In this document: positions 1-42,894 of the stretch, piece by piece
Layout of the letters: each line of letters opens with the position of its first letter
Position numbering within the stretch: the first letter of the stretch is position 1
Notes under the pieces: model-generated
Databases searched by the model: none
Told to the model about the DNA's origin: nothing
What the model saw: only the letters and a program-made list of their open reading frames with translations
Origin: a virus
IMG/VR virus record: IMGVR_UViG_3300011118_000011
Span: 1 to 42,894 of that record
Length of the DNA stretch: 42,894 nt
Strand: one strand, 5' to 3'
Made by a program: the position numbers and the translations under genes

Positions 1-44
1 AAATGTTACATGTTTATGTATATTTTATTATAATTTTTATTTAG

Positions 45-84
45 ACTAAATAAAAATACCCCTGCATATCGCTACGCAAGGGTA
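45..84 (-). terminator. Late-operon rho-independent terminator
   Basis: Arms at 57-65 and 76-84 (TACCCCTGC and GCAAGGGTA, one mismatch) form a stem. On the minus strand the stem is followed by a T-rich run (TATTTTTATTT). It lies just after the last late gene (stop at 112), so it should end the structural and lysis transcript. Confidence 0.8.
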
Positions 85-111
85 CTAAAACCACTATTAT
101 GAAAACCCAAA

Positions 112-399
112 CTATTTCTTTTTTTTGCTTAATGCTTCTTTGATTACTTCAAACACATCAACTATCTCTGCAATAGTGTCAAATAATAAAGGCATAGTTT
201 CTTCGATTTCCTCCATTGTAATTTTCTTTCCTCCTTTACTACTTGCAGAACGTATTTGATTAATTTTCTTTCCTGCTTCAATTCCTTTTTCAATAGCTTC
301 TAATAGTTCTTTTTTAAGCTTGTTTATTAACGCTGTTGCGATGCCAAAAAATCCCAGCAATGCAACAACAATTCCAATGATAATTTCAATTTTTTCCAT
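112..399 (-). CDS. Small membrane protein of the lysis module, holin-like
   Basis: This 95-aa protein has one N-terminal transmembrane segment (about residues 5-27, IIIGIVVALLGFFGIATALI). A Lys/Glu-rich cytoplasmic-type tail follows and ends in KKKK. It is the last gene of the late operon and its start overlaps the previous gene by 14 bp. One membrane helix, a charged tail and a place beside an amidase suit a holin or a holin regulator. No family motif proves this, and other genes nearby are also membrane proteins. Confidence 0.6.
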   Translation of the reverse strand: MEKIEIIIGIVVALLGFFGIATALINKLKKELLEAIEKGIEAGKKINQIRSASSKGGKKITMEEIEETMPLLFDTIAEIVDVFEVIKEALSKKKK

Positions 400-610
400 T
401 TTTTTTGTTTTTTAAACGTTTAAAAATTCCTTCTCTTTTTTTTGTATTTATTTCTGAATTATATTCCTGCTTATTGTTTGACGACCTTCTATTCCTTTGA
501 ACTTGTCGTTTAATATTAATGGAATCACCCATATTTTTTATAAGCAAAATTATTATAACAAATTCTATCAAAGCAATTCCTACTAATATATATGTAATTG
601 ATTCTTTCAT
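386..610 (-). CDS. Single-pass membrane protein, possible lysis accessory
   Basis: This 74-aa protein has a hydrophobic segment at about residues 6-25 followed by a strongly basic, Asn/Lys/Arg-rich tail. The stop and start overlap the neighbouring genes, as in a compact lysis operon (4-bp overlap with the amidase). An N-terminal anchor with a basic tail could be a spanin-like or holin-associated protein. The sequence shows no conserved motif, so the function is inferred from position only. Confidence 0.55.
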   Translation of the reverse strand: MKESITYILVGIALIEFVIIILLIKNMGDSINIKRQVQRNRRSSNNKQEYNSEINTKKREGIFKRLKNKKNGKN

Positions 611-1065
611 TGATACATGTCATTTAATTCTTTAATATATTCTTTGCTCAATCCAGCGCACAACGGTTTATTTTCGTCCCAATCGCTATGTTGTGTTATT
701 TGCAAAGAGTCAAATTGCTGCCTTAAACCCGTTAACAAATATTCCAATGATCTTAATTGTTTCTTTGTAAAAATACCACTTTGCCCTATCAAACAAATAC
801 CTACACTATTATAATTCATGCCCCTTGTATGCGCTCCATACTCGAATGGCTCAATTATCTTATCATCATCTAATGGCCGGCCGGTTTCTATATGTCCATC
901 ATAATTTTTATTAAATACTTTACCGGAAAGATTACCATTCAATACAAGATAATGATAACCAATATTCGACCACCCACGACCGTCAGGTTTGGGCAATACA
1001 TGCCATTTAGTTATTATAGCTGCATTTCCAAAAAAACTATCTGAGCAATGTAATATTATATTCAT
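607..1065 (-). CDS. N-acetylmuramoyl-L-alanine amidase (endolysin)
   Basis: This 152-aa protein has the amidase_2/PGRP fold signature of T7-lysozyme-like endolysins. It cleaves the bond between N-acetylmuramic acid and L-Ala in peptidoglycan at the end of infection. Visible motifs are ILHCSDS with Zn-ligand His6, GYHYLV at 36-41 with the conserved Tyr, GAHTRGMN near residue 78, NSVGICLIG, and near the C-terminus TQHSDWDENKPLCAG with the second His and the Cys ligand. There is no signal peptide, so export would need a holin, in line with the small membrane proteins encoded around it. Overlaps of 4 bp on both sides mark translational coupling. Confidence 0.92.
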   Translation of the reverse strand: MNIILHCSDSFFGNAAIITKWHVLPKPDGRGWSNIGYHYLVLNGNLSGKVFNKNYDGHIETGRPLDDDKIIEPFEYGAHTRGMNYNSVGICLIGQSGIFTKKQLRSLEYLLTGLRQQFDSLQITQHSDWDENKPLCAGLSKEYIKELNDMYQ

Positions 1066-1334
1066 TTCAATATTTCTATTAAATTAATGCTATCCACATG
1101 TACGCTATCCATATTAATATCTTTAATACCTATATACCCGTCAAATGAACGTGTTTTCCCATGTAATTTTATTGCATAATCCATAGCTTCTGTTTTATTA
1201 GAAAAATATTCTTTTTCTAAAATCGGCTTTTCCTTATAACAACTACCATCGACCCGTTTTATTGCCCCTGAATCATCACATGGTATTGTCACATTCCAGA
1301 CCACGTACCAACTTATTATAAAAATATATTTCAT
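1062..1334 (-). CDS. Hypothetical secreted or anchored protein in lysis module
   Basis: This 90-aa protein starts with a short hydrophobic stretch (MKYIFIISWYVVWNVTIPC) that looks like a weak signal peptide or membrane anchor. A soluble region with two Cys follows (near CDDSG and GSCYKEK). Start and stop overlap the flanking genes by 4 bp. I recognise no family. The place between the amidase and a membrane coiled-coil protein suggests a lysis accessory role. Confidence 0.55.
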   Translation of the reverse strand: MKYIFIISWYVVWNVTIPCDDSGAIKRVDGSCYKEKPILEKEYFSNKTEAMDYAIKLHGKTRSFDGYIGIKDINMDSVHVDSINLIEILK

Positions 1335-1660
1335 TTCACTTCAAACTTAAGCCTGTACATATCATTTATTTGTCTTTGCATTTCTACTTGACTAGTTTCT
1401 ATATTTTGCAATATTTGTAATATTAATTCATCTTGTTTGTACTGACTTTCTTTATATAAATCGAATTCATCTTTATCGGCTTTTTTTTCCAAAAGTTTTT
1501 CCATCACTATTTTGTCAGCTTTTGATTCAATCTTTTTATCCAGTTCTGCTCTATCTTCTGCTTTGCTTCCCAAATAAAATGCGAACCCTGCTACCATAAT
1601 TCCAGCTACTACAGAGCCCAGCCATTTTGTTATAAAATCTTTTACTTTACCAGTCATCAC
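1331..1660 (-). CDS. Membrane-anchored coiled-coil protein, spanin-like candidate
   Basis: This 109-aa protein has one transmembrane helix at about residues 16-32 (VVAGIMVAGFAFYLG). A long heptad-like, charged helix rich in Lys, Glu and Asp follows. An N-terminal anchor plus a periplasmic coiled coil is the general plan of inner-membrane spanins (Rz-like), but small tail-lysis proteins of other kinds share it. It overlaps the next gene by 4 bp and the previous one by 14 bp. The spanin call is an inference. Confidence 0.55.
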   Translation of the reverse strand: MMTGKVKDFITKWLGSVVAGIMVAGFAFYLGSKAEDRAELDKKIESKADKIVMEKLLEKKADKDEFDLYKESQYKQDELILQILQNIETSQVEMQRQINDMYRLKFEVK

Positions 1661-2126
1661 TATGAAATTTATAGGTTAATATTAATAATAAAACAACAGT
1701 AAATACCGTTCCGGATAACCAAATATTAAGTGTTATTACTGTATTTTGATAAAGTTCCAACCCGGGTAGTAAGCAGAACAATTCAGTAATACCAAAAAAT
1801 CCGAAATATATCGCTGTTGCTAAAAAAACATATTTGTGTATCTTTATTAATGCGTTATTATATAATTCAATATTTACAAATATCAAGTAAGCCGAAAGAA
1901 ATGTGTAAAAGAAAACGCTCCAAAATACGCTTATTTTAGAAACTGTTCTTTCGGTTTTATTAATAGAGAAAACATGGTCATTAATCGTTAATTCCAAACG
2001 TTCAAAATCTGTTTTAACTATATTATTTTCTGTTTTAATGACCATATTTTCTGTATATTCATTAAACAATTGATAAACAAATATAATAAATAAAAACAAT
2101 ATATTAATTATCGCTTGTTTTCTCAT
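1647..2126 (-). CDS. Multi-pass membrane protein, putative holin
   Basis: This 159-aa protein has about four hydrophobic helices, near residues 5-22, 65-88, 97-118 and 128-150. A polar loop of about 40 residues lies between the first and second. It opens the lysis block upstream of the amidase. Multi-pass topology and location fit a holin or an antiholin. No signature sequence was recognised, so the exact role is uncertain. Confidence 0.55.
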   Translation of the reverse strand: MRKQAIINILFLFIIFVYQLFNEYTENMVIKTENNIVKTDFERLELTINDHVFSINKTERTVSKISVFWSVFFYTFLSAYLIFVNIELYNNALIKIHKYVFLATAIYFGFFGITELFCLLPGLELYQNTVITLNIWLSGTVFTVVLLLILTYKFHSDDW

Positions 2127-2128
2127 TT

Positions 2129-2281
2129 TCAGCCCCCTCCTGGTGGAGGTGGATGTTTACCGCCCCTTGATTCAACCTTGTTATCCAATTCATCTAATTT
2201 TTCCCTTACAGTTTCCAGTTCATGGACATCCATGTCCTCCAATGCTACTAAAACCATTTTTAATATCATTCTCTTTGTCAT
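2129..2281 (-). CDS. Small hypothetical protein with proline/glycine tail
   Basis: This 50-aa ORF begins MTKRMILKMVLVALEDM. It has a charged helix (ELETVREKLDELDNK) and ends in KHPPPPGGG, directly upstream of the putative holin gene. The gap to the holin start is 2 bp and the gap to the previous gene is 5 bp, so it fits the operon tightly. The overlapping plus-strand frame is a shadow. Function unknown. Confidence 0.6.
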   Translation of the reverse strand: MTKRMILKMVLVALEDMDVHELETVREKLDELDNKVESRGGKHPPPPGGG

Positions 2282-2286
2282 AATTT

Positions 2287-2580
2287 CTAATTTTTAATTT
2301 GTTTTAATTCTTTTTTATTTAAAATTGTGCTGTCACATTCGATCATATTTTTAGTAATATAGACAAAACGATCAAATGTTATAGCTTTAATATTGCATTT
2401 CTCAACTTTCTTTTTTATCTTCTTAATTCTTCTTTTACTTGTATAAATCACAATAGGATCGCTATGTCCTATCATATCGCTATGAAATGTTATTGTTTTT
2501 TCAATTGGCTTACAACAAATAAGCAATCCTAAAAATATAAAAAACAATATTATTCTAATTATATCATTCATTTTATTCAT
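2287..2580 (-). CDS. Small putative lipoprotein
   Basis: This 97-aa protein has an N-terminal hydrophobic segment ending in two Cys (GLLICCKPIEK, Cys22-23). It resembles a lipoprotein signal, although the residue before the Cys is Ile rather than Gly, Ala or Ser. The rest is basic (SKRRIKKIKKK). It lies between the esterase and the lysis genes. A small outer-membrane lipoprotein could pair with the membrane coiled-coil protein as a two-part spanin. That is only a positional guess. Confidence 0.5.
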   Translation of the reverse strand: MNKMNDIIRIILFFIFLGLLICCKPIEKTITFHSDMIGHSDPIVIYTSKRRIKKIKKKVEKCNIKAITFDRFVYITKNMIECDSTILNKKELKQIKN

Positions 2581-2656
2581 TATATAAAGCTGTTATTTCA
2601 TCAGTTGTTAATATTATTTGAGTAGTATCCATTTTGCTATATTTTCATCTTATTCA

Positions 2657-3550
2657 TTATAAATTTGGCTTAACATCCTGTATATTTTGTGAAATCTGCC
2701 AACATCCTAATGCTGAAAAATGAATATTATCCACTTTAACCTCACAATTATCTGTATTAATTACAATACAATTCGGATATGTTGCTGCTAATATATCTTG
2801 TTGTGCCTGTAAAGCTGTTATTGCATTAGTTCCGTAATACGTTTGATTATCACTTGCTTTTATAATTATAAATTCTAATTCATTATTTCCCGTAACCATT
2901 CTGAAATAATCAAATACATCAGCGCATAAATCTGCATATTGCGTATAATAACCACTGGCTAGTTCAGCTTCCCCCTGTGACCAGATCACACGTTTGAAAA
3001 TTACTTTTGCAGGGTAATGATATTCACGTATTTTTTGAATATTCCATCTTAGCCAGCCAAGCATAAAGCCGTTTGTTAAAGGACACCATTGCTTGGTTGG
3101 TGAAATGCCACTTCCTCCCAGGGCAATTTTTACTGAATAAATTCTTTTTTCTGTCAATTGAGAGACATCATGAAAGTAGTAAGCATCAAAGCCGTGATCT
3201 GTTCTAGGATCAACAACTTCAAAAAATCCAGGGTAGTATTCGCCTGTCGTTATATTATACCTTACTAATTCTTGTGTATATTTCCACTGATATACTTTTG
3301 TTAAAGGAAAGGTATAACCTTCGATTAAATTAGTATTTTCACCACGCCCCACAGCGTTACTTTGTCCTAATATCAGATTATATTCAAATTCTTCATAAAT
3401 AATATCAGAAAGAGGTAATATGTCTACCGCTTTAACATCTTGTGATATACTAATAGTAGTTATTGTTTCAATATTATTAGATGATTCTAATAATGATATA
3501 TCCACATCAATAGGTGTTAATAAAAGTAATATGAATAAATATTTTTTCAT
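2657..3550 (-). CDS. SGNH-type carbohydrate esterase (sialate O-acetylesterase-like)
   Basis: This 297-aa protein carries the blocks of the SASA/CE6 group of SGNH hydrolases, which remove acetyl groups from sugars. The blocks are LGQSNAVGRG with nucleophile Ser64 (61-70), ALGGSG with the oxyanion Gly (142-147), WSQGE with the typical W-x-Q-G-E (189-193), and DNIHFS with the catalytic Asp273 and His276. The first residues (MKKYLFILLLLTP) resemble a Sec signal peptide. The gene sits at the distal end of the tail-fibre cluster, so it probably acts on an O-acetylated capsule, O-antigen or peptidoglycan during adsorption or release. A 1-bp gap separates it from the gene before it. The substrate cannot be read from the sequence. 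Confidence 0.85.
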   Translation of the reverse strand: MKKYLFILLLLTPIDVDISLLESSNNIETITTISISQDVKAVDILPLSDIIYEEFEYNLILGQSNAVGRGENTNLIEGYTFPLTKVYQWKYTQELVRYNITTGEYYPGFFEVVDPRTDHGFDAYYFHDVSQLTEKRIYSVKIALGGSGISPTKQWCPLTNGFMLGWLRWNIQKIREYHYPAKVIFKRVIWSQGEAELASGYYTQYADLCADVFDYFRMVTGNNELEFIIIKASDNQTYYGTNAITALQAQQDILAATYPNCIVINTDNCEVKVDNIHFSALGCWQISQNIQDVKPNL

Positions 3551-3551
3551 C

Positions 3552-5387
3552 TTAATTAACTACTGCTGTATCTGATATATATGCTATTCCTGTTGATAAA
3601 TTACCTGTTTGTGCAAACACCCATATTTTACATCTGAACCACCAACCAGATGCAGCACCCGGAACTGTCATTGATGATTCATCACCAACCGCAGAATATG
3701 CTGTCCATGTACTTCCGTTATTTAAGCTTCTCTCCCAAGTGTACAATGTTTCTCCGGTATCCTCCGTATCTGATTCATCATCATTATAATCATAACTTAC
3801 TGTTATTACATCGGTCACATCCGGGGTCAAATCATCCAGCGCAATATTGGTGGCATAAGGTGCAGCATTTCCGCTCAAGTAATCCTGCAAAACAGTTACC
3901 CTATCTGAAACCTGACTTACACTATTAAAGTTCGTATCATAACGAACGTACATTAATTCTTTAAATTCAAGATATGTATTACCTAGTATTTTTTCGTTTG
4001 ATTCTTCACCGCTCATTGCAATGGCTTCACCAAACACTTCTGAACCATCTATATATACATATATGGAATCTGTTGATCCTATTACATGCGTTATATGTTC
4101 TCCAAAAATTCTTCTTGCGCTGTCTCTATTAGTAAAAGTTGTTTCAGTATTAATACCAAGATAATTAATAAAATCAAAATCTGACATATATGAATTGTTT
4201 GTCAATCTTCGTATCCATATCTGACGATTATTTATTACATCTTTCATTAAATTCATGTTATTGCCCTTATGATTCATAACAATCTCAAAAGTAAACTCAC
4301 CATCATTATCAAAAAGCGGAGTCATCCAAAGTAAATCATTTGTTCGGTCACTTATTAATATATCTCTATCATCACTATAAACAGGTTTATAAGTACCAAC
4401 AGACTGATACCAATCATAATCATTTATAATTGATTGTACATTACTTACCAATGAATCTTCATCACGAGTAACTGTTGTGTCTATGGTGAAATCATAAATA
4501 AATAAACCAACTAAATCTCCCCCAATATTATTTGTAATATTATATTCAACTAATGGCGCACAATTATTAAACCACACAAGATCACGAAGTTTGTTTGTGC
4601 CAGGTGTATAGTCTAATGTCACAACTTCATCTTTTGAAAAATTACTTTGAACAGTAAGATATACAGAATCATTTGAAACCGTCACATCTATAATAGTATC
4701 TGTTCCCACGACCGAACCCGTTGCCATATAATCTGAAGTGTCCGGACTTGTTTCATCTAAATTCTCATTATATACAAGAATAATAATATCAGGATTATCA
4801 TTTTCAATTTCGCCGGATACTATCAAAGGAGCTGTTTCATCTAATTCGTTAAAGTCATTTGTATCTTCTACAATTATTTGATACCAATAATTCTTACCAT
4901 CGTAAAATGTATTTATTACATTTAACGCATTTGCTGTTGAATCAAAATCGTAGCTCCCGTAAATTTTATGAATACCATAAAACGTTGGCGTATAATTTCC
5001 AGCTCCGGCATTGAGATAAATCAAACAGTTCCCCCCTGGTATTTCATTTCCGTTAGTATCGGGTAACATTATAATATCATCAGTGAGTGTATCAATCATA
5101 ACAGAATTAATATCATCAAAAGGAATATAATTATCAAATAGAATAGTATCAATATGATAACTTAAAGCGTCATTTGCCGCTTGTGTTGAATCACTTATCA
5201 TATTAGGTAATGTGTCATTGATATGATGCAACCCAGCGTTGAATTTCAATTGGAACAAATAAGCACTATCGTTAAATTCTAAATCCCTTATTTTTCCATT
5301 GTCATCATAAACAGAATCAGGTGCAGAATATTGTCCAAATAAATTAATTGTTAATAACAAGCCTATACATGTAAGTATTTTTTTCAT
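3552..5387 (-). CDS. Large secreted or fibre protein with SwmB-like, LamG-like and Ig-like domains
   Basis: This 611-aa protein starts at 5387. A longer frame to 5477 is possible but would overlap the repeat protein gene by about 90 bp, and the start at 5387 gives a clean signal peptide (MKKILTCIGLLLTINLFGQ). About residues 183-286 resemble a SwmB/Ig-like domain (DETAPLIVSG, VTLDYTPGTNKLRDL). About 320-505 resembles a LamG/concanavalin-type sandwich (WMTPLFDNDGEFTFEI, DSIYVYIDGSEVFG). About 525-611 is an Ig/PKD-like module with paired Trp. Such domains bind surface sugars, so a host-binding fibre or a phage-encoded surface protein is likely. The domain calls are from pattern only. Confidence 0.7.
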   Translation of the reverse strand: MKKILTCIGLLLTINLFGQYSAPDSVYDDNGKIRDLEFNDSAYLFQLKFNAGLHHINDTLPNMISDSTQAANDALSYHIDTILFDNYIPFDDINSVMIDTLTDDIIMLPDTNGNEIPGGNCLIYLNAGAGNYTPTFYGIHKIYGSYDFDSTANALNVINTFYDGKNYWYQIIVEDTNDFNELDETAPLIVSGEIENDNPDIIILVYNENLDETSPDTSDYMATGSVVGTDTIIDVTVSNDSVYLTVQSNFSKDEVVTLDYTPGTNKLRDLVWFNNCAPLVEYNITNNIGGDLVGLFIYDFTIDTTVTRDEDSLVSNVQSIINDYDWYQSVGTYKPVYSDDRDILISDRTNDLLWMTPLFDNDGEFTFEIVMNHKGNNMNLMKDVINNRQIWIRRLTNNSYMSDFDFINYLGINTETTFTNRDSARRIFGEHITHVIGSTDSIYVYIDGSEVFGEAIAMSGEESNEKILGNTYLEFKELMYVRYDTNFNSVSQVSDRVTVLQDYLSGNAAPYATNIALDDLTPDVTDVITVSYDYNDDESDTEDTGETLYTWERSLNNGSTWTAYSAVGDESSMTVPGAASGWWFRCKIWVFAQTGNLSTGIAYISDTAVVN

Positions 5388-5388
5388 G

Positions 5389-5607
5389 TCAATTTCTATT
5401 AAATGTTGCGCCCCGGATAAAAATACCGTCCCGGCGAAAATACCCTCCCTCGAATAACCATATTTGGTCTGATGCATCCGGATTAAGGTCTATCGTGTCA
5501 TAATTAAAATCAAACTCATCGGTCATTAGATAACTAAAACAAAATTCATCAGTTATAGAATAATTAAAATCAAATTTATCTAATATGTCATAATTAAAAT
5601 TATGCAT
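5389..5607 (-). CDS. Small protein of four 10-residue aromatic repeats
   Basis: This 72-aa protein opens with four 10-residue repeats that start at the first Met: MHNFNYDILD, KFDFNYSITD, EFCFSYLMTD and EFDFNYDTID. A C-terminal Gly/Phe/Arg-rich part follows (FEGGYFRRDGIF). The alternation of aromatic and polar residues predicts short beta strands, as in shaft-like fibre segments. It overlaps the previous gene by 8 bp and stops 2 bp before the next start. Function unknown; a minor fibre or adhesin part is plausible. Confidence 0.6.
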   Translation of the reverse strand: MHNFNYDILDKFDFNYSITDEFCFSYLMTDEFDFNYDTIDLNPDASDQIWLFEGGYFRRDGIFIRGATFNRN

Positions 5608-6004
5608 TAGCTTTTAAATAATAATCTGTGTCGTCCCATATTATCTTATCTTTAGTGCTGTCATCTGCAAAATTCGTGTTGTTCCATATAATTGTATATT
5701 TCGCCCTTACCTGTCCCGTTGCACTACTGGTAGTATATGACCCCAATATATAAACTGTAAAATAATCAGTGTCATCATCTGCTGTCAACTGCATGTTATC
5801 ATTGTCGTCATAGCTTACCGTTACCGGGACTAATGTACTTTCGAGCTTTGTAAATTCGTGTATAGAATTACCATCTTTGTCGACCAACTCGCATTTCACA
5901 TCGCTTAAATTAGAATCCGAAAACCAGAACCTACCGACTTTTTTCGGCATCCGCATTACTGGTTGTTCATCTGAACCTTTTGTTATATATATTTTATCTG
6001 CCAT
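5600..6004 (-). CDS. Virion-associated hypothetical protein
   Basis: This 134-aa acidic, beta-rich protein (VTVSYDDNDN, YFTVYILGSYTTSS) has no signal peptide, unlike its two large neighbours. It lies between the main fibre gene and the repeat protein gene, and resembles short baseplate or fibre-accessory proteins often encoded after tail fibres. No motif with a known role was seen. Confidence 0.6.
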   Translation of the reverse strand: MADKIYITKGSDEQPVMRMPKKVGRFWFSDSNLSDVKCELVDKDGNSIHEFTKLESTLVPVTVSYDDNDNMQLTADDDTDYFTVYILGSYTTSSATGQVRAKYTIIWNNTNFADDSTKDKIIWDDTDYYLKANA

Positions 6005-6015
6005 TTTTTTTATTT

Positions 6016-7821
6016 TTAATACATATATATTTTAAAATTTTTAGTGCTTAACGTTGATGTCCCGGATTCAATTTTTATCCTTATCTGTATGTTATCTCCG
6101 TCTTGTAGCCATATGGGCATCGCTGTACATACAGGCCCGGGATAATAGATACCTGCTGTTGATGTTGTTGATGTACTTGTGAGCTGTGGTATTTCTATAT
6201 ATTCACCGCCTGTATGTTTAACAAAAATCCCTGTATATATTGTTTCATTTACACTCGATGCTGCATTTGTACATGAGTAGTGGATCCTGAATTTTATAGA
6301 ATCCCTCAAATCTGAAGCATCCTGATCAAATTGTAAAGTATCACCGTTAAACGAAAAATCATTTGAAATTATATGTGTAAATTTATTATTCTGTCCATCC
6401 CCTATAAACTGCCATGTCGTAGTTGCTGATGTTGTAACAGTTGAATCAGGATGTGTAAACATTGCTTCCTCATAACGATGATGTTCGATTGTGCCGTCCA
6501 ATATAAAATTTCCTTTTATAATGATGTTTTTGAAAAAAACAGCCGAATCAGGATATATTTTTACCAACGTGTCAGCTCCGTTTTTTATGCTATATTTTAG
6601 ATGGTCAATATCTGTCACTATAGGCGCATCATCTGCTTCTATCTCTATCCCTGCTGATGTTATCGTGATATTACCTCCTAAACCTCCATCGTTTGTTGAT
6701 ATTTGAAATGATGTTGTTGAACTGGCAGTAAAATAATCAGGATAAACAGCAAAATTTTCTATCCCGGCCACGCCGCCAGCATAAAAATCAGTACCGTCAA
6801 AGGTAAGTTCCTGGCTTGTCGTCAAAGTGCCAGAAGTATTATAAAGTAATCTACCAGTTGTTAGCCCGGAAATATTAAAATCATTAAATATTTTTGTTTC
6901 AACGGAATTTATTCTTAATAATGTATCATGATCCGAAGTACTTATATTACCTAGATATACTAAATCTTTATCCATGTAAATTCCGTAAAATTGCTCATCT
7001 GAATCTCCTGCGTATAATTTAGCATTTACCTTTGTGTCATCAAATATTTGTAATCTTGCAGTTTCATTTTGTCGTACCGCTAAATTATGCCCTTCACCTA
7101 CACCTAAGTTAATAGCATTATTTCCAATATTAAAATAATATTTCATACTGTCATTAGACATTAACTTGTCTATATAAAATGTTTTAGCTGCTGCATATAA
7201 ATCAAAATATGGGTTATATGATGAATATTGTTCATAACCATCATCACTGTATACCCTAAACCTTCCTGATCCTGAATAATTATCAACCATCATCCTGATA
7301 CCATCAGCTTTAATTAATAAAGTATCATTTGTGCGTATAATAGATGTGTCATTCTTAACAGTATCACTTTTTATATACAACATACCCTGATCGTCCATGT
7401 TTCCTATTAACAATTTATCTGAAATGTCAACAATACCTGTTATATCAAATTCCCCGCTTGCCCATATCAATGAATCTTCGCCTTTTAATTTATTAGCTGC
7501 TGTAAAAATAGCTAATTGATTTGTTACAGGTGTTGCTGTTGTGTCAAGAACACCTAATTTAGCTGTATCAAGGCATTGTTGTATTTTACTTTCTATGCTA
7601 TCAATAGTGACTAATTTAGTGTAATAATTAGCAGTCAAATATACTGTTAACACATAATTATCCAACGTGTCTTTAGCCCATTCAACAGTTGCAATAGTGT
7701 CTCCAGTCTCAGCATCGGTTAACCAATTGCCATTTAAGGCTATTTTATCAAATACCCCATTATTTGCAAATAGAAATAATGAAATAATTGTAAATGTTAA
7801 TATTAAAATTTTCTTTTTCAT
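6016..7821 (-). CDS. Tail fibre-like protein with signal peptide
   Basis: This 601-aa protein starts with MKKKILILTFTIISLFLFAN, a textbook Sec signal sequence. A long repetitive beta-rich shaft follows, with many Asp/Ser/Thr turns (GRLLYNTSGTLTTSQ, LTFDGTDFYAGG). The last 160 residues or so form a compact beta domain that could be the receptor-binding tip (HTGGEYIEIPQLTSTS). The layout and the position after the distal tail genes match a tail fibre. The signal peptide is odd because virion proteins are normally assembled in the cytoplasm. Confidence 0.7.
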   Translation of the reverse strand: MKKKILILTFTIISLFLFANNGVFDKIALNGNWLTDAETGDTIATVEWAKDTLDNYVLTVYLTANYYTKLVTIDSIESKIQQCLDTAKLGVLDTTATPVTNQLAIFTAANKLKGEDSLIWASGEFDITGIVDISDKLLIGNMDDQGMLYIKSDTVKNDTSIIRTNDTLLIKADGIRMMVDNYSGSGRFRVYSDDGYEQYSSYNPYFDLYAAAKTFYIDKLMSNDSMKYYFNIGNNAINLGVGEGHNLAVRQNETARLQIFDDTKVNAKLYAGDSDEQFYGIYMDKDLVYLGNISTSDHDTLLRINSVETKIFNDFNISGLTTGRLLYNTSGTLTTSQELTFDGTDFYAGGVAGIENFAVYPDYFTASSTTSFQISTNDGGLGGNITITSAGIEIEADDAPIVTDIDHLKYSIKNGADTLVKIYPDSAVFFKNIIIKGNFILDGTIEHHRYEEAMFTHPDSTVTTSATTTWQFIGDGQNNKFTHIISNDFSFNGDTLQFDQDASDLRDSIKFRIHYSCTNAASSVNETIYTGIFVKHTGGEYIEIPQLTSTSTTSTAGIYYPGPVCTAMPIWLQDGDNIQIRIKIESGTSTLSTKNFKIYMY

Positions 7822-7826
7822 AATTT

Positions 7827-8282
7827 TTATATAAATCCTTCAATTACTTTTGCCCATAAATTAAATGTACCTGAATGTCGGGTAACATATATTGTTAATG
7901 CACCCGAAAAGGTTTTATTGACTGTAAATGTTTCAATACCTGATGCAAATGATGTTCTTGGTACTATATCCCCTGTTCCTGCCGATGAACCAATTTCAAC
8001 ATCAACAGTGCCGCTTATTTGCTGGATAATAAAAAATAATACTACTGTCCCGGGATCATAACTGAAATTAAAATTTGCACTTTGCGACAAATATTCAGCC
8101 TTTTCTCCTGCTATTGCTGTAACAGCATCTATATCGGCTTGTAATAAACTTTGAAAATTCGCTAAACTTATCACAAAACTTTCATAACCGCCAAACCCAT
8201 CTGATAAGATAATATGTAAATAACTATCGGTTGGGTCTGTAGCTTCAAACCCTGTCCCTATTTTGCTGCTAAGTACTGGCAT
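7827..8282 (-). CDS. Tail-associated hypothetical protein
   Basis: This 151-aa protein has an N-terminal part with GFEATDPTDSYLHIILSDG and a beta-rich C-terminus (FTVNKTFSGALTIYVTRH). It overlaps the upstream gene by 14 bp and lies 5 bp before the fibre gene, so the three are translated as a unit. It probably belongs to the distal tail or fibre attachment. No known motif. Confidence 0.6.
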   Translation of the reverse strand: MPVLSSKIGTGFEATDPTDSYLHIILSDGFGGYESFVISLANFQSLLQADIDAVTAIAGEKAEYLSQSANFNFSYDPGTVVLFFIIQQISGTVDVEIGSSAGTGDIVPRTSFASGIETFTVNKTFSGALTIYVTRHSGTFNLWAKVIEGFI

Positions 8283-9087
8283 AATAACTTGTTATTCGTT
8301 TAACTAATTTTATTTTAATGTTCACAAGATCAGATTTTTCAAGAGGTTCTATATCCAGCGGATCTGATCTTGAGTAATCAATGCCATTTACTTCTATTCT
8401 GTCACAACTAAAAATCAAATTTATATTTTCTATATAACTATGATGTATATTAGTAAGTGTTAATGTTGCAGCATGCATGGGCGTTGATTTTAATATTTCT
8501 TCTCCTCCACGATCATTTGTATATGCTGATGTTTCATTTCGAGGGTCATAATTTTGTAATATACCTGTAAAAAATGTCAATCCTGTATATTTTGAAACGG
8601 CATCATCATAAAAAATCATTCCATAATCATTGATAGTATTATAAAAACTTATTTCAACAAGATATTTTTTTAATAAAATATCTGAATGTACAACGAATTC
8701 ATCAGACTGAACACCGCCGCTTTCATATAATATATAATAGACACCTGATTCAGTCGGTGTAAACTCATATGAATAAATATCCCCGCTTATCCATCCCGAA
8801 GGGGTAATATCTGTACCGTAAATCGTTGAATAATACTGATATACTTCAACAGCAGTATTATATTTATATACCGTAATATTATGATCGTATGATGTTGTTT
8901 CTTCAAATTGAATGGTAATTGTCCTGTTTACTATATGATCTTTAAAAAATTGTGTCGCATACATCCCCGGTATATTATTAACCCTTTGTGTTATATTTCG
9001 ATAATTAGGCCATAGAGTTGAATAATCAGGATCATTCGATGTTTCTCGAAATCTTAAAGGGTTCATATCTGGTAAATGTAATGCCAT
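8269..9087 (-). CDS. Distal tail / baseplate-associated protein
   Basis: This 272-aa protein starts MALHLPDMNPLRFRETSND. It contains two beta-rich halves, the first with an Ig-like pattern (YSYEFTPTESGVYYILYES). It lies directly after the large distal tail gene and before the fibre genes, where hub and fibre-connector proteins are encoded. Family not named from sequence alone. Confidence 0.6.
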   Translation of the reverse strand: MALHLPDMNPLRFRETSNDPDYSTLWPNYRNITQRVNNIPGMYATQFFKDHIVNRTITIQFEETTSYDHNITVYKYNTAVEVYQYYSTIYGTDITPSGWISGDIYSYEFTPTESGVYYILYESGGVQSDEFVVHSDILLKKYLVEISFYNTINDYGMIFYDDAVSKYTGLTFFTGILQNYDPRNETSAYTNDRGGEEILKSTPMHAATLTLTNIHHSYIENINLIFSCDRIEVNGIDYSRSDPLDIEPLEKSDLVNIKIKLVKRITSYYAST

Positions 9088-9090
9088 ATT

Positions 9091-11247
9091 TTAATCAAAT
9101 TCGTATTGAGTTATTTCTTCAAAATTAAACAAAGTTTCATCTTCAAACAAATAATTTTTGTCAACACTGGGTGATCTAAGAAGTTTATAGGTTGCCATGT
9201 TATCATATCCCTGGCCCTGTATTTCAAGAATAAAACCTGCAAAATCAATATTATTAGAACTAAATTGTATAATCCCGTGCGGATTTGCATTTATAGCATC
9301 TATATGTTCTTTTGTAAATGGCGCTTTGAATTCATATATTTCCGGGAAAAATAGCGGATCACCTAATATGTTTGACGCTGTAAGGCCTGTCAGTTCTGAT
9401 TCACCGTTTATTTCTATAAATATATTTTTTTGTGTTTTTACAAATTTAGTCTCTTTATCTGATAACCACAGAGGGACACCTATATATTTTGACCAGCGTT
9501 TTAAATTTTCCCGGGGTGTAAATTTCGTATTATAATATTCGTTCGATCCCTGAAATCCATCCGTAGTGTTCACTCCATGATATGTAAAAATTGAAGGGTC
9601 ATTAAATACTGTAAATCCTGCATGCACTATAAATATTTGCTCATCATAACGTGTATCAGTTTGCGGGTATTCGTCATAAGGCTGTCTCCTTGCCAACTCC
9701 ATCCCTACAGTATCCCCATTAATCAACGTTCGTAAATCTTTTTTTTCTTTAACTGCTAATTTTAGCGAATGCACACATGGGACATTGAATTCATTTGCCC
9801 CTTGTAACTCTTCATATTCAACATCTTCATTATACCCGAATGATATTTCATTGAAATAATGTTCTTTAGCTGGTTTCCTTGTTAATCCTGATATATCACC
9901 AAGATTAAATAATATAGTTGAATCATCAAAAAATGCTGTTTTATGATCTAAATAAAACCTGTCATTTATTCTGTCGTAGCCAATTCCGAAAAATGCTAAT
10001 GCATCTATTGTCTTGAATAATTGTCGTAATGATATATTAAATGGTTTATCAGGATATTGTCTTAAATTCCATCCAGAAACTACGAATAAATCACGATATT
10101 GACCTAGGATAGAATAAACAAAATTTGTATTACCCAAATAACCCAAAGGATTGGCAAGCAAGATATTTGCCGGGGTATCTTCTGACGTTGTTAATTGAAT
10201 TAATCTTACAAGGGCATCATGTATAGCATATCCATTCACATCGGTATCTTCTTTTCCGGGAGATTGTTCATAAATATTTAATTGAGTAATATTAAAGGTA
10301 ATATCAATATCATTATCCGGATTAGATAAATACCATCCACGAGAAAACCATAATTTTACTTCAATATATCCATCGGGTGGCACTGTCCACTCATAATAAG
10401 GGGATGCATCACCTTTATCAAAACTACCCGTAAATGGTGATCCTGATTCTGATAATGTATGGGCACAATACTGAGTTGGCGTATATATCGCAGTACCTCC
10501 TGAATTATAAACAGTTACCATTAAACGCATTACTGTTGATGCTTGTTCTATATCCGGGTGGTTATCGTAATCAATATCATAATTACCCGCCATATCAAGT
10601 GTCACAACCGTGTCAAATGCGGTGCTATTCGTGTATATAGGGTTTGTGTCGCTTACCCGTGTACCGATTATATTTGAATTTATCGTAATTGACGGGTCTA
10701 AATATTCCTGTTGATTCCCATTGTTTAAAGTAATATCATCAATAACACTACCCGTTGCATATGCATTTAAATATATATTTATTGTTTTAAATTCTATCTC
10801 TGCTGTAAACCCGTAATCTGTCATAGTGTCACCATCTACAGAAACAAGTGAATTTATATCAAGTTCTAACTCATCACGTGTGAAAAATTTTTGTTCTTTA
10901 CTCCCGTCAATAGCACCGATTTCAAAAAACAGGTTATCATAATCAATACTTATCCTTTCAGGATTAAAATCTAATATGCCGTCAAATATAGTATCATAGT
11001 CATTTGTCTGTGAGTTTCTTTCTTTTATTTCGAAAGTCATCGAGGCTTCTATTCCATCTGTATCATAAGCATCTAATATATCTAATCCACCACCTCCATC
11101 TTTTAACGGAAATCTTAAATTTAAAACCAGGCTACGGGCAACCGACCAATAAAATTCATTCCTTATATACGTGATACCTAATTTATCCCAACCAGCCGGG
11201 GCAATATCCAATTCAGTACTATCTAATATAAATTTATATTGTGTCAT
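9091..11247 (-). CDS. Large distal tail protein (baseplate hub / tail-associated)
   Basis: This 718-aa protein begins MTQYKFILDSTELDIAPAGW. The N-terminal part (LRFPLKDGGGGLDIL, FDGILDFNPERI) resembles distal-tail-type beta domains that close the tail tube. The rest is mixed alpha and beta with many aromatic residues. It follows the tape-measure gene with a 4-bp start/stop overlap (ATGA), the usual place of the Dit/Tal-type proteins in siphoviruses. No peptidase or hydrolase motif was recognised. Confidence 0.75.
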   Translation of the reverse strand: MTQYKFILDSTELDIAPAGWDKLGITYIRNEFYWSVARSLVLNLRFPLKDGGGGLDILDAYDTDGIEASMTFEIKERNSQTNDYDTIFDGILDFNPERISIDYDNLFFEIGAIDGSKEQKFFTRDELELDINSLVSVDGDTMTDYGFTAEIEFKTINIYLNAYATGSVIDDITLNNGNQQEYLDPSITINSNIIGTRVSDTNPIYTNSTAFDTVVTLDMAGNYDIDYDNHPDIEQASTVMRLMVTVYNSGGTAIYTPTQYCAHTLSESGSPFTGSFDKGDASPYYEWTVPPDGYIEVKLWFSRGWYLSNPDNDIDITFNITQLNIYEQSPGKEDTDVNGYAIHDALVRLIQLTTSEDTPANILLANPLGYLGNTNFVYSILGQYRDLFVVSGWNLRQYPDKPFNISLRQLFKTIDALAFFGIGYDRINDRFYLDHKTAFFDDSTILFNLGDISGLTRKPAKEHYFNEISFGYNEDVEYEELQGANEFNVPCVHSLKLAVKEKKDLRTLINGDTVGMELARRQPYDEYPQTDTRYDEQIFIVHAGFTVFNDPSIFTYHGVNTTDGFQGSNEYYNTKFTPRENLKRWSKYIGVPLWLSDKETKFVKTQKNIFIEINGESELTGLTASNILGDPLFFPEIYEFKAPFTKEHIDAINANPHGIIQFSSNNIDFAGFILEIQGQGYDNMATYKLLRSPSVDKNYLFEDETLFNFEEITQYEFD

Positions 11248-14243
11248 TTTCTAAAATAAGTATCTATATAATGAACGTATGAATTACTATCATTTACTAT
11301 TCTTTTCATTCCGCTATCCGTAATTAAAGTCTGGTTAACAACCGTTTTCCTGCTATTTGCTTTTCGTGTTTCTTTTATTAATTCATCTAATTTTTGATCT
11401 GAAAGATTAGTTATTATTTTTTTTGTTTCTGCTGCTGGATGAACTTTCGAACCTTTCGGTAAATATGTCATTGTACTCGTTTCAGGTGTTATTGCCTTTT
11501 TGCCTCCAGGATATTCTATCAATTCACTACCTTCTTCACCAACTAGCGCTAAACCTTCAGGTGAATGTTTTGTCCCTTTTTTGAATTTTGGTATAGGCAC
11601 GGCAGCAATAGCAGCAATTTGCAAACCTCCTAATACTTTCATTAATCCAGCTACAATCAAATTAGCAGGAGCTGGTAACGTCAGGGCTTTTGTCACAGAT
11701 TGTCTTGTGTTTATTATTGCATTAAATATTCCCTGTGCTTTGTCAACGAGCGCCTGTCTCCTTAATATTTTTCGTCTTTCCTGGTCAAATTTCTTCTCAA
11801 TCCGTTCACGTTCACCAGCGTTATTCCCCGCTATTTCTAGTTCAAGTGCTTTTTTTGCTTCTAAATTATCAAGTCCACGATCATCAAAACTTTTTAATAT
11901 ATTAAATGTCTCGTTGGCTATTGCTACTTTTGCCTGATTTTTAGCCCTGTCGATCTCTTTTTCAATTTCCGCCGCTTCCCTTTTCTTGTTTAATAAATAT
12001 TCCTGTAGTTCGATCTGTTTATCAACCAATTTTGTTTCAAGCGCAGTACGTTCTTTAATACTCATTTCTTCCTGTTTCAGCAATTCTCTGTAATATTCAA
12101 TAAAGATATTTAAAACATTGGTCGTATATTGATCGTAATATTCTTCACCCTGATCTAGTAATTTTTTTCTTTCCCTTAATAGTTTTTCTTCTAATGTTTC
12201 AGGGGTAACCGTTACGCCACGTGAAGGAAGAGGTTCTAATCTTTTCATGCTTATCTTTTCACGTTGCGCTAATAATTCATCTTCAATATCCTTTTCCTCA
12301 TTTTTCTTAATTATCAATTCCTGCGTTTTATCAATCTCCAATTGTAGTAAATCAACATATATTTCAGCCATTGGGATAATTCTGTATGTCAATATCGATA
12401 ATTCTGATTTTGCATTTTCACGTGCTTTTTTACCTCTAATTTCTCTATAATTAGCCAGTTTATATTCTAATTCACTTAATTCTTGTTTCCATTCTTTTAG
12501 ACTATTATTATAAGCGTTTTGTGTCCTTTTTAACTCCCCTAGTTGTGATTCTTCACTTTTTATTCCCGATATTGATTCTTTTAATAATTTTAATCTTTGC
12601 TTCGCCTGTTTTTCATTTTCCTCTATATTTTCCTCAATTAATAGTTCTTTAACTCCCATCGACGCTACTGTTGCTACTCTTGTTATATTAGTCATCATTC
12701 GTACAATTCCCCTACTGGCTCTTGCTAACGACCCTTGTCCATCCTCAAGCGATGTAATGAACTTATCCCATGCGCTTGATAATTTTGTTATATCCCCTGC
12801 TAAATTATCCAGTTTAGTTTCAACCATTCTTTCTAGTTCGTCATTGACATCAATTAAATCATTTCGCAATGTCCGTGCACTCTCTGCACCATTTAAGAAC
12901 GTGTTGAATGCCGCGACACTACGTTTATCCGTCATTTGCAATGTTTCATTAAGGTCGACACCTTGTACTTTTAATTTTTTTAATCCATCAATCAATTCAT
13001 CGAAGGTTTTGACAGACCCGCCAAGTTTTTTTGCCAATACCCCGTTAGTGTCGGCTAAACTCAATAATATGTTACGTGTTGCTGTTGTTGCTTTTGAGGC
13101 ATCAAACCCTGAATCCCTTAATTTGCCAAACATCGCTATCGTGTCCTCTATCTGAAATCCAAAAGCCTTTGCGACCGGGGCTACTGTAGATAACGCAGCT
13201 TCATAATCACTAAATGAAAGGGCACTTTTTGTTGTCGCTACTGCTAAAACAGAGGTAACACGGTTCATTTCAGAAGCATCTAAACCGAATGCCCTTAGTG
13301 CCGCCCCTGCCACTTTTGCCGCAGGAGCTAATTCTGCACCCGTTGCGCTTGCAAAATCCAATACTGCTTTTGTTGATTGCCTGATTTCATTTTGTGTAAA
13401 CCCTAATTTTGCCAGCTCGGTCTGCAGCTCAGATACTTGTTTAGCTGTAAACTCAGTTACTCCACCATATCTTTTAGCATCTTTTGTTAAATCTTTGATT
13501 TCTTTTTTCGTTTTTCCCAATATAGCAGCCAACGAGCTTTGTGCTTTATCAAATTCAACTATTTTTTTTGTAATACTTGTTATTATCCTGGCAAATGCCA
13601 TAACGCCACCCACAACACCAAATGCCATTAACAGGTTTTTAAAGGCACTTGTATAACGTCCAACATTACGGTTAAACCTTCCCATACGGGAATCCAAGTT
13701 TTGTAACGCTTTAGTTTGTCTTTTTATATCTTTTTCAAGCTGTTTACCAACCTTGCTATTATCACGTTCAGCTTTCGTGAGGCTTTTAAACTTAATAATA
13801 TTATTTGCTAATACTTTCTGTATTTCTGTATACGAGCCTGTCAATACACGGGATTGTGCAGCGTTGGCACGTTTCAATTTTATTTCATCCTGTAGTTCTT
13901 TTTTCTGCTCTTTTCTCTTTTGCCTCAAATTCTCTAATATTTTGGCTTCATGTGTACGTTCAGCAATTATTTTTGATTGTATATCTAATGTTTGTTTTTC
14001 TATTTTTTGTAATTCAATTTCTGATTTTGTTAATTTATTAACATCTTCTGATACTTTATTAATACGCTCAGAAACTTTTTTTTGTGTTTTAGCCCCGCTA
14101 TCAAACTCTTTTTTCATTTCTACAGCCGCCTTAGTTGTATTATTCAATATTTTTGTTAGGCTTACTAATGCCTTTTCAATATCAATAAATTCCTTTTTAA
14201 TTTCAGGACTGATAATATCATTTTTTTCTATACGGCCTGGCAT
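11244..14243 (-). CDS. Tail tape measure protein
   Basis: This 999-aa protein sets tail length and is carried inside the tube. The first 200 residues or so are coiled coil (many Lys, Glu, Gln). Next come a hydrophobic segment (LLMAFGVVGGVMAFA) and a TP901-type core (about 230-420) with FDKAQSSLAAILGKT, GVTEFTAKQV, LAKLGFT and AAKVAGAALRAFG. More coiled coil follows, then a hydrophobic Ala-rich region and the common C-terminal signature GLALVGEEGSELIEYPG. At about 1.5 angstrom per residue this would suggest a tail near 150 nm. It overlaps the upstream frame by 26 bp. Large plus-strand frames opposite it are shadows. Confidence 0.95.
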   Translation of the reverse strand: MPGRIEKNDIISPEIKKEFIDIEKALVSLTKILNNTTKAAVEMKKEFDSGAKTQKKVSERINKVSEDVNKLTKSEIELQKIEKQTLDIQSKIIAERTHEAKILENLRQKRKEQKKELQDEIKLKRANAAQSRVLTGSYTEIQKVLANNIIKFKSLTKAERDNSKVGKQLEKDIKRQTKALQNLDSRMGRFNRNVGRYTSAFKNLLMAFGVVGGVMAFARIITSITKKIVEFDKAQSSLAAILGKTKKEIKDLTKDAKRYGGVTEFTAKQVSELQTELAKLGFTQNEIRQSTKAVLDFASATGAELAPAAKVAGAALRAFGLDASEMNRVTSVLAVATTKSALSFSDYEAALSTVAPVAKAFGFQIEDTIAMFGKLRDSGFDASKATTATRNILLSLADTNGVLAKKLGGSVKTFDELIDGLKKLKVQGVDLNETLQMTDKRSVAAFNTFLNGAESARTLRNDLIDVNDELERMVETKLDNLAGDITKLSSAWDKFITSLEDGQGSLARASRGIVRMMTNITRVATVASMGVKELLIEENIEENEKQAKQRLKLLKESISGIKSEESQLGELKRTQNAYNNSLKEWKQELSELEYKLANYREIRGKKARENAKSELSILTYRIIPMAEIYVDLLQLEIDKTQELIIKKNEEKDIEDELLAQREKISMKRLEPLPSRGVTVTPETLEEKLLRERKKLLDQGEEYYDQYTTNVLNIFIEYYRELLKQEEMSIKERTALETKLVDKQIELQEYLLNKKREAAEIEKEIDRAKNQAKVAIANETFNILKSFDDRGLDNLEAKKALELEIAGNNAGERERIEKKFDQERRKILRRQALVDKAQGIFNAIINTRQSVTKALTLPAPANLIVAGLMKVLGGLQIAAIAAVPIPKFKKGTKHSPEGLALVGEEGSELIEYPGGKKAITPETSTMTYLPKGSKVHPAAETKKIITNLSDQKLDELIKETRKANSRKTVVNQTLITDSGMKRIVNDSNSYVHYIDTYFRK

Positions 14244-14919
14244 CTTTTTTTATTATTTCGTTTTGTTTGTTTATTGCTTTGACTATAGCAACCCATTCAG
14301 CTACTGTTATATTATCCCTCAAATTTCTATTTAATGCATTTTCTACTGATATAATCATTTCTTCATATGAAACATTTTCCTTTTTACTCATCTCTTTCTT
14401 GAGTATTCCCTCAATCTGCATTCTTGTCTGGATACTTAATATTTTAAAATTTAATTTTTTAATATTTTCTGCACTGATCTTATCATAATTCACGTTTATG
14501 CTTTTTAAATATTCTAAACACTTAACATTACCCATTCTCATTAAAAGATAAGACCCTTTTAAAATATTGAGATCGTTTATTTTTTTATAATGATAATTGA
14601 TTTTTTTTAAGTTATTGCTATAATCAATCTTATTCGTTAGCTCTTCATATTCCCTCATTATCGTTTCCCAGCAATCTTTTAATAAATCAATATCATATTC
14701 TGCTAAATAATCACAATCAAGAATATAACGTAAATCACCCGTTTCAATTACAAACCAAAATTTTTTAAATGGTAATGTCCGGCACGTTTTGTGAGGTTTT
14801 ATCGTCTTTAGATTTCTTTTTAGTTGCCTGTTTAATTTCCTCGACTGGCTTCTTAACAGTATCAACAATTTCAACCGTTTTACCATCTTTATCAATGATC
14901 TTGATTTTACCTTTTTCAT
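14218..14919 (-). CDS. Second frame of tail assembly chaperone pair (frameshift product part)
   Basis: This 233-codon open frame lies immediately before the tape-measure gene. Its first 50 residues are very basic and look like out-of-frame reading of the gene before it. Protein-like sequence begins near PFKKFWFVIETGDLRYIL, exactly where the upstream frame stops at 14765. The likely product is therefore a fusion made when ribosomes change from the upstream frame by +1 (equal to -2), as in G/GT-type tail chaperones. The later part is helical and charged (DNITVAEWVAIVKAINKQ). The first ATG after the overlap is at 14661, which would leave a conserved-looking stretch untranslated. A sequencing indel is the alternative. 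Confidence 0.6.
   Translation of the reverse strand: MKKVKSRSLIKMVKRLKLLILLRSQSRKLNRQLKRNLKTIKPHKTCRTLPFKKFWFVIETGDLRYILDCDYLAEYDIDLLKDCWETIMREYEELTNKIDYSNNLKKINYHYKKINDLNILKGSYLLMRMGNVKCLEYLKSINVNYDKISAENIKKLNFKILSIQTRMQIEGILKKEMSKKENVSYEEMIISVENALNRNLRDNITVAEWVAIVKAINKQNEIIKKDARPYRKK
14755..14790 (-). other. Candidate programmed frameshift region
   Basis: On the minus strand the end of the upstream frame reads ACC ATT TAA, followed by an A/T-rich run (AAAAATTTTGG). The downstream frame continues as TTT AAA AAA TTT TGG. A shift of +1 or -2 at or just before the stop would fuse the two frames. The homopolymeric A/T context is compatible with slippage. The exact site is not proven, and no stem-loop was worked out. 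Confidence 0.4.
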
Positions 14920-15052
14920 AAATGCTTTTTAATATATTTGCGCCTTTATAATATTTTGATATAACAATTGCCCCGGTTTTTGTAACTGTATGATTAATTT
15001 TTCTTACTGCTGTTAATTGAATTAATCTTATTTTGCTATCCTGTAAGTCCAT
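14765..15052 (-). CDS. Putative tail assembly chaperone (first frame)
   Basis: This 95-aa protein (MDLQDSKIRLIQLTAVRKIN...) has a charged Lys-rich C-terminus (QATKKKSKDDKT). It lies between a head-tail connector gene and the tape measure, where tailed phages encode the G-type chaperone that binds the tape measure during tail assembly. The start overlaps the previous gene by 17 bp and the end overlaps the second frame by about 155 bp. Identity rests on position and the overlap architecture, not on a family motif. Confidence 0.6.
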   Translation of the reverse strand: MDLQDSKIRLIQLTAVRKINHTVTKTGAIVISKYYKGANILKSIYEKGKIKIIDKDGKTVEIVDTVKKPVEEIKQATKKKSKDDKTSQNVPDITI

Positions 15053-15479
15053 ATTGTATAATTATTTTTAATGGTTCTTTGATTAACTGAACAAATTCTT
15101 TTTTATTTGATTCTGTCAATCCATATATTTGATCTTCGCCATATTTGTTTTCCAATTCTGGCGCTTTTGAATCACCAGATGATATTTCAATATAATTTGG
15201 TGTTATTTTAGTTTCAAATCTTGAATAAAAATCACCTGTCAATTTTAAATCAGGTATCCCTAATGGTGCTTTTGAACCTATTGATTTTTTAAATCTAGCG
15301 TACTCATCAAACGCATAAGGTGGTTCAATCTCAATGCCATCTGGTGCTATCCCTTTTTCTAGCTGACCTGTATTGAGATCAATCAATTCAGCTTCATGCT
15401 CATGAATGACAGTATCAACAATTTTATCAAAATTATTAATAACCTTTTTCAAATTAGTATGAAGCTGAATAAAATTCAT
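15036..15479 (-). CDS. Tail completion / HK97 gp10-like protein
   Basis: This 147-aa protein contains IDLNTGQLEKG, a central KSIGSKAPLGIPDLKLTGDFY and SKAPELENKYGEDQIYGLT. These resemble conserved Bacteroidota phage neck or tail-terminator proteins related to the HK97 gp10 group, which close the upper end of the tail. It stands between the tail protein gene and the chaperone pair. The assignment comes from recalled family patterns and order. Confidence 0.65.
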   Translation of the reverse strand: MNFIQLHTNLKKVINNFDKIVDTVIHEHEAELIDLNTGQLEKGIAPDGIEIEPPYAFDEYARFKKSIGSKAPLGIPDLKLTGDFYSRFETKITPNYIEISSGDSKAPELENKYGEDQIYGLTESNKKEFVQLIKEPLKIIIQYGLTG

Positions 15480-15484
15480 CTCAT

Positions 15485-16384
15485 TTATGCTGACAATGTT
15501 TCAATATCAGATTTAAATAATTCTGTTGTCGATGCTATCACCTGGCATGTACCGCTTGTCAAGCCTCCAACCGAAACATCAATAGTATACGTTCCCGGTG
15601 TCGCAGTGCTTTCTGTTGCTGTATAATCTGACGCTGGGTCCATCAATGCCCCTACTTGATCTATAACATTAAAATTCGCTGCTACCAAATTAGATATTGC
15701 AAATGTTTTAAAAGCATCTGTTGAATTATCAATTTCTGAATTACTTAACCAAGCTACAGTTGCCGTGAATGCATTCGCTGTTACTGTAGATACTGTCAAA
15801 TCTACCTTCAATATACCATACAAATCTGATGCAATCCATGTTGGGTTGCCATATACCCCGTTTGCATCATATTCTTTAATATCTGCTTTTTGAAATTCAA
15901 CTGGTGTATAAGCTGCAGTATCACTTGACGGTGTTTCCTGCTTTCCTACACGAAAATATGATAACCTAAATCCCTGTACCGCAGTGCCATCAGATGATGT
16001 ACCTATTACATTCCCATTTTTGTCAAGTTCAAACATTCTCCAACTTTTCAAAGAATATTGATTTTTCAATATCTTATGCAAATCAAGAGGTAAAATAAAT
16101 TTCCACATTTGCCCCCTTGTTCCTTCATATTGAAAAACTTTATTTCCTGTACCAGTATCAAGAACAGCATCTTCTACATCCTGATTTTCCTGCTCCTGGA
16201 TTAACTGTAAAGGAAATATGTTGCCCGCAGCAATAGCGGTAAGCCAATCGGCTTCGGTCATAAAACTACTAACAGAAGCAAAAGCATAATCCGGCCTAGT
16301 GAGAAATGCCCCTACTCTTACTGTTATTGGTGTGGCTTGCTGACATAATTCACCAAGTCCATCTACATTTGCTAAACATTCCAT
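15485..16384 (-). CDS. Putative major tail (tube) protein
   Basis: This 299-aa protein starts MECLANVDGLGELCQQATPI. It has a mixed core (GTRGQMWKFILPLDLHKIL, FELDKNGNVIGTS) and ends in an Ig-like beta region (ATESTATPGTYTIDVSVGG). Size, order (after connector genes and before the chaperones and tape measure) and beta-rich content fit the tube subunit with an added Ig-like domain. No motif is diagnostic; the gene just upstream is also a candidate. Confidence 0.6.
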   Translation of the reverse strand: MECLANVDGLGELCQQATPITVRVGAFLTRPDYAFASVSSFMTEADWLTAIAAGNIFPLQLIQEQENQDVEDAVLDTGTGNKVFQYEGTRGQMWKFILPLDLHKILKNQYSLKSWRMFELDKNGNVIGTSSDGTAVQGFRLSYFRVGKQETPSSDTAAYTPVEFQKADIKEYDANGVYGNPTWIASDLYGILKVDLTVSTVTANAFTATVAWLSNSEIDNSTDAFKTFAISNLVAANFNVIDQVGALMDPASDYTATESTATPGTYTIDVSVGGLTSGTCQVIASTTELFKSDIETLSA

Positions 16385-16397
16385 AATTCATTTATTT

Positions 16398-17843
16398 TTA
16401 AGGTGTTAATACATATTCATATAAATATATTGATTCTATATAAATTACAACATCTGTGCCCTGCCTTGGAAATGAAGCCATACCAATTCGCATCCGATAT
16501 GTATCATCAGAGGGGTATGTAAGTGTTATTACATCAGCTGTATATTTCCATTCCCCGGCAGTATCTTCTAAGTCTAAATTTATAAAGGCATTAATACTGT
16601 CATCATCTTCTATAGCCCATACTCGTAACACATCATTTGCCCCTACAGTAGCATAATTACTTTTATATTTTATTAGGACATAATATTGAAATCCTGTTCG
16701 TGGGGGCGGCCATTGTTTAAAAAAATTATCATTTAAGGTTATTATTGATGATGATTCAGTATCACCCCCTGCATATATGTTTATTTTTATAATTAATTCT
16801 GTCTGCGGATCACCAGGTTCCCAATCTGTTGTAAATATATAATCGTAATCGAAAGTTACAGCAGAAAATGCTTCACAATTATTTGGTATTTTTTGATCAT
16901 AAGTATTAACGACAACATCAGAAAATGCAGGATATGCTATTCCATTTGATAGATATAATGAACTTATATCGTAATTAAAATTAATTACCCCATAGGGGCT
17001 GTCAATGTATAGATACCCACTTGTTGGTAATTTATCGCATTCTAATTCCCAATGATCTGTATCATAGCTAACAGAATAAATAGTTTGTGATCCATGGGTA
17101 TCGTCGATAATGCTAACATCAGCTAAAATAATTCCAGTTGTTACTTCATCATTATTACTGTCTGTTACTAAAAATCCTAAAACTGTCGAAGTCCCGAATT
17201 GAATTATATAACAATCTTGTATTTCCCAATAACTAACAGAAGGAGGCGGTTCGCCAACTTCTTCAAAATATTGGAGAGGATAATATATCAAAGCGTTCTG
17301 ATTAAATTCTAATTTTGTAAAATTAAAATCTTGTTCACTATCAACTGTCAAGTCAATACGCATTCCCGATGGATAACTAAGATCTCCAAGAATTAATTTT
17401 GTGACAGCAAATAAATCACACCGGATACCGAAATTGTCTGTACCGTCCAGTATGCTTAACATATTATTATTTTTATCCTGTAAATATATATATGCTGGCT
17501 TGTTGTGTAACTCTTTTATTTTATTATAAAGATCGTTGTCATAATTAAAAAACAAAGAAAATTTATATTTTCCCCTATATATTTCAATTTCTACATCTTG
17601 AATATTTGTGTTCCTTACGGGGTCTTCATGATCGATTTCTGAGTCATCACTGTTATAAATAGGTATTATATTATTCAATGCTATCTGGTCTCGCCATTCC
17701 TGGGCATCTTCAATATCTGCATCGGCAAAATAAAATGACGAATTCACTACAAACAGATTAACAAATGGTGCATAATCTGATAATATGTCAGCAAAGTCAC
17801 AATTTACGACCCCCGGGTTTGTATTTTTAAACGCAAATATCAC
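16398..17843 (-). CDS. Virion structural protein, tail region
   Basis: This 481-aa protein appears to begin at a GTG codon at 17843, because no ATG exists near the start of the frame and the first residues are well formed. It overlaps the previous gene by 17 bp. It is rich in Asp and Tyr and in beta-type sequence (FDYDYIFTTDWEPGDPQTE), and its last 150 residues look like a carbohydrate-binding or jelly-roll domain. It may be a tail or decoration protein. No catalytic motif. Confidence 0.6.
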   Translation of the reverse strand: MIFAFKNTNPGVVNCDFADILSDYAPFVNLFVVNSSFYFADADIEDAQEWRDQIALNNIIPIYNSDDSEIDHEDPVRNTNIQDVEIEIYRGKYKFSLFFNYDNDLYNKIKELHNKPAYIYLQDKNNNMLSILDGTDNFGIRCDLFAVTKLILGDLSYPSGMRIDLTVDSEQDFNFTKLEFNQNALIYYPLQYFEEVGEPPPSVSYWEIQDCYIIQFGTSTVLGFLVTDSNNDEVTTGIILADVSIIDDTHGSQTIYSVSYDTDHWELECDKLPTSGYLYIDSPYGVINFNYDISSLYLSNGIAYPAFSDVVVNTYDQKIPNNCEAFSAVTFDYDYIFTTDWEPGDPQTELIIKINIYAGGDTESSSIITLNDNFFKQWPPPRTGFQYYVLIKYKSNYATVGANDVLRVWAIEDDDSINAFINLDLEDTAGEWKYTADVITLTYPSDDTYRMRIGMASFPRQGTDVVIYIESIYLYEYVLTP

Positions 17844-18315
17844 TTTTATAATTTACTGTTATTGTGTAAGCAAAAATATGTTTGGGAATAATATCCCTGT
17901 ATTTTACATCCTCCTGGTATAATCCTGAATAAACATCCCTTATTCCTATTTTAGTATTTATTATCTCATTGACATACCCGCACATTGCCAATAATTTATA
18001 AATATATAATTCTATCTTTTCCCTGTTATCTGTCTCAAGTGTACATATAACATCAATAGTTGCTGTACATTGAAATGATTTTAATTCCTTTTCCAAAACC
18101 CTGAACCCTATCACTGAGTTTACACGGTCATCAATCAATGGTTCTTTTTCATTATATTCTAACACCAGCCCTTTTTCTTTTTCTTGTAAAAATAATTGTC
18201 CATAAATATTACAGTTGTTTAAAATATTATCTTTTTCACATTTGTGATCTATATAATTTTGAATTAAATAGATTTTCTCATCAACTCCATATCTATTATC
18301 CGGTGCTATTATCAT
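17827..18315 (-). CDS. Head-tail connector / tail terminator-like protein
   Basis: This 162-aa protein (MIIAPDNRYGVDEKIYLIQ...) contains ECDN-free beta segments such as CTATIDVICTLETDNREKI and ends with YAYTITV-type strands (FAYTITVNYK). It follows the 345-aa structural gene with a 4-bp overlap. Size and order in the head-to-tail segment suggest a neck or tail-terminator part. No clear family signature. Confidence 0.55.
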   Translation of the reverse strand: MIIAPDNRYGVDEKIYLIQNYIDHKCEKDNILNNCNIYGQLFLQEKEKGLVLEYNEKEPLIDDRVNSVIGFRVLEKELKSFQCTATIDVICTLETDNREKIELYIYKLLAMCGYVNEIINTKIGIRDVYSGLYQEDVKYRDIIPKHIFAYTITVNYKSDICV

Positions 18316-19349
18316 TCTCTTGTTATTAATTTAATTTCCTTTTTCTGCTTAAAGGCATCACGTAATTTTTTTACTTCCCTTTCCAATTCATTTTTTAAAC
18401 CATATATTTTTAATTCCGGGTTTCCTTCAATAGAAAATAACATATTATTACGAATTTCATTCGTCACTCGTTGATTATAATTACTGCGAAAACTAGCCAT
18501 TATCATTTTAATTATTTCTATCTGTCCGGCCTTTTGAATTGCGCCGCTTATCAAATTTTCGCTTCTTAATATAATATCTGTGTAATCTTCAAATACAATT
18601 ACATCTGGATTAATACCTGTGTTTTCCCCTAATCCTTCTATATCCTGTAAATCAAACAATTCACTTCCTGTATGATCCGGAACATTAATCCTTTCTATGC
18701 ATAAATTATCAAAATATGCCATAAGATCAGCATTTTCATAATTTCTTTTATAAGATATTAAATTTCCTTTTACATAACCCAGGTAATATTCGCCATCATA
18801 ATTAGTTGTGTTATCAACAATCCAGCTTGATGTTGGTGATAGACTTTGAAAACCTGTAGTTGAAATAGTAAATTCTTGAGCATATAATGCATCTTTTTGA
18901 TTTGATGAAAATAAATAAACTGTTATAGTTCCTGTATTTGTAAATTCAAAAAATATACGTTTTACTTCAAAAGCTATATTTGCTTTTTTTCTTATTCTAT
19001 AACCTATAAATCCATTCGGTAATATTTCGTTATCTTGTTTATTTTGTGCATAAGGAAATAATAAATCACGTTCTAAAAGATCATCATTATCAAATACCTG
19101 GTCCACTACATTAATAATAGCATTTTTCTGGATACCTGTTAATAATTCGTTTATTTGTGTCCTTGTAGCATTTTTATAATCCTGGCAGTCTTTGATATAT
19201 TCGATCTTACAATAAGCATTATCAGTAAAATATCTTCCCGACCTAGATGCTTGATTTGTCTCATTAACAACATTAAAATCAGGATTTGAGGGTTTGGCGT
19301 ATCCAACCAAACCCACTAACCCTGTATTTATTTTTGTACGATTAAACAT
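18312..19349 (-). CDS. Virion structural protein near capsid gene
   Basis: This 345-aa protein begins MFNRTKINTGLVGLVGYA, a start that I associate with a conserved protein in Bacteroidota phages. The middle is beta-rich and resembles a jelly roll (GTITVYLFSSNQ, WIVDNTTNYDGEYYLGYVKG). The C-terminus is helical and basic (ELEREVKKLRDAFKQKKE). It lies two genes downstream of the major capsid gene and probably belongs to the neck or head surface. Exact function unknown. Confidence 0.65.
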   Translation of the reverse strand: MFNRTKINTGLVGLVGYAKPSNPDFNVVNETNQASRSGRYFTDNAYCKIEYIKDCQDYKNATRTQINELLTGIQKNAIINVVDQVFDNDDLLERDLLFPYAQNKQDNEILPNGFIGYRIRKKANIAFEVKRIFFEFTNTGTITVYLFSSNQKDALYAQEFTISTTGFQSLSPTSSWIVDNTTNYDGEYYLGYVKGNLISYKRNYENADLMAYFDNLCIERINVPDHTGSELFDLQDIEGLGENTGINPDVIVFEDYTDIILRSENLISGAIQKAGQIEIIKMIMASFRSNYNQRVTNEIRNNMLFSIEGNPELKIYGLKNELEREVKKLRDAFKQKKEIKLITRE

Positions 19350-19859
19350 TTAATTGCCCAACCATTCTTTTATCTCAATATCCCTGTTTTTAGTGGCATT
19401 TACGCCACCAAGCCCAACAACGCCAGTACTTGAAGCATTACCTATATGCGTAACACGTATCAGCAGATACCTGATATAATCTGCTGTTGAATGCTCCTGA
19501 AATGTTACTGTTGTATCTACTGATGCTTCATAATAGACCGCAGTGCCTATACTTGAATATGTGTCATCTTCAAATATTTTACCAAATGGTTCTATTTTTA
19601 CAGAATCAGTACCATGTGTACATGAAACAACCGTGTCAAGATATACATTAATATCCGTAAATACAGGTCTTGCAGGTATGAATAGAAATTCAACTTCAAG
19701 AGTATCCTGATTATTACTTACAGTATCTGATGCATTAGCTTTATAATAACCCCGTGATCCATTGCCAGGTACTTTACCAAGCCTGGACACATCTTGTCCA
19801 TCTGCTTTACAAGCAAATAATAACAAGATTGCTAATATTATATAAAAATATTTTTTCAT
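19350..19859 (-). CDS. Putative lipoprotein encoded next to the capsid gene
   Basis: The start at 19859 is chosen over 19892 because it gives a complete lipoprotein signal (MKKYFYIILAILLLFACKADG with lipobox LFAC, Cys17) and is preceded by GGAGG 7 nt upstream, a rare true Shine-Dalgarno in this genome. The mature part is beta-rich (VEFLFIPARPVFTDINVYLD). A decoration or neck protein would be expected here, yet the signal predicts export and lipidation. It may be displayed on the host surface, for example in superinfection control. That role is a guess. Confidence 0.65.
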   Translation of the reverse strand: MKKYFYIILAILLLFACKADGQDVSRLGKVPGNGSRGYYKANASDTVSNNQDTLEVEFLFIPARPVFTDINVYLDTVVSCTHGTDSVKIEPFGKIFEDDTYSSIGTAVYYEASVDTTVTFQEHSTADYIRYLLIRVTHIGNASSTGVVGLGGVNATKNRDIEIKEWLGN

Positions 19860-19872
19860 AATAACCTCCATT

Positions 19873-20910
19873 TTAACCTGGTAATTCTTCAACTAAACTA
19901 AACGCATGTAGTACTGTCTCCCCAACCGTATCAAGAGGTGCATCATCAAATGCAAGATCAATACTCACTTGTCTTTCTATCTTGACATCTTGAGTTTGTC
20001 CGCCAGAACCTGTACCATCTGCACGTGTATCATATTCATGAACAGCATAATTCAAACCATCCACAGGATTTTTTATAATCCCATATTTATTAACAGTCGT
20101 TATTATACCATTTTTGTTTTCAGTGGGAATATGGGGCAAACATCCTACAACACCATTTATAAATGCTATTGCAAAGCCCTCAACATATCCCAGGGCAGAT
20201 GCTAATGCATAAAGATCAATTGCATGAACCCATGTAACCCCCATAAATTGAAATGAAAGATTTTCCTGGTTAGCTGGTCCTTGTTGTGCATAATATTGAA
20301 CTTTATTGTACATAATAGTATCACATACTACAACTAATCCGTTTGTTGGATATTTATTTATATTTAGGACTGATTGAATAATTTGTCCTACTCGCTTCTC
20401 TTTCGTTGTAAGTATTTCAAATGTATCATTATCTTCATCAAACGTTCCTTCTATTCCATCAGCAGCATTTACGCCACTACGATTATTAAATAGAAAATTA
20501 GTAGCAACACTTTCATGATTTGCAGCCATATCAGCAACAACATTTTCAATATCATTCGCTAACATCTCATCGAGGGAATAAAGATTATTACCAGCCATCT
20601 TTAGATGCTGCGCTATGTCTTCAGAATAAATTGTCCATGAAGGCGCTAACGTACCACTGTCGCCTTGTGTTCCTGTGTGATTGTGAGAACGAGCTGAATT
20701 AACAGTCCTGGATGTGCGCTTTTTATAATACGCTGTTAGCGTACGGCTTTCGTTTGTACGCAACATGTCGTAATTTAAAAAGAAATTACGTGAACTCTGC
20801 AATATTGTTAAGAATACTTTTGGTATACTATATCTCAATGTTGCAGATTGAAAGGCAGCGAACAACTTAGCTTGTGCAGTTGCAAGTGCCGATGGTGAAT
20901 AATTTGCCAT
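19873..20910 (-). CDS. Major capsid protein
   Basis: This 345-aa protein has features of the HK97-like capsid proteins found in Bacteroidota phages: a helical start (MANYSPSALATAQAKLFAAF), a Gly/Thr-rich loop (NHTGTQGDSGTLAP), a spine-helix-like part (SLDEMLANDIENVVADM), and a late beta and P-domain-like stretch (GLVVVCDTIMYNKVQYYAQ, GFAIAFINGVVGCLPHIP). It directly follows the scaffold gene after a 107-bp non-coding leader, as is usual for a strongly expressed capsid gene. The fold is inferred from order and pattern. Confidence 0.85.
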   Translation of the reverse strand: MANYSPSALATAQAKLFAAFQSATLRYSIPKVFLTILQSSRNFFLNYDMLRTNESRTLTAYYKKRTSRTVNSARSHNHTGTQGDSGTLAPSWTIYSEDIAQHLKMAGNNLYSLDEMLANDIENVVADMAANHESVATNFLFNNRSGVNAADGIEGTFDEDNDTFEILTTKEKRVGQIIQSVLNINKYPTNGLVVVCDTIMYNKVQYYAQQGPANQENLSFQFMGVTWVHAIDLYALASALGYVEGFAIAFINGVVGCLPHIPTENKNGIITTVNKYGIIKNPVDGLNYAVHEYDTRADGTGSGGQTQDVKIERQVSIDLAFDDAPLDTVGETVLHAFSLVEELPG

Positions 20911-21017
20911 AGATATTTAATTTAATTAATTAATATTTTTCAATACTTATTAACCTCTGCCAAATACCTTTGACAATTTTTAAGTATATATAAGAACTTT
21001 TACAAAGATATAAAAAA

Positions 21018-21863
21018 TTATACTTTTAAAGTACCATCTTTTATTCTTTTTTCCATTTCTTCATTATAATCTATAGAAGAAACTTTAATCCCTTTTTCTT
21101 CCATTTCATTTGTAAACGATTCTAGTGAGCCCGGGGTACTTATGCCTGTTTTATCTCCTCCTTCTTTTCCTTTTCCCCCTCCTGTTGAATTATCCATATA
21201 TGGTTTTACAAATTCTCCAAATACATCTTTTACTTTTAAATTATCAAGATTTTTATCTTGAAGTTTTTTACCATCAATTTCCACAAACTCATTACCTTCA
21301 TCATCAAAATCTATTTTATATTTATTTTTAAATAATAAAGATATGTCACCAGCAGGAATTTTTGTTTTTATGCGTTCTCCATTTTCAGATACCGGAAATG
21401 ATGATATTACTATATTATCAATTCTTTGCTGTTTTAATGCCCCATTATATTTATTGTCCAAATCAGTATATTTGCCTTCCCATTCTTTTGCCAAATTAAG
21501 GGCCTTAACCGATCTCTCTTCTAATTCTGTTATTTTCTTGCTTGGCTCAATTTTAGCATCTGTTTTTATTTTTTCTGCATAAATAGCAATAAGGTTTTTA
21601 ACTGTTTTTTTTGTTTCATCAAGCGTAATGCCTAATTCATCAGCAACAGCATTAACAGCATCTTTCTCTGCTTTTTCTTTCCCTGCTTTATACCTTTCTC
21701 CTGTAAGGTTGTCTTCATATTTTTTTTGTTCGTCTTTCGTTCTGATAATATGATCATCAGAAGTAATTATTAATTCTCCTTTTTCACTTGCCTGTGAAAA
21801 TTGTTCTTTATCAATTTCAATCATTGCCCCGTTAAAATTGATTTTTATTTTTTCATCTGCCAT
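21018..21863 (-). CDS. Capsid scaffolding protein
   Basis: This 281-aa acidic and Lys-rich protein has long helical segments (ERSVKALNLAKEWEGKYTDL) and a disordered Gly-rich stretch (STGGGKGKEGGDKTG). It sits between portal and major capsid, the standard place of the scaffold that guides procapsid assembly. No protease catalytic triad was recognised, so processing, if any, would need another protein. Confidence 0.8.
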   Translation of the reverse strand: MADEKIKINFNGAMIEIDKEQFSQASEKGELIITSDDHIIRTKDEQKKYEDNLTGERYKAGKEKAEKDAVNAVADELGITLDETKKTVKNLIAIYAEKIKTDAKIEPSKKITELEERSVKALNLAKEWEGKYTDLDNKYNGALKQQRIDNIVISSFPVSENGERIKTKIPAGDISLLFKNKYKIDFDDEGNEFVEIDGKKLQDKNLDNLKVKDVFGEFVKPYMDNSTGGGKGKEGGDKTGISTPGSLESFTNEMEEKGIKVSSIDYNEEMEKRIKDGTLKV

Positions 21864-21868
21864 TTTAA

Positions 21869-22213
21869 TTATTTATTTTCTTTATTTTCTTTACTATCAA
21901 CTGCATCTTTAATTATATTTTTCAATACATTTGTGTCTTCAACACGTTTTAATTCACGTAATTCCTTACGCTTTGCTTCTTTTTTTGCATATCTCTCATG
22001 CAATTCTTTTGTTGCTTTCTCATTAACAACCATCAATTTATTATTATCACTTGATGATTCATTGATTGAATCAACATAACTTTTAGTTACTTTCATGTTT
22101 TTACGGATCAATACTTTTTGATCTAATAGTTGTTTTCCATTATAAATAGGTATGCCATATTTATCAGCCACAACTATTTTATTCGGATTTACTTTCGCTT
22201 TTGCCATTTTCAT
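21869..22213 (-). CDS. Small basic protein between portal and scaffold
   Basis: This 114-aa Lys-rich protein (MKMAKAKVNPNKIVVADKYG...) has a helical C-terminus (KKEAKRKELRELKRVED). Its start overlaps the portal stop by 35 bp; an in-frame ATG at 22207 is an equally likely start. It lies 5 bp before the scaffold gene. A head morphogenesis or scaffold-assisting role is plausible from position. No family recognised. Confidence 0.6.
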   Translation of the reverse strand: MKMAKAKVNPNKIVVADKYGIPIYNGKQLLDQKVLIRKNMKVTKSYVDSINESSSDNNKLMVVNEKATKELHERYAKKEAKRKELRELKRVEDTNVLKNIIKDAVDSKENKENK

Positions 22214-23837
22214 TTAAATTTGTTAATAATTTTTTATTTTGAATCCATTTATCCCTTGATTTTTCAAGTTCTTTTTTTGATTTTTTCTTATCTTTTATTT
22301 CAAGTGATCCCCACCAGTCATTAAATAACATCTTTTTTTGTGCAGCTTCTTGCCCTAAGATATTATTTACATCTTCTACAGTATAAAAAGGCCAATATTC
22401 AAGCTGTGACTTTTTTAATTCTTCCATCAACGTTTCGGGATCATTCTTATATTTAGTTGTTATATATTCGTTATACAATTTGCATTTTACTGAATCCGGG
22501 AGATTATTTTTTATTGCATCGCTTAAATTATTTAATATTTGCTCTTCTGTTCTAATCAAATAAACACGGCCATAATAAATATTACTTATTTTTTCTGATT
22601 TATCTTTATTTGGCAAATACCAATTAGCAATCATTTCAGTCAATTGCCATTCCATGTATTGGGCCACATCAGACCATTCATTTAGTTTATTTATTTTTGG
22701 CTGGGCATTCAACATTATTTCTGTAGCTGTCTGCTCGGTTTCTTTATCAATAGTCATCCCCCATTGAGTGTCATACATTGACATCGTTGACTTGTTCAAT
22801 GTTTCTTCATATTTATTCCATATCTCAATATCAGGAGTTATAAAATATCCTAATGTAGCCGGGAAATTTATTGTTTCTGCATTTAAATTAATTGGTACTA
22901 TTATTTCATCAGTCACATCCTTATGCATCAGTTCACCTTTTCCATCGCAAACAGTGCATTTTTGATGCTCTACTTTTCCAGTACCTCGACATTCATGACA
23001 TATAATACCCGGCCTTACAGGCGTAGAAAAACCATTTAAAAATTTATATATTGCTAATATTCCCTGGTCTCTTAAATATTCTTCCTGTTTTTCTTTTATA
23101 TTATCAAAAGGGGAAAGTTTCCCTTCAATGCCTAATCTTTGAATATTAGAACATATTAAAGCCGGAACTATTCCGAAAGGATGTTCAAAACTTTTTTCTT
23201 TAATAAATATTAAATCATCACCATCTTCTTTAAAAGTCCAATCTTTTTCTTGATCAACATACCTCCAAAATGATTCATCTTTACCATCTTCATTTTTAAT
23301 TTTTTCCGGTTCAAATAATAACCATATTAATTTTTGACCATTACATTCATAATTACGAATTGAAAGAGTTGATTTATACACTGGCTTTATCCATTCGTCT
23401 TTATAATATTCTAAAAATATCAATCCTGTCGGGTCCACAATATATAAATCTTTTGCCCAATACGTTTCTAGGAATTTCTCTATTGATTTCCCTTCCCGTA
23501 GATTAGATATTGTCTCTAAAAATTTCTTTTTTGTAGTATCTGATTTTATTCCCGGATAATATTTTGAGCCTCCAACTGCTGAATAGATTGCATCAACAGG
23601 ACGTAGTAATTTTTGATTTAAATATTTTATTGGTATAGTATATTTTTTTCTTGCATTTGCCCGTTTTTCGCTTTCAATATGCTCTATTTTAATTAATCTT
23701 TCTCTATAATTTTCTCCATAAAATAACGCTTTCCAATCATTATGATATTTACGTGCCTTACTTATCCACTCTGGTATTTGCTTATTTTTTTCAATAAGTT
23801 CTTTTACTTCTGTCTCGTTTCTAACTTCGATTGTCAT
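22179..23837 (-). CDS. Portal protein with DnaJ-like zinc finger
   Basis: This 552-aa protein lies directly after the large terminase gene and has the length and composition of portal subunits, which form the ring through which DNA is packaged. The N-terminal part has ARKKYTIPIKYLNQKLLRP. About residues 279-300 contain two CxxCxGxG-type knots (CHECRGTGK and CTVCDGKGE), as in DnaJ zinc fingers. A wing/stem-like helical region follows (ATEIMLNAQPKINKLNEWSD). It ends in a Lys-rich tail. The zinc finger is unusual in a portal, but the surrounding sequence is uninterrupted. Confidence 0.85.
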   Translation of the reverse strand: MTIEVRNETEVKELIEKNKQIPEWISKARKYHNDWKALFYGENYRERLIKIEHIESEKRANARKKYTIPIKYLNQKLLRPVDAIYSAVGGSKYYPGIKSDTTKKKFLETISNLREGKSIEKFLETYWAKDLYIVDPTGLIFLEYYKDEWIKPVYKSTLSIRNYECNGQKLIWLLFEPEKIKNEDGKDESFWRYVDQEKDWTFKEDGDDLIFIKEKSFEHPFGIVPALICSNIQRLGIEGKLSPFDNIKEKQEEYLRDQGILAIYKFLNGFSTPVRPGIICHECRGTGKVEHQKCTVCDGKGELMHKDVTDEIIVPINLNAETINFPATLGYFITPDIEIWNKYEETLNKSTMSMYDTQWGMTIDKETEQTATEIMLNAQPKINKLNEWSDVAQYMEWQLTEMIANWYLPNKDKSEKISNIYYGRVYLIRTEEQILNNLSDAIKNNLPDSVKCKLYNEYITTKYKNDPETLMEELKKSQLEYWPFYTVEDVNNILGQEAAQKKMLFNDWWGSLEIKDKKKSKKELEKSRDKWIQNKKLLTNLNENGKSESKSE

Positions 23838-23906
23838 TTGCTATGAAAATATATAGCAAAGTTACAAAAGTTTTTGAAAAAACAAATTATATATTTTTTA
23901 TGTTGA

Positions 23907-25220
23907 TTATTTACGAATAATTGGAGGTATGCCGGAATAATTATTAAATGCCATATGCCTGTAACGTGCACTATCCCACCCGTGATTAAACTTATCAATA
24001 GGCTGATTGATAAGCATACCATTAATCTCACGCATTTTATAATTTTCCTGTTCTGTTTTAGCTTGCCTATAAAATTCATTTTTAACAATATGTATTTTCT
24101 TACGCTTCATAGAAAGTAACCAATACATAACAGATTGTGTTTTTTTTACTTTAGTTATATTCCATCCTAATTTCTGTAATCCCTTTACCATTTCGATTGT
24201 TCCTTTATTTTCACCTGTATATTTATCTGAACTATCTGCAGTAAACGGTTTTTTATATTCAATTCCTTTTGCTTTCGCATATTCATGAATTTCCTCAGGT
24301 GTTTCTATAGGTTCATAAGATAAATATTCTATCCAGATATTATTTTTATCTTCTGCATTTTTTGTTATCACTGTTGGATCACTGGTAAAACCGAAATCCA
24401 TTCCATAATCATAATGTATATCAGGAAATTCATCTATCCATGTTACATTTTGAAATATAATACCTTGTGATGCTGATCTCAAACCTAACCCATACACCCG
24501 CCACATAAATTCATCTGCCGTGCCGTTTTCTATATTTTCAGGATGTGGTTGCGGTTGATTTATTGTTGATACTGGTTCGTCTTTGTAATATATCGTTTGA
24601 TCTATAATTTTATAACTACCAGGCAACCAAGGCTCATATGCCAATATTTCCTCTCTTTGTCCTTCTGGCAAATAAGGATTATCTAACATAAGGCAATGAA
24701 GATAATAACAATTTGGCCGATGTAATAAATTATCATATACCCAATGCTGCGTAACTTTAGGGTTCCAATCACATAAAACCACTTCATTCGTTCGTTGATT
24801 ATATTGTTTGAATATCTCCTCTTTATTTTCTAGTATCTCGTTACATACTAATACATCTTGTCGTTTTGAAGGTTGTCCGTTATTGGACCATCCAGTAAAT
24901 GATATTTCATTGCCAAATAAAAAATATTTCTGTTCATCTGACCTAACATGATGATCTTGATTATACCACTCGATTTCTTTTAACCGTTTAATAAAATCAT
25001 ACATGATTGTTTCCTTACAATCTTTATAAGTTTCCCTTCCAATTACTATTCGTTTATTTTCAAATGACATAATACGGCAATAGTTCATTATAAAATGAAT
25101 TATGTCATAAGTCTTACCCGCCCCAGAACTTCCTTCTAACGCAAATATTTTCTTTTTATTGTTTTTAAGATAATTATTTATTATGAAATCAAATATATGA
25201 GTTGTTTCAATATCACTCAT
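23907..25220 (-). CDS. terL: Terminase large subunit
   Basis: This 437-aa packaging motor and nuclease has a Walker A motif (ALEGSSGAGKTYD, about residues 26-38), a Walker B-like segment (DVLVCNEI, near 125) and the coupling region (VVLCDWNP). Its C-terminal RNase H-like nuclease has acidic residues in YGMDFGFTSDP, FTADSSDKYTG and NHGWDSARYRH. It overlaps the small subunit by 8 bp. The AAA-type order and nuclease motifs make the call safe. The frame on the same strand at 23834-24088 is a shadow. Confidence 0.95.
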   Translation of the reverse strand: MSDIETTHIFDFIINNYLKNNKKKIFALEGSSGAGKTYDIIHFIMNYCRIMSFENKRIVIGRETYKDCKETIMYDFIKRLKEIEWYNQDHHVRSDEQKYFLFGNEISFTGWSNNGQPSKRQDVLVCNEILENKEEIFKQYNQRTNEVVLCDWNPKVTQHWVYDNLLHRPNCYYLHCLMLDNPYLPEGQREEILAYEPWLPGSYKIIDQTIYYKDEPVSTINQPQPHPENIENGTADEFMWRVYGLGLRSASQGIIFQNVTWIDEFPDIHYDYGMDFGFTSDPTVITKNAEDKNNIWIEYLSYEPIETPEEIHEYAKAKGIEYKKPFTADSSDKYTGENKGTIEMVKGLQKLGWNITKVKKTQSVMYWLLSMKRKKIHIVKNEFYRQAKTEQENYKMREINGMLINQPIDKFNHGWDSARYRHMAFNNYSGIPPIIRK

Positions 25221-25659
25221 TTGGTTTTTTAGATTTGAATTCTTTAAGATATTTTTTCATTTCTTCATCTACGCCTATTGTGTTATTACTTCTATCAGTC
25301 CATTTCCAATTACTTTTTAGGTTTACTATTCCGGTAGCTTCTTTTATAAGACCTTTTTTTGCGTTTACATAACAATTTGATTCTATGTTATTAAACAATT
25401 GATTTTTAAGTCTTTGTAATTTTGTAAATCTCGCTGGTAGATGTTGTGTGATCATTTGGTGATATGTCCCTAATTCCCTGGCTATTTCCCCTATGAAATC
25501 ATATTTATAACCTTCTACTTCAACTGTTTTATCACCTATTTTTAAATAATATGTTTCTTTTTTTTTACTTAGCTCTATAGCGTCATGATATAAACGGACT
25601 GCTTTTTTAAATGACCATTTTTCTGCATTCTTATTTCCGTATGGGGCTCCTGCTGGCAT
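25213..25659 (-). CDS. terS: Terminase small subunit
   Basis: This 148-aa protein begins MPAGAPYGNKNAEKW, a start typical of phage DNA-binding terminase small subunits. It contains helical segments that could bind the packaging site (YDFIGEIARELGTYHQMI) and a C-terminal NLKSNWKWTDR. It is the first full gene of the late operon and overlaps terL by 8 bp. The assignment rests on this start pattern and order. Confidence 0.8.
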   Translation of the reverse strand: MPAGAPYGNKNAEKWSFKKAVRLYHDAIELSKKKETYYLKIGDKTVEVEGYKYDFIGEIARELGTYHQMITQHLPARFTKLQRLKNQLFNNIESNCYVNAKKGLIKEATGIVNLKSNWKWTDRSNNTIGVDEEMKKYLKEFKSKKPNE

Positions 25660-25660
25660 T

Positions 25661-25786
25661 TTAATTTAATGTTTCTTTTGATTCAAACAATTTAATAGCC
25701 TCCCTTTCAGTAATCTTTCTTACCGATGCATTAGAATTAAGGTTTACCTCTTTTCTTTTTATCACTATTAATTGATATGATTTCAA
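25661..25786 (-). CDS. Possible small TTG-start ORF at head of late operon
   Basis: A 41-aa frame (starting TTG AAA TCA TAT) ends 2 bp before the terS start and reads like real protein in its second half (NASVRKITEREAIKLFES). An ATG at 25796 in another frame stops after 19 codons, so the pair could also be a decayed gene. It would be the first product after the late promoter. The start codon is uncertain. Confidence 0.35.
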   Translation of the reverse strand: MKSYQLIVIKRKEVNLNSNASVRKITEREAIKLFESKETLN

Positions 25787-25806
25787 AACTGTTCATATTA
25801 TAACTA

Positions 25807-25838
25807 CAAATATAGTTGTTAATAATGACATATGCAAA
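25807..25838 (-). promoter_or_regulatory. Late promoter, Bacteroidetes sigma type
   Basis: The minus strand shows TTTG (25835-25838), 20 nt, then TATATTTG (25807-25814). This matches the Bacteroidetes housekeeping pattern TTTG-N19/21-TAnnTTTG perfectly. Transcription should start near 25800, just before the packaging genes and just after the terminator at 25864-25889. Confidence 0.8.
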
Positions 25839-25854
25839 TCTTATTTAGAATAAT

Positions 25855-25889
25855 TATAAATAACAAAGCCCTCATATTGCTAAGAGGGC
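25855..25889 (-). terminator. Terminator upstream of late promoter
   Basis: GCCCTC (25868-25873) pairs with GAGGGC (25884-25889). On the minus strand the stem is followed by TTTGTTATTT. It would stop transcripts coming from the early region and insulate the late promoter. A T-rich flank on the other strand makes it possibly bidirectional. Confidence 0.7.
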
Positions 25890-26004
25890 CTGTTTGTTAG
25901 CTGGTGAAAATACCATTACAAACATATCAACGTGTGTGTGTTTTAGAGTTCCATACAAATATAACACATTTATTTTATATAAAAGCAGAAACCGCTAAAT
26001 TACT

Positions 26005-26139
26005 TTAACGGCTTCGTTTCCAATACTGTTCAAAAGTAATTTTTCCCCGGACATAAGCTGACATAGCTTGATCTTTTGCTCTTTTGTTCCTGCCATGCTT
26101 CCTGTTGCTGCCTTTTTTTCTTTGAATTTTTTGTGACAT
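26005..26139 (-). CDS. Small basic Arg/Lys-rich phage protein
   Basis: A 44-aa ORF begins MSQKIQRKKGSNRKHGRN and ends EQYWKRSR. The N-terminal half is very basic (KKGSNRKHGRNKRAK), a pattern I associate with small conserved phage proteins of unknown role that may bind nucleic acid. It is isolated between a terminator and the late promoter, with its own possible promoter at 26166-26197. A hairpin (CCGTTAAA/TTTAGCGG) overlaps its stop codon. Confidence 0.55.
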   Translation of the reverse strand: MSQKIQRKKGSNRKHGRNKRAKDQAMSAYVRGKITFEQYWKRSR

Positions 26140-26165
26140 AATTATATGTATTTTAAAGTCATATA

Positions 26166-26197
26166 CAAATATAACATATTTTACAAAAAAACCTCAA
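26166..26197 (-). promoter_or_regulatory. Possible promoter for the small basic protein
   Basis: On the minus strand TATATTTG (26166-26173) matches the -7 element exactly. A TTG lies 21 nt upstream (26195-26197), inside the terminator stem. The -33 match is partial, so the site is weaker evidence than the late promoter. Confidence 0.45.
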
Positions 26198-26213
26198 GAA
26201 CGTATCCTTGAGG
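26184..26213 (-). terminator. Rho-independent terminator after the cassette region
   Basis: CCTCAAG (26192-26198) pairs perfectly with CTTGAGG (26207-26213). On the minus strand the stem is followed by seven T. It closes transcripts coming from the cassette genes at 26.5-28 kb. Confidence 0.85.
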
Positions 26214-26444
26214 GAGCTATTGCGCCTGCAATAGTGTAGTATTTTATTAAATAAAAGCCCCCTTCATAAATCCGTTTTGTTAAAATACCTCCTGAAACCT
26301 GTAAAACAGGAGGTGGGTATTAACATAATATAAACTAAACATTACTATCATGAAAAAACTATTTCAGGTTTTTTTCATCAATGAAAAAACATATACTAAA
26401 TTAATTATTATTTGTTTAATAAACAAACTAATTCTTTATTTTCA
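26214..26444. other. Non-coding stretch with hairpins
   Basis: No gene is supported here. It holds a hairpin with 8-bp arms ACCTCCTG (26287-26294) and CAGGAGGT (26307-26314), and an A/T-rich inverted repeat around 26350-26375 (ATGAAAAAAC and GTTTTTTTCAT with one bulge). These may be terminators or structured RNA. The rest is A/T-rich with no pattern I can assign. Confidence 0.5.
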
Positions 26445-26494
26445 CGCTAACTTTAAAATAAATCATTAAAACGATTCATATTTCTTTGTTGTAC
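26445..26494 (-). repeat. attC-like site F (short)
   Basis: In gene sense the site runs GTACAAC (26488-26494) to GTTAGCG (26445-26451), 50 bp. It starts 6 nt after the stop of the 91-aa gene. Arms pair imperfectly (ACAACAAAGAAATATGAATC against the inverted CTAACTTTAAAATAAATC). Its right half is identical over 27 bp to that of site E. It is the last site of the 26.4-27.5 kb array. Confidence 0.45.
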
Positions 26495-26500
26495 ACAATA

Positions 26501-26776
26501 CTACTTATGTACTTCGTTTTCAAGTTCCCAGTAATAAACTGTATCTCTTTTGCCTTCCAAATATTCTTGCATTTGGGTTATGGCAATTTTCATACGTTCA
26601 ATAGTTTCTTCAACTTGTGGTTTCAGTTCTTCCTTAGTCATTTCACCATTCCAAACCCTATTTTTTCTTGGTTGATATTGGTCAACTGTCACTTCATCTG
26701 AATATTTTTCAGAGAATATTTGGAGTATGTAGTTCATACTTCCAATGTGCGTTAATTTACTTTTGTCAATTTCCAT
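26501..26776 (-). CDS. Small cassette-borne hypothetical protein
   Basis: This 91-aa protein starts MEIDKSKLTHIGSMNYIL, with a helical C-terminus (ERMKIAITQMQEYLEGK). No family was recognised. The gene is enclosed by attC-like sites E and F and by a 27-bp direct repeat (26464-26490 and 26839-26865). Its leader has CTTAAAATTGAAATAC just before the ATG, similar to leaders of two other cassette genes. This suggests it arrived as a unit. Confidence 0.6.
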   Translation of the reverse strand: MEIDKSKLTHIGSMNYILQIFSEKYSDEVTVDQYQPRKNRVWNGEMTKEELKPQVEETIERMKIAITQMQEYLEGKRDTVYYWELENEVHK

Positions 26777-26818
26777 TTGTATTTCAATTTTAAGTTATTA
26801 TTAAATTCACCGTACTGT

Positions 26819-26869
26819 GTACAACAATGTATAACACACATTAAAACGATTCATATTTCTTTGTTATAA
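26819..26869 (-). repeat. attC-like site E (short)
   Basis: In gene sense the site runs TTATAAC (26863-26869) to GTTGTAC (26819-26825), 51 bp. It lies 10 nt after the stop of the 46-aa gene and 43 nt before the next start. Pairing of the arms is imperfect. The half shared with site F (27 bp identical) is the strongest sign that it is a mobile boundary. Confidence 0.45.
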
Positions 26870-26879
26870 ACAAATAAAA

Positions 26880-27020
26880 TTATTTGGTATCGTAAGTACC
26901 CCAATATTTATCGTTTATATGAACTTCTGCTTCTTCTTTATTCTCTTTAAAGTATATTGTAACTTTATCAGTACCTACCAACTTTTTAATGGCTTCTAAA
27001 ATATCTTCCCAATGTTCCAT
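26880..27020 (-). CDS. 46-aa cassette protein
   Basis: A 46-aa acidic protein begins MEHWEDILEAIKKLVG and ends INDKYWGTYDTK, with a clean helix followed by strands (KVTIYFKENKEEAEVHI). It fills the space between attC-like sites D and E exactly: the start is 14 nt after site D and the stop 10 nt before site E. Function unknown. Confidence 0.6.
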   Translation of the reverse strand: MEHWEDILEAIKKLVGTDKVTIYFKENKEEAEVHINDKYWGTYDTK

Positions 27021-27033
27021 AATTTTTAAAGAT

Positions 27034-27128
27034 TTACAACAAGCAATATAATTAATTGCCTATTAAGGTTTATACTAAATTTTAAAGTTTGCAGTATAGC
27101 AACTAATCATATTGCCGTACCGTTAGCC
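27034..27128 (-). repeat. attC-like site D
   Basis: In gene sense the site runs GGCTAAC (27122-27128) to GTTGTAA (27034-27040), 95 bp. Its arms pair as GGCAATATGATTAGTTGCTAT with the inverted GCAATATAATTAATTGCCTAT, with unpaired extra bases. It begins 5 nt after the stop of the 79-aa gene and ends 14 nt before the next start, as expected of an attC site. Confidence 0.6.
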
Positions 27129-27133
27129 ACAAT

Positions 27134-27373
27134 TTAATGTAGCATACTTTCAAGTGTGTAGTGTATATCAGTAAAAACTTCTTTGATATAACTTTCTGAA
27201 TGACCTTTGATGTGGACTAAAACATTTGAATTAATTGGGAATCTTTCAACCATCCAAACTCCGTCTATTTTTTCAATTGCTTTCATAATATCAGCCTGTT
27301 TTAGTCCAGCATTTGAATAATCTTCTGTGTGTAAAATCAAAGAAGTTTTTTTCGTATAAGTTAATTGTTTCAT
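27134..27373 (-). CDS. 79-aa cassette protein
   Basis: This 79-aa protein (MKQLTYTKKTSLILHTEDYS...) has an alpha/beta pattern with AIEKIDGVWMVERFPIN and VLVHIKGHSESYI, like small ferredoxin-like or regulatory folds. It lies between attC-like sites C and D, with its start 17 nt after site C. No homologue was recognised. The gene is one unit of the 26.4-27.9 kb cassette array. Confidence 0.6.
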   Translation of the reverse strand: MKQLTYTKKTSLILHTEDYSNAGLKQADIMKAIEKIDGVWMVERFPINSNVLVHIKGHSESYIKEVFTDIHYTLESMLH

Positions 27374-27389
27374 AATAATTAAAAACTGT

Positions 27390-27483
27390 GGCTAACACAC
27401 AATAAAGTGAATAGCCGATTAAACATTCGTGTTAATTTGAAGCCTATCAAGGTCGGCTACTCACCTTATTATAAACGTTAGCT
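27390..27483 (-). repeat. attC-like site C
   Basis: In gene sense the site runs AGCTAAC (27477-27483) to GTTAGCC (27390-27396), 94 bp. The outer arms match over nearly 30 bp: GCTAACACACAATAAAGTGA plus ATAGCCGA at 27391-27418 pairs with the inverse of 27453-27482 through a few bulges. It starts 4 nt after a stop codon and ends 17 nt before the next ATG. It is one of the clearest sites. Confidence 0.7.
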
Positions 27484-27487
27484 GCAA

Positions 27488-27865
27488 TTAAATTATAATT
27501 GCCATCGTACGCCTATGCTCGAAACATTCCTGCGTTTCAAGTTGGCATGTATTAGGGATAAAACTAACTGCTTTATTAAACCTAAGGCATTTGCCATAAT
27601 TAATCATCGCTTCCTTTTTATCAAACTGAAACTTCAGTTTATCAGCTTCACGCTTAACTATTTCGTACTTTTCTGGAAATCCTCTGCGTTTCCAATCTTC
27701 TGCCTTTTTATAAAGGTTATTTCTGATTATATTAAAATGGTTAAGCTGCCATCTATGGTGGTCATCAAGCGATTTTTTAAAACGCTCCAAATCCCGCTCC
27801 ATAAATTTACAATCATTGCAATTGCAGTCTATTAATTGTAATTCGTATCTACTTTCTTTATCCAT
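27488..27865 (-). CDS. Cys-rich small protein (cassette-borne)
   Basis: The ATG at 27865 is preferred over a TTG at 27904, giving 125 aa. The N-terminus holds CNCNDCKFM, a helical middle follows, and the C-terminus has GKCLRFNKAVSFIPNTCQ and ECFEHRR. The spaced Cys and His suggest a metal-binding knot. I recall similar short proteins in Bacteroidota phages. It ends 4 nt before attC-like site C. Confidence 0.65.
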   Translation of the reverse strand: MDKESRYELQLIDCNCNDCKFMERDLERFKKSLDDHHRWQLNHFNIIRNNLYKKAEDWKRRGFPEKYEIVKREADKLKFQFDKKEAMINYGKCLRFNKAVSFIPNTCQLETQECFEHRRTMAIII

Positions 27866-27906
27866 TCGCTCAAATTTTAATTTAACAGTTCGCTTCGCCA
27901 ACAAAA

Positions 27907-28056
27907 TTATTTACTTTTTTTTGACGTACTTCCTGTTGCTAATAATATAGCTACAATCAAGAATACAATAAATACTATTCCTATTGCCCGGCCTGCTGTG
28001 TCCCCTAACCTATTTAAAGGCTGTACCTGAATTAATATCTGTATAATTGTTGTCAT
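27907..28056 (-). CDS. Small membrane protein
   Basis: The start at 28056 (MTTIIQILIQVQPLN) avoids overlap with the gene upstream; a longer frame exists but is unlikely. It encodes 49 aa with one hydrophobic helix (AIGIVFIVFLIVAILLA) and a polar end (STSKKSK). It lies 10 bp after the 125-aa gene. Function unknown. Confidence 0.55.
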   Translation of the reverse strand: MTTIIQILIQVQPLNRLGDTAGRAIGIVFIVFLIVAILLATGSTSKKSK

Positions 28057-28066
28057 AATATCCAAT

Positions 28067-28444
28067 TTATAAATTATTCTTAAACCATTTCCAATTCGGG
28101 GCCCCCCATAATTCAGGGGAATTAACTTCTTCTTCTGACGGCATATAACCATATGTTATATTTTTAGTCATATTATCAATATACTTTTTATGTTTTTTCA
28201 TCCACGTATTTGCTTTAGATATTTGTCTTTTTGTTAAACTCATTTCTTTTTTGGTTTTACATTTTTTAACGCTAAATACATCAACAAATTCAAAACTATC
28301 TGTAGTTATCATATTCGTATCTGCATCGCAAATTCCAAATATGCGATATGTTCCATCTTTATTGGCAATCGTGTGAAATCCACGAAATACTTTACTTTTT
28401 GGTATGTTAATTTTTACTATTAATCCTTTTATTGTTTTTTCCAT
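28067..28444 (-). CDS. Hypothetical protein, 125 aa
   Basis: This soluble protein (MEKTIKGLIVKINIPKSKVF...) has a beta-rich N-terminal half (NKDGTYRIFGICDADTN) and a basic helical second half (KRQISKANTWMKKHKKYID) ending near PELWGAPNWKWF. No signal or membrane segment. It belongs to a run of co-directional small genes. I do not recognise the family. Confidence 0.6.
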   Translation of the reverse strand: MEKTIKGLIVKINIPKSKVFRGFHTIANKDGTYRIFGICDADTNMITTDSFEFVDVFSVKKCKTKKEMSLTKRQISKANTWMKKHKKYIDNMTKNITYGYMPSEEEVNSPELWGAPNWKWFKNNL

Positions 28445-28448
28445 CGCA

Positions 28449-28577
28449 TTATTTTTTCTTAATTAGTTTAATCACTAAATTAATTACCAATATTGGTATT
28501 CCAAATATTACTAAACATGATATAATTGAAAGTAGTATTATTAATAGCTGTATCATATTTATTAATAGCTTTATCAT
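28449..28577 (-). CDS. Tiny membrane protein
   Basis: A 42-aa ORF (MIKLLINMIQLLIILL...) consists almost entirely of two hydrophobic stretches and ends in KLIKKK. Its start overlaps the previous stop by 4 bp and its stop lies 4 nt before the next ATG, so it fits the operon well. Function unknown. Confidence 0.5.
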   Translation of the reverse strand: MIKLLINMIQLLIILLSIISCLVIFGIPILVINLVIKLIKKK

Positions 28578-28810
28578 ATTTTTAATTTTAAAATTGCTTC
28601 ATCTAATAACTTAGCCCTCTTTTCTTGATCTTCATTCATTTTTTGATATAAAGGATTATCACATGTTCCATCTGTTCCGGTACACCATTTAATATTACAA
28701 TTCTCTCTATATGCCATTAGTATTCTAAGCACATAATTTTTATCAGGCGTTGCATCTATATACATAATTGCCTGTTTATTGTTTAAATCTTTTAAAATAT
28801 TTTTATTCAT
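28574..28810 (-). CDS. Hypothetical protein, 78 aa
   Basis: The protein contains QAIMYIDATPDKNYVLRILM and a Cys-containing loop (CNIKWCTGTDGTCDNP) followed by a charged helix. The three Cys within 15 residues could bind metal. It overlaps both neighbours by 4 bp. The family is not recognised. Confidence 0.6.
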   Translation of the reverse strand: MNKNILKDLNNKQAIMYIDATPDKNYVLRILMAYRENCNIKWCTGTDGTCDNPLYQKMNEDQEKRAKLLDEAILKLKI

Positions 28811-29052
28811 TTCTTTAATATTTTATTTATTAATTTTTTATTCCAATTTATCCAGTCGTCTATGATTCCACTTAAATAAATAAATGTTATTCCAATACAA
28901 AATATAATTATATACATCCACATTGACATTTCGGCTATATATTCCGCTATTCTTGGGATATATTCATACATAATAAATGCTATTAACCACATTAGTACAA
29001 TACATATCAAAACTTCAATAATTTTAAATACTACTAATAATAATGTTTTCAT
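28807..29052 (-). CDS. Two-pass membrane protein
   Basis: This 81-aa protein has two hydrophobic helices (LLLVVFKIIEVLICIVLMWL, about 4-28; MWMYIIIFCIGITFIYL, about 46-66) and a basic C-terminus. It is one of several small membrane proteins in the early region. Overlaps the next gene by 4 bp. Function unknown. Confidence 0.6.
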   Translation of the reverse strand: MKTLLLVVFKIIEVLICIVLMWLIAFIMYEYIPRIAEYIAEMSMWMYIIIFCIGITFIYLSGIIDDWINWNKKLINKILKK

Positions 29053-29055
29053 AAT

Positions 29056-29250
29056 TTATTGTTTTTTATTAAATTCCTTTTCTGATTCTAAAAATTCCTC
29101 AGTATTTTTAGTTGTTGTCATCCATTTATCTTTCCAGTCTATATATAAACATAATAATTCTTCCGCTATTTCATAAGGGAGTATATTCTCATGTTCACTA
29201 TATGATCCATCCGAATTATCTATTCTTATTTTTACATTTGATACTATCAT
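29056..29250 (-). CDS. Hypothetical protein, 64 aa
   Basis: This small acidic protein (MIVSNVKIRIDNSDGSYSEH...) has a beta start and a helical end (ESEKEFNKKQ). It overlaps the upstream gene by 4 bp. No motif. Confidence 0.5.
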   Translation of the reverse strand: MIVSNVKIRIDNSDGSYSEHENILPYEIAEELLCLYIDWKDKWMTTTKNTEEFLESEKEFNKKQ

Positions 29251-29486
29251 TGTTTATAGTTTTTATCCATCAATCCATTATATGTCAATAGCCCTGCAAG
29301 TTCACTTATTTTAAGACTACCTGTATACATTGAACCTTTTTCTTTAAATATATACACTTCATAACATTCCCATTTTACAGGGACCATAACAGAACATTTA
29401 TCATTTTTAAACATATTAAAATCCGTTTTCTCAAATCCATTTTTTATAAGAAAATCTTCTATGTAATCTATTATTGCTGTTTTCAA
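29247..29486 (-). CDS. Hypothetical protein, 79 aa
   Basis: This protein (MKTAIIDYIEDFLIKNGFEK...) has a compact alpha/beta pattern with a conserved-looking GLLTYNGL near its end. It follows the nuclease-like gene after 34 bp and overlaps the next gene by 4 bp. I recognise no function. Confidence 0.55.
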   Translation of the reverse strand: MKTAIIDYIEDFLIKNGFEKTDFNMFKNDKCSVMVPVKWECYEVYIFKEKGSMYTGSLKISELAGLLTYNGLMDKNYKQ

Positions 29487-29520
29487 TTGTATATTTTAAT
29501 TATGTTATTTATTTCTTGCT

Positions 29521-29868
29521 TTATTTAATTAATCTAAATGTATAATCAGGGTACATAGCTTGTGCCAATCTCCATTTTATACGCCACAAATCTGTCTCAA
29601 ATCCTTTTATTTCTATATATTCAACATGCCCATCTGTATAATATACTTTAAAATCTATAAAATAATTCGTTATATGAATCCCGTTTACTGTAATATCTAT
29701 TTTATATTGCCTTTCCCATGATTTTACTTCTTTTGCTTTTATCTGCCAGTCTAATTGCCTTGCATAATTAGCTTCAAGAGTGCTATGATAAGTATATCCA
29801 TTATATGTTGCCTTTTTCGAATGATACTTATTTGGTTTCATATAACTATTTATAGCTTTGTTTTTCAT
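29521..29868 (-). CDS. DUF1064-type phage endonuclease-like protein
   Basis: This 115-aa protein shows the pattern of the DUF1064 family of phage proteins with a restriction-endonuclease-like (PD-(D/E)xK) fold. Visible parts are KYHSKKATYNGYTYHSTLEA near the N-terminus (Glu of the first helix), SWERQYKIDITV, YFIDFKVYYTDG with Asp, and EYIEIKGF with the E-x-K pair. Such proteins are thought to act as Holliday junction resolvases or structure-specific nucleases in replication. Activity is inferred from the family. Confidence 0.8.
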   Translation of the reverse strand: MKNKAINSYMKPNKYHSKKATYNGYTYHSTLEANYARQLDWQIKAKEVKSWERQYKIDITVNGIHITNYFIDFKVYYTDGHVEYIEIKGFETDLWRIKWRLAQAMYPDYTFRLIK

Positions 29869-29911
29869 TTTAAATGTTTATTCTATATTAATTTTCTTAA
29901 CCTCCTAATTG

Positions 29912-30079
29912 TCAAATATTTCTCCATGTCATAATTTCATCATAAAGCAGGTTTTTGTATTCTCGATTAAATACTGCTTTTTGTTGTAAATGACACCTAA
30001 TACATTTTCTCCTACGTGGTATACATTTAAAATTATACCTCCATTTATGACTATATATTTTACATATAATGTTACTCAT
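29912..30079 (-). CDS. Small Cys/His-containing basic protein
   Basis: A 55-aa protein begins MSNIICKIYSHKWRYNFKC. It has CIPRRRKCIRCHLQQ, a cluster of Cys and His suggesting a zinc knot, and a GHKWRY-like motif I associate with short phage proteins. Its start overlaps the end of the previous gene by 8 bp. Function unknown. Confidence 0.6.
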   Translation of the reverse strand: MSNIICKIYSHKWRYNFKCIPRRRKCIRCHLQQKAVFNREYKNLLYDEIMTWRNI

Positions 30080-30419
30080 TTGCTAGTTTTAAAAATCCGG
30101 TTTCTTTATCCCTCCTGTTTTCCCTTTCTATGGCGCTTTGTTTCATTTTAGGTTGTGGTTTTCCTTCCCGATGTTGTTGTGAGTGCTTGTGACATACTGT
30201 CCAATATTTACCTGTATTATCCCACGCCATACCCCCTGAACACCCTTCATTCTCACACCCTTCAACATCACACCATCCAAAATAAGGTTCATCTTCATCT
30301 TCATCTTCAATGGCATCCTCATACTTATTAAAGGCATCAAATATCTGCGCTTTGGTTATATTTCCATTTTCAAAGAAACTTTCTATCCTTTCTATAAATA
30401 TTTCTCTTTCTGTTTTCAT
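30072..30419 (-). CDS. Zinc-knot hypothetical protein conserved in Bacteroidota phages
   Basis: This 115-aa protein has an acidic helix (DEDEDEPYFGW) followed by Cys and His ligands (CDVEGCENEGCSGG, CHKHSQQHREG) and a basic end (KMKQSAIERENRRDKETG). I recall this layout as a recurring protein in phages of this group, of unknown role. The Cys/His spacing suggests one or two zinc sites. An internal frame at 30143-30340 is a shadow. Confidence 0.7.
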   Translation of the reverse strand: MKTEREIFIERIESFFENGNITKAQIFDAFNKYEDAIEDEDEDEPYFGWCDVEGCENEGCSGGMAWDNTGKYWTVCHKHSQQHREGKPQPKMKQSAIERENRRDKETGFLKLANE

Positions 30420-30421
30420 AA

Positions 30422-30694
30422 TTAATTAAAATTACTTATATATTGCTTAACTTGTTTTACAGCTTCAATCCATTTTTCTTTATTACTTTTATTTCGATAC
30501 CATACCGCAGCCATCTCATTATGATTATTGCCCCTATATATTTCTACTTTGCCATATTGAAATATTATTATTTGACTAAAGGTTTTTTCGTCTATTTTTA
30601 CAAATATTTCTGAATCCTCTTCCTGGCAATATGCATAAAATGGACAATCTACTTCTTTCTCTATACACTTTGTTGTTTGTAATAATATTTTCAT
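30422..30694 (-). CDS. Hypothetical protein, 90 aa
   Basis: This protein (MKILLQTTKCIEKEVDCPFY...) contains two or three Cys near the start (KCIEKEVDCPFYAYCQEE) and a helical end (WIEAVKQVKQYIS). It is 2 bp from the next gene. A small redox or metal role is possible but not shown. Confidence 0.55.
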   Translation of the reverse strand: MKILLQTTKCIEKEVDCPFYAYCQEEDSEIFVKIDEKTFSQIIIFQYGKVEIYRGNNHNEMAAVWYRNKSNKEKWIEAVKQVKQYISNFN

Positions 30695-30702
30695 AACTTA
30701 TT

Positions 30703-31155
30703 TTAAAACTTATAATAATACTTTTCAAGTAATTCCTTGCATTTTTTCTTTACATAATCAAGATTCCAATTATGTTTATAGCCATCTTTAAATCCATCTT
30801 CCCCTATTGACATCAATTCAACCTCTTGTGCAAAGTTACTAAAATCAGATTGCATTTCACTCATACAAATATTCTCATTAAGTAATTCCTCTATCTCGTA
30901 CCCATTTTGATAAAGCCACAAAACTGCTTTGCTATTGTCAAAATGAAGAACCATTCCGTCATTATTTATTCCCCCCCTGTAAGTTATTCCTACAATTGAC
31001 CTTCCTCCCATTGTTATTTTTTCACCATTTTCACACTTCACAGGTATAAATGATAATCTAATATTAGTATGGTCATCTCCCGGGTAAACAAAGTCTAATA
31101 TTTCATTTGCTTCTTCTATACTTAAATCCGTTATTGGTTTTCTTTTCATTATCAT
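30703..31155 (-). CDS. Hypothetical protein, 150 aa
   Basis: This soluble protein starts MIMKRKPITDLSIEEANEIL (the second Met, 6 nt further on, is also possible). It has a beta-rich middle (GRSIVGITYRGGINNDGMVL) and an acidic helix at the end. I know similar proteins only as phage hypotheticals. Its 5' end is partly duplicated at 32462-32523. No catalytic motif. Confidence 0.65.
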   Translation of the reverse strand: MIMKRKPITDLSIEEANEILDFVYPGDDHTNIRLSFIPVKCENGEKITMGGRSIVGITYRGGINNDGMVLHFDNSKAVLWLYQNGYEIEELLNENICMSEMQSDFSNFAQEVELMSIGEDGFKDGYKHNWNLDYVKKKCKELLEKYYYKF

Positions 31156-31166
31156 ATTAGTTACAG
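31122..31166. repeat. Direct repeat, copy 1 (5' end and leader of the 150-aa gene)
   Basis: Two exact blocks, 22 bp (31122-31143) and 19 bp (31148-31166), recur at 32462-32483 and 32505-32523 with a longer spacer. This copy spans the first codons and leader of an intact gene. Confidence 0.75.
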
Positions 31167-31216
31167 TTGTTAATTACTTATATAAAGTAGTTATAAACAA
31201 GCCGTCAAACGCACAA

Positions 31217-31283
31217 CCCAAAAAAGAACGGCCAGTTTATAACACGCAATATAAAAAATACTACGTCCGTTCTTTTAATCGGG
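31217..31283 (-). repeat. Hairpin K, degenerate attC-like site or terminator
   Basis: Arms CCCAAAAAAGAACGG (31217-31231) and the inverse of 31267-31283 pair over 11 bp or more, with a loop of about 35 nt. It lies after the 79-aa membrane protein gene. It has the size of the other boundary hairpins but no clear AAC/GTT boxes, so it may be a terminator instead. Confidence 0.4.
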
Positions 31284-31308
31284 GTCAGTGGTTTTCGGGG
31301 AATAAAAA

Positions 31309-31548
31309 TTATCTCAACCCCTCCGCCACGGAAAATACTAATCCTAACATACATGCACCCAACATCAATAGGCACAATGTCATTATTCCATCCATAACTA
31401 TATCGTCAAATCCACCACCTTCTATCATATATGGCATAAGTCCAACCGCATTAGCTGCTATTCCTAAAAGCCAAAACACACCTATTACTACACCAAATGC
31501 CGCTGCTATTATTAAAATAGCTAATAAAATTCTAGTAATTGCTTTCAT
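31309..31548 (-). CDS. Two-pass membrane protein, cassette region
   Basis: This 79-aa protein has two hydrophobic helices (about 4-30, ILLAILIIAAAFGVVIGVFW; about 52-75) and a Gly-rich loop (MIEGGGFDDIVMDG). The leader contains AATTTAGTAGAAACATTGAT, closely similar to the leader of the PAPS-reductase-like gene (starts at 42201). This is the kind of shared start seen after cassette boundaries. Function unknown. Confidence 0.6.
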   Translation of the reverse strand: MKAITRILLAILIIAAAFGVVIGVFWLLGIAANAVGLMPYMIEGGGFDDIVMDGIMTLCLLMLGACMLGLVFSVAEGLR

Positions 31549-31587
31549 AATTTTTATTTGTTCGTTTAATCAATGTTTCTACTAAAT

Positions 31588-31619
31588 TGTCGTACTTTTC
31601 ATATTGCCAACGTTAGGGC
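31588..31619 (-). repeat. Half attC-like site J
   Basis: The stop codon of the 143-aa gene lies within CCCTAACGTTGGCAATATG, which matches the first half of site D (CTAAC...GGCAATATG). The complementary half is missing, so this looks like a truncated boundary. Confidence 0.4.
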
Positions 31620-32044
31620 AAATGCTTATTCAGCTCTTGAGCTTCGTCTACAAGTTCATCAAGTTCCCTAATCATTTCCATTCCATCTTTAGAGTTTATG
31701 CTATAAATTCTGCCTTCTGGATATTTGTTATTCCACTCCGAAAAGCGTTTAATTAAAGCACTTACCCTAACATGCGGTATAGGTAATTTGCCATTTTTCA
31801 ATTTAGGTTCTGCGGTTTGCGCCGTAATTAAATTTTTTTTAGGTGCTTCTAAAAAATTAAGGCATTTACATTTAGAACAAACCCCGCCAGTATAATTAAT
31901 ACTATGCGATACTGAATGATATTTTCTCTTATGTCCACATTCACATACTTCATTGAGTTCTTTTTTTGTCTCTATTGCTTTAAGTTCTTTTGTGGCTTCC
32001 CATAAAAGCTTTTTTGCTTCTTTAATTTTTTCTTTTGGTGTCAT
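31613..32044 (-). CDS. Zinc-ribbon-like hypothetical protein
   Basis: This 143-aa protein has an N-terminal helix, then CECGHKRKYHS and CSKCKCLNF, two Cys/His clusters like a small zinc ribbon, and a helical C-terminus (ELDELVDEAQELNKHLP). It is between boundary hairpins H and J. Its leader has CTTAAATTGAAATAC, as in two other cassette genes. Role unknown; a nucleic-acid-binding knot is possible. Confidence 0.65.
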   Translation of the reverse strand: MTPKEKIKEAKKLLWEATKELKAIETKKELNEVCECGHKRKYHSVSHSINYTGGVCSKCKCLNFLEAPKKNLITAQTAEPKLKNGKLPIPHVRVSALIKRFSEWNNKYPEGRIYSINSKDGMEMIRELDELVDEAQELNKHLP

Positions 32045-32090
32045 ATAAAAAAATTTAATTACTGTTTTTGTATTTCAATTTAAGACCGAT

Positions 32091-32133
32091 GCTGTGCGAT
32101 GGGCAAACATACCCATACCGCCAGCCGTTATAG
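32091..32133 (-). repeat. attC-like site H
   Basis: A hairpin with centre TGGGCAAACATACCCA and outer arms GCTG/CAGC begins (in gene sense) with CTATAAC (32127-32133), 4 nt after the stop of the 53-aa gene. No canonical GTT box is visible at the other end. It is homologous to site I. Confidence 0.5.
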
Positions 32134-32137
32134 CCAA

Positions 32138-32299
32138 TTAAAGATGGTCTATTTCAATCTCAGTCCAGTCTATGCCATTTTTAATATACTTGTTTAAGTG
32201 TAAATCAAATACGGTCATGTCTTCGGCTAAATTATTTTCTACTGTAAACCATTGTGTAAAAAATGGCTCAAATCTCGGTGATGTTATTAAATATCTCAT
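32138..32299 (-). CDS. 53-aa conserved phage/cassette protein
   Basis: A 53-aa protein begins MRYLITSPRFEPFFTQWF and ends WTEIEIDHL. I recall this start and end (RYLIT, EPF, EI..DHL) as a recurrent short protein in Bacteroidota phages. Its stop is 4 nt before hairpin H, and its start 4 bp after the previous stop. Function unknown. Confidence 0.65.
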   Translation of the reverse strand: MRYLITSPRFEPFFTQWFTVENNLAEDMTVFDLHLNKYIKNGIDWTEIEIDHL

Positions 32300-32303
32300 A
32301 AGC

Positions 32304-32450
32304 TTAATTAACTGGTATAGTTAATTTTTTAACTAACCTATGTGCTTCAAAAACATAGTCATGCAATAATTCAACATTTCTACCTTTAATGCCCTTAATT
32401 TCATTTAGTGCCAATTCCAATTGTTCTTGTACTTTTTCTAATTCTGTCAT
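32304..32450 (-). CDS. 48-aa helical protein
   Basis: A 48-aa protein (MTELEKVQEQLELALNEIKG...) is almost wholly helical, with heptad-like Leu spacing and a C-terminal basic turn (RLVKKLTIPVN). It probably forms a coiled coil. It is translated with the 53-aa gene (4-bp gap). Function unknown. Confidence 0.55.
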   Translation of the reverse strand: MTELEKVQEQLELALNEIKGIKGRNVELLHDYVFEAHRLVKKLTIPVN

Positions 32451-32461
32451 AATATAGTGCT

Positions 32462-32523
32462 TTAAATCCGTTATTGGTTTTCTGTTATCATTTCTAATTA
32501 TTTAATTATCATATTAGTTACAG
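32462..32523. repeat. Direct repeat, copy 2 (gene-start remnant)
   Basis: This stretch repeats the leader and first codons of the 150-aa gene (31122-31166) but contains in-frame stops and a 17-nt longer spacer, so it no longer encodes that protein. It separates the 48-aa and 59-aa genes and looks like a scar of gene rearrangement. Confidence 0.7.
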
Positions 32524-32697
32524 CGGTAGAGGTTTTTGCCTCCACACTAAATCAATACTTTCGGCATTTATCCTTACTTCTTGTGCTGTATCGTGATTTA
32601 AAGCTATAACCTCTAAAAATCCATAAGATTTATATAATGAATTTCCAGTTACTTCAAAATATTTTTTACCTATTTTAACTATATTTCCTATTTCCAT
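32518..32697 (-). CDS. 59-aa hypothetical protein
   Basis: A 59-aa protein begins MEIGNIVKIGKKYFEVTGNS. It resembles a small beta-barrel (VIALNHDTAQEVRINAESID) and ends RQKPLPL. Its stop codon lies in the duplicated leader. It starts just after hairpin I with the shared leader CTTAATTTGAAATAC. No family known. Confidence 0.55.
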   Translation of the reverse strand: MEIGNIVKIGKKYFEVTGNSLYKSYGFLEVIALNHDTAQEVRINAESIDLVWRQKPLPL

Positions 32698-32744
32698 CGC
32701 ACTGTTTTTTTAAGTTAAGTATTTCAAATTAAGTTCAGTTTTAT

Positions 32745-32789
32745 GCGGTGGGCAAACATACCCATAACGCTGTCTGTTCGTCGTTAACT
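32745..32789 (-). repeat. attC-like site I
   Basis: Centre TGGGCAAACATACCCATAACGC is shared with site H, with the same flank TATTTCAA(A/T)TTAAG. In gene sense it begins with AGTTAAC (32783-32789), 36 nt after the stop of the 124-aa gene. Outer pairing is weaker than in site H. Confidence 0.45.
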
Positions 32790-32824
32790 ACACAAATGTA
32801 TATATATCTATTGATAATTGTAAA

Positions 32825-33199
32825 TCATCTCTGGTTTTTAGCATAACTTACTATTGTCCGTAAAAAATCAATCTGATGAACACATGTCCTGTTTATTCTA
32901 TCCAACCAATTTACTAAATAATTCTCTCTTTTACAATTACTTTCTATAAATTTTTTTAATATCATCGGCGATAAATCCAGTTGATCTTTTAACTTTTGAA
33001 TTATACTGTTATTGATCGCTTCATCTTGCCAATATTTAGCATCTGCCACCATCTTGCCACTTCGTGCTAAATACACAAGTAAATCATTACCACGTTCAAG
33101 AGCTTGCATCGGCTCTTCTGAGCATGTTATCGATAAATATTCGTCTATTTGTTTAGCTTCTTTTTCTAATTCATCTAAATTTTTAATATGGTCTAGCAT
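32825..33199 (-). CDS. Conserved phage hypothetical protein
   Basis: This 124-aa helical protein contains LLVYLARSGKMVADAKYWQD and NWLDRINRTCVHQIDFLRTI. I recall this combination (RSGK.VADAKYW, NW.DRINR..HQID) from hypothetical proteins near phage replication genes in this phylum. It precedes hairpin I. Function unknown. Confidence 0.65.
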   Translation of the reverse strand: MLDHIKNLDELEKEAKQIDEYLSITCSEEPMQALERGNDLLVYLARSGKMVADAKYWQDEAINNSIIQKLKDQLDLSPMILKKFIESNCKRENYLVNWLDRINRTCVHQIDFLRTIVSYAKNQR

Positions 33200-33238
33200 T
33201 TAAAATAATTTTAATTGTTGTTTATGAATTTTTATTCT

Positions 33239-33562
33239 TTATTCAAACAATTCTCTTATGATTTTTTTGTCATTTTCATTTTCATGTATTCTGTGCAATT
33301 CAGTTTCATACAATATTTCAATGAGATTAATAATAGCAGACAACCTTTTTAAATAAAATTGTTGCTCCTTAATATTTTTTTCAGCATTACCCCCAACAGC
33401 ATAAACCATTACGGAAGCTGATTGATTCATGCTTATTTTTTCCTTAATTGTGTTTTCAAATTCTCGTAAATAAGGTAAATCTATAAATAACTTAGCAGCT
33501 TCTTGTAGAACTGGTATAATTTTATCTGCTATTTCTTGTGATTTTTCAATTGATTTTTCCAT
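33239..33562 (-). CDS. Hypothetical protein, 107 aa
   Basis: This protein (MEKSIEKSQEIADKIIPVLQ...) has an N-terminal amphipathic helix, a Gly-containing loop (VYAVGGNAEKNIKEQ) and a helical C-terminus. It is in the replication gene neighbourhood. No recognised family. Confidence 0.55.
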   Translation of the reverse strand: MEKSIEKSQEIADKIIPVLQEAAKLFIDLPYLREFENTIKEKISMNQSASVMVYAVGGNAEKNIKEQQFYLKRLSAIINLIEILYETELHRIHENENDKKIIRELFE

Positions 33563-33615
33563 TTTATTTGTTTTTATTTCTATTAACTACAATAGTATTC
33601 TTTATATCCCTGAAC

Positions 33616-33975
33616 TTATTGATTAATTTCGCTTAAATCATACCAATACATTTTATCTTTAACTTTAATTTTTTTATATTCCTTCCACACTTTAATGCCC
33701 CATTCGCTCACTTTTTTGCACATGGCTTCGTAATTATATAACTTTACTAATTTATCAAAACTAATAAAATCCGCAATAGTAGGTATTGGATATTTACAAT
33801 TATCAATTACATTATTAACAGAATCTATTAATCTTTTATCATTAAAATTACACTCTTTTAAACGATCTGTTAATATATCATAAAATTCAACCGGAATACC
33901 TGGAAATGCTTTTTTAAGTCGGCTAACCTGTTTTAAAACACATTCTGTGGTCAATTCACCTGAATAAATAGACAT
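33616..33975 (-). CDS. Replication-neighbour hypothetical protein
   Basis: Start at 33975 (MSIYSGELTTECV) avoids an 83-bp overlap with the replication gene. The longer ORF from 34065 is possible. The product contains LKKAFPGIPVEFYDILTDRL and VIDNCKYPIPTIADFISFDK, motifs I have seen in proteins encoded right after replication initiators in Bacteroidota phages. It probably assists initiation or helicase loading; this is an inference. Confidence 0.6.
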   Translation of the reverse strand: MSIYSGELTTECVLKQVSRLKKAFPGIPVEFYDILTDRLKECNFNDKRLIDSVNNVIDNCKYPIPTIADFISFDKLVKLYNYEAMCKKVSEWGIKVWKEYKKIKVKDKMYWYDLSEINQ

Positions 33976-33982
33976 CTCATAT

Positions 33983-35110
33983 CTATTTCTTCCTGTCTGT
34001 ACCAAATTTATTGGCGAGCATTTCTGCAAGCTGTTTATTTGTTGCCCCTTTACTTGATTTTCCATTTCTTAATATTTTGTTTATCTCATTAAATTTATTT
34101 AGTATAATTGGTAAACTCATGTTTTGTGAAAGCCAATTATCTTCAATCTGACAGCATGAATTAAAATATATTTCAAGTGCTTTTAAAGTTTCTTCGCTAT
34201 TTGCTTCCGGGCATTTATCTTTATAAATCTTCAAAATTTTCCCGGCGCAACCTTTTTCTTTTCCTTTATTTGTTATTTCATAAGGTAATTCAAAATTCTT
34301 TTCATAAGCATCTTTGAATAAATCGACAATTTTGTCGATAAAGTCTTTTCTCTTATCTTCTCTTATCTTATCTTCTCTTATCTTATCTTCTCTTATCTTA
34401 TCTTCTCTTATCTTATCTTCTCTTAATTCATGTGATTTGCTTATGATTTGCTTATGATTTATTAATGGTTTGCACCCAGTATTTATCATATAATTATCAA
34501 TTATATCAATACATGTAGTATCATAACATTCCATATAACCAGGAAATTTATCTAGCGTTTCGTGTTTATAATTTTTTAATAAATCGTTTAATTTTATTTC
34601 ATGTTCAATTGGTTTATCACAAAATAACTGATATAATGTTATAATTTTATATTTAGGTTTAATGCTATAACGTCTTGAAATACTTTTCTCAGTGACACCT
34701 ATTTTAATAAATGATTCTTCTTTGTTATTCATAAATAAAATATAAAGCTGATTCCCTTCTTTTCTTTCAACTTCATTCCATGAACTATTTTTTAATCCAC
34801 CTTTTGCTCCAGCCTTTTTTCTTTTTTCTCTTAATTCAAAAAATTCATTTATTTGTTCATCTAAAAAATTGATAATTAAATTATTATTTTCATCTATTTT
34901 AATAATTGACGCTGTTATTAATCTATCTATATTAGAACTATATTTTTTAAATCTTAATTTTATATTTTCCAAAGAAATACATCCATTTTTATTCCAATAA
35001 TGAGCACAAATATTTATAAATAAACCCTGATCCTTTAAATCCATCATTGTTATATCACCTGTCACCCATTCACCGGGGAAAAATTTAAAATAAGGTAATT
35101 CTTTAGCCAT
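33983..35110 (-). CDS. Replication initiator with inserted GIY-YIG-like domain
   Basis: This 375-aa protein starts MAKELPYFKFFPGEWVTGDI, the N-terminal domain typical of phage replication initiators (DUF4373/DUF1376-like, about 1-110). A GIY-YIG-like module of the MUG113/T5orf172 type follows (about 119-205: QLYILFMNNKEESFIKIGVT, RRYSIKPKY, IEHEIKLNDLLKNY, PGYMECY). Then five REDKI repeats (230-254) act as linker, and the C-terminal part (about 258-375) resembles the helical tail of such proteins. The insertion is in frame. Repeats and a nearby palindrome may be the origin. Confidence 0.75.
   Translation of the reverse strand: MAKELPYFKFFPGEWVTGDITMMDLKDQGLFINICAHYWNKNGCISLENIKLRFKKYSSNIDRLITASIIKIDENNNLIINFLDEQINEFFELREKRKKAGAKGGLKNSSWNEVERKEGNQLYILFMNNKEESFIKIGVTEKSISRRYSIKPKYKIITLYQLFCDKPIEHEIKLNDLLKNYKHETLDKFPGYMECYDTTCIDIIDNYMINTGCKPLINHKQIISKSHELREDKIREDKIREDKIREDKIREDKRKDFIDKIVDLFKDAYEKNFELPYEITNKGKEKGCAGKILKIYKDKCPEANSEETLKALEIYFNSCCQIEDNWLSQNMSLPIILNKFNEINKILRNGKSSKGATNKQLAEMLANKFGTDRKK
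34323..34338. repeat. Perfect 16-bp palindrome in replication gene
   Basis: TCGACAATTTTGTCGA is a perfect palindrome inside the replication initiator gene, 10 bp from the iteron block. It could be a binding site at the origin. Confidence 0.5.
34349..34423. repeat. Five 15-bp tandem repeats, candidate origin iterons
   Basis: Five head-to-tail units (gene sense AGAGAAGATAAGATA; the last ends AGA) encode REDKI repeats in the replication initiator. An 11-bp direct repeat (TGATTTGCTTA, twice, from about 34433) and a palindrome at 34323-34338 lie next to it. Iterons inside the initiator gene are common in phages, so this is a candidate origin. Confidence 0.55.
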
Positions 35111-35124
35111 TTTCTTTATCGTTT

Positions 35125-35139
35125 ATTTCTTTGTTATGG
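35125..35139 (-). repeat. Half attC-like site G
   Basis: In gene sense CCATAACAAAGAAATA follows 6 nt after the stop of the 118-aa gene. It shares AACAAAGAAATA with the first halves of sites E and F. No second half is seen before the replication initiator gene starts, so it may be a truncated site. Confidence 0.4.
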
Positions 35140-35145
35140 TTCATG

Positions 35146-35502
35146 CTAAGAAACAGCTTCGTTGATTGCTTCTTTTGCTAATTGAATCATATCTTCTATC
35201 GTGTTTGAAGCATGAATTAATTTGTCTTCATTATATCGTCCTTTCCCCTCAGATATTTCAATTAAAGCGGCTAATAATTTAGGTGCAGCAGCAATTAATT
35301 TCATATCTGCCTCTATTTTTTCACTTTGTTTAATATACTCCTTATCCGTGCTTGGTAATAAAGAATTACAAATCATTTCATAATATGTACCACTTCCCAT
35401 ATCTGTAATAATTCCAACACCTGTACATATCTTTTTGGGGTTCTTGGTATATCTTTCAAAAACCATTTCCCATTTGCCGATTGTTCCTTTAAATTCGTTC
35501 AT
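35146..35502 (-). CDS. Phage accessory protein with ANAKLIAAAPELL-like motif
   Basis: The start at 35502 (MNEFKGTIGKWEMV) is preferred to the longer frame. The 118-aa protein has an N-terminal KGTIGKWE strand and ADMKLIAAAPKLLAALIEI near its end. This motif recurs in many small phage accessory proteins (ANA(R/K)LIAAAPELL). It lies between attC-like sites B and G and is probably a cassette. Role unknown. Confidence 0.7.
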   Translation of the reverse strand: MNEFKGTIGKWEMVFERYTKNPKKICTGVGIITDMGSGTYYEMICNSLLPSTDKEYIKQSEKIEADMKLIAAAPKLLAALIEISEGKGRYNEDKLIHASNTIEDMIQLAKEAINEAVS

Positions 35503-35526
35503 AATTATTTGTATTAAAGCACGAAA

Positions 35527-35656
35527 CCATAACAATATGTATAGTTAATGGCGGGTGCTGTGGTTAATATTAAATTTTTACTTTTCATTTACTTTTGCGC
35601 GCTTTGATAGGTTCGTGGTCTTAAATCCGCCACTAACCATACATTTAACGTTATGC
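35527..35656 (-). repeat. attC-like site B
   Basis: In gene sense the site runs GCATAAC (35650-35656, includes the stop codon of the 82-aa gene) to GTTATGG (35527-35533), 130 bp. The arms match as CATAAC, ATGTAT, GTTA and TGGCGG, with one or more unpaired bases between blocks. The size, the AAC/GTT ends and the unpaired bases are what attC sites show. It shares the inner TGGCGG block with site A. Confidence 0.7.
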
Positions 35657-35899
35657 TTCATTTGCCAACGCACTTAATAAAGCATCTGCATATTCAACCG
35701 CAATGGCTGAAAACTTTAGTAAGTCACTTTCTTTTTTATCGTTCTCTTGTGGTCTTAATATGTTTGGATTAGCTATCATGGCAGCCATTGCTTGCCCTGC
35801 GTAATATTCACGTTTTGTCAATCCTTCTTGCAAGTAATTTACTTCATCACAACAAGCGAAAGCTGCTCTGTCTTGGTTTTTTGTATCTACATTTTCCAT
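35651..35899 (-). CDS. Conserved small phage protein (cassette-borne)
   Basis: This 82-aa protein (MENVDTKNQDRAAFACCDEV...) contains GLTKREYYAGQAMAAMIANP and a C-terminal AVEYADALLSALANE. This is a well-known pattern of short phage proteins of unknown function (LTKREYFAGQA...YADALLA). Its stop codon is part of attC-like site B. It follows the Cro-like gene and a TTACA/TGTAA palindrome. Confidence 0.75.
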   Translation of the reverse strand: MENVDTKNQDRAAFACCDEVNYLQEGLTKREYYAGQAMAAMIANPNILRPQENDKKESDLLKFSAIAVEYADALLSALANEA

Positions 35900-35926
35900 T
35901 TATAGTTTTTATTTGTAATTAATTTA

Positions 35927-35941
35927 TTACATTTATTGTAA
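35927..35941. promoter_or_regulatory. Operator-like palindrome TTACA-N5-TGTAA
   Basis: TTACATTTATTGTAA lies between the regulator gene and the 82-aa gene. Similar palindromes stand at 40868-40883 and 42396-42411 (spacing 6), also in leaders, which suggests one regulator binding all three. Confidence 0.45.
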
Positions 35942-35947
35942 ATTTTT

Positions 35948-36106
35948 TTATTCTCCTATTAACTTTTTAATGTCGTCTGATACATTTTGAGGCATGTTTC
36001 TTTCATTATTTAGATAAGCCCTTAAGGTGTTAATGTTTATACCTATTTGCTCGGCTATCCAGTTTTGTTTTAATCCTTTACTTTTTATTAATTCTTTCAA
36101 ATCCAT
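35948..36106 (-). CDS. Cro/CI-type helix-turn-helix regulator
   Basis: A 52-aa protein (MDLKELIKSKGLKQNWIAEQ...) has an XRE/Cro fold pattern: LKQNWIAEQIGININTLRAYL shows the helix-turn-helix, with Gln14 and the Gly22 turn. It is a minimal DNA-binding regulator with no dimerisation domain visible. Its promoter (36159-36189) and a palindrome TCCCT-N3-AGGGA at the predicted transcription start suggest autoregulation. It may control early transcription. Confidence 0.8.
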   Translation of the reverse strand: MDLKELIKSKGLKQNWIAEQIGININTLRAYLNNERNMPQNVSDDIKKLIGE

Positions 36107-36141
36107 TGTAATCTTTTTATTACTTTTTAATCCTAAAAAAT

Positions 36142-36154
36142 TCCCTAAAAGGGA
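36142..36154. promoter_or_regulatory. Operator-like palindrome at regulator promoter
   Basis: TCCCTAAAAGGGA is an inverted repeat with 5-bp arms, overlapping the predicted transcription start of the Cro-like gene. It is the best candidate for autoregulation. Confidence 0.55.
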
Positions 36155-36158
36155 TAAG

Positions 36159-36189
36159 CAAAATTAATCATTTATATTTAATCTGCAAA
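36159..36189 (-). promoter_or_regulatory. Promoter of the Cro-like regulator
   Basis: Minus strand: TTTG (36186-36189), 19 nt, TAATTTTG (36159-36166), a full match to the Bacteroidetes TTTG/TAnnTTTG pattern. The start site would be near 36152, next to the TCCCT/AGGGA palindrome. Confidence 0.75.
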
Positions 36190-36223
36190 TTTATTTAATG
36201 TTATTATCTAATGTTTTAGTTTA

Positions 36224-36679
36224 TTAATTACCTATTATTGATAATAATTCTTGATCTACATAATTTGATTCTTCTCTTATCCTTTCATTTTCTTTATAAT
36301 GCTTTATGAGATAATTTTTTTTATCCATGTGATTTTTAATATTCATAAATACATTTTTTACCTGGTTGAATTTTTCATCATTGAACATATCTTGTATTAT
36401 TCTATATTTTATAACGAAATCCTTATCAGTATCTAATAAATTATTAATAGCTTTTTTAGAATGTAAAACACTTGCATGGTCCTTTTCGCCTCCCAATACA
36501 CCTATTTCACTTAACGATGCTTTTGTATAAACTTTCATCATTGTATGTTCTATTTGACGGGGCTCACATATTTCTCTTTTTCGTGTATTAATATCAATAT
36601 CATTATAATTAAGATTAAAATAATTACAAATTACTTTCCTAATCATGGAATGTGTCCTAACAATTCTTTTATTTCTCAT
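36224..36679 (-). CDS. Stand-alone DnaA domain IV protein
   Basis: This 151-aa protein contains the C-terminal DNA-binding domain of the replication initiator DnaA without the AAA+ ATPase: NTRKREICEPRQIEHTM, SLSEIGVLGG and KDHASVLHSKKAI (about 31-78), which match the DnaA-box-binding signature (..RDHTTVLHACKKI). A helical charged tail follows. It could recruit or block the host DnaA at the phage or host origin. Such phage proteins are known, but the role here is inferred. The XRE regulator promoter lies just after its stop. Confidence 0.85.
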   Translation of the reverse strand: MRNKRIVRTHSMIRKVICNYFNLNYNDIDINTRKREICEPRQIEHTMMKVYTKASLSEIGVLGGEKDHASVLHSKKAINNLLDTDKDFVIKYRIIQDMFNDEKFNQVKNVFMNIKNHMDKKNYLIKHYKENERIREESNYVDQELLSIIGN

Positions 36680-36695
36680 AACCTTATTTTTTAAA

Positions 36696-36845
36696 TTAAA
36701 AAAAGATCCTTTCTTTCCTGTAATATTCTTCTAATTTTTTAATCACATCTTTACGATCTTGAATATTTGTTTTGTATTCAGATATTCTGAATTGATCCAA
36801 GTTTTTATGAACGTATTTCTTATTCGGTTCTTTAAATTTTTTCAT
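36696..36845 (-). CDS. Small basic hypothetical protein
   Basis: A 49-aa Lys-rich protein (MKKFKEPNKKYVHKNLDQFR...) has a helical C-terminus (VIKKLEEYYRKERIFF). It sits between a membrane protein gene and the DnaA-like gene. No family recognised. Confidence 0.5.
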   Translation of the reverse strand: MKKFKEPNKKYVHKNLDQFRISEYKTNIQDRKDVIKKLEEYYRKERIFF

Positions 36846-36869
36846 TATAAATTATCATATATTTCTTTA

Positions 36870-37151
36870 CTATTTATATTTATTTATAACAGTTTTTTTA
36901 TATTCGTCAAAATCATATCTAAAAACATCTTCGTCCAGGTTGCAATCAGGACTGAATTGTACGTTGTCGGCCCCGGCAAAATACCCGAAATAATACGCTG
37001 ATTTCATTTGTTGTCTTAATAAATCTTTGTGAATTTCGTCCTTCTCTTGCATCTCATTGCCATTTTTTACTAAATAATAAACGGCAATTACTGAATAATA
37101 AATGACAATTGTAGAGATTATTGATAATATTATTATGATTATATTTTTCAT
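36870..37151 (-). CDS. Membrane-anchored protein
   Basis: This 93-aa protein has a single N-terminal transmembrane helix (about 3-28, IIIIILSIISTIVIYYSVIA) and a soluble tail with QQMKSAYYFGYFAGADN. It follows the 88-aa gene after 11 bp. Function unknown. Confidence 0.55.
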   Translation of the reverse strand: MKNIIIIILSIISTIVIYYSVIAVYYLVKNGNEMQEKDEIHKDLLRQQMKSAYYFGYFAGADNVQFSPDCNLDEDVFRYDFDEYKKTVINKYK

Positions 37152-37162
37152 GATTGTTTTGT

Positions 37163-37429
37163 TTAAAATGGTAATAGATCATAATTTTTTTTATAATCAT
37201 CCTTAGTCACTTTTTTCCTATATTTTAATAACTTTTTAATTTCATCATTGATTAACTTGTAATATGTAAAACTTATTTTATAAGCTGAATGGTAATAATT
37301 ATCTTCATAAAATGTTATATCCCTAATTTTATTACCTACAATAATTAAATCATTCTCAGTTGAAATCTTTTCAACACAATAATCAATTATAGCAATTGAA
37401 TTACTATTTGTTGTTATTATTTTTTTCAT
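37163..37429 (-). CDS. Hypothetical protein, 88 aa
   Basis: This soluble protein (MKKIITTNSNSIAIIDYCVE...) ends in a basic helix (KLLKYRKKVTKDDYKKN). The start leader (AAACTAAACAATC before ATG) is like that of the next gene. No recognised family. Confidence 0.55.
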   Translation of the reverse strand: MKKIITTNSNSIAIIDYCVEKISTENDLIIVGNKIRDITFYEDNYYHSAYKISFTYYKLINDEIKKLLKYRKKVTKDDYKKNYDLLPF

Positions 37430-37442
37430 GATTGTTTAGTTT

Positions 37443-37916
37443 TTATTTTAGTGTTATTTTAACGTATGAATTTGACGTTTTTAAAGGCTTGTTTAATATT
37501 TCTCCTGTTTTTGTATCAGCAACTGGATTATCAATATCAAGATTTTTTAAAAACTCTTGACGTTTTTTTATCTTTTTATCCTGTTCTTGTTGTTCAATCA
37601 TTAAATCATTAATAACAGTATCATTACATTTTGAATAATTATACTTTACATTAGTTTCTGCCTTTTCAAATTTAGCCACGTTGTTTTCAAAGATTTGTTC
37701 CGGGTATTTATCTACTTCTGACATTATATAATTACGAACCCTGTTATTTGCCCGCAATCGTTTAACAAGTTCTTCCAATGCTTTTAACTGTACTGCTATT
37801 TGAAGCGGGTTTTTATCTTCCATTTCTGATATAAAATGTGCTTCAAATTTTTCAATACTTTCAATTGTTGACGGTAATTGATCAACGTAATACATTACAT
37901 TATCTGATTGTTTCAT
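37443..37916 (-). CDS. Recombination/replication-associated hypothetical protein
   Basis: This 157-aa helical protein contains NPLQIAVQLKALEELVKRLR, YIMSEVDKYPEQIFEN, NYSKCNDTVINDL and a C-terminal DTKTGEILNKPLK. This order is one I recall from proteins always encoded next to the phage ssDNA-binding-like gene in this phylum, and it follows that gene by 5 bp here. It likely helps in replication or recombination; the mechanism is not known. Confidence 0.7.
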   Translation of the reverse strand: MKQSDNVMYYVDQLPSTIESIEKFEAHFISEMEDKNPLQIAVQLKALEELVKRLRANNRVRNYIMSEVDKYPEQIFENNVAKFEKAETNVKYNYSKCNDTVINDLMIEQQEQDKKIKKRQEFLKNLDIDNPVADTKTGEILNKPLKTSNSYVKITLK

Positions 37917-37921
37917 GATTT

Positions 37922-38590
37922 TTAAAATATTGGTTCTTCTGATTCATTCTTAATTGGTGATTCATCTATAGTTAATTTTTCACTCGGTGGCAAATCGTCA
38001 TCTGATTCAATTTGTGTATTTTCAGGGTTCATTATTGCCTTATATTCATCTGATTTTTTAATACGGTCTTTTATAAAATCAGGCAGCTTGTCCAATACCT
38101 CTAAATCAAACCCGGTATTAAAATCAAATTCAAACCTCTTGTTAATTAAAGGTGGACATTCTATCCCTTTTGGGATATTGGTTATACCAGAAATTGCATT
38201 ATATGTTACTCCTGATTTTGATTGCTTATGAATAATATTCAACATACAAGGTAATTCCAATAATTTTGTAATATCAAAACATTTTGCTTCTGCTTCTACA
38301 AATGATTTACCTCTCCATGATTCCAAATCTTTTCGTAAGTTTGATTTTTCATGCATACTTAATGTATATTGTTTAGAAATAGCTAAAGGTTGTTCACCTT
38401 TATCTTCATTAAATATACGCATTTCATTTGGTAATTCCCATGTTATAATTACTTTATTCATCACTTTATCTTCACCCATAATATTTTCAATACATGTTCC
38501 CAGATGTATCATAGAATAACATCTTGCAATATAATTACCAATTGGTATTAATTGTTTTGGTTTACTTTCGTTTGTTGCATTTATTGCCAT
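37922..38590 (-). CDS. Phage single-strand DNA-binding-like protein
   Basis: This 222-aa protein (MAINATNESKPKQLIPIGNY...) has GNYIARCYSMIHLGT, a KVIITWELPNEMR strand, YTLSMHEKSNLRKDLESWRG, and an acidic C-terminal tail (ESDDDLPPSEK and NESEEPIF) typical of ssDNA-binding proteins. I associate it with a replication gene common in Bacteroidota phages. The OB-fold is inferred. It is encoded with the 157-aa neighbour. Confidence 0.7.
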   Translation of the reverse strand: MAINATNESKPKQLIPIGNYIARCYSMIHLGTCIENIMGEDKVMNKVIITWELPNEMRIFNEDKGEQPLAISKQYTLSMHEKSNLRKDLESWRGKSFVEAEAKCFDITKLLELPCMLNIIHKQSKSGVTYNAISGITNIPKGIECPPLINKRFEFDFNTGFDLEVLDKLPDFIKDRIKKSDEYKAIMNPENTQIESDDDLPPSEKLTIDESPIKNESEEPIF

Positions 38591-38640
38591 AATTTATTTA
38601 GTTTTAATTGTTTAATATACTAATTATTATTTACTTATCC

Positions 38641-38913
38641 TTATAAATCCCTTAAAATTATTTCTATTGATTCATTATATACTTTTTCTTCATCGTATTG
38701 GCTATCGTGTGTTATTTCATTTTCTATGCAATCAATTACCCCGGCACGATAAACAGCTTTAAATAGCTTTTCAATAAATGGCTTAAAATCATACCTGTTA
38801 AGCTTATCCAGTTCAGATATTATATATTTAATTTCGGTTTTGGTTGGATGGTGTCCTAAACGTGATTTGTACGTTTTTAACTCGTTTATTCTTTTATCTA
38901 GAAATGTTTCCAT
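38641..38913 (-). CDS. Hypothetical protein, 90 aa
   Basis: A helical protein (METFLDKRINELKTYKSRLG...) with an HPTKTEIKYIISEL motif and acidic end. It lies between two small unknown genes and upstream of the SSB-like gene. No family recognised. Confidence 0.55.
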   Translation of the reverse strand: METFLDKRINELKTYKSRLGHHPTKTEIKYIISELDKLNRYDFKPFIEKLFKAVYRAGVIDCIENEITHDSQYDEEKVYNESIEIILRDL

Positions 38914-38919
38914 AGTATT

Positions 38920-39111
38920 TCAGTTTAAACAAATTGTATCTATTCCTGATAATTCTATTAATGCCCCTGTTAAATATTTTAATTCTGGTATCTCATCTAA
39001 GCCCTCCCTTACGATTGCACCTTGTTTCATAGCAAGTAGCCCCTGTTCACATTCGTTCGGTAAAACGCTTATATGGCACTTGTATTTGGATTTACGTTTA
39101 AATAGGTTCAT
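38920..39111 (-). CDS. Hypothetical protein, 63 aa
   Basis: A small protein (MNLFKRKSKYKCHISVLPNE...) with two Cys in the first 21 residues. The leader has AAAATAAAACATC before the start region, as in several neighbouring genes. Function unknown. Confidence 0.5.
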   Translation of the reverse strand: MNLFKRKSKYKCHISVLPNECEQGLLAMKQGAIVREGLDEIPELKYLTGALIELSGIDTICLN

Positions 39112-39126
39112 GATGTTTTATTTTTA

Positions 39127-39408
39127 TCAATATGATATTATTACATTTAATGTATTCTCAAATAATTTCAAAACAATTGGTTGGTTGTCTATTTTATTAA
39201 CTAATATTTTTAACTGGTCCCACCTTTTATTTTTCTGAATAACTGAAATATTAGCTTCTGACACTTCGCAGTTTGTATTATAACTCCAGGAGTTTGTATC
39301 TATAGTTATACCATTCTTCTTAGAATATACACTTGTTACAAATTCTTTTTCAAAATCTATATCATTTAAAATTGATGCCAAATGTTTCGAAGATATTAAT
39401 ATTTTCAT
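39127..39408 (-). CDS. Hypothetical protein, 93 aa
   Basis: An alpha/beta protein (MKILISSKHLASILNDIDFE...) resembling the first domain of sliding-clamp-like folds only in its opening motif (SKHLASIL); I do not claim that identity. It overlaps the previous gene by 4 bp. Function unknown. Confidence 0.55.
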   Translation of the reverse strand: MKILISSKHLASILNDIDFEKEFVTSVYSKKNGITIDTNSWSYNTNCEVSEANISVIQKNKRWDQLKILVNKIDNQPIVLKLFENTLNVIISY

Positions 39409-39605
39409 GATTCTAGTTTATTAGGTTCGCTTAATAATTGTTTATAATATTCATCTTCATAGATGGTTTTTTGGTTTCGTATAATATATGCCTGTTCGAT
39501 TAAGTTCGTTTGTTTAGATCGTGAACTTTCAAAATGTATATAGTTCAAGCTTTTCAATTTGAAATGTATCTCTACTTCTCTTTTATTAAGTTCTTGCTTT
39601 GTCAT
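39405..39605 (-). CDS. Hypothetical protein, 66 aa
   Basis: The start at 39605 (MTKQELNKREVEIHF) lies 4 nt after the previous stop and is preferred to a longer frame that overlaps it. The protein is helical and charged. Function unknown. Confidence 0.55.
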   Translation of the reverse strand: MTKQELNKREVEIHFKLKSLNYIHFESSRSKQTNLIEQAYIIRNQKTIYEDEYYKQLLSEPNKLES

Positions 39606-39609
39606 TTTT

Positions 39610-39861
39610 TTATATTTGACATGAATATTTTTGAATATTATCAGGTATAAAATACATACCCGGCGCAAATACACGCATTTTAAAGCCGTTTTGTTTGTTA
39701 AAAAGATTCACAACCCGCTCGTCTGTCATTGCATTTAATCTGTTAGCCATTCTTTCAGCAACCCTTTTTAAAATCTCATCATCAGCATCGGTTAATAATT
39801 GCTGACTTGTTGTGCCGTGGCCTGATATGCTGTCTTTCATATTTTGTATTGTGTATATCAT
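39610..39861 (-). CDS. Hypothetical protein, 83 aa
   Basis: A soluble protein (MIYTIQNMKDSISGHGTTSQ...) with a helical middle (KRVAERMANRLNAMTDERVV). It is preceded by AAAATAAAGCAAA before the ATG and by the GC-rich island. No known family. Confidence 0.55.
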   Translation of the reverse strand: MIYTIQNMKDSISGHGTTSQQLLTDADDEILKRVAERMANRLNAMTDERVVNLFNKQNGFKMRVFAPGMYFIPDNIQKYSCQI

Positions 39862-39892
39862 TTTGCTTTATTTTTAATTGTTATTACTACTG

Positions 39893-39962
39893 CTAAAGCC
39901 CCGCAACCCGAAGGAGGCGAGGCGAGGCAAGTCCCGCTTAGAATAAAGCGAAACTAAGCGGG
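39893..39962 (-). ncRNA. GC-rich island with strong hairpin
   Basis: In a very AT-rich genome this 70-bp gap is rich in G and C. It has perfect 9-bp arms CCCGCTTAG (39933-39941) and CTAAGCGGG (39954-39962) directly after a stop codon, and GCGAG repeats (GGAGGCGAGGCGAGGC). An inner CGCTT/AAGCG can form instead of the outer stem. It may be a structured RNA, terminator or imported repeat; type is uncertain. Confidence 0.4.
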
Positions 39963-40286
39963 TTACCATCTTAATTTATAATATTTATTTAAATGGCCTC
40001 TAGGTGCACCGAAAACAAAACCTTTATAATCATTGCCTTCAAATTTGATTGTGTTACCATAATTATTTGTTAAAATCATCGCAAAGGCAATTCTACCATC
40101 ACAGTCATAATAATTACATGAAACTACTGTAATTTTTTGGTTTATTTCATGAATTTGATTATAGAAATCTTCATGAATTGTACAAGTACCTTGATTTTGT
40201 AACTTTGCTTTTTCTGCAATAACATCTAACAATGCTGTCATTTGTTCTTGCTGTTTTTTGTTGAAGTAAATTGAATAGTTCATCAT
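39963..40286 (-). CDS. Hypothetical protein, 107 aa
   Basis: A soluble protein (MMNYSIYFNKKQQEQMTALL...) with a helix start and a beta end (GRIAFAMILTNNYGNTIKFE, GFVFGAPRGHLN). The leader has the shared AAAATAAAGCATC box. The strong hairpin at 39933-39962 begins directly after its stop. Function unknown. Confidence 0.6.
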   Translation of the reverse strand: MMNYSIYFNKKQQEQMTALLDVIAEKAKLQNQGTCTIHEDFYNQIHEINQKITVVSCNYYDCDGRIAFAMILTNNYGNTIKFEGNDYKGFVFGAPRGHLNKYYKLRW

Positions 40287-40320
40287 GATGCTTTATTTTT
40301 AGTTATAAAATGTTGTTATA

Positions 40321-40566
40321 TTATGAATGAATTTCAGCATAATGCAATAATTCTTCAATATCCATATTATTTAGCGCAGCAGTCATGCTCATGTCGCAAT
40401 CATCACAAATAACTTGGTAAAGTTCATATTCTGTTCTAACACCGTTTTTATAAGCTAAAATAGCGGCAGCGCAGATAACTTCTTCATTTGTGAAAAAATT
40501 TTTATAATCAGATTCATAAAGTAAACCTTCTTCGATAAGCCTTTTGATTGATGTCGTTGTTTTCAT
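40321..40566 (-). CDS. Hypothetical protein, 81 aa
   Basis: A helical acidic protein (MKTTTSIKRLIEEGLLYESD...) with a DDCDMSM Cys motif. The leader is AAAATAAAACATC before ATG. It belongs to the early-gene run started by the promoter at 40863-40894. Function unknown. Confidence 0.55.
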   Translation of the reverse strand: MKTTTSIKRLIEEGLLYESDYKNFFTNEEVICAAAILAYKNGVRTEYELYQVICDDCDMSMTAALNNMDIEELLHYAEIHS

Positions 40567-40589
40567 GATGTTTTATTTTTAGTGTAATT

Positions 40590-40814
40590 TTATTGTTTTA
40601 CAAAATAATAAGTAAGACCATTAAAATCAAAGCTATGAGCTTCAAAGCCATCATAGTTTTTAAAATCTTCTAATATTGTTTCAGCAACTTCTTCAGGTAC
40701 TACCTGATATTTTTCACGACCTTCAACCATTATAGATACTTCATTAACTACCTCAAATTTTTCAATACCTAAGTTTTCGGCTTCTGTTTTGATTGTTTCT
40801 GTTAAATTTTTCAT
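40590..40814 (-). CDS. Hypothetical protein, 74 aa
   Basis: A small acidic alpha/beta protein (MKNLTETIKTEAENLGIEKF...) ending in FNGLTYYFVKQ. It is the first gene after the early promoter at 40863-40894, with AAAATAAAGCAAA before its ATG. Function unknown. Confidence 0.55.
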   Translation of the reverse strand: MKNLTETIKTEAENLGIEKFEVVNEVSIMVEGREKYQVVPEEVAETILEDFKNYDGFEAHSFDFNGLTYYFVKQ

Positions 40815-40862
40815 TTTGCTTTATTTTTAGTGTTATTACTTAATTATACGTTAAATTCTAAA

Positions 40863-40894
40863 TAAAGTTACAACATATTGTAATTTAATGCAAA
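40863..40894 (-). promoter_or_regulatory. Early promoter
   Basis: Minus strand: TTTG (40891-40894), 20 nt, TAACTTTA (40863-40870), 7 of 8 matches to TAnnTTTG. It would drive the run of small genes from 40814 leftward. The palindrome TTACAACATATTGTAA overlaps its -7 element and spacer. Confidence 0.6.
40868..40883. promoter_or_regulatory. Operator-like palindrome TTACA-N6-TGTAA
   Basis: TTACAACATATTGTAA sits inside the early promoter, where a bound repressor would block it. The same type of palindrome occurs at 35927 and 42396. Confidence 0.5.
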
Positions 40895-40913
40895 TATTTT
40901 AACACTTTTTTTG

Positions 40914-41165
40914 TTATTTAGAACGTGTCTTAATAAAATAATTAGCAAAAGGTGCTCGTTCTCTGAATAATTTATCATGTTTTATTTTCAATTTTGGGTT
41001 CTTGACAATTGTCATTCTGTTATAAATAGTTTTTTGACATTCCTTTATCCCTGTTAGCTTTATGAATTCTGGTACAGATACAGGATTTAACATTTTTTTT
41101 ATCTTAAAATATAACTCCACTAATTCATCCGGGGTATATTTGTCTAATTGTTTGTCTGAAATCAT
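40914..41165 (-). CDS. Hypothetical protein with helix-turn-helix-like pattern
   Basis: This 83-aa basic protein (MISDKQLDKYTPDELVELYF...) contains VPEFIKLTGIKECQKTIYNR, which could be a DNA-binding helix-turn-helix like those in small phage regulators. It precedes the early promoter. The regulator call is low-confidence. Confidence 0.5.
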   Translation of the reverse strand: MISDKQLDKYTPDELVELYFKIKKMLNPVSVPEFIKLTGIKECQKTIYNRMTIVKNPKLKIKHDKLFRERAPFANYFIKTRSK

Positions 41166-41289
41166 TTTTTTATTTTTTTGTATTAGGTTTGTTTACTAGT
41201 TGTGTGCAAGTGCTAGTTTCTACATTTAATCGAGTGTTTACTAATTTGACCAAAAAGAAAAAAGCCCTCGCACTTTGAGTTTTTCAAAC
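41166..41289 (-). terminator. Intergenic stretch with hairpin at gene end
   Basis: TGAGTTTGAAAAACTCA forms a perfect 7-bp stem at the stop of the PAPS-reductase-like gene, followed by GTGCGAGGGC and TTTTTTC. A terminator is plausible. Nothing else in the stretch could be assigned. Confidence 0.4.
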
Positions 41290-42201
41290 TCATTTAAAAG
41301 GTTCACACGAAATTCCACAATCGTATTCTAAATCTAATTGCGTTTGCGTATGGTAATCATATTGTCTATTTTCATCATCAGCTTCTTTGAATTTTGGCTG
41401 TTTTGCTATTTCAAATATTTCTTTAACCGTTTTGTTTCCCCTGAAGAACCTAATAGGAATGATTAACTTATTTCTATCTCTTGTGGGAACGTGGTTGTCG
41501 TATTTCTCAATCATTACGTTATTAAATTCAAACCATTCTGGATGATGAATTGAGCAGGTTGCAAGTTTTCTAAATGATTTTTTCCAACAGGTTTTGCAAT
41601 TACCTTCCCATCCAGTAATTTCAAGTCTAAACGGCATCGCATCCCAAAAGGAGTTTACATCCTTTTTAGTCGTTGGCTTAATTTCAATAAGTGGGTAAAA
41701 TAAATTAAGTTTTTCTTTATTCTTTGACATCCTATCTATTTCATCATACCTAATACCAATAGCGGTTTTATAGTCCTTATTTTTCCACCCGACACTTCTT
41801 GCGTAGCTTGTAATAGGTCGCTCTTTTAACTCCCTTGTGCAAGTCATATTTTGGTAGTTAGGTATTCCAAACTTTTTAATGTATTCCTCAAAGTTTCCAC
41901 CTATTCCGCTTCTTTCGGCACTTTCAAAGTTTACTATTGTATGCTTTGTGCCTTTCCCTGCTTCGTGAATTATTTTAGGTTCTAACCAAATTAAACCTAA
42001 CCCAAAGTACTTATCGCATTTATCAGCAAATATTAAAGTCTCTTCATGCTCTTCTCCAACATTGGCAAACACAAATATAAACTCGTATTTATCGCTATAA
42101 TTATCTTTTAATAAGTTGCACATATAAGCAGAAGTTTCTCCTGCTGAAAAGGAAACTAATATTTTTTCCCTCCCTTTTTTTTCTTTTTTACATTCGTTCA
42201 T
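41290..42201 (-). CDS. PAPS reductase-like phage enzyme
   Basis: This 303-aa protein has the ATP-PPase core of the phosphoadenosine phosphosulfate reductase family: SFSAGETSAY (18-27; the usual SGGKDS is altered), then FVFANVGEEHEETLIFAD, TCTRELKERPI and GNCKTCWKKS. The C-terminal CGISCEPF suggests an iron-sulfur site. Such phage enzymes may act in sulfur metabolism or nucleic-acid modification (DndC-like). Which of these applies cannot be decided. The gene lies just after attC-like site A, with a leader similar to the 79-aa membrane protein gene. Confidence 0.8.
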   Translation of the reverse strand: MNECKKEKKGREKILVSFSAGETSAYMCNLLKDNYSDKYEFIFVFANVGEEHEETLIFADKCDKYFGLGLIWLEPKIIHEAGKGTKHTIVNFESAERSGIGGNFEEYIKKFGIPNYQNMTCTRELKERPITSYARSVGWKNKDYKTAIGIRYDEIDRMSKNKEKLNLFYPLIEIKPTTKKDVNSFWDAMPFRLEITGWEGNCKTCWKKSFRKLATCSIHHPEWFEFNNVMIEKYDNHVPTRDRNKLIIPIRFFRGNKTVKEIFEIAKQPKFKEADDENRQYDYHTQTQLDLEYDCGISCEPFK

Positions 42202-42236
42202 TTATTAAAGTTTGTACTAAATTATCCGCACCAGTC

Positions 42237-42368
42237 AGCTAACAAGGTAATATAAAAAATGGCGGGCTTCAGTCGGTGTATGTAGGTTCTACCCATTTCA
42301 CCAGCGGAATTATAAGTTGAAACTGATTTTCGCTACACCCGCCACTATTCATATACTTACCGTTAAAC
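42237..42368 (-). repeat. attC-like site A
   Basis: In gene sense the site runs GTTTAAC (42362-42368, a perfect RYYYAAC) to GTTAGCT (42237-42243), about 132 bp. Outer arms pair as GGTAA, TATA, AA and TGGCGGG blocks with unpaired extra bases (left arm 42241-42266, right arm 42338-42365). It lies between the 78-aa gene and the PAPS-reductase-like gene and shares TGGCGGG with site B. Confidence 0.75.
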
Positions 42369-42411
42369 AAATATACAACTAAATGTAATACAATGTTACA
42401 TTTTATTGTAA
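42368..42411 (-). promoter_or_regulatory. Operator-like palindromes and possible -7 element
   Basis: AAATGTAA-N7-TTACATTT (42381-42403) overlaps TTACATTTTATTGTAA (42396-42411). A TATATTTG (-7 match) is at 42368-42375, but no good -33 is at the right distance. It may control the PAPS-reductase-like gene; weak as a promoter. Confidence 0.4.
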
Positions 42412-42421
42412 TTTATAATCT

Positions 42422-42658
42422 TTATAAATAATTCCAATTTACATAAGGTAATCTCCGGCCCGCTATATCTATATTTTTTATCTTTCCTGATTTTATTTGA
42501 TTATAAATAGCTTTATCACATCTTTTATCACTTCTTATTTTTTTCCATTTTGCTCTTGAAACAGGACATAATAATTCATTTACAAGTTCTTGTAATATTT
42601 TATGTAATGTTTCTTGAGGTAAACTATATAGTTCTTCTAATATTTCATCTTCTAACAT
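42422..42658 (-). CDS. Putative helix-turn-helix protein
   Basis: This 78-aa protein (MLEDEILEELYSLPQETLHK...) has WKKIRSDKRCDKAIYNQIKS followed by KIKNIDIAGRRLPYVN. This resembles the turn and wing of small phage DNA-binding or excisionase-like proteins. It lies upstream of attC-like site A. The function is tentative. Confidence 0.5.
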   Translation of the reverse strand: MLEDEILEELYSLPQETLHKILQELVNELLCPVSRAKWKKIRSDKRCDKAIYNQIKSGKIKNIDIAGRRLPYVNWNYL

Positions 42659-42710
42659 GATATTATTAATTAATTATTTTACATAAACTTGTATTACGTA
42701 TATTTACTAG

Positions 42711-42893
42711 TTAGGCAACATGCGCCCTCCAAATAATCTCAATCTCTGTACCTGTCAATGTGTGTGGGTGTCTGGTGCAGTCGCCTTGTATTAGGTCATT
42801 ATGCTCTATGGTCACGTAAAACTGTTCTTCTAAGTTCATTTCATTCCACCAAAGTAAAGCACGTTGCCTAACACTAAATATAGGCAAATTGCC
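42711..42893 (-). CDS. Partial ORF at right edge
   Basis: The frame is open to the window edge and ends TLTGTEIEIIWRAHVA, with LLWWNEMN upstream. I recall similar short phage proteins with W(W/R)N and (R/N)HP.TLTG.EIE.I. The N-terminus lies outside the window. If the contig is circular the frame meets a stop just across the join, so a TTG or the internal ATG at 42823 would be the start. Confidence 0.5.
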   Translation of the reverse strand, partial: GNLPIFSVRQRALLWWNEMNLEEQFYVTIEHNDLIQGDCTRHPHTLTGTEIEIIWRAHVA

Positions 42894-42894
42894 G

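Follow-up and report, generated by a model that had tools for sequence, protein, structure and literature searches.

Particle assembly in tailed phages is generally placed in the cytoplasm, and a literature search recognised no description of exported virion proteins in this group, a weak negative because most subscription journals lay outside its scope. For the P. gingivalis phages (Nixviridae), the accessible part of the source describes genes with Bacteroidetes Q-rule signals, whose products have a potential for outer-membrane modification (PMC10367356). The Q-rule, that is a small residue at position -1 and Gln at +1 of the cleavage site, is described in the available sections of PMC5837995; according to those of PMC10653852, which repeat the point on the P. 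gingivalis phages, ~71% of the signal peptidase I substrates follow this rule. In addition, the partial text of PMC8776804 mentions, for Ingeline and Nekkels, proteins with lyase domains 'carrying signaling peptides', and that of PMC6199706 states that signal peptides are lacking from phage DGR target proteins. A close likeness to the locus described here is provided by the Cellulophaga phages phi18:3, phi19:1, phi10:1, phi19:3, Nekkels and Ingeline, in which the last tail-module genes encode large proteins with Sec signals, mostly with Gln sites. The records of phi18:3, phi19:1 and phi10:1 cite MS/MS data for this fibre module, whereas the Q-rule proteins of the P. gingivalis phages are, in the accessible part of the source, of unknown function and not assigned to the virion (PMC10367356).

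The window, i.e. the whole stretch of DNA analysed here, is an AT-rich virus record from IMG/VR, 42,894 bases long. Its late genes are encoded on the minus strand, where terminase, portal and capsid are followed by connector, tape measure, tail and lysis, the connector being assigned by synteny with Pan5. The original prediction held that four late proteins, starting at 3550, 5387, 7821 and 19859, begin with clear Sec-type signals. The relevant features are as follows (arrows mark predicted cleavage sites):

19873 to 20910, minus strand: major capsid protein (MCP), the anchor for synteny
19350 to 19859, minus strand: 169-aa precursor directly after the MCP, at the place that the 'cement' gene takes in Pan5 (scorer and synteny)
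19797 to 19859, minus strand: predicted signal peptide of this precursor, residues 1-21, cleavage ADG↓Q22; the lipobox LFAC (Cys17) competes with this site
11244 to 14243, minus strand: tape measure protein (TMP), marking the tail module
6016 to 7821, minus strand: 601-aa late protein, fibre-like by position, predicted signal residues 1-19, LFA↓NN
3552 to 5387, minus strand: 611-aa late protein with a weak SWM-repeat match, predicted signal residues 1-18, LFG↓Q
2657 to 3550, minus strand: 297-aa SASA-type carbohydrate esterase (PF03629), hydrophobic N-terminus, signal doubtful
2287 to 2580, minus strand: 97-aa small lipoprotein candidate (LICC) adjoining the lysis genes (rule-based scorer)

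Just before the TMP gene, overlapping frames of 95 aa and 233 aa (14218-15052) resemble a frameshifted pair of tail-assembly chaperones.

Signals were called with a simple rule-based scorer of our own, not SignalP, which considers a positive n-region, a hydrophobic core and small residues at -3 and -1 or a lipobox, and shuffled N-termini served as the null. Under the relaxed rule, exactly the four predicted proteins were picked from the 31 minus-strand proteins of at least 130 aa. All four belong to the 22 late proteins of this set and none to the nine others (shuffle rate among late proteins 0.84% per protein, shuffle P 3e-5). The strict rule kept two of the 22, namely 7821 and 19859 (shuffle P 8e-3). 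The former is called Sec and the latter lipo/Sec, whereas 5387 yields a weak Sec call that fails the strict cut and 3550 the weakest call of all, a hydrophobic stretch without an A-x-A-like site. Thus, 'clear' was too strong a word for 3550. The list of four was also too short, as the 97-aa late protein at 2580-2287 is lipoprotein-like as well. Possibly, this candidate is an outer spanin. All four starts are genuine ORF starts, and the choice of start appears plausible at 5387 and 3550, because the ATG lies one base past an upstream stop codon (TGA and TAA, respectively), and at 19859, because GGAGG immediately precedes it. The Q-rule describes the sites of 19859 (ADG↓Q) and 5387 (LFG↓Q), but neither 7821, a good signal with Asn at +1, nor 3550, which lacks a fitting cleavage site. 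A reading as Type IX secretion cargo was dropped, since the C-terminal sorting-domain model was absent from the NCBIfam matches of 10 proteins (four from the window) and from the Pfam matches. The 297-aa protein matches PF03629 with 46.4 bits (curated cut-off 24.8). For the 601- and 611-aa proteins, no homologues were found in viral contigs or phage records, including the collection that contains the Cellulophaga phage records, and searches of PDB sequences were of no help.

The MCP of the window shares 29.7% identity with its Pan5 counterpart and 33.7% with the MCP of the LS06 phage. As a single query it found no relatives, but MCP alignments did; in a genome collection, they matched four loci, each of them in a Bacteroidota MAG (Flavobacterium in two cases, Chitinophagaceae and Lacinutrix in one case each). 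The Pan5 gene flanked by the capsid and adaptor genes carries the annotation cement protein and its product starts with MKKLFLLVALVIGMASITQA↓Q, and the protein at the equivalent place in LS06 starts with MKKLLFILAFAVLGMAANA↓Q. The Pan5 gene and the window gene have in common the slot between MCP and adaptor, an N-terminal signal with a Gln site and a related MCP; however, the two proteins are 21% identical with few shared columns, and 'cement' is the record's own label. By its position after the MCP, the 19859 protein occupies the gene slot of a capsid cement or decoration protein. The Gln-ended signals of Pan5 (locus L010, 5945-6346) and LS06 (L004, 29163-29576) are of the Bacteroidetes type and both MCPs are related to those of Bacteroidota phages, so that the recorded hosts, a cyanobacterium (Pseudanabaena) and a member of the Rhodobacteraceae, respectively, merit a check.

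A gene in this slot is present in 10 independent loci, namely the window, Pan5, LS06, L013, L015, L017, L018, L019, L020 and L057 (L014 carries the same genes as L013, and the two were counted as one). All 11 proteins encoded there (two in L013) have the motif [AGS]Q at residues 18-23, and nine of the 10 loci receive a signal call under the relaxed rule, L017 being scored 'hydrophobic only' on account of Asn at -3. The gene is absent from P12002L and its kin (L011, L021-L032), from the closest MCP kin of the window (L033-L037) and from L056 and L058; L038 lacks a signal gene at this place, and L012, L016 and L055 are uninformative as their contigs break off at the capsid gene or shortly past it. 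Alignments of seven and eight family members contain Met1 and the Gln as the only invariant columns, which is supportive rather than exact given gaps around the site and distant members. The mature parts are highly divergent, six members being 15-21% identical to the window protein, and the family alignment is too weakly conserved to serve for a scan. The lipobox predicted for 19859 is present as LFAC, but is to be read with care, because the family keeps Met1 and Gln only and the competing ADG↓Q is the conserved site. In the L018 and L057 members, too, a Cys lies within the hydrophobic core ahead of a Gln site. PHROG searches gave no match for the window protein or five other family members, and neither did Pfam for the window and L018 proteins. 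Two structure models had mean pLDDT values of 49 and 54, too weak to interpret, and one fold search with a weak model returned nothing at E <= 0.001.

For the Cellulophaga phages, virion status was taken from GenBank record notes reading 'annotation based on experimental MS/MS proteomics analysis', a few of which end after 'part of structural virion'. The set comprised the marked proteins in the fetched stretches of five phages, leaving out one edge-cut phi4:1 protein. By the relaxed rule, 12 of these 67 proteins start with a signal, although MS detection in lysate-derived particles could reflect carry-over of periplasmic protein. They make up three of four annotated proteins in phi18:3 (gp085, gp086, gp087), four of 14 in phi19:1 (gp101-gp104), four of 12 in phi10:1 (gp091-gp094), one of 21 in phiSM (gp08) and none of 16 in phi4:1. 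Gln occupies +1 in 11 of the 12, phi19:1 gp104 being the exception. In phi18:3, phi19:1 and phi10:1, the signal-bearing block represents the final tail-side genes before the lysis region. These annotations contradict the premise of the original prediction, which took a signal to speak against membership in the virion. Of the two explanations it offered, an unusual fibre-assembly route is favoured, as signal-bearing fibre-module proteins are MS/MS-recorded in virions of four Cellulophaga phages. Further support comes from the signal-bearing gene in the head 'cement' slot, which the window possesses but which was not seen in the fetched stretches of phi18:3, phi19:1, phi10:1, phi19:3, Nekkels and Ingeline. 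Decoration of the host surface is less favoured and would concern above all the SASA esterase at 3550.

In the gp086 family, pairwise comparisons of phi18:3 with four other phages each revealed no nonsynonymous and four to six synonymous differences within 20 signal codons, a pattern indicative of purifying selection. The signal of the gp087 family has undergone two to four nonsynonymous changes, yet its hydrophobic, Gln-ended form is retained. The C-terminal residues 232-402 of Nekkels gp53 match phi4:1 gp047, which is MS-annotated and signal-less; therefore, the domain common to both would not need export.

How widespread are such proteins? Among 20 records of Bacteroidota-type phages, the strict rule called 42 of 624 proteins of at least 130 aa, and 31 of the 42 have a Gln site. 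In the controls lambda, T1, P22, Mu and D3, four of 201 were called, namely Lom, the endolysin of Mu and two Rz spanins; a Gln site and a virion annotation are absent from all four. The Fisher P of 0.008 for this comparison is a guide only, as close relatives, partial records and unequal samples are involved. Downstream of TMP-related genes, a strict signal protein of at least 150 aa occurs in four of 34 non-duplicate loci, always with a Gln site. These 34 loci, each with at least 5 kb downstream, remained from 80 after 41 had been dropped as too short downstream and five as duplicates; one of the four positives (L116) is the Nekkels sequence already contained in the survey of phage records. 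Among the relatives found by MCP, the downstream regions fetched encode four consecutive tail-tip signal proteins in G002, two in G004 and one in G006, and none of fibre size in G003, where one weak 75-aa call was obtained. The idea that all Bacteroidota phages behave in this manner was rejected, because P12002L, hattifnatt, Danklef_2, 11b, BT-TP2 and phi4:1 (in the stretch fetched) lack a strict signal protein of at least 130 aa, and also because of the four positives among 34 TMP loci. In view of the latter ratio and the mixed MCP relatives, signal-bearing virion-type proteins are a lineage trait, and a minority one, rather than a rule of Bacteroidota phages.

Locus L002 was rejected as a relative of the window, as the similarity was confined to 19 residues of the signal and it looks like an unrelated phage. 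It encodes four late signal proteins (9907-16199), mostly without Gln sites, one of them just downstream of the capsid region and another a GIGT-repeat fibre; therefore, the pattern may reach beyond Bacteroidota. A 392-aa protein in its late region (10416-11594) has many hydrophobic stretches and is O-antigen-ligase-like by eye only.

We propose that the window encodes precursors of accessory virion proteins, one at the cement position and others of the tail-tip fibre or depolymerase type, that leave the cytoplasm through Sec, undergo cleavage in the periplasm and become attached to particles at lysis, a model to which we assign an even chance. According to this model, the accessory proteins would be made in the cytoplasm and exported by the host Sec machinery, signal peptidase I would cut the precursors, typically before Gln, and the products would be kept in the periplasm while head and tail cores assemble in the cytoplasm. 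Upon breach of the inner membrane at lysis, particles would encounter the accessory proteins stored in the periplasm, which would then bind to them. Sec export and signal peptidase I cleavage are well supported by the predicted sites, export in the window phage itself being deduced. Virion membership of the window's signal proteins is suggested by gene position and by the MS/MS records of relatives, and we infer joining at lysis because particles form in the cytoplasm, whereas exported parts lie outside until the inner membrane opens. Counting against the model are the lack of detectable homologues of the 601- and 611-aa proteins, the minority character of the trait, the Asn at +1 in the 601-aa protein and the lack of a confident fold, as well as the missing cement-slot gene in the closest MCP kin and the signal-less domain of phi4:1 gp047.

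Alternatively, the proteins could be exported without being virion parts and act on the host surface or outside the cell, e.g. by blocking superinfection, by trimming glycans of the surface or the matrix (SASA esterase) or by aiding progeny release. This would agree with the carbohydrate esterase match of the 297-aa protein, with the signals on lyase or lipase domain proteins of Pan5 and phiSM, among them a phiSM pectate-lyase protein whose record note cites no MS/MS, and with the outer-membrane-modifying potential of Q-rule proteins noted in the accessible part of the report on P. gingivalis phages (PMC10367356). However, the 12 signal proteins of four Cellulophaga phages carry MS/MS virion annotation, and two 130-aa signal proteins outside the tail modules of phi19:1 and phi10:1 are annotated as hypothetical only, and we regard this explanation as unlikely, albeit the strongest competitor.

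Less probable still is that the signals go unused during infection, the proteins remaining cytoplasmic and assembling normally; the hydrophobic segment would then act as an attachment peptide or be trimmed off. Virion proteins are generally known to assemble in the cytoplasm, a leader is annotated on a lambda virion protein (the portal), and phi4:1 builds the related C-terminal domain without a signal. Against this stands Gln at +1 after a small residue, found in 11 of 11 cement-slot and 11 of 12 MS/MS-annotated proteins, which is the Bacteroidetes signature of signal peptidase I in the available text of PMC5837995 and PMC10653852 and would have no obvious use unless cleavage took place on the periplasmic side. 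The Gln sites likewise argue against chance or hitch-hiking, i.e. hydrophobic starts arising in an AT-rich genome or host-captured signals no longer under selection. The base composition of the window, the simplicity of the scorer and the weak call at 3550 could be cited in its favour, but the shuffle P of 3e-5, the purifying pattern on the gp086-family signal and the conservation of Gln in the fast-diverging cement-slot family make such an origin very improbable.

Returning to export followed by joining at lysis, the wider version is put forward tentatively, at somewhat below an even chance. Here, capsid cement and tail-tip fibres would be Sec-exported as entire structural modules and added to finished particles only at lysis. 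It forms one joint claim with processing by the signal peptidase I and glutaminyl cyclase of the host, which would yield pyroglutamate-capped virion proteins and is held with the same reserve. If periplasmic maturation of receptor-binding and cement proteins holds true, phage assembly would gain a second, spatially separate step under lysis control, in which fibres are kept apart from capsids until release, and particle composition would depend on host export enzymes. This could also account for the secreted Q-rule proteins that P. gingivalis phages are reported to encode and whose function is unknown, and Gln-ended phage signals may provide a genomic marker for Bacteroidota hosts.

Follow-up and report, generated by a model that had tools for sequence, protein, structure and literature searches.

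A T5orf172-type GIY-YIG domain lies within a putative phage replication initiator, beside origin-like repeats

The 42,894-nucleotide viral DNA analysed here (IMG/VR record IMGVR_UViG_3300011118_000011, hereafter the window) encodes an initiator-like protein into which a nuclease domain of the T5orf172/MUG113 branch of the GIY-YIG family has been inserted, and both this insert and the overall anatomy of the 375 amino acid protein (Table 1) are well supported. In four divergent phages the nuclease belongs to the putative initiator of the phage itself and adjoins origin-like repeats. The first-pass annotation of this DNA had proposed such a domain from the letters alone, and the motifs that it cited are in place (LYILF at residue 122, FIKIG at 134, RRY at 146, IEHEIKL at 168, KFPGYMEC at 188 and REDKI from 230 on). 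Its span of residues 119-205 describes the nuclease domain well, but not the unit that is inherited, which is longer (residues ~109-218) and includes a conserved "E..R..G.Q.Y" junction. The limits of this cassette were set by alignment with relatives that lack it and with the three other initiators that carry it.

Table 1. Features of the initiator-like gene and its surroundings (positions in the window)
Feature	Position	Strand	Basis or remark
Initiator-like gene, 375 aa	33983..35110	-	N-domain, T5orf172 (GIY-YIG) insert, linker with repeats, and C-domain
N-domain (residues 1-107), presumed to bind the origin; winged helix predicted	34790..35110	-	Homologues, AlphaFold2, Foldseek
Whole cassette, residues ~109-218 (junction, nuclease domain, trailing segment)	34457..34786	-	Alignments
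T5orf172-type GIY-YIG domain, residues 119-205	34496..34756	-	phrog_681, HMM, AlphaFold2, BFVD
Y123 codon, Tyr of GIY-equivalent strand	34742..34744	-	Invariant in 12-sequence alignment and 4 initiators
R147 codon, presumed catalytic Arg	34670..34672	-	Nearly invariant (12 sequences); invariant in 4 initiators
E171 codon, presumed catalytic Glu	34598..34600	-	Invariant; aligned with Odn E180
11-bp direct repeat, 2.5 copies, iteron-like	34433..34460	-	TAAGCAAATCA on coding strand; directly after insert
15-bp x5 perfect tandem repeat encoding REDKI	34351..34425	-	Purine-rich on coding strand
C-domain, residues 255-375	33986..34348	-	Weak match to L100 C-domain
Next gene, overlaps initiator gene	33616..34065	-	Loader-like by position only

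The N-domain matched phrog_29280 at 1.5e-20 over residues 1-107 and, weakly, phrog_9327, a "primosomal protein" family (6.7e-4). Its AlphaFold2 model (pLDDT 91) gave the N-terminal domain of DnaD as the top Foldseek match in the PDB, also weakly (E 0.18, probability 0.87). Relatives of the N-domain are encoded by 371 IMG/VR stretches, and the best 80 of these 371, which were read, share 39-56% identity with it. In isolate phages the relatives adjoin primase/helicase or replication genes, and the N-domain match and gene context place the window protein among the phrog_29280/DUF1376-like initiators; it is from this family and context that we infer its initiator function. Elsewhere in the window, a 151 amino acid protein (36224-36679, minus strand) has the C-terminal, DnaA-box-binding domain of DnaA without the ATPase domain (Bac_DnaA_C, 2.2e-16), and a gene at 41290-42201 (minus strand) resembles phosphoadenosine phosphosulfate reductases (phrog_424, 6.7e-48). 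The portal protein (22179-23837, minus strand) has a second match to phrog_127, labelled anti-termination protein Q-like (3.9e-6), probably because the family label is wrong or because the two have a small domain in common.

Assignment of the insert to the T5orf172/MUG113 branch, as first suggested from its motifs, was borne out by profile, HMM and fold comparisons. Residues 111-222 matched the endonuclease family phrog_681 at 5.3e-6 when the whole protein was searched and at 8.7e-8 when the domain was excised. Pfam PF10544 (T5orf172) scored the domain below its cut-off (14.4 bits against 20 bits, E 0.055-0.059) and matched 11 of 12 aligned T5orf172 members. When the domain was used to scan phage records and IMG/VR, it led to T5orf172 proteins of large phages, including a putative homing endonuclease of phage ICP1, Gp53 (CapR + T5orf172), and an endonuclease of an Acinetobacter phage. 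Twelve phage T5orf172 domains (eleven from IMG/VR and that of the Acinetobacter phage), with the window excluded, then served to build an HMM, which scored the window domain at E=2.3e-18 and the ICP1 nuclease Odn at 1.3e-5; no match came from the 84 insert-free relatives or from 2,000 shuffled sequences. Across the window and the eleven IMG/VR domains, Y123, K136, G138, Y154, E171, F189, G191, E194 and C195 are invariant and R147 nearly so, and the window domain has the two-stranded start, the K-I-G motif and the catalytic-type Arg and Glu. The domains were modelled separately, after a combined alignment had set nuclease pieces onto the N-domain, and the structure prediction that the first-pass annotation had proposed as a check agreed with it: the AlphaFold2 model of the insert (pLDDT 81) has a beta-beta-alpha-beta-alpha fold and matched T5orf172/CapR phage nucleases in BFVD (best 3.4e-6), among them ICP1 ORF88, which is Odn (7.5e-4). 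Against the PDB the model gave weak matches, with the Slx1 GIY-YIG domain among the top ones (E 1.5), and PDB sequence searches gave nothing useful. With its catalytic residues intact, the domain is probably an active DNA-cutting one.

That the nuclease lies between the N-domain and the REDKI linker as an insert is evident from relatives without it. Alignment with insert-free initiators, also proposed at the outset, showed that the segment is absent from the best 80 of 371 IMG/VR relatives and from four isolate-phage relatives, in which the N-domain runs straight into the charged linker (AGxKGG, a short variable segment, KDKDK or REEK, C-domain). The insertion point is at the edge of the repeats (Table 1), relatives reading KGGLKKSS|NAKAMLKQ where the window has KGGLKNSS|...|NHKQIISKS. 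Single-sequence scans of IMG/VR with the whole protein, the nuclease domain or the C-domain gave no match, exact peptide words being too strict for this; plasmids held no match to the whole protein, and a scan of genome contigs gave one match, which is N-terminal and came from a query pattern that is partly low-complexity. DNA-pattern scans of IMG/VR, in which the N-domain and nuclease motif were sought together, yielded three further contigs with the nuclease at the same position of the initiator: L100 (69.7 kb), L102 (48.6 kb) and L103 (42.1 kb). They have the junction "(E/D)..R..G.Q.Y" in common with the window, and Y123, R147 and E171 are kept in all four initiators; each of the four records has one such nuclease and one such N-domain. 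The C-domain of the window shows a weak match to that of L100 (30% over 82 amino acids, with a KFNEI...QLA motif), and the genes next to the two initiators are 49% identical over 98 amino acids. In dN the nuclease domain does not exceed the N-domain (0.47 against 0.51, and 0.30 against 0.36, with dS large or saturated), so that the nuclease is kept by selection.

Other accounts of the insert were set aside. An intron had no Rfam match at E<=1 in 33500-37500 and the reading frame is continuous; inspection of the alignment showed no Cys/Ser...His-Asn ends of an intein; the insert is not foreign in composition (GC 0.231 against 0.234 for the N-domain); and a one-off fusion is excluded by L100, L102 and L103.

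A link to homing elements, also raised in the first-pass annotation, gained ground from the phylogeny. The four initiator nuclease domains form one clade relative to twelve other domains (support 96/92), whereas in the N-domain tree L102 and L103 group with the insert-free phages morran and Arctus (100/98), apart from the window and L100. Forcing the four N-domains into one clade was rejected (p-AU 0.0255), which, with 101 columns, is moderate evidence. The four insert-bearing initiators have at least three kinds of C-domain, that of L103 matching the GIY-less L007 and L026 at 49-51% and that of L102 matching L030-L032. The initiator-like protein of an insert-free human faecal phage (L104, MT836332.1) has a different N-domain and a C-domain related to that of L100, and N- and C-domains of these initiators thus appear to be freely mixed. 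Since the nuclease clade is single while the N-domains are not, and there are three kinds of C-domain, the insert behaves like a mobile cassette with the patchy distribution, one nuclease clade on several host-gene lineages, that is typical of homing. Movement of the cassette, a single old insertion followed by many losses, or recombination between domains can each yield such a tree; homing elements usually have a history of the first or the second kind. Among the initiators sampled no close pair of full and empty alleles was found.

The DNA that encodes the linker is repetitive well beyond what its codons require. Each gene was recoded with synonymous codons from its own locus and repeated 8-mers were counted: across 75 genes the linker DNA held 918 against 132 expected, while the N-domain control held 36 against 34. 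The excess was significant singly in 50 of the 75 genes, and of the 57 loci with a length of 6 kb or more, 47 had their highest repeat density in the linker. The repeat-bearing DNA is made up of the codons between AGxKGG and the charged run, with direct repeats such as GCAAATGCTAA in L006, GCGAACGCAAT in L033 and GTTCAACAGAAAGTCAACA-like units in L056 and L068. In the window the linker has 20 repeated 8-mers against 0.23 expected from synonymous recoding; the REDKI repeat is the most repeat-dense place, and the only two exact ATAAGCAAATCA sites are both in the 11-bp repeat. As the excess is found at one place in divergent genes, it points to an initiator gene that contains the origin, as gene O of lambda does; linker DNA is thus a likely origin, although slippage could be partly behind its repeats. 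The arrays across L006-L085 and the isolate relatives, all in the linker part, are candidate origins of the same kind. The window reads, in order, N-domain codons, cassette, 11-bp repeats and REDKI repeat, and with repeats directly after the insert the cassette would lie between the N-domain codons and the presumed origin. The 11-bp repeats had gone unmentioned in the earlier reading and likely give the insertion site a meaning.

The explanation that we favour, though tentatively and at slightly less than even confidence, is that the nuclease cassette rides in the initiator and reaches the origins of rivals through the initiator's DNA-binding domain, serving exclusion, homing or both. A T5orf172 GIY-YIG cassette would have been inserted in frame after the N-terminal DNA-binding domain and ahead of the linker; the N-domain would bind the linker repeats and so carry the attached nuclease to the origin, and any phage or satellite that co-infects the cell and has the same repeats but no cassette would be cut at or beside its origin. 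The cut would remove the competitor, and repair from the full copy could spread the cassette. In an empty target the KGG codons adjoin the repeats, whereas in the phage's own copy they are ~330 bp apart, so that self might be spared and rivals exposed. That the protein is an initiator, that its N-domain binds the repeats and that the nuclease is active are all inferred, as are target, self-protection and homing, and the annotation of the N-domain, which consists of matches to "primosomal protein" families and a DnaD-like fold, both weak, weighs against the proposal. Self-protection is an assumption, as a sole initiator must spare its own origin and yet the repeats lie only tens of bases past the nuclease codons. 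A more specific version, possible but rather doubtful, is that a homing cassette without a DNA-binding domain of its own inserts in frame into initiators, right beside the origin, and makes use of their origin-binding domain; each empty origin of the same specificity would then be both target and next home, and a competitor would be disabled in the same act.

It is unlikely that the protein is a weapon only, an immobile Odn-like device excluding competitors or satellites that have the same origin. Odn and several Odn-like RepA_N-T5orf172 genes work in this way or are predicted to (PMC8263062, PMC10448857), and Odn is among the BFVD matches, but Odn is a separate gene with its competitor's DNA-binding domain, whereas here the nuclease is in the phage's own initiator with C-domain, linker and repeats, and the occurrence of one nuclease clade on several initiator lineages suggests movement. 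Slightly less likely again is a domesticated nickase, which would cut a single strand of the phage's own origin in a controlled way and so aid unwinding or start another mode of replication; nicking at the origin had been suggested in the first-pass annotation. Fusion to the sole initiator of its type next to repeats, active-site residues kept in all four initiators and purifying selection on the nuclease would fit such a role; however, all 80 sampled relatives and the four isolates replicate without the insert, which argues against an essential step, the cuts made by Odn are double-strand (PMC8263062), and the distribution over lineages is patchy. An improbable alternative is that the insert has no nuclease activity and acts as a spacer, either structural or DNA-binding. 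T5orf172 often goes by the name of a DNA-binding domain, L100 has a serine in place of C195, and K(I/V)G replaces Y-I-G; but Y123, R147 and E171 are invariant or nearly so at 33-44% identity, and Odn is active with the same KVG motif (PMC8263062). An assembly artefact or chance fusion in one metagenome contig can be dismissed, for although the fusion is known from metagenome-derived records only, four independent contigs have the same junctions, one open frame and the conserved residues.

A nuclease carried to the origins of rivals by the initiator may thus be a selfish or competition device, for which Odn is a precedent, as it showed that the DNA-binding domain of an initiator can serve a phage as a weapon against a satellite. 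None of the papers searched describes a phage whose own initiator contains a GIY-YIG domain, which is no proof of absence. If the mechanism is true, nuclease and replication specificity would evolve jointly within a single protein, and a selfish element would find in origins its target as well as its shelter. The arrangement also raises the testable question of how a phage survives with a nuclease-bearing initiator, and the family-wide repeat arrays provide candidate origins for a poorly studied phage group, whose isolate relatives infect Flavobacteriia.

Several known systems share parts of this arrangement. The phrog_29280/DUF1376-like initiators (of Cellulophaga, Flavobacterium and Leeuwenhoekiella phages and the 80 IMG/VR relatives) share the N-domain, AGxKGG, charged linker and replication neighbourhood, but are without the nuclease and ~110 amino acids shorter at the insert position. 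DUF6291-HNH proteins (L100, phage Arctus_1) likewise have a nuclease behind another small domain, beside the initiator, although in a separate gene and with an HNH nuclease and a DUF6291 domain; such genes (L100 5651-6121, minus strand; L005 2035-2508) lie directly upstream of the initiator and overlap it in two different phages, and in L006 and L034 only a few bases separate the initiator start from the end of another HNH gene. Lambda O, with oriLambda located within its gene (PMC6022878), is similar in its N-terminal DNA-binding domain, flexible linker, C-domain and iterons in the initiator gene; it has no nuclease, and its iterons are 18-bp inverted repeats as against the ~11-bp direct repeats of the window. 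The nearest sequence relatives of the nuclease domain are the CapR-type zinc-finger T5orf172 homing endonucleases such as ICP1 Gp53 (PMC10448857), which are stand-alone proteins with repeated zinc-finger DNA-binding domains, whereas in the window the presumed binding part is the initiator's N-domain.

Closest in design is Odn (Gp88) of ICP1, a RepA_N DNA-binding domain joined to T5orf172 which makes its double-strand cuts in the origin of its competitor, PLE, and requires the PLE iterons (PMC8263062); Odn-like chimeras arose several times (PMC10448857). Direct BLAST of Odn against the window protein gave no match, and the likeness lies in the fold match, in the union of T5orf172 with an initiator-type DNA-binding domain (in the window, initiator-type by family and a weak fold match) and in the alignment of E171 with E180, whose change to alanine, a predicted catalytic mutation, abolishes Odn function (PMC8263062). 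Odn differs in being a free-standing protein of 226 amino acids whose RepA_N domain resembles the one found in its target satellite; the N-domain of the window protein is instead of the phrog_29280/DUF1376-like type and the sole copy, and the nuclease is mid-way in the phage's own putative initiator, with the C-domain kept and the repeats in the same gene.
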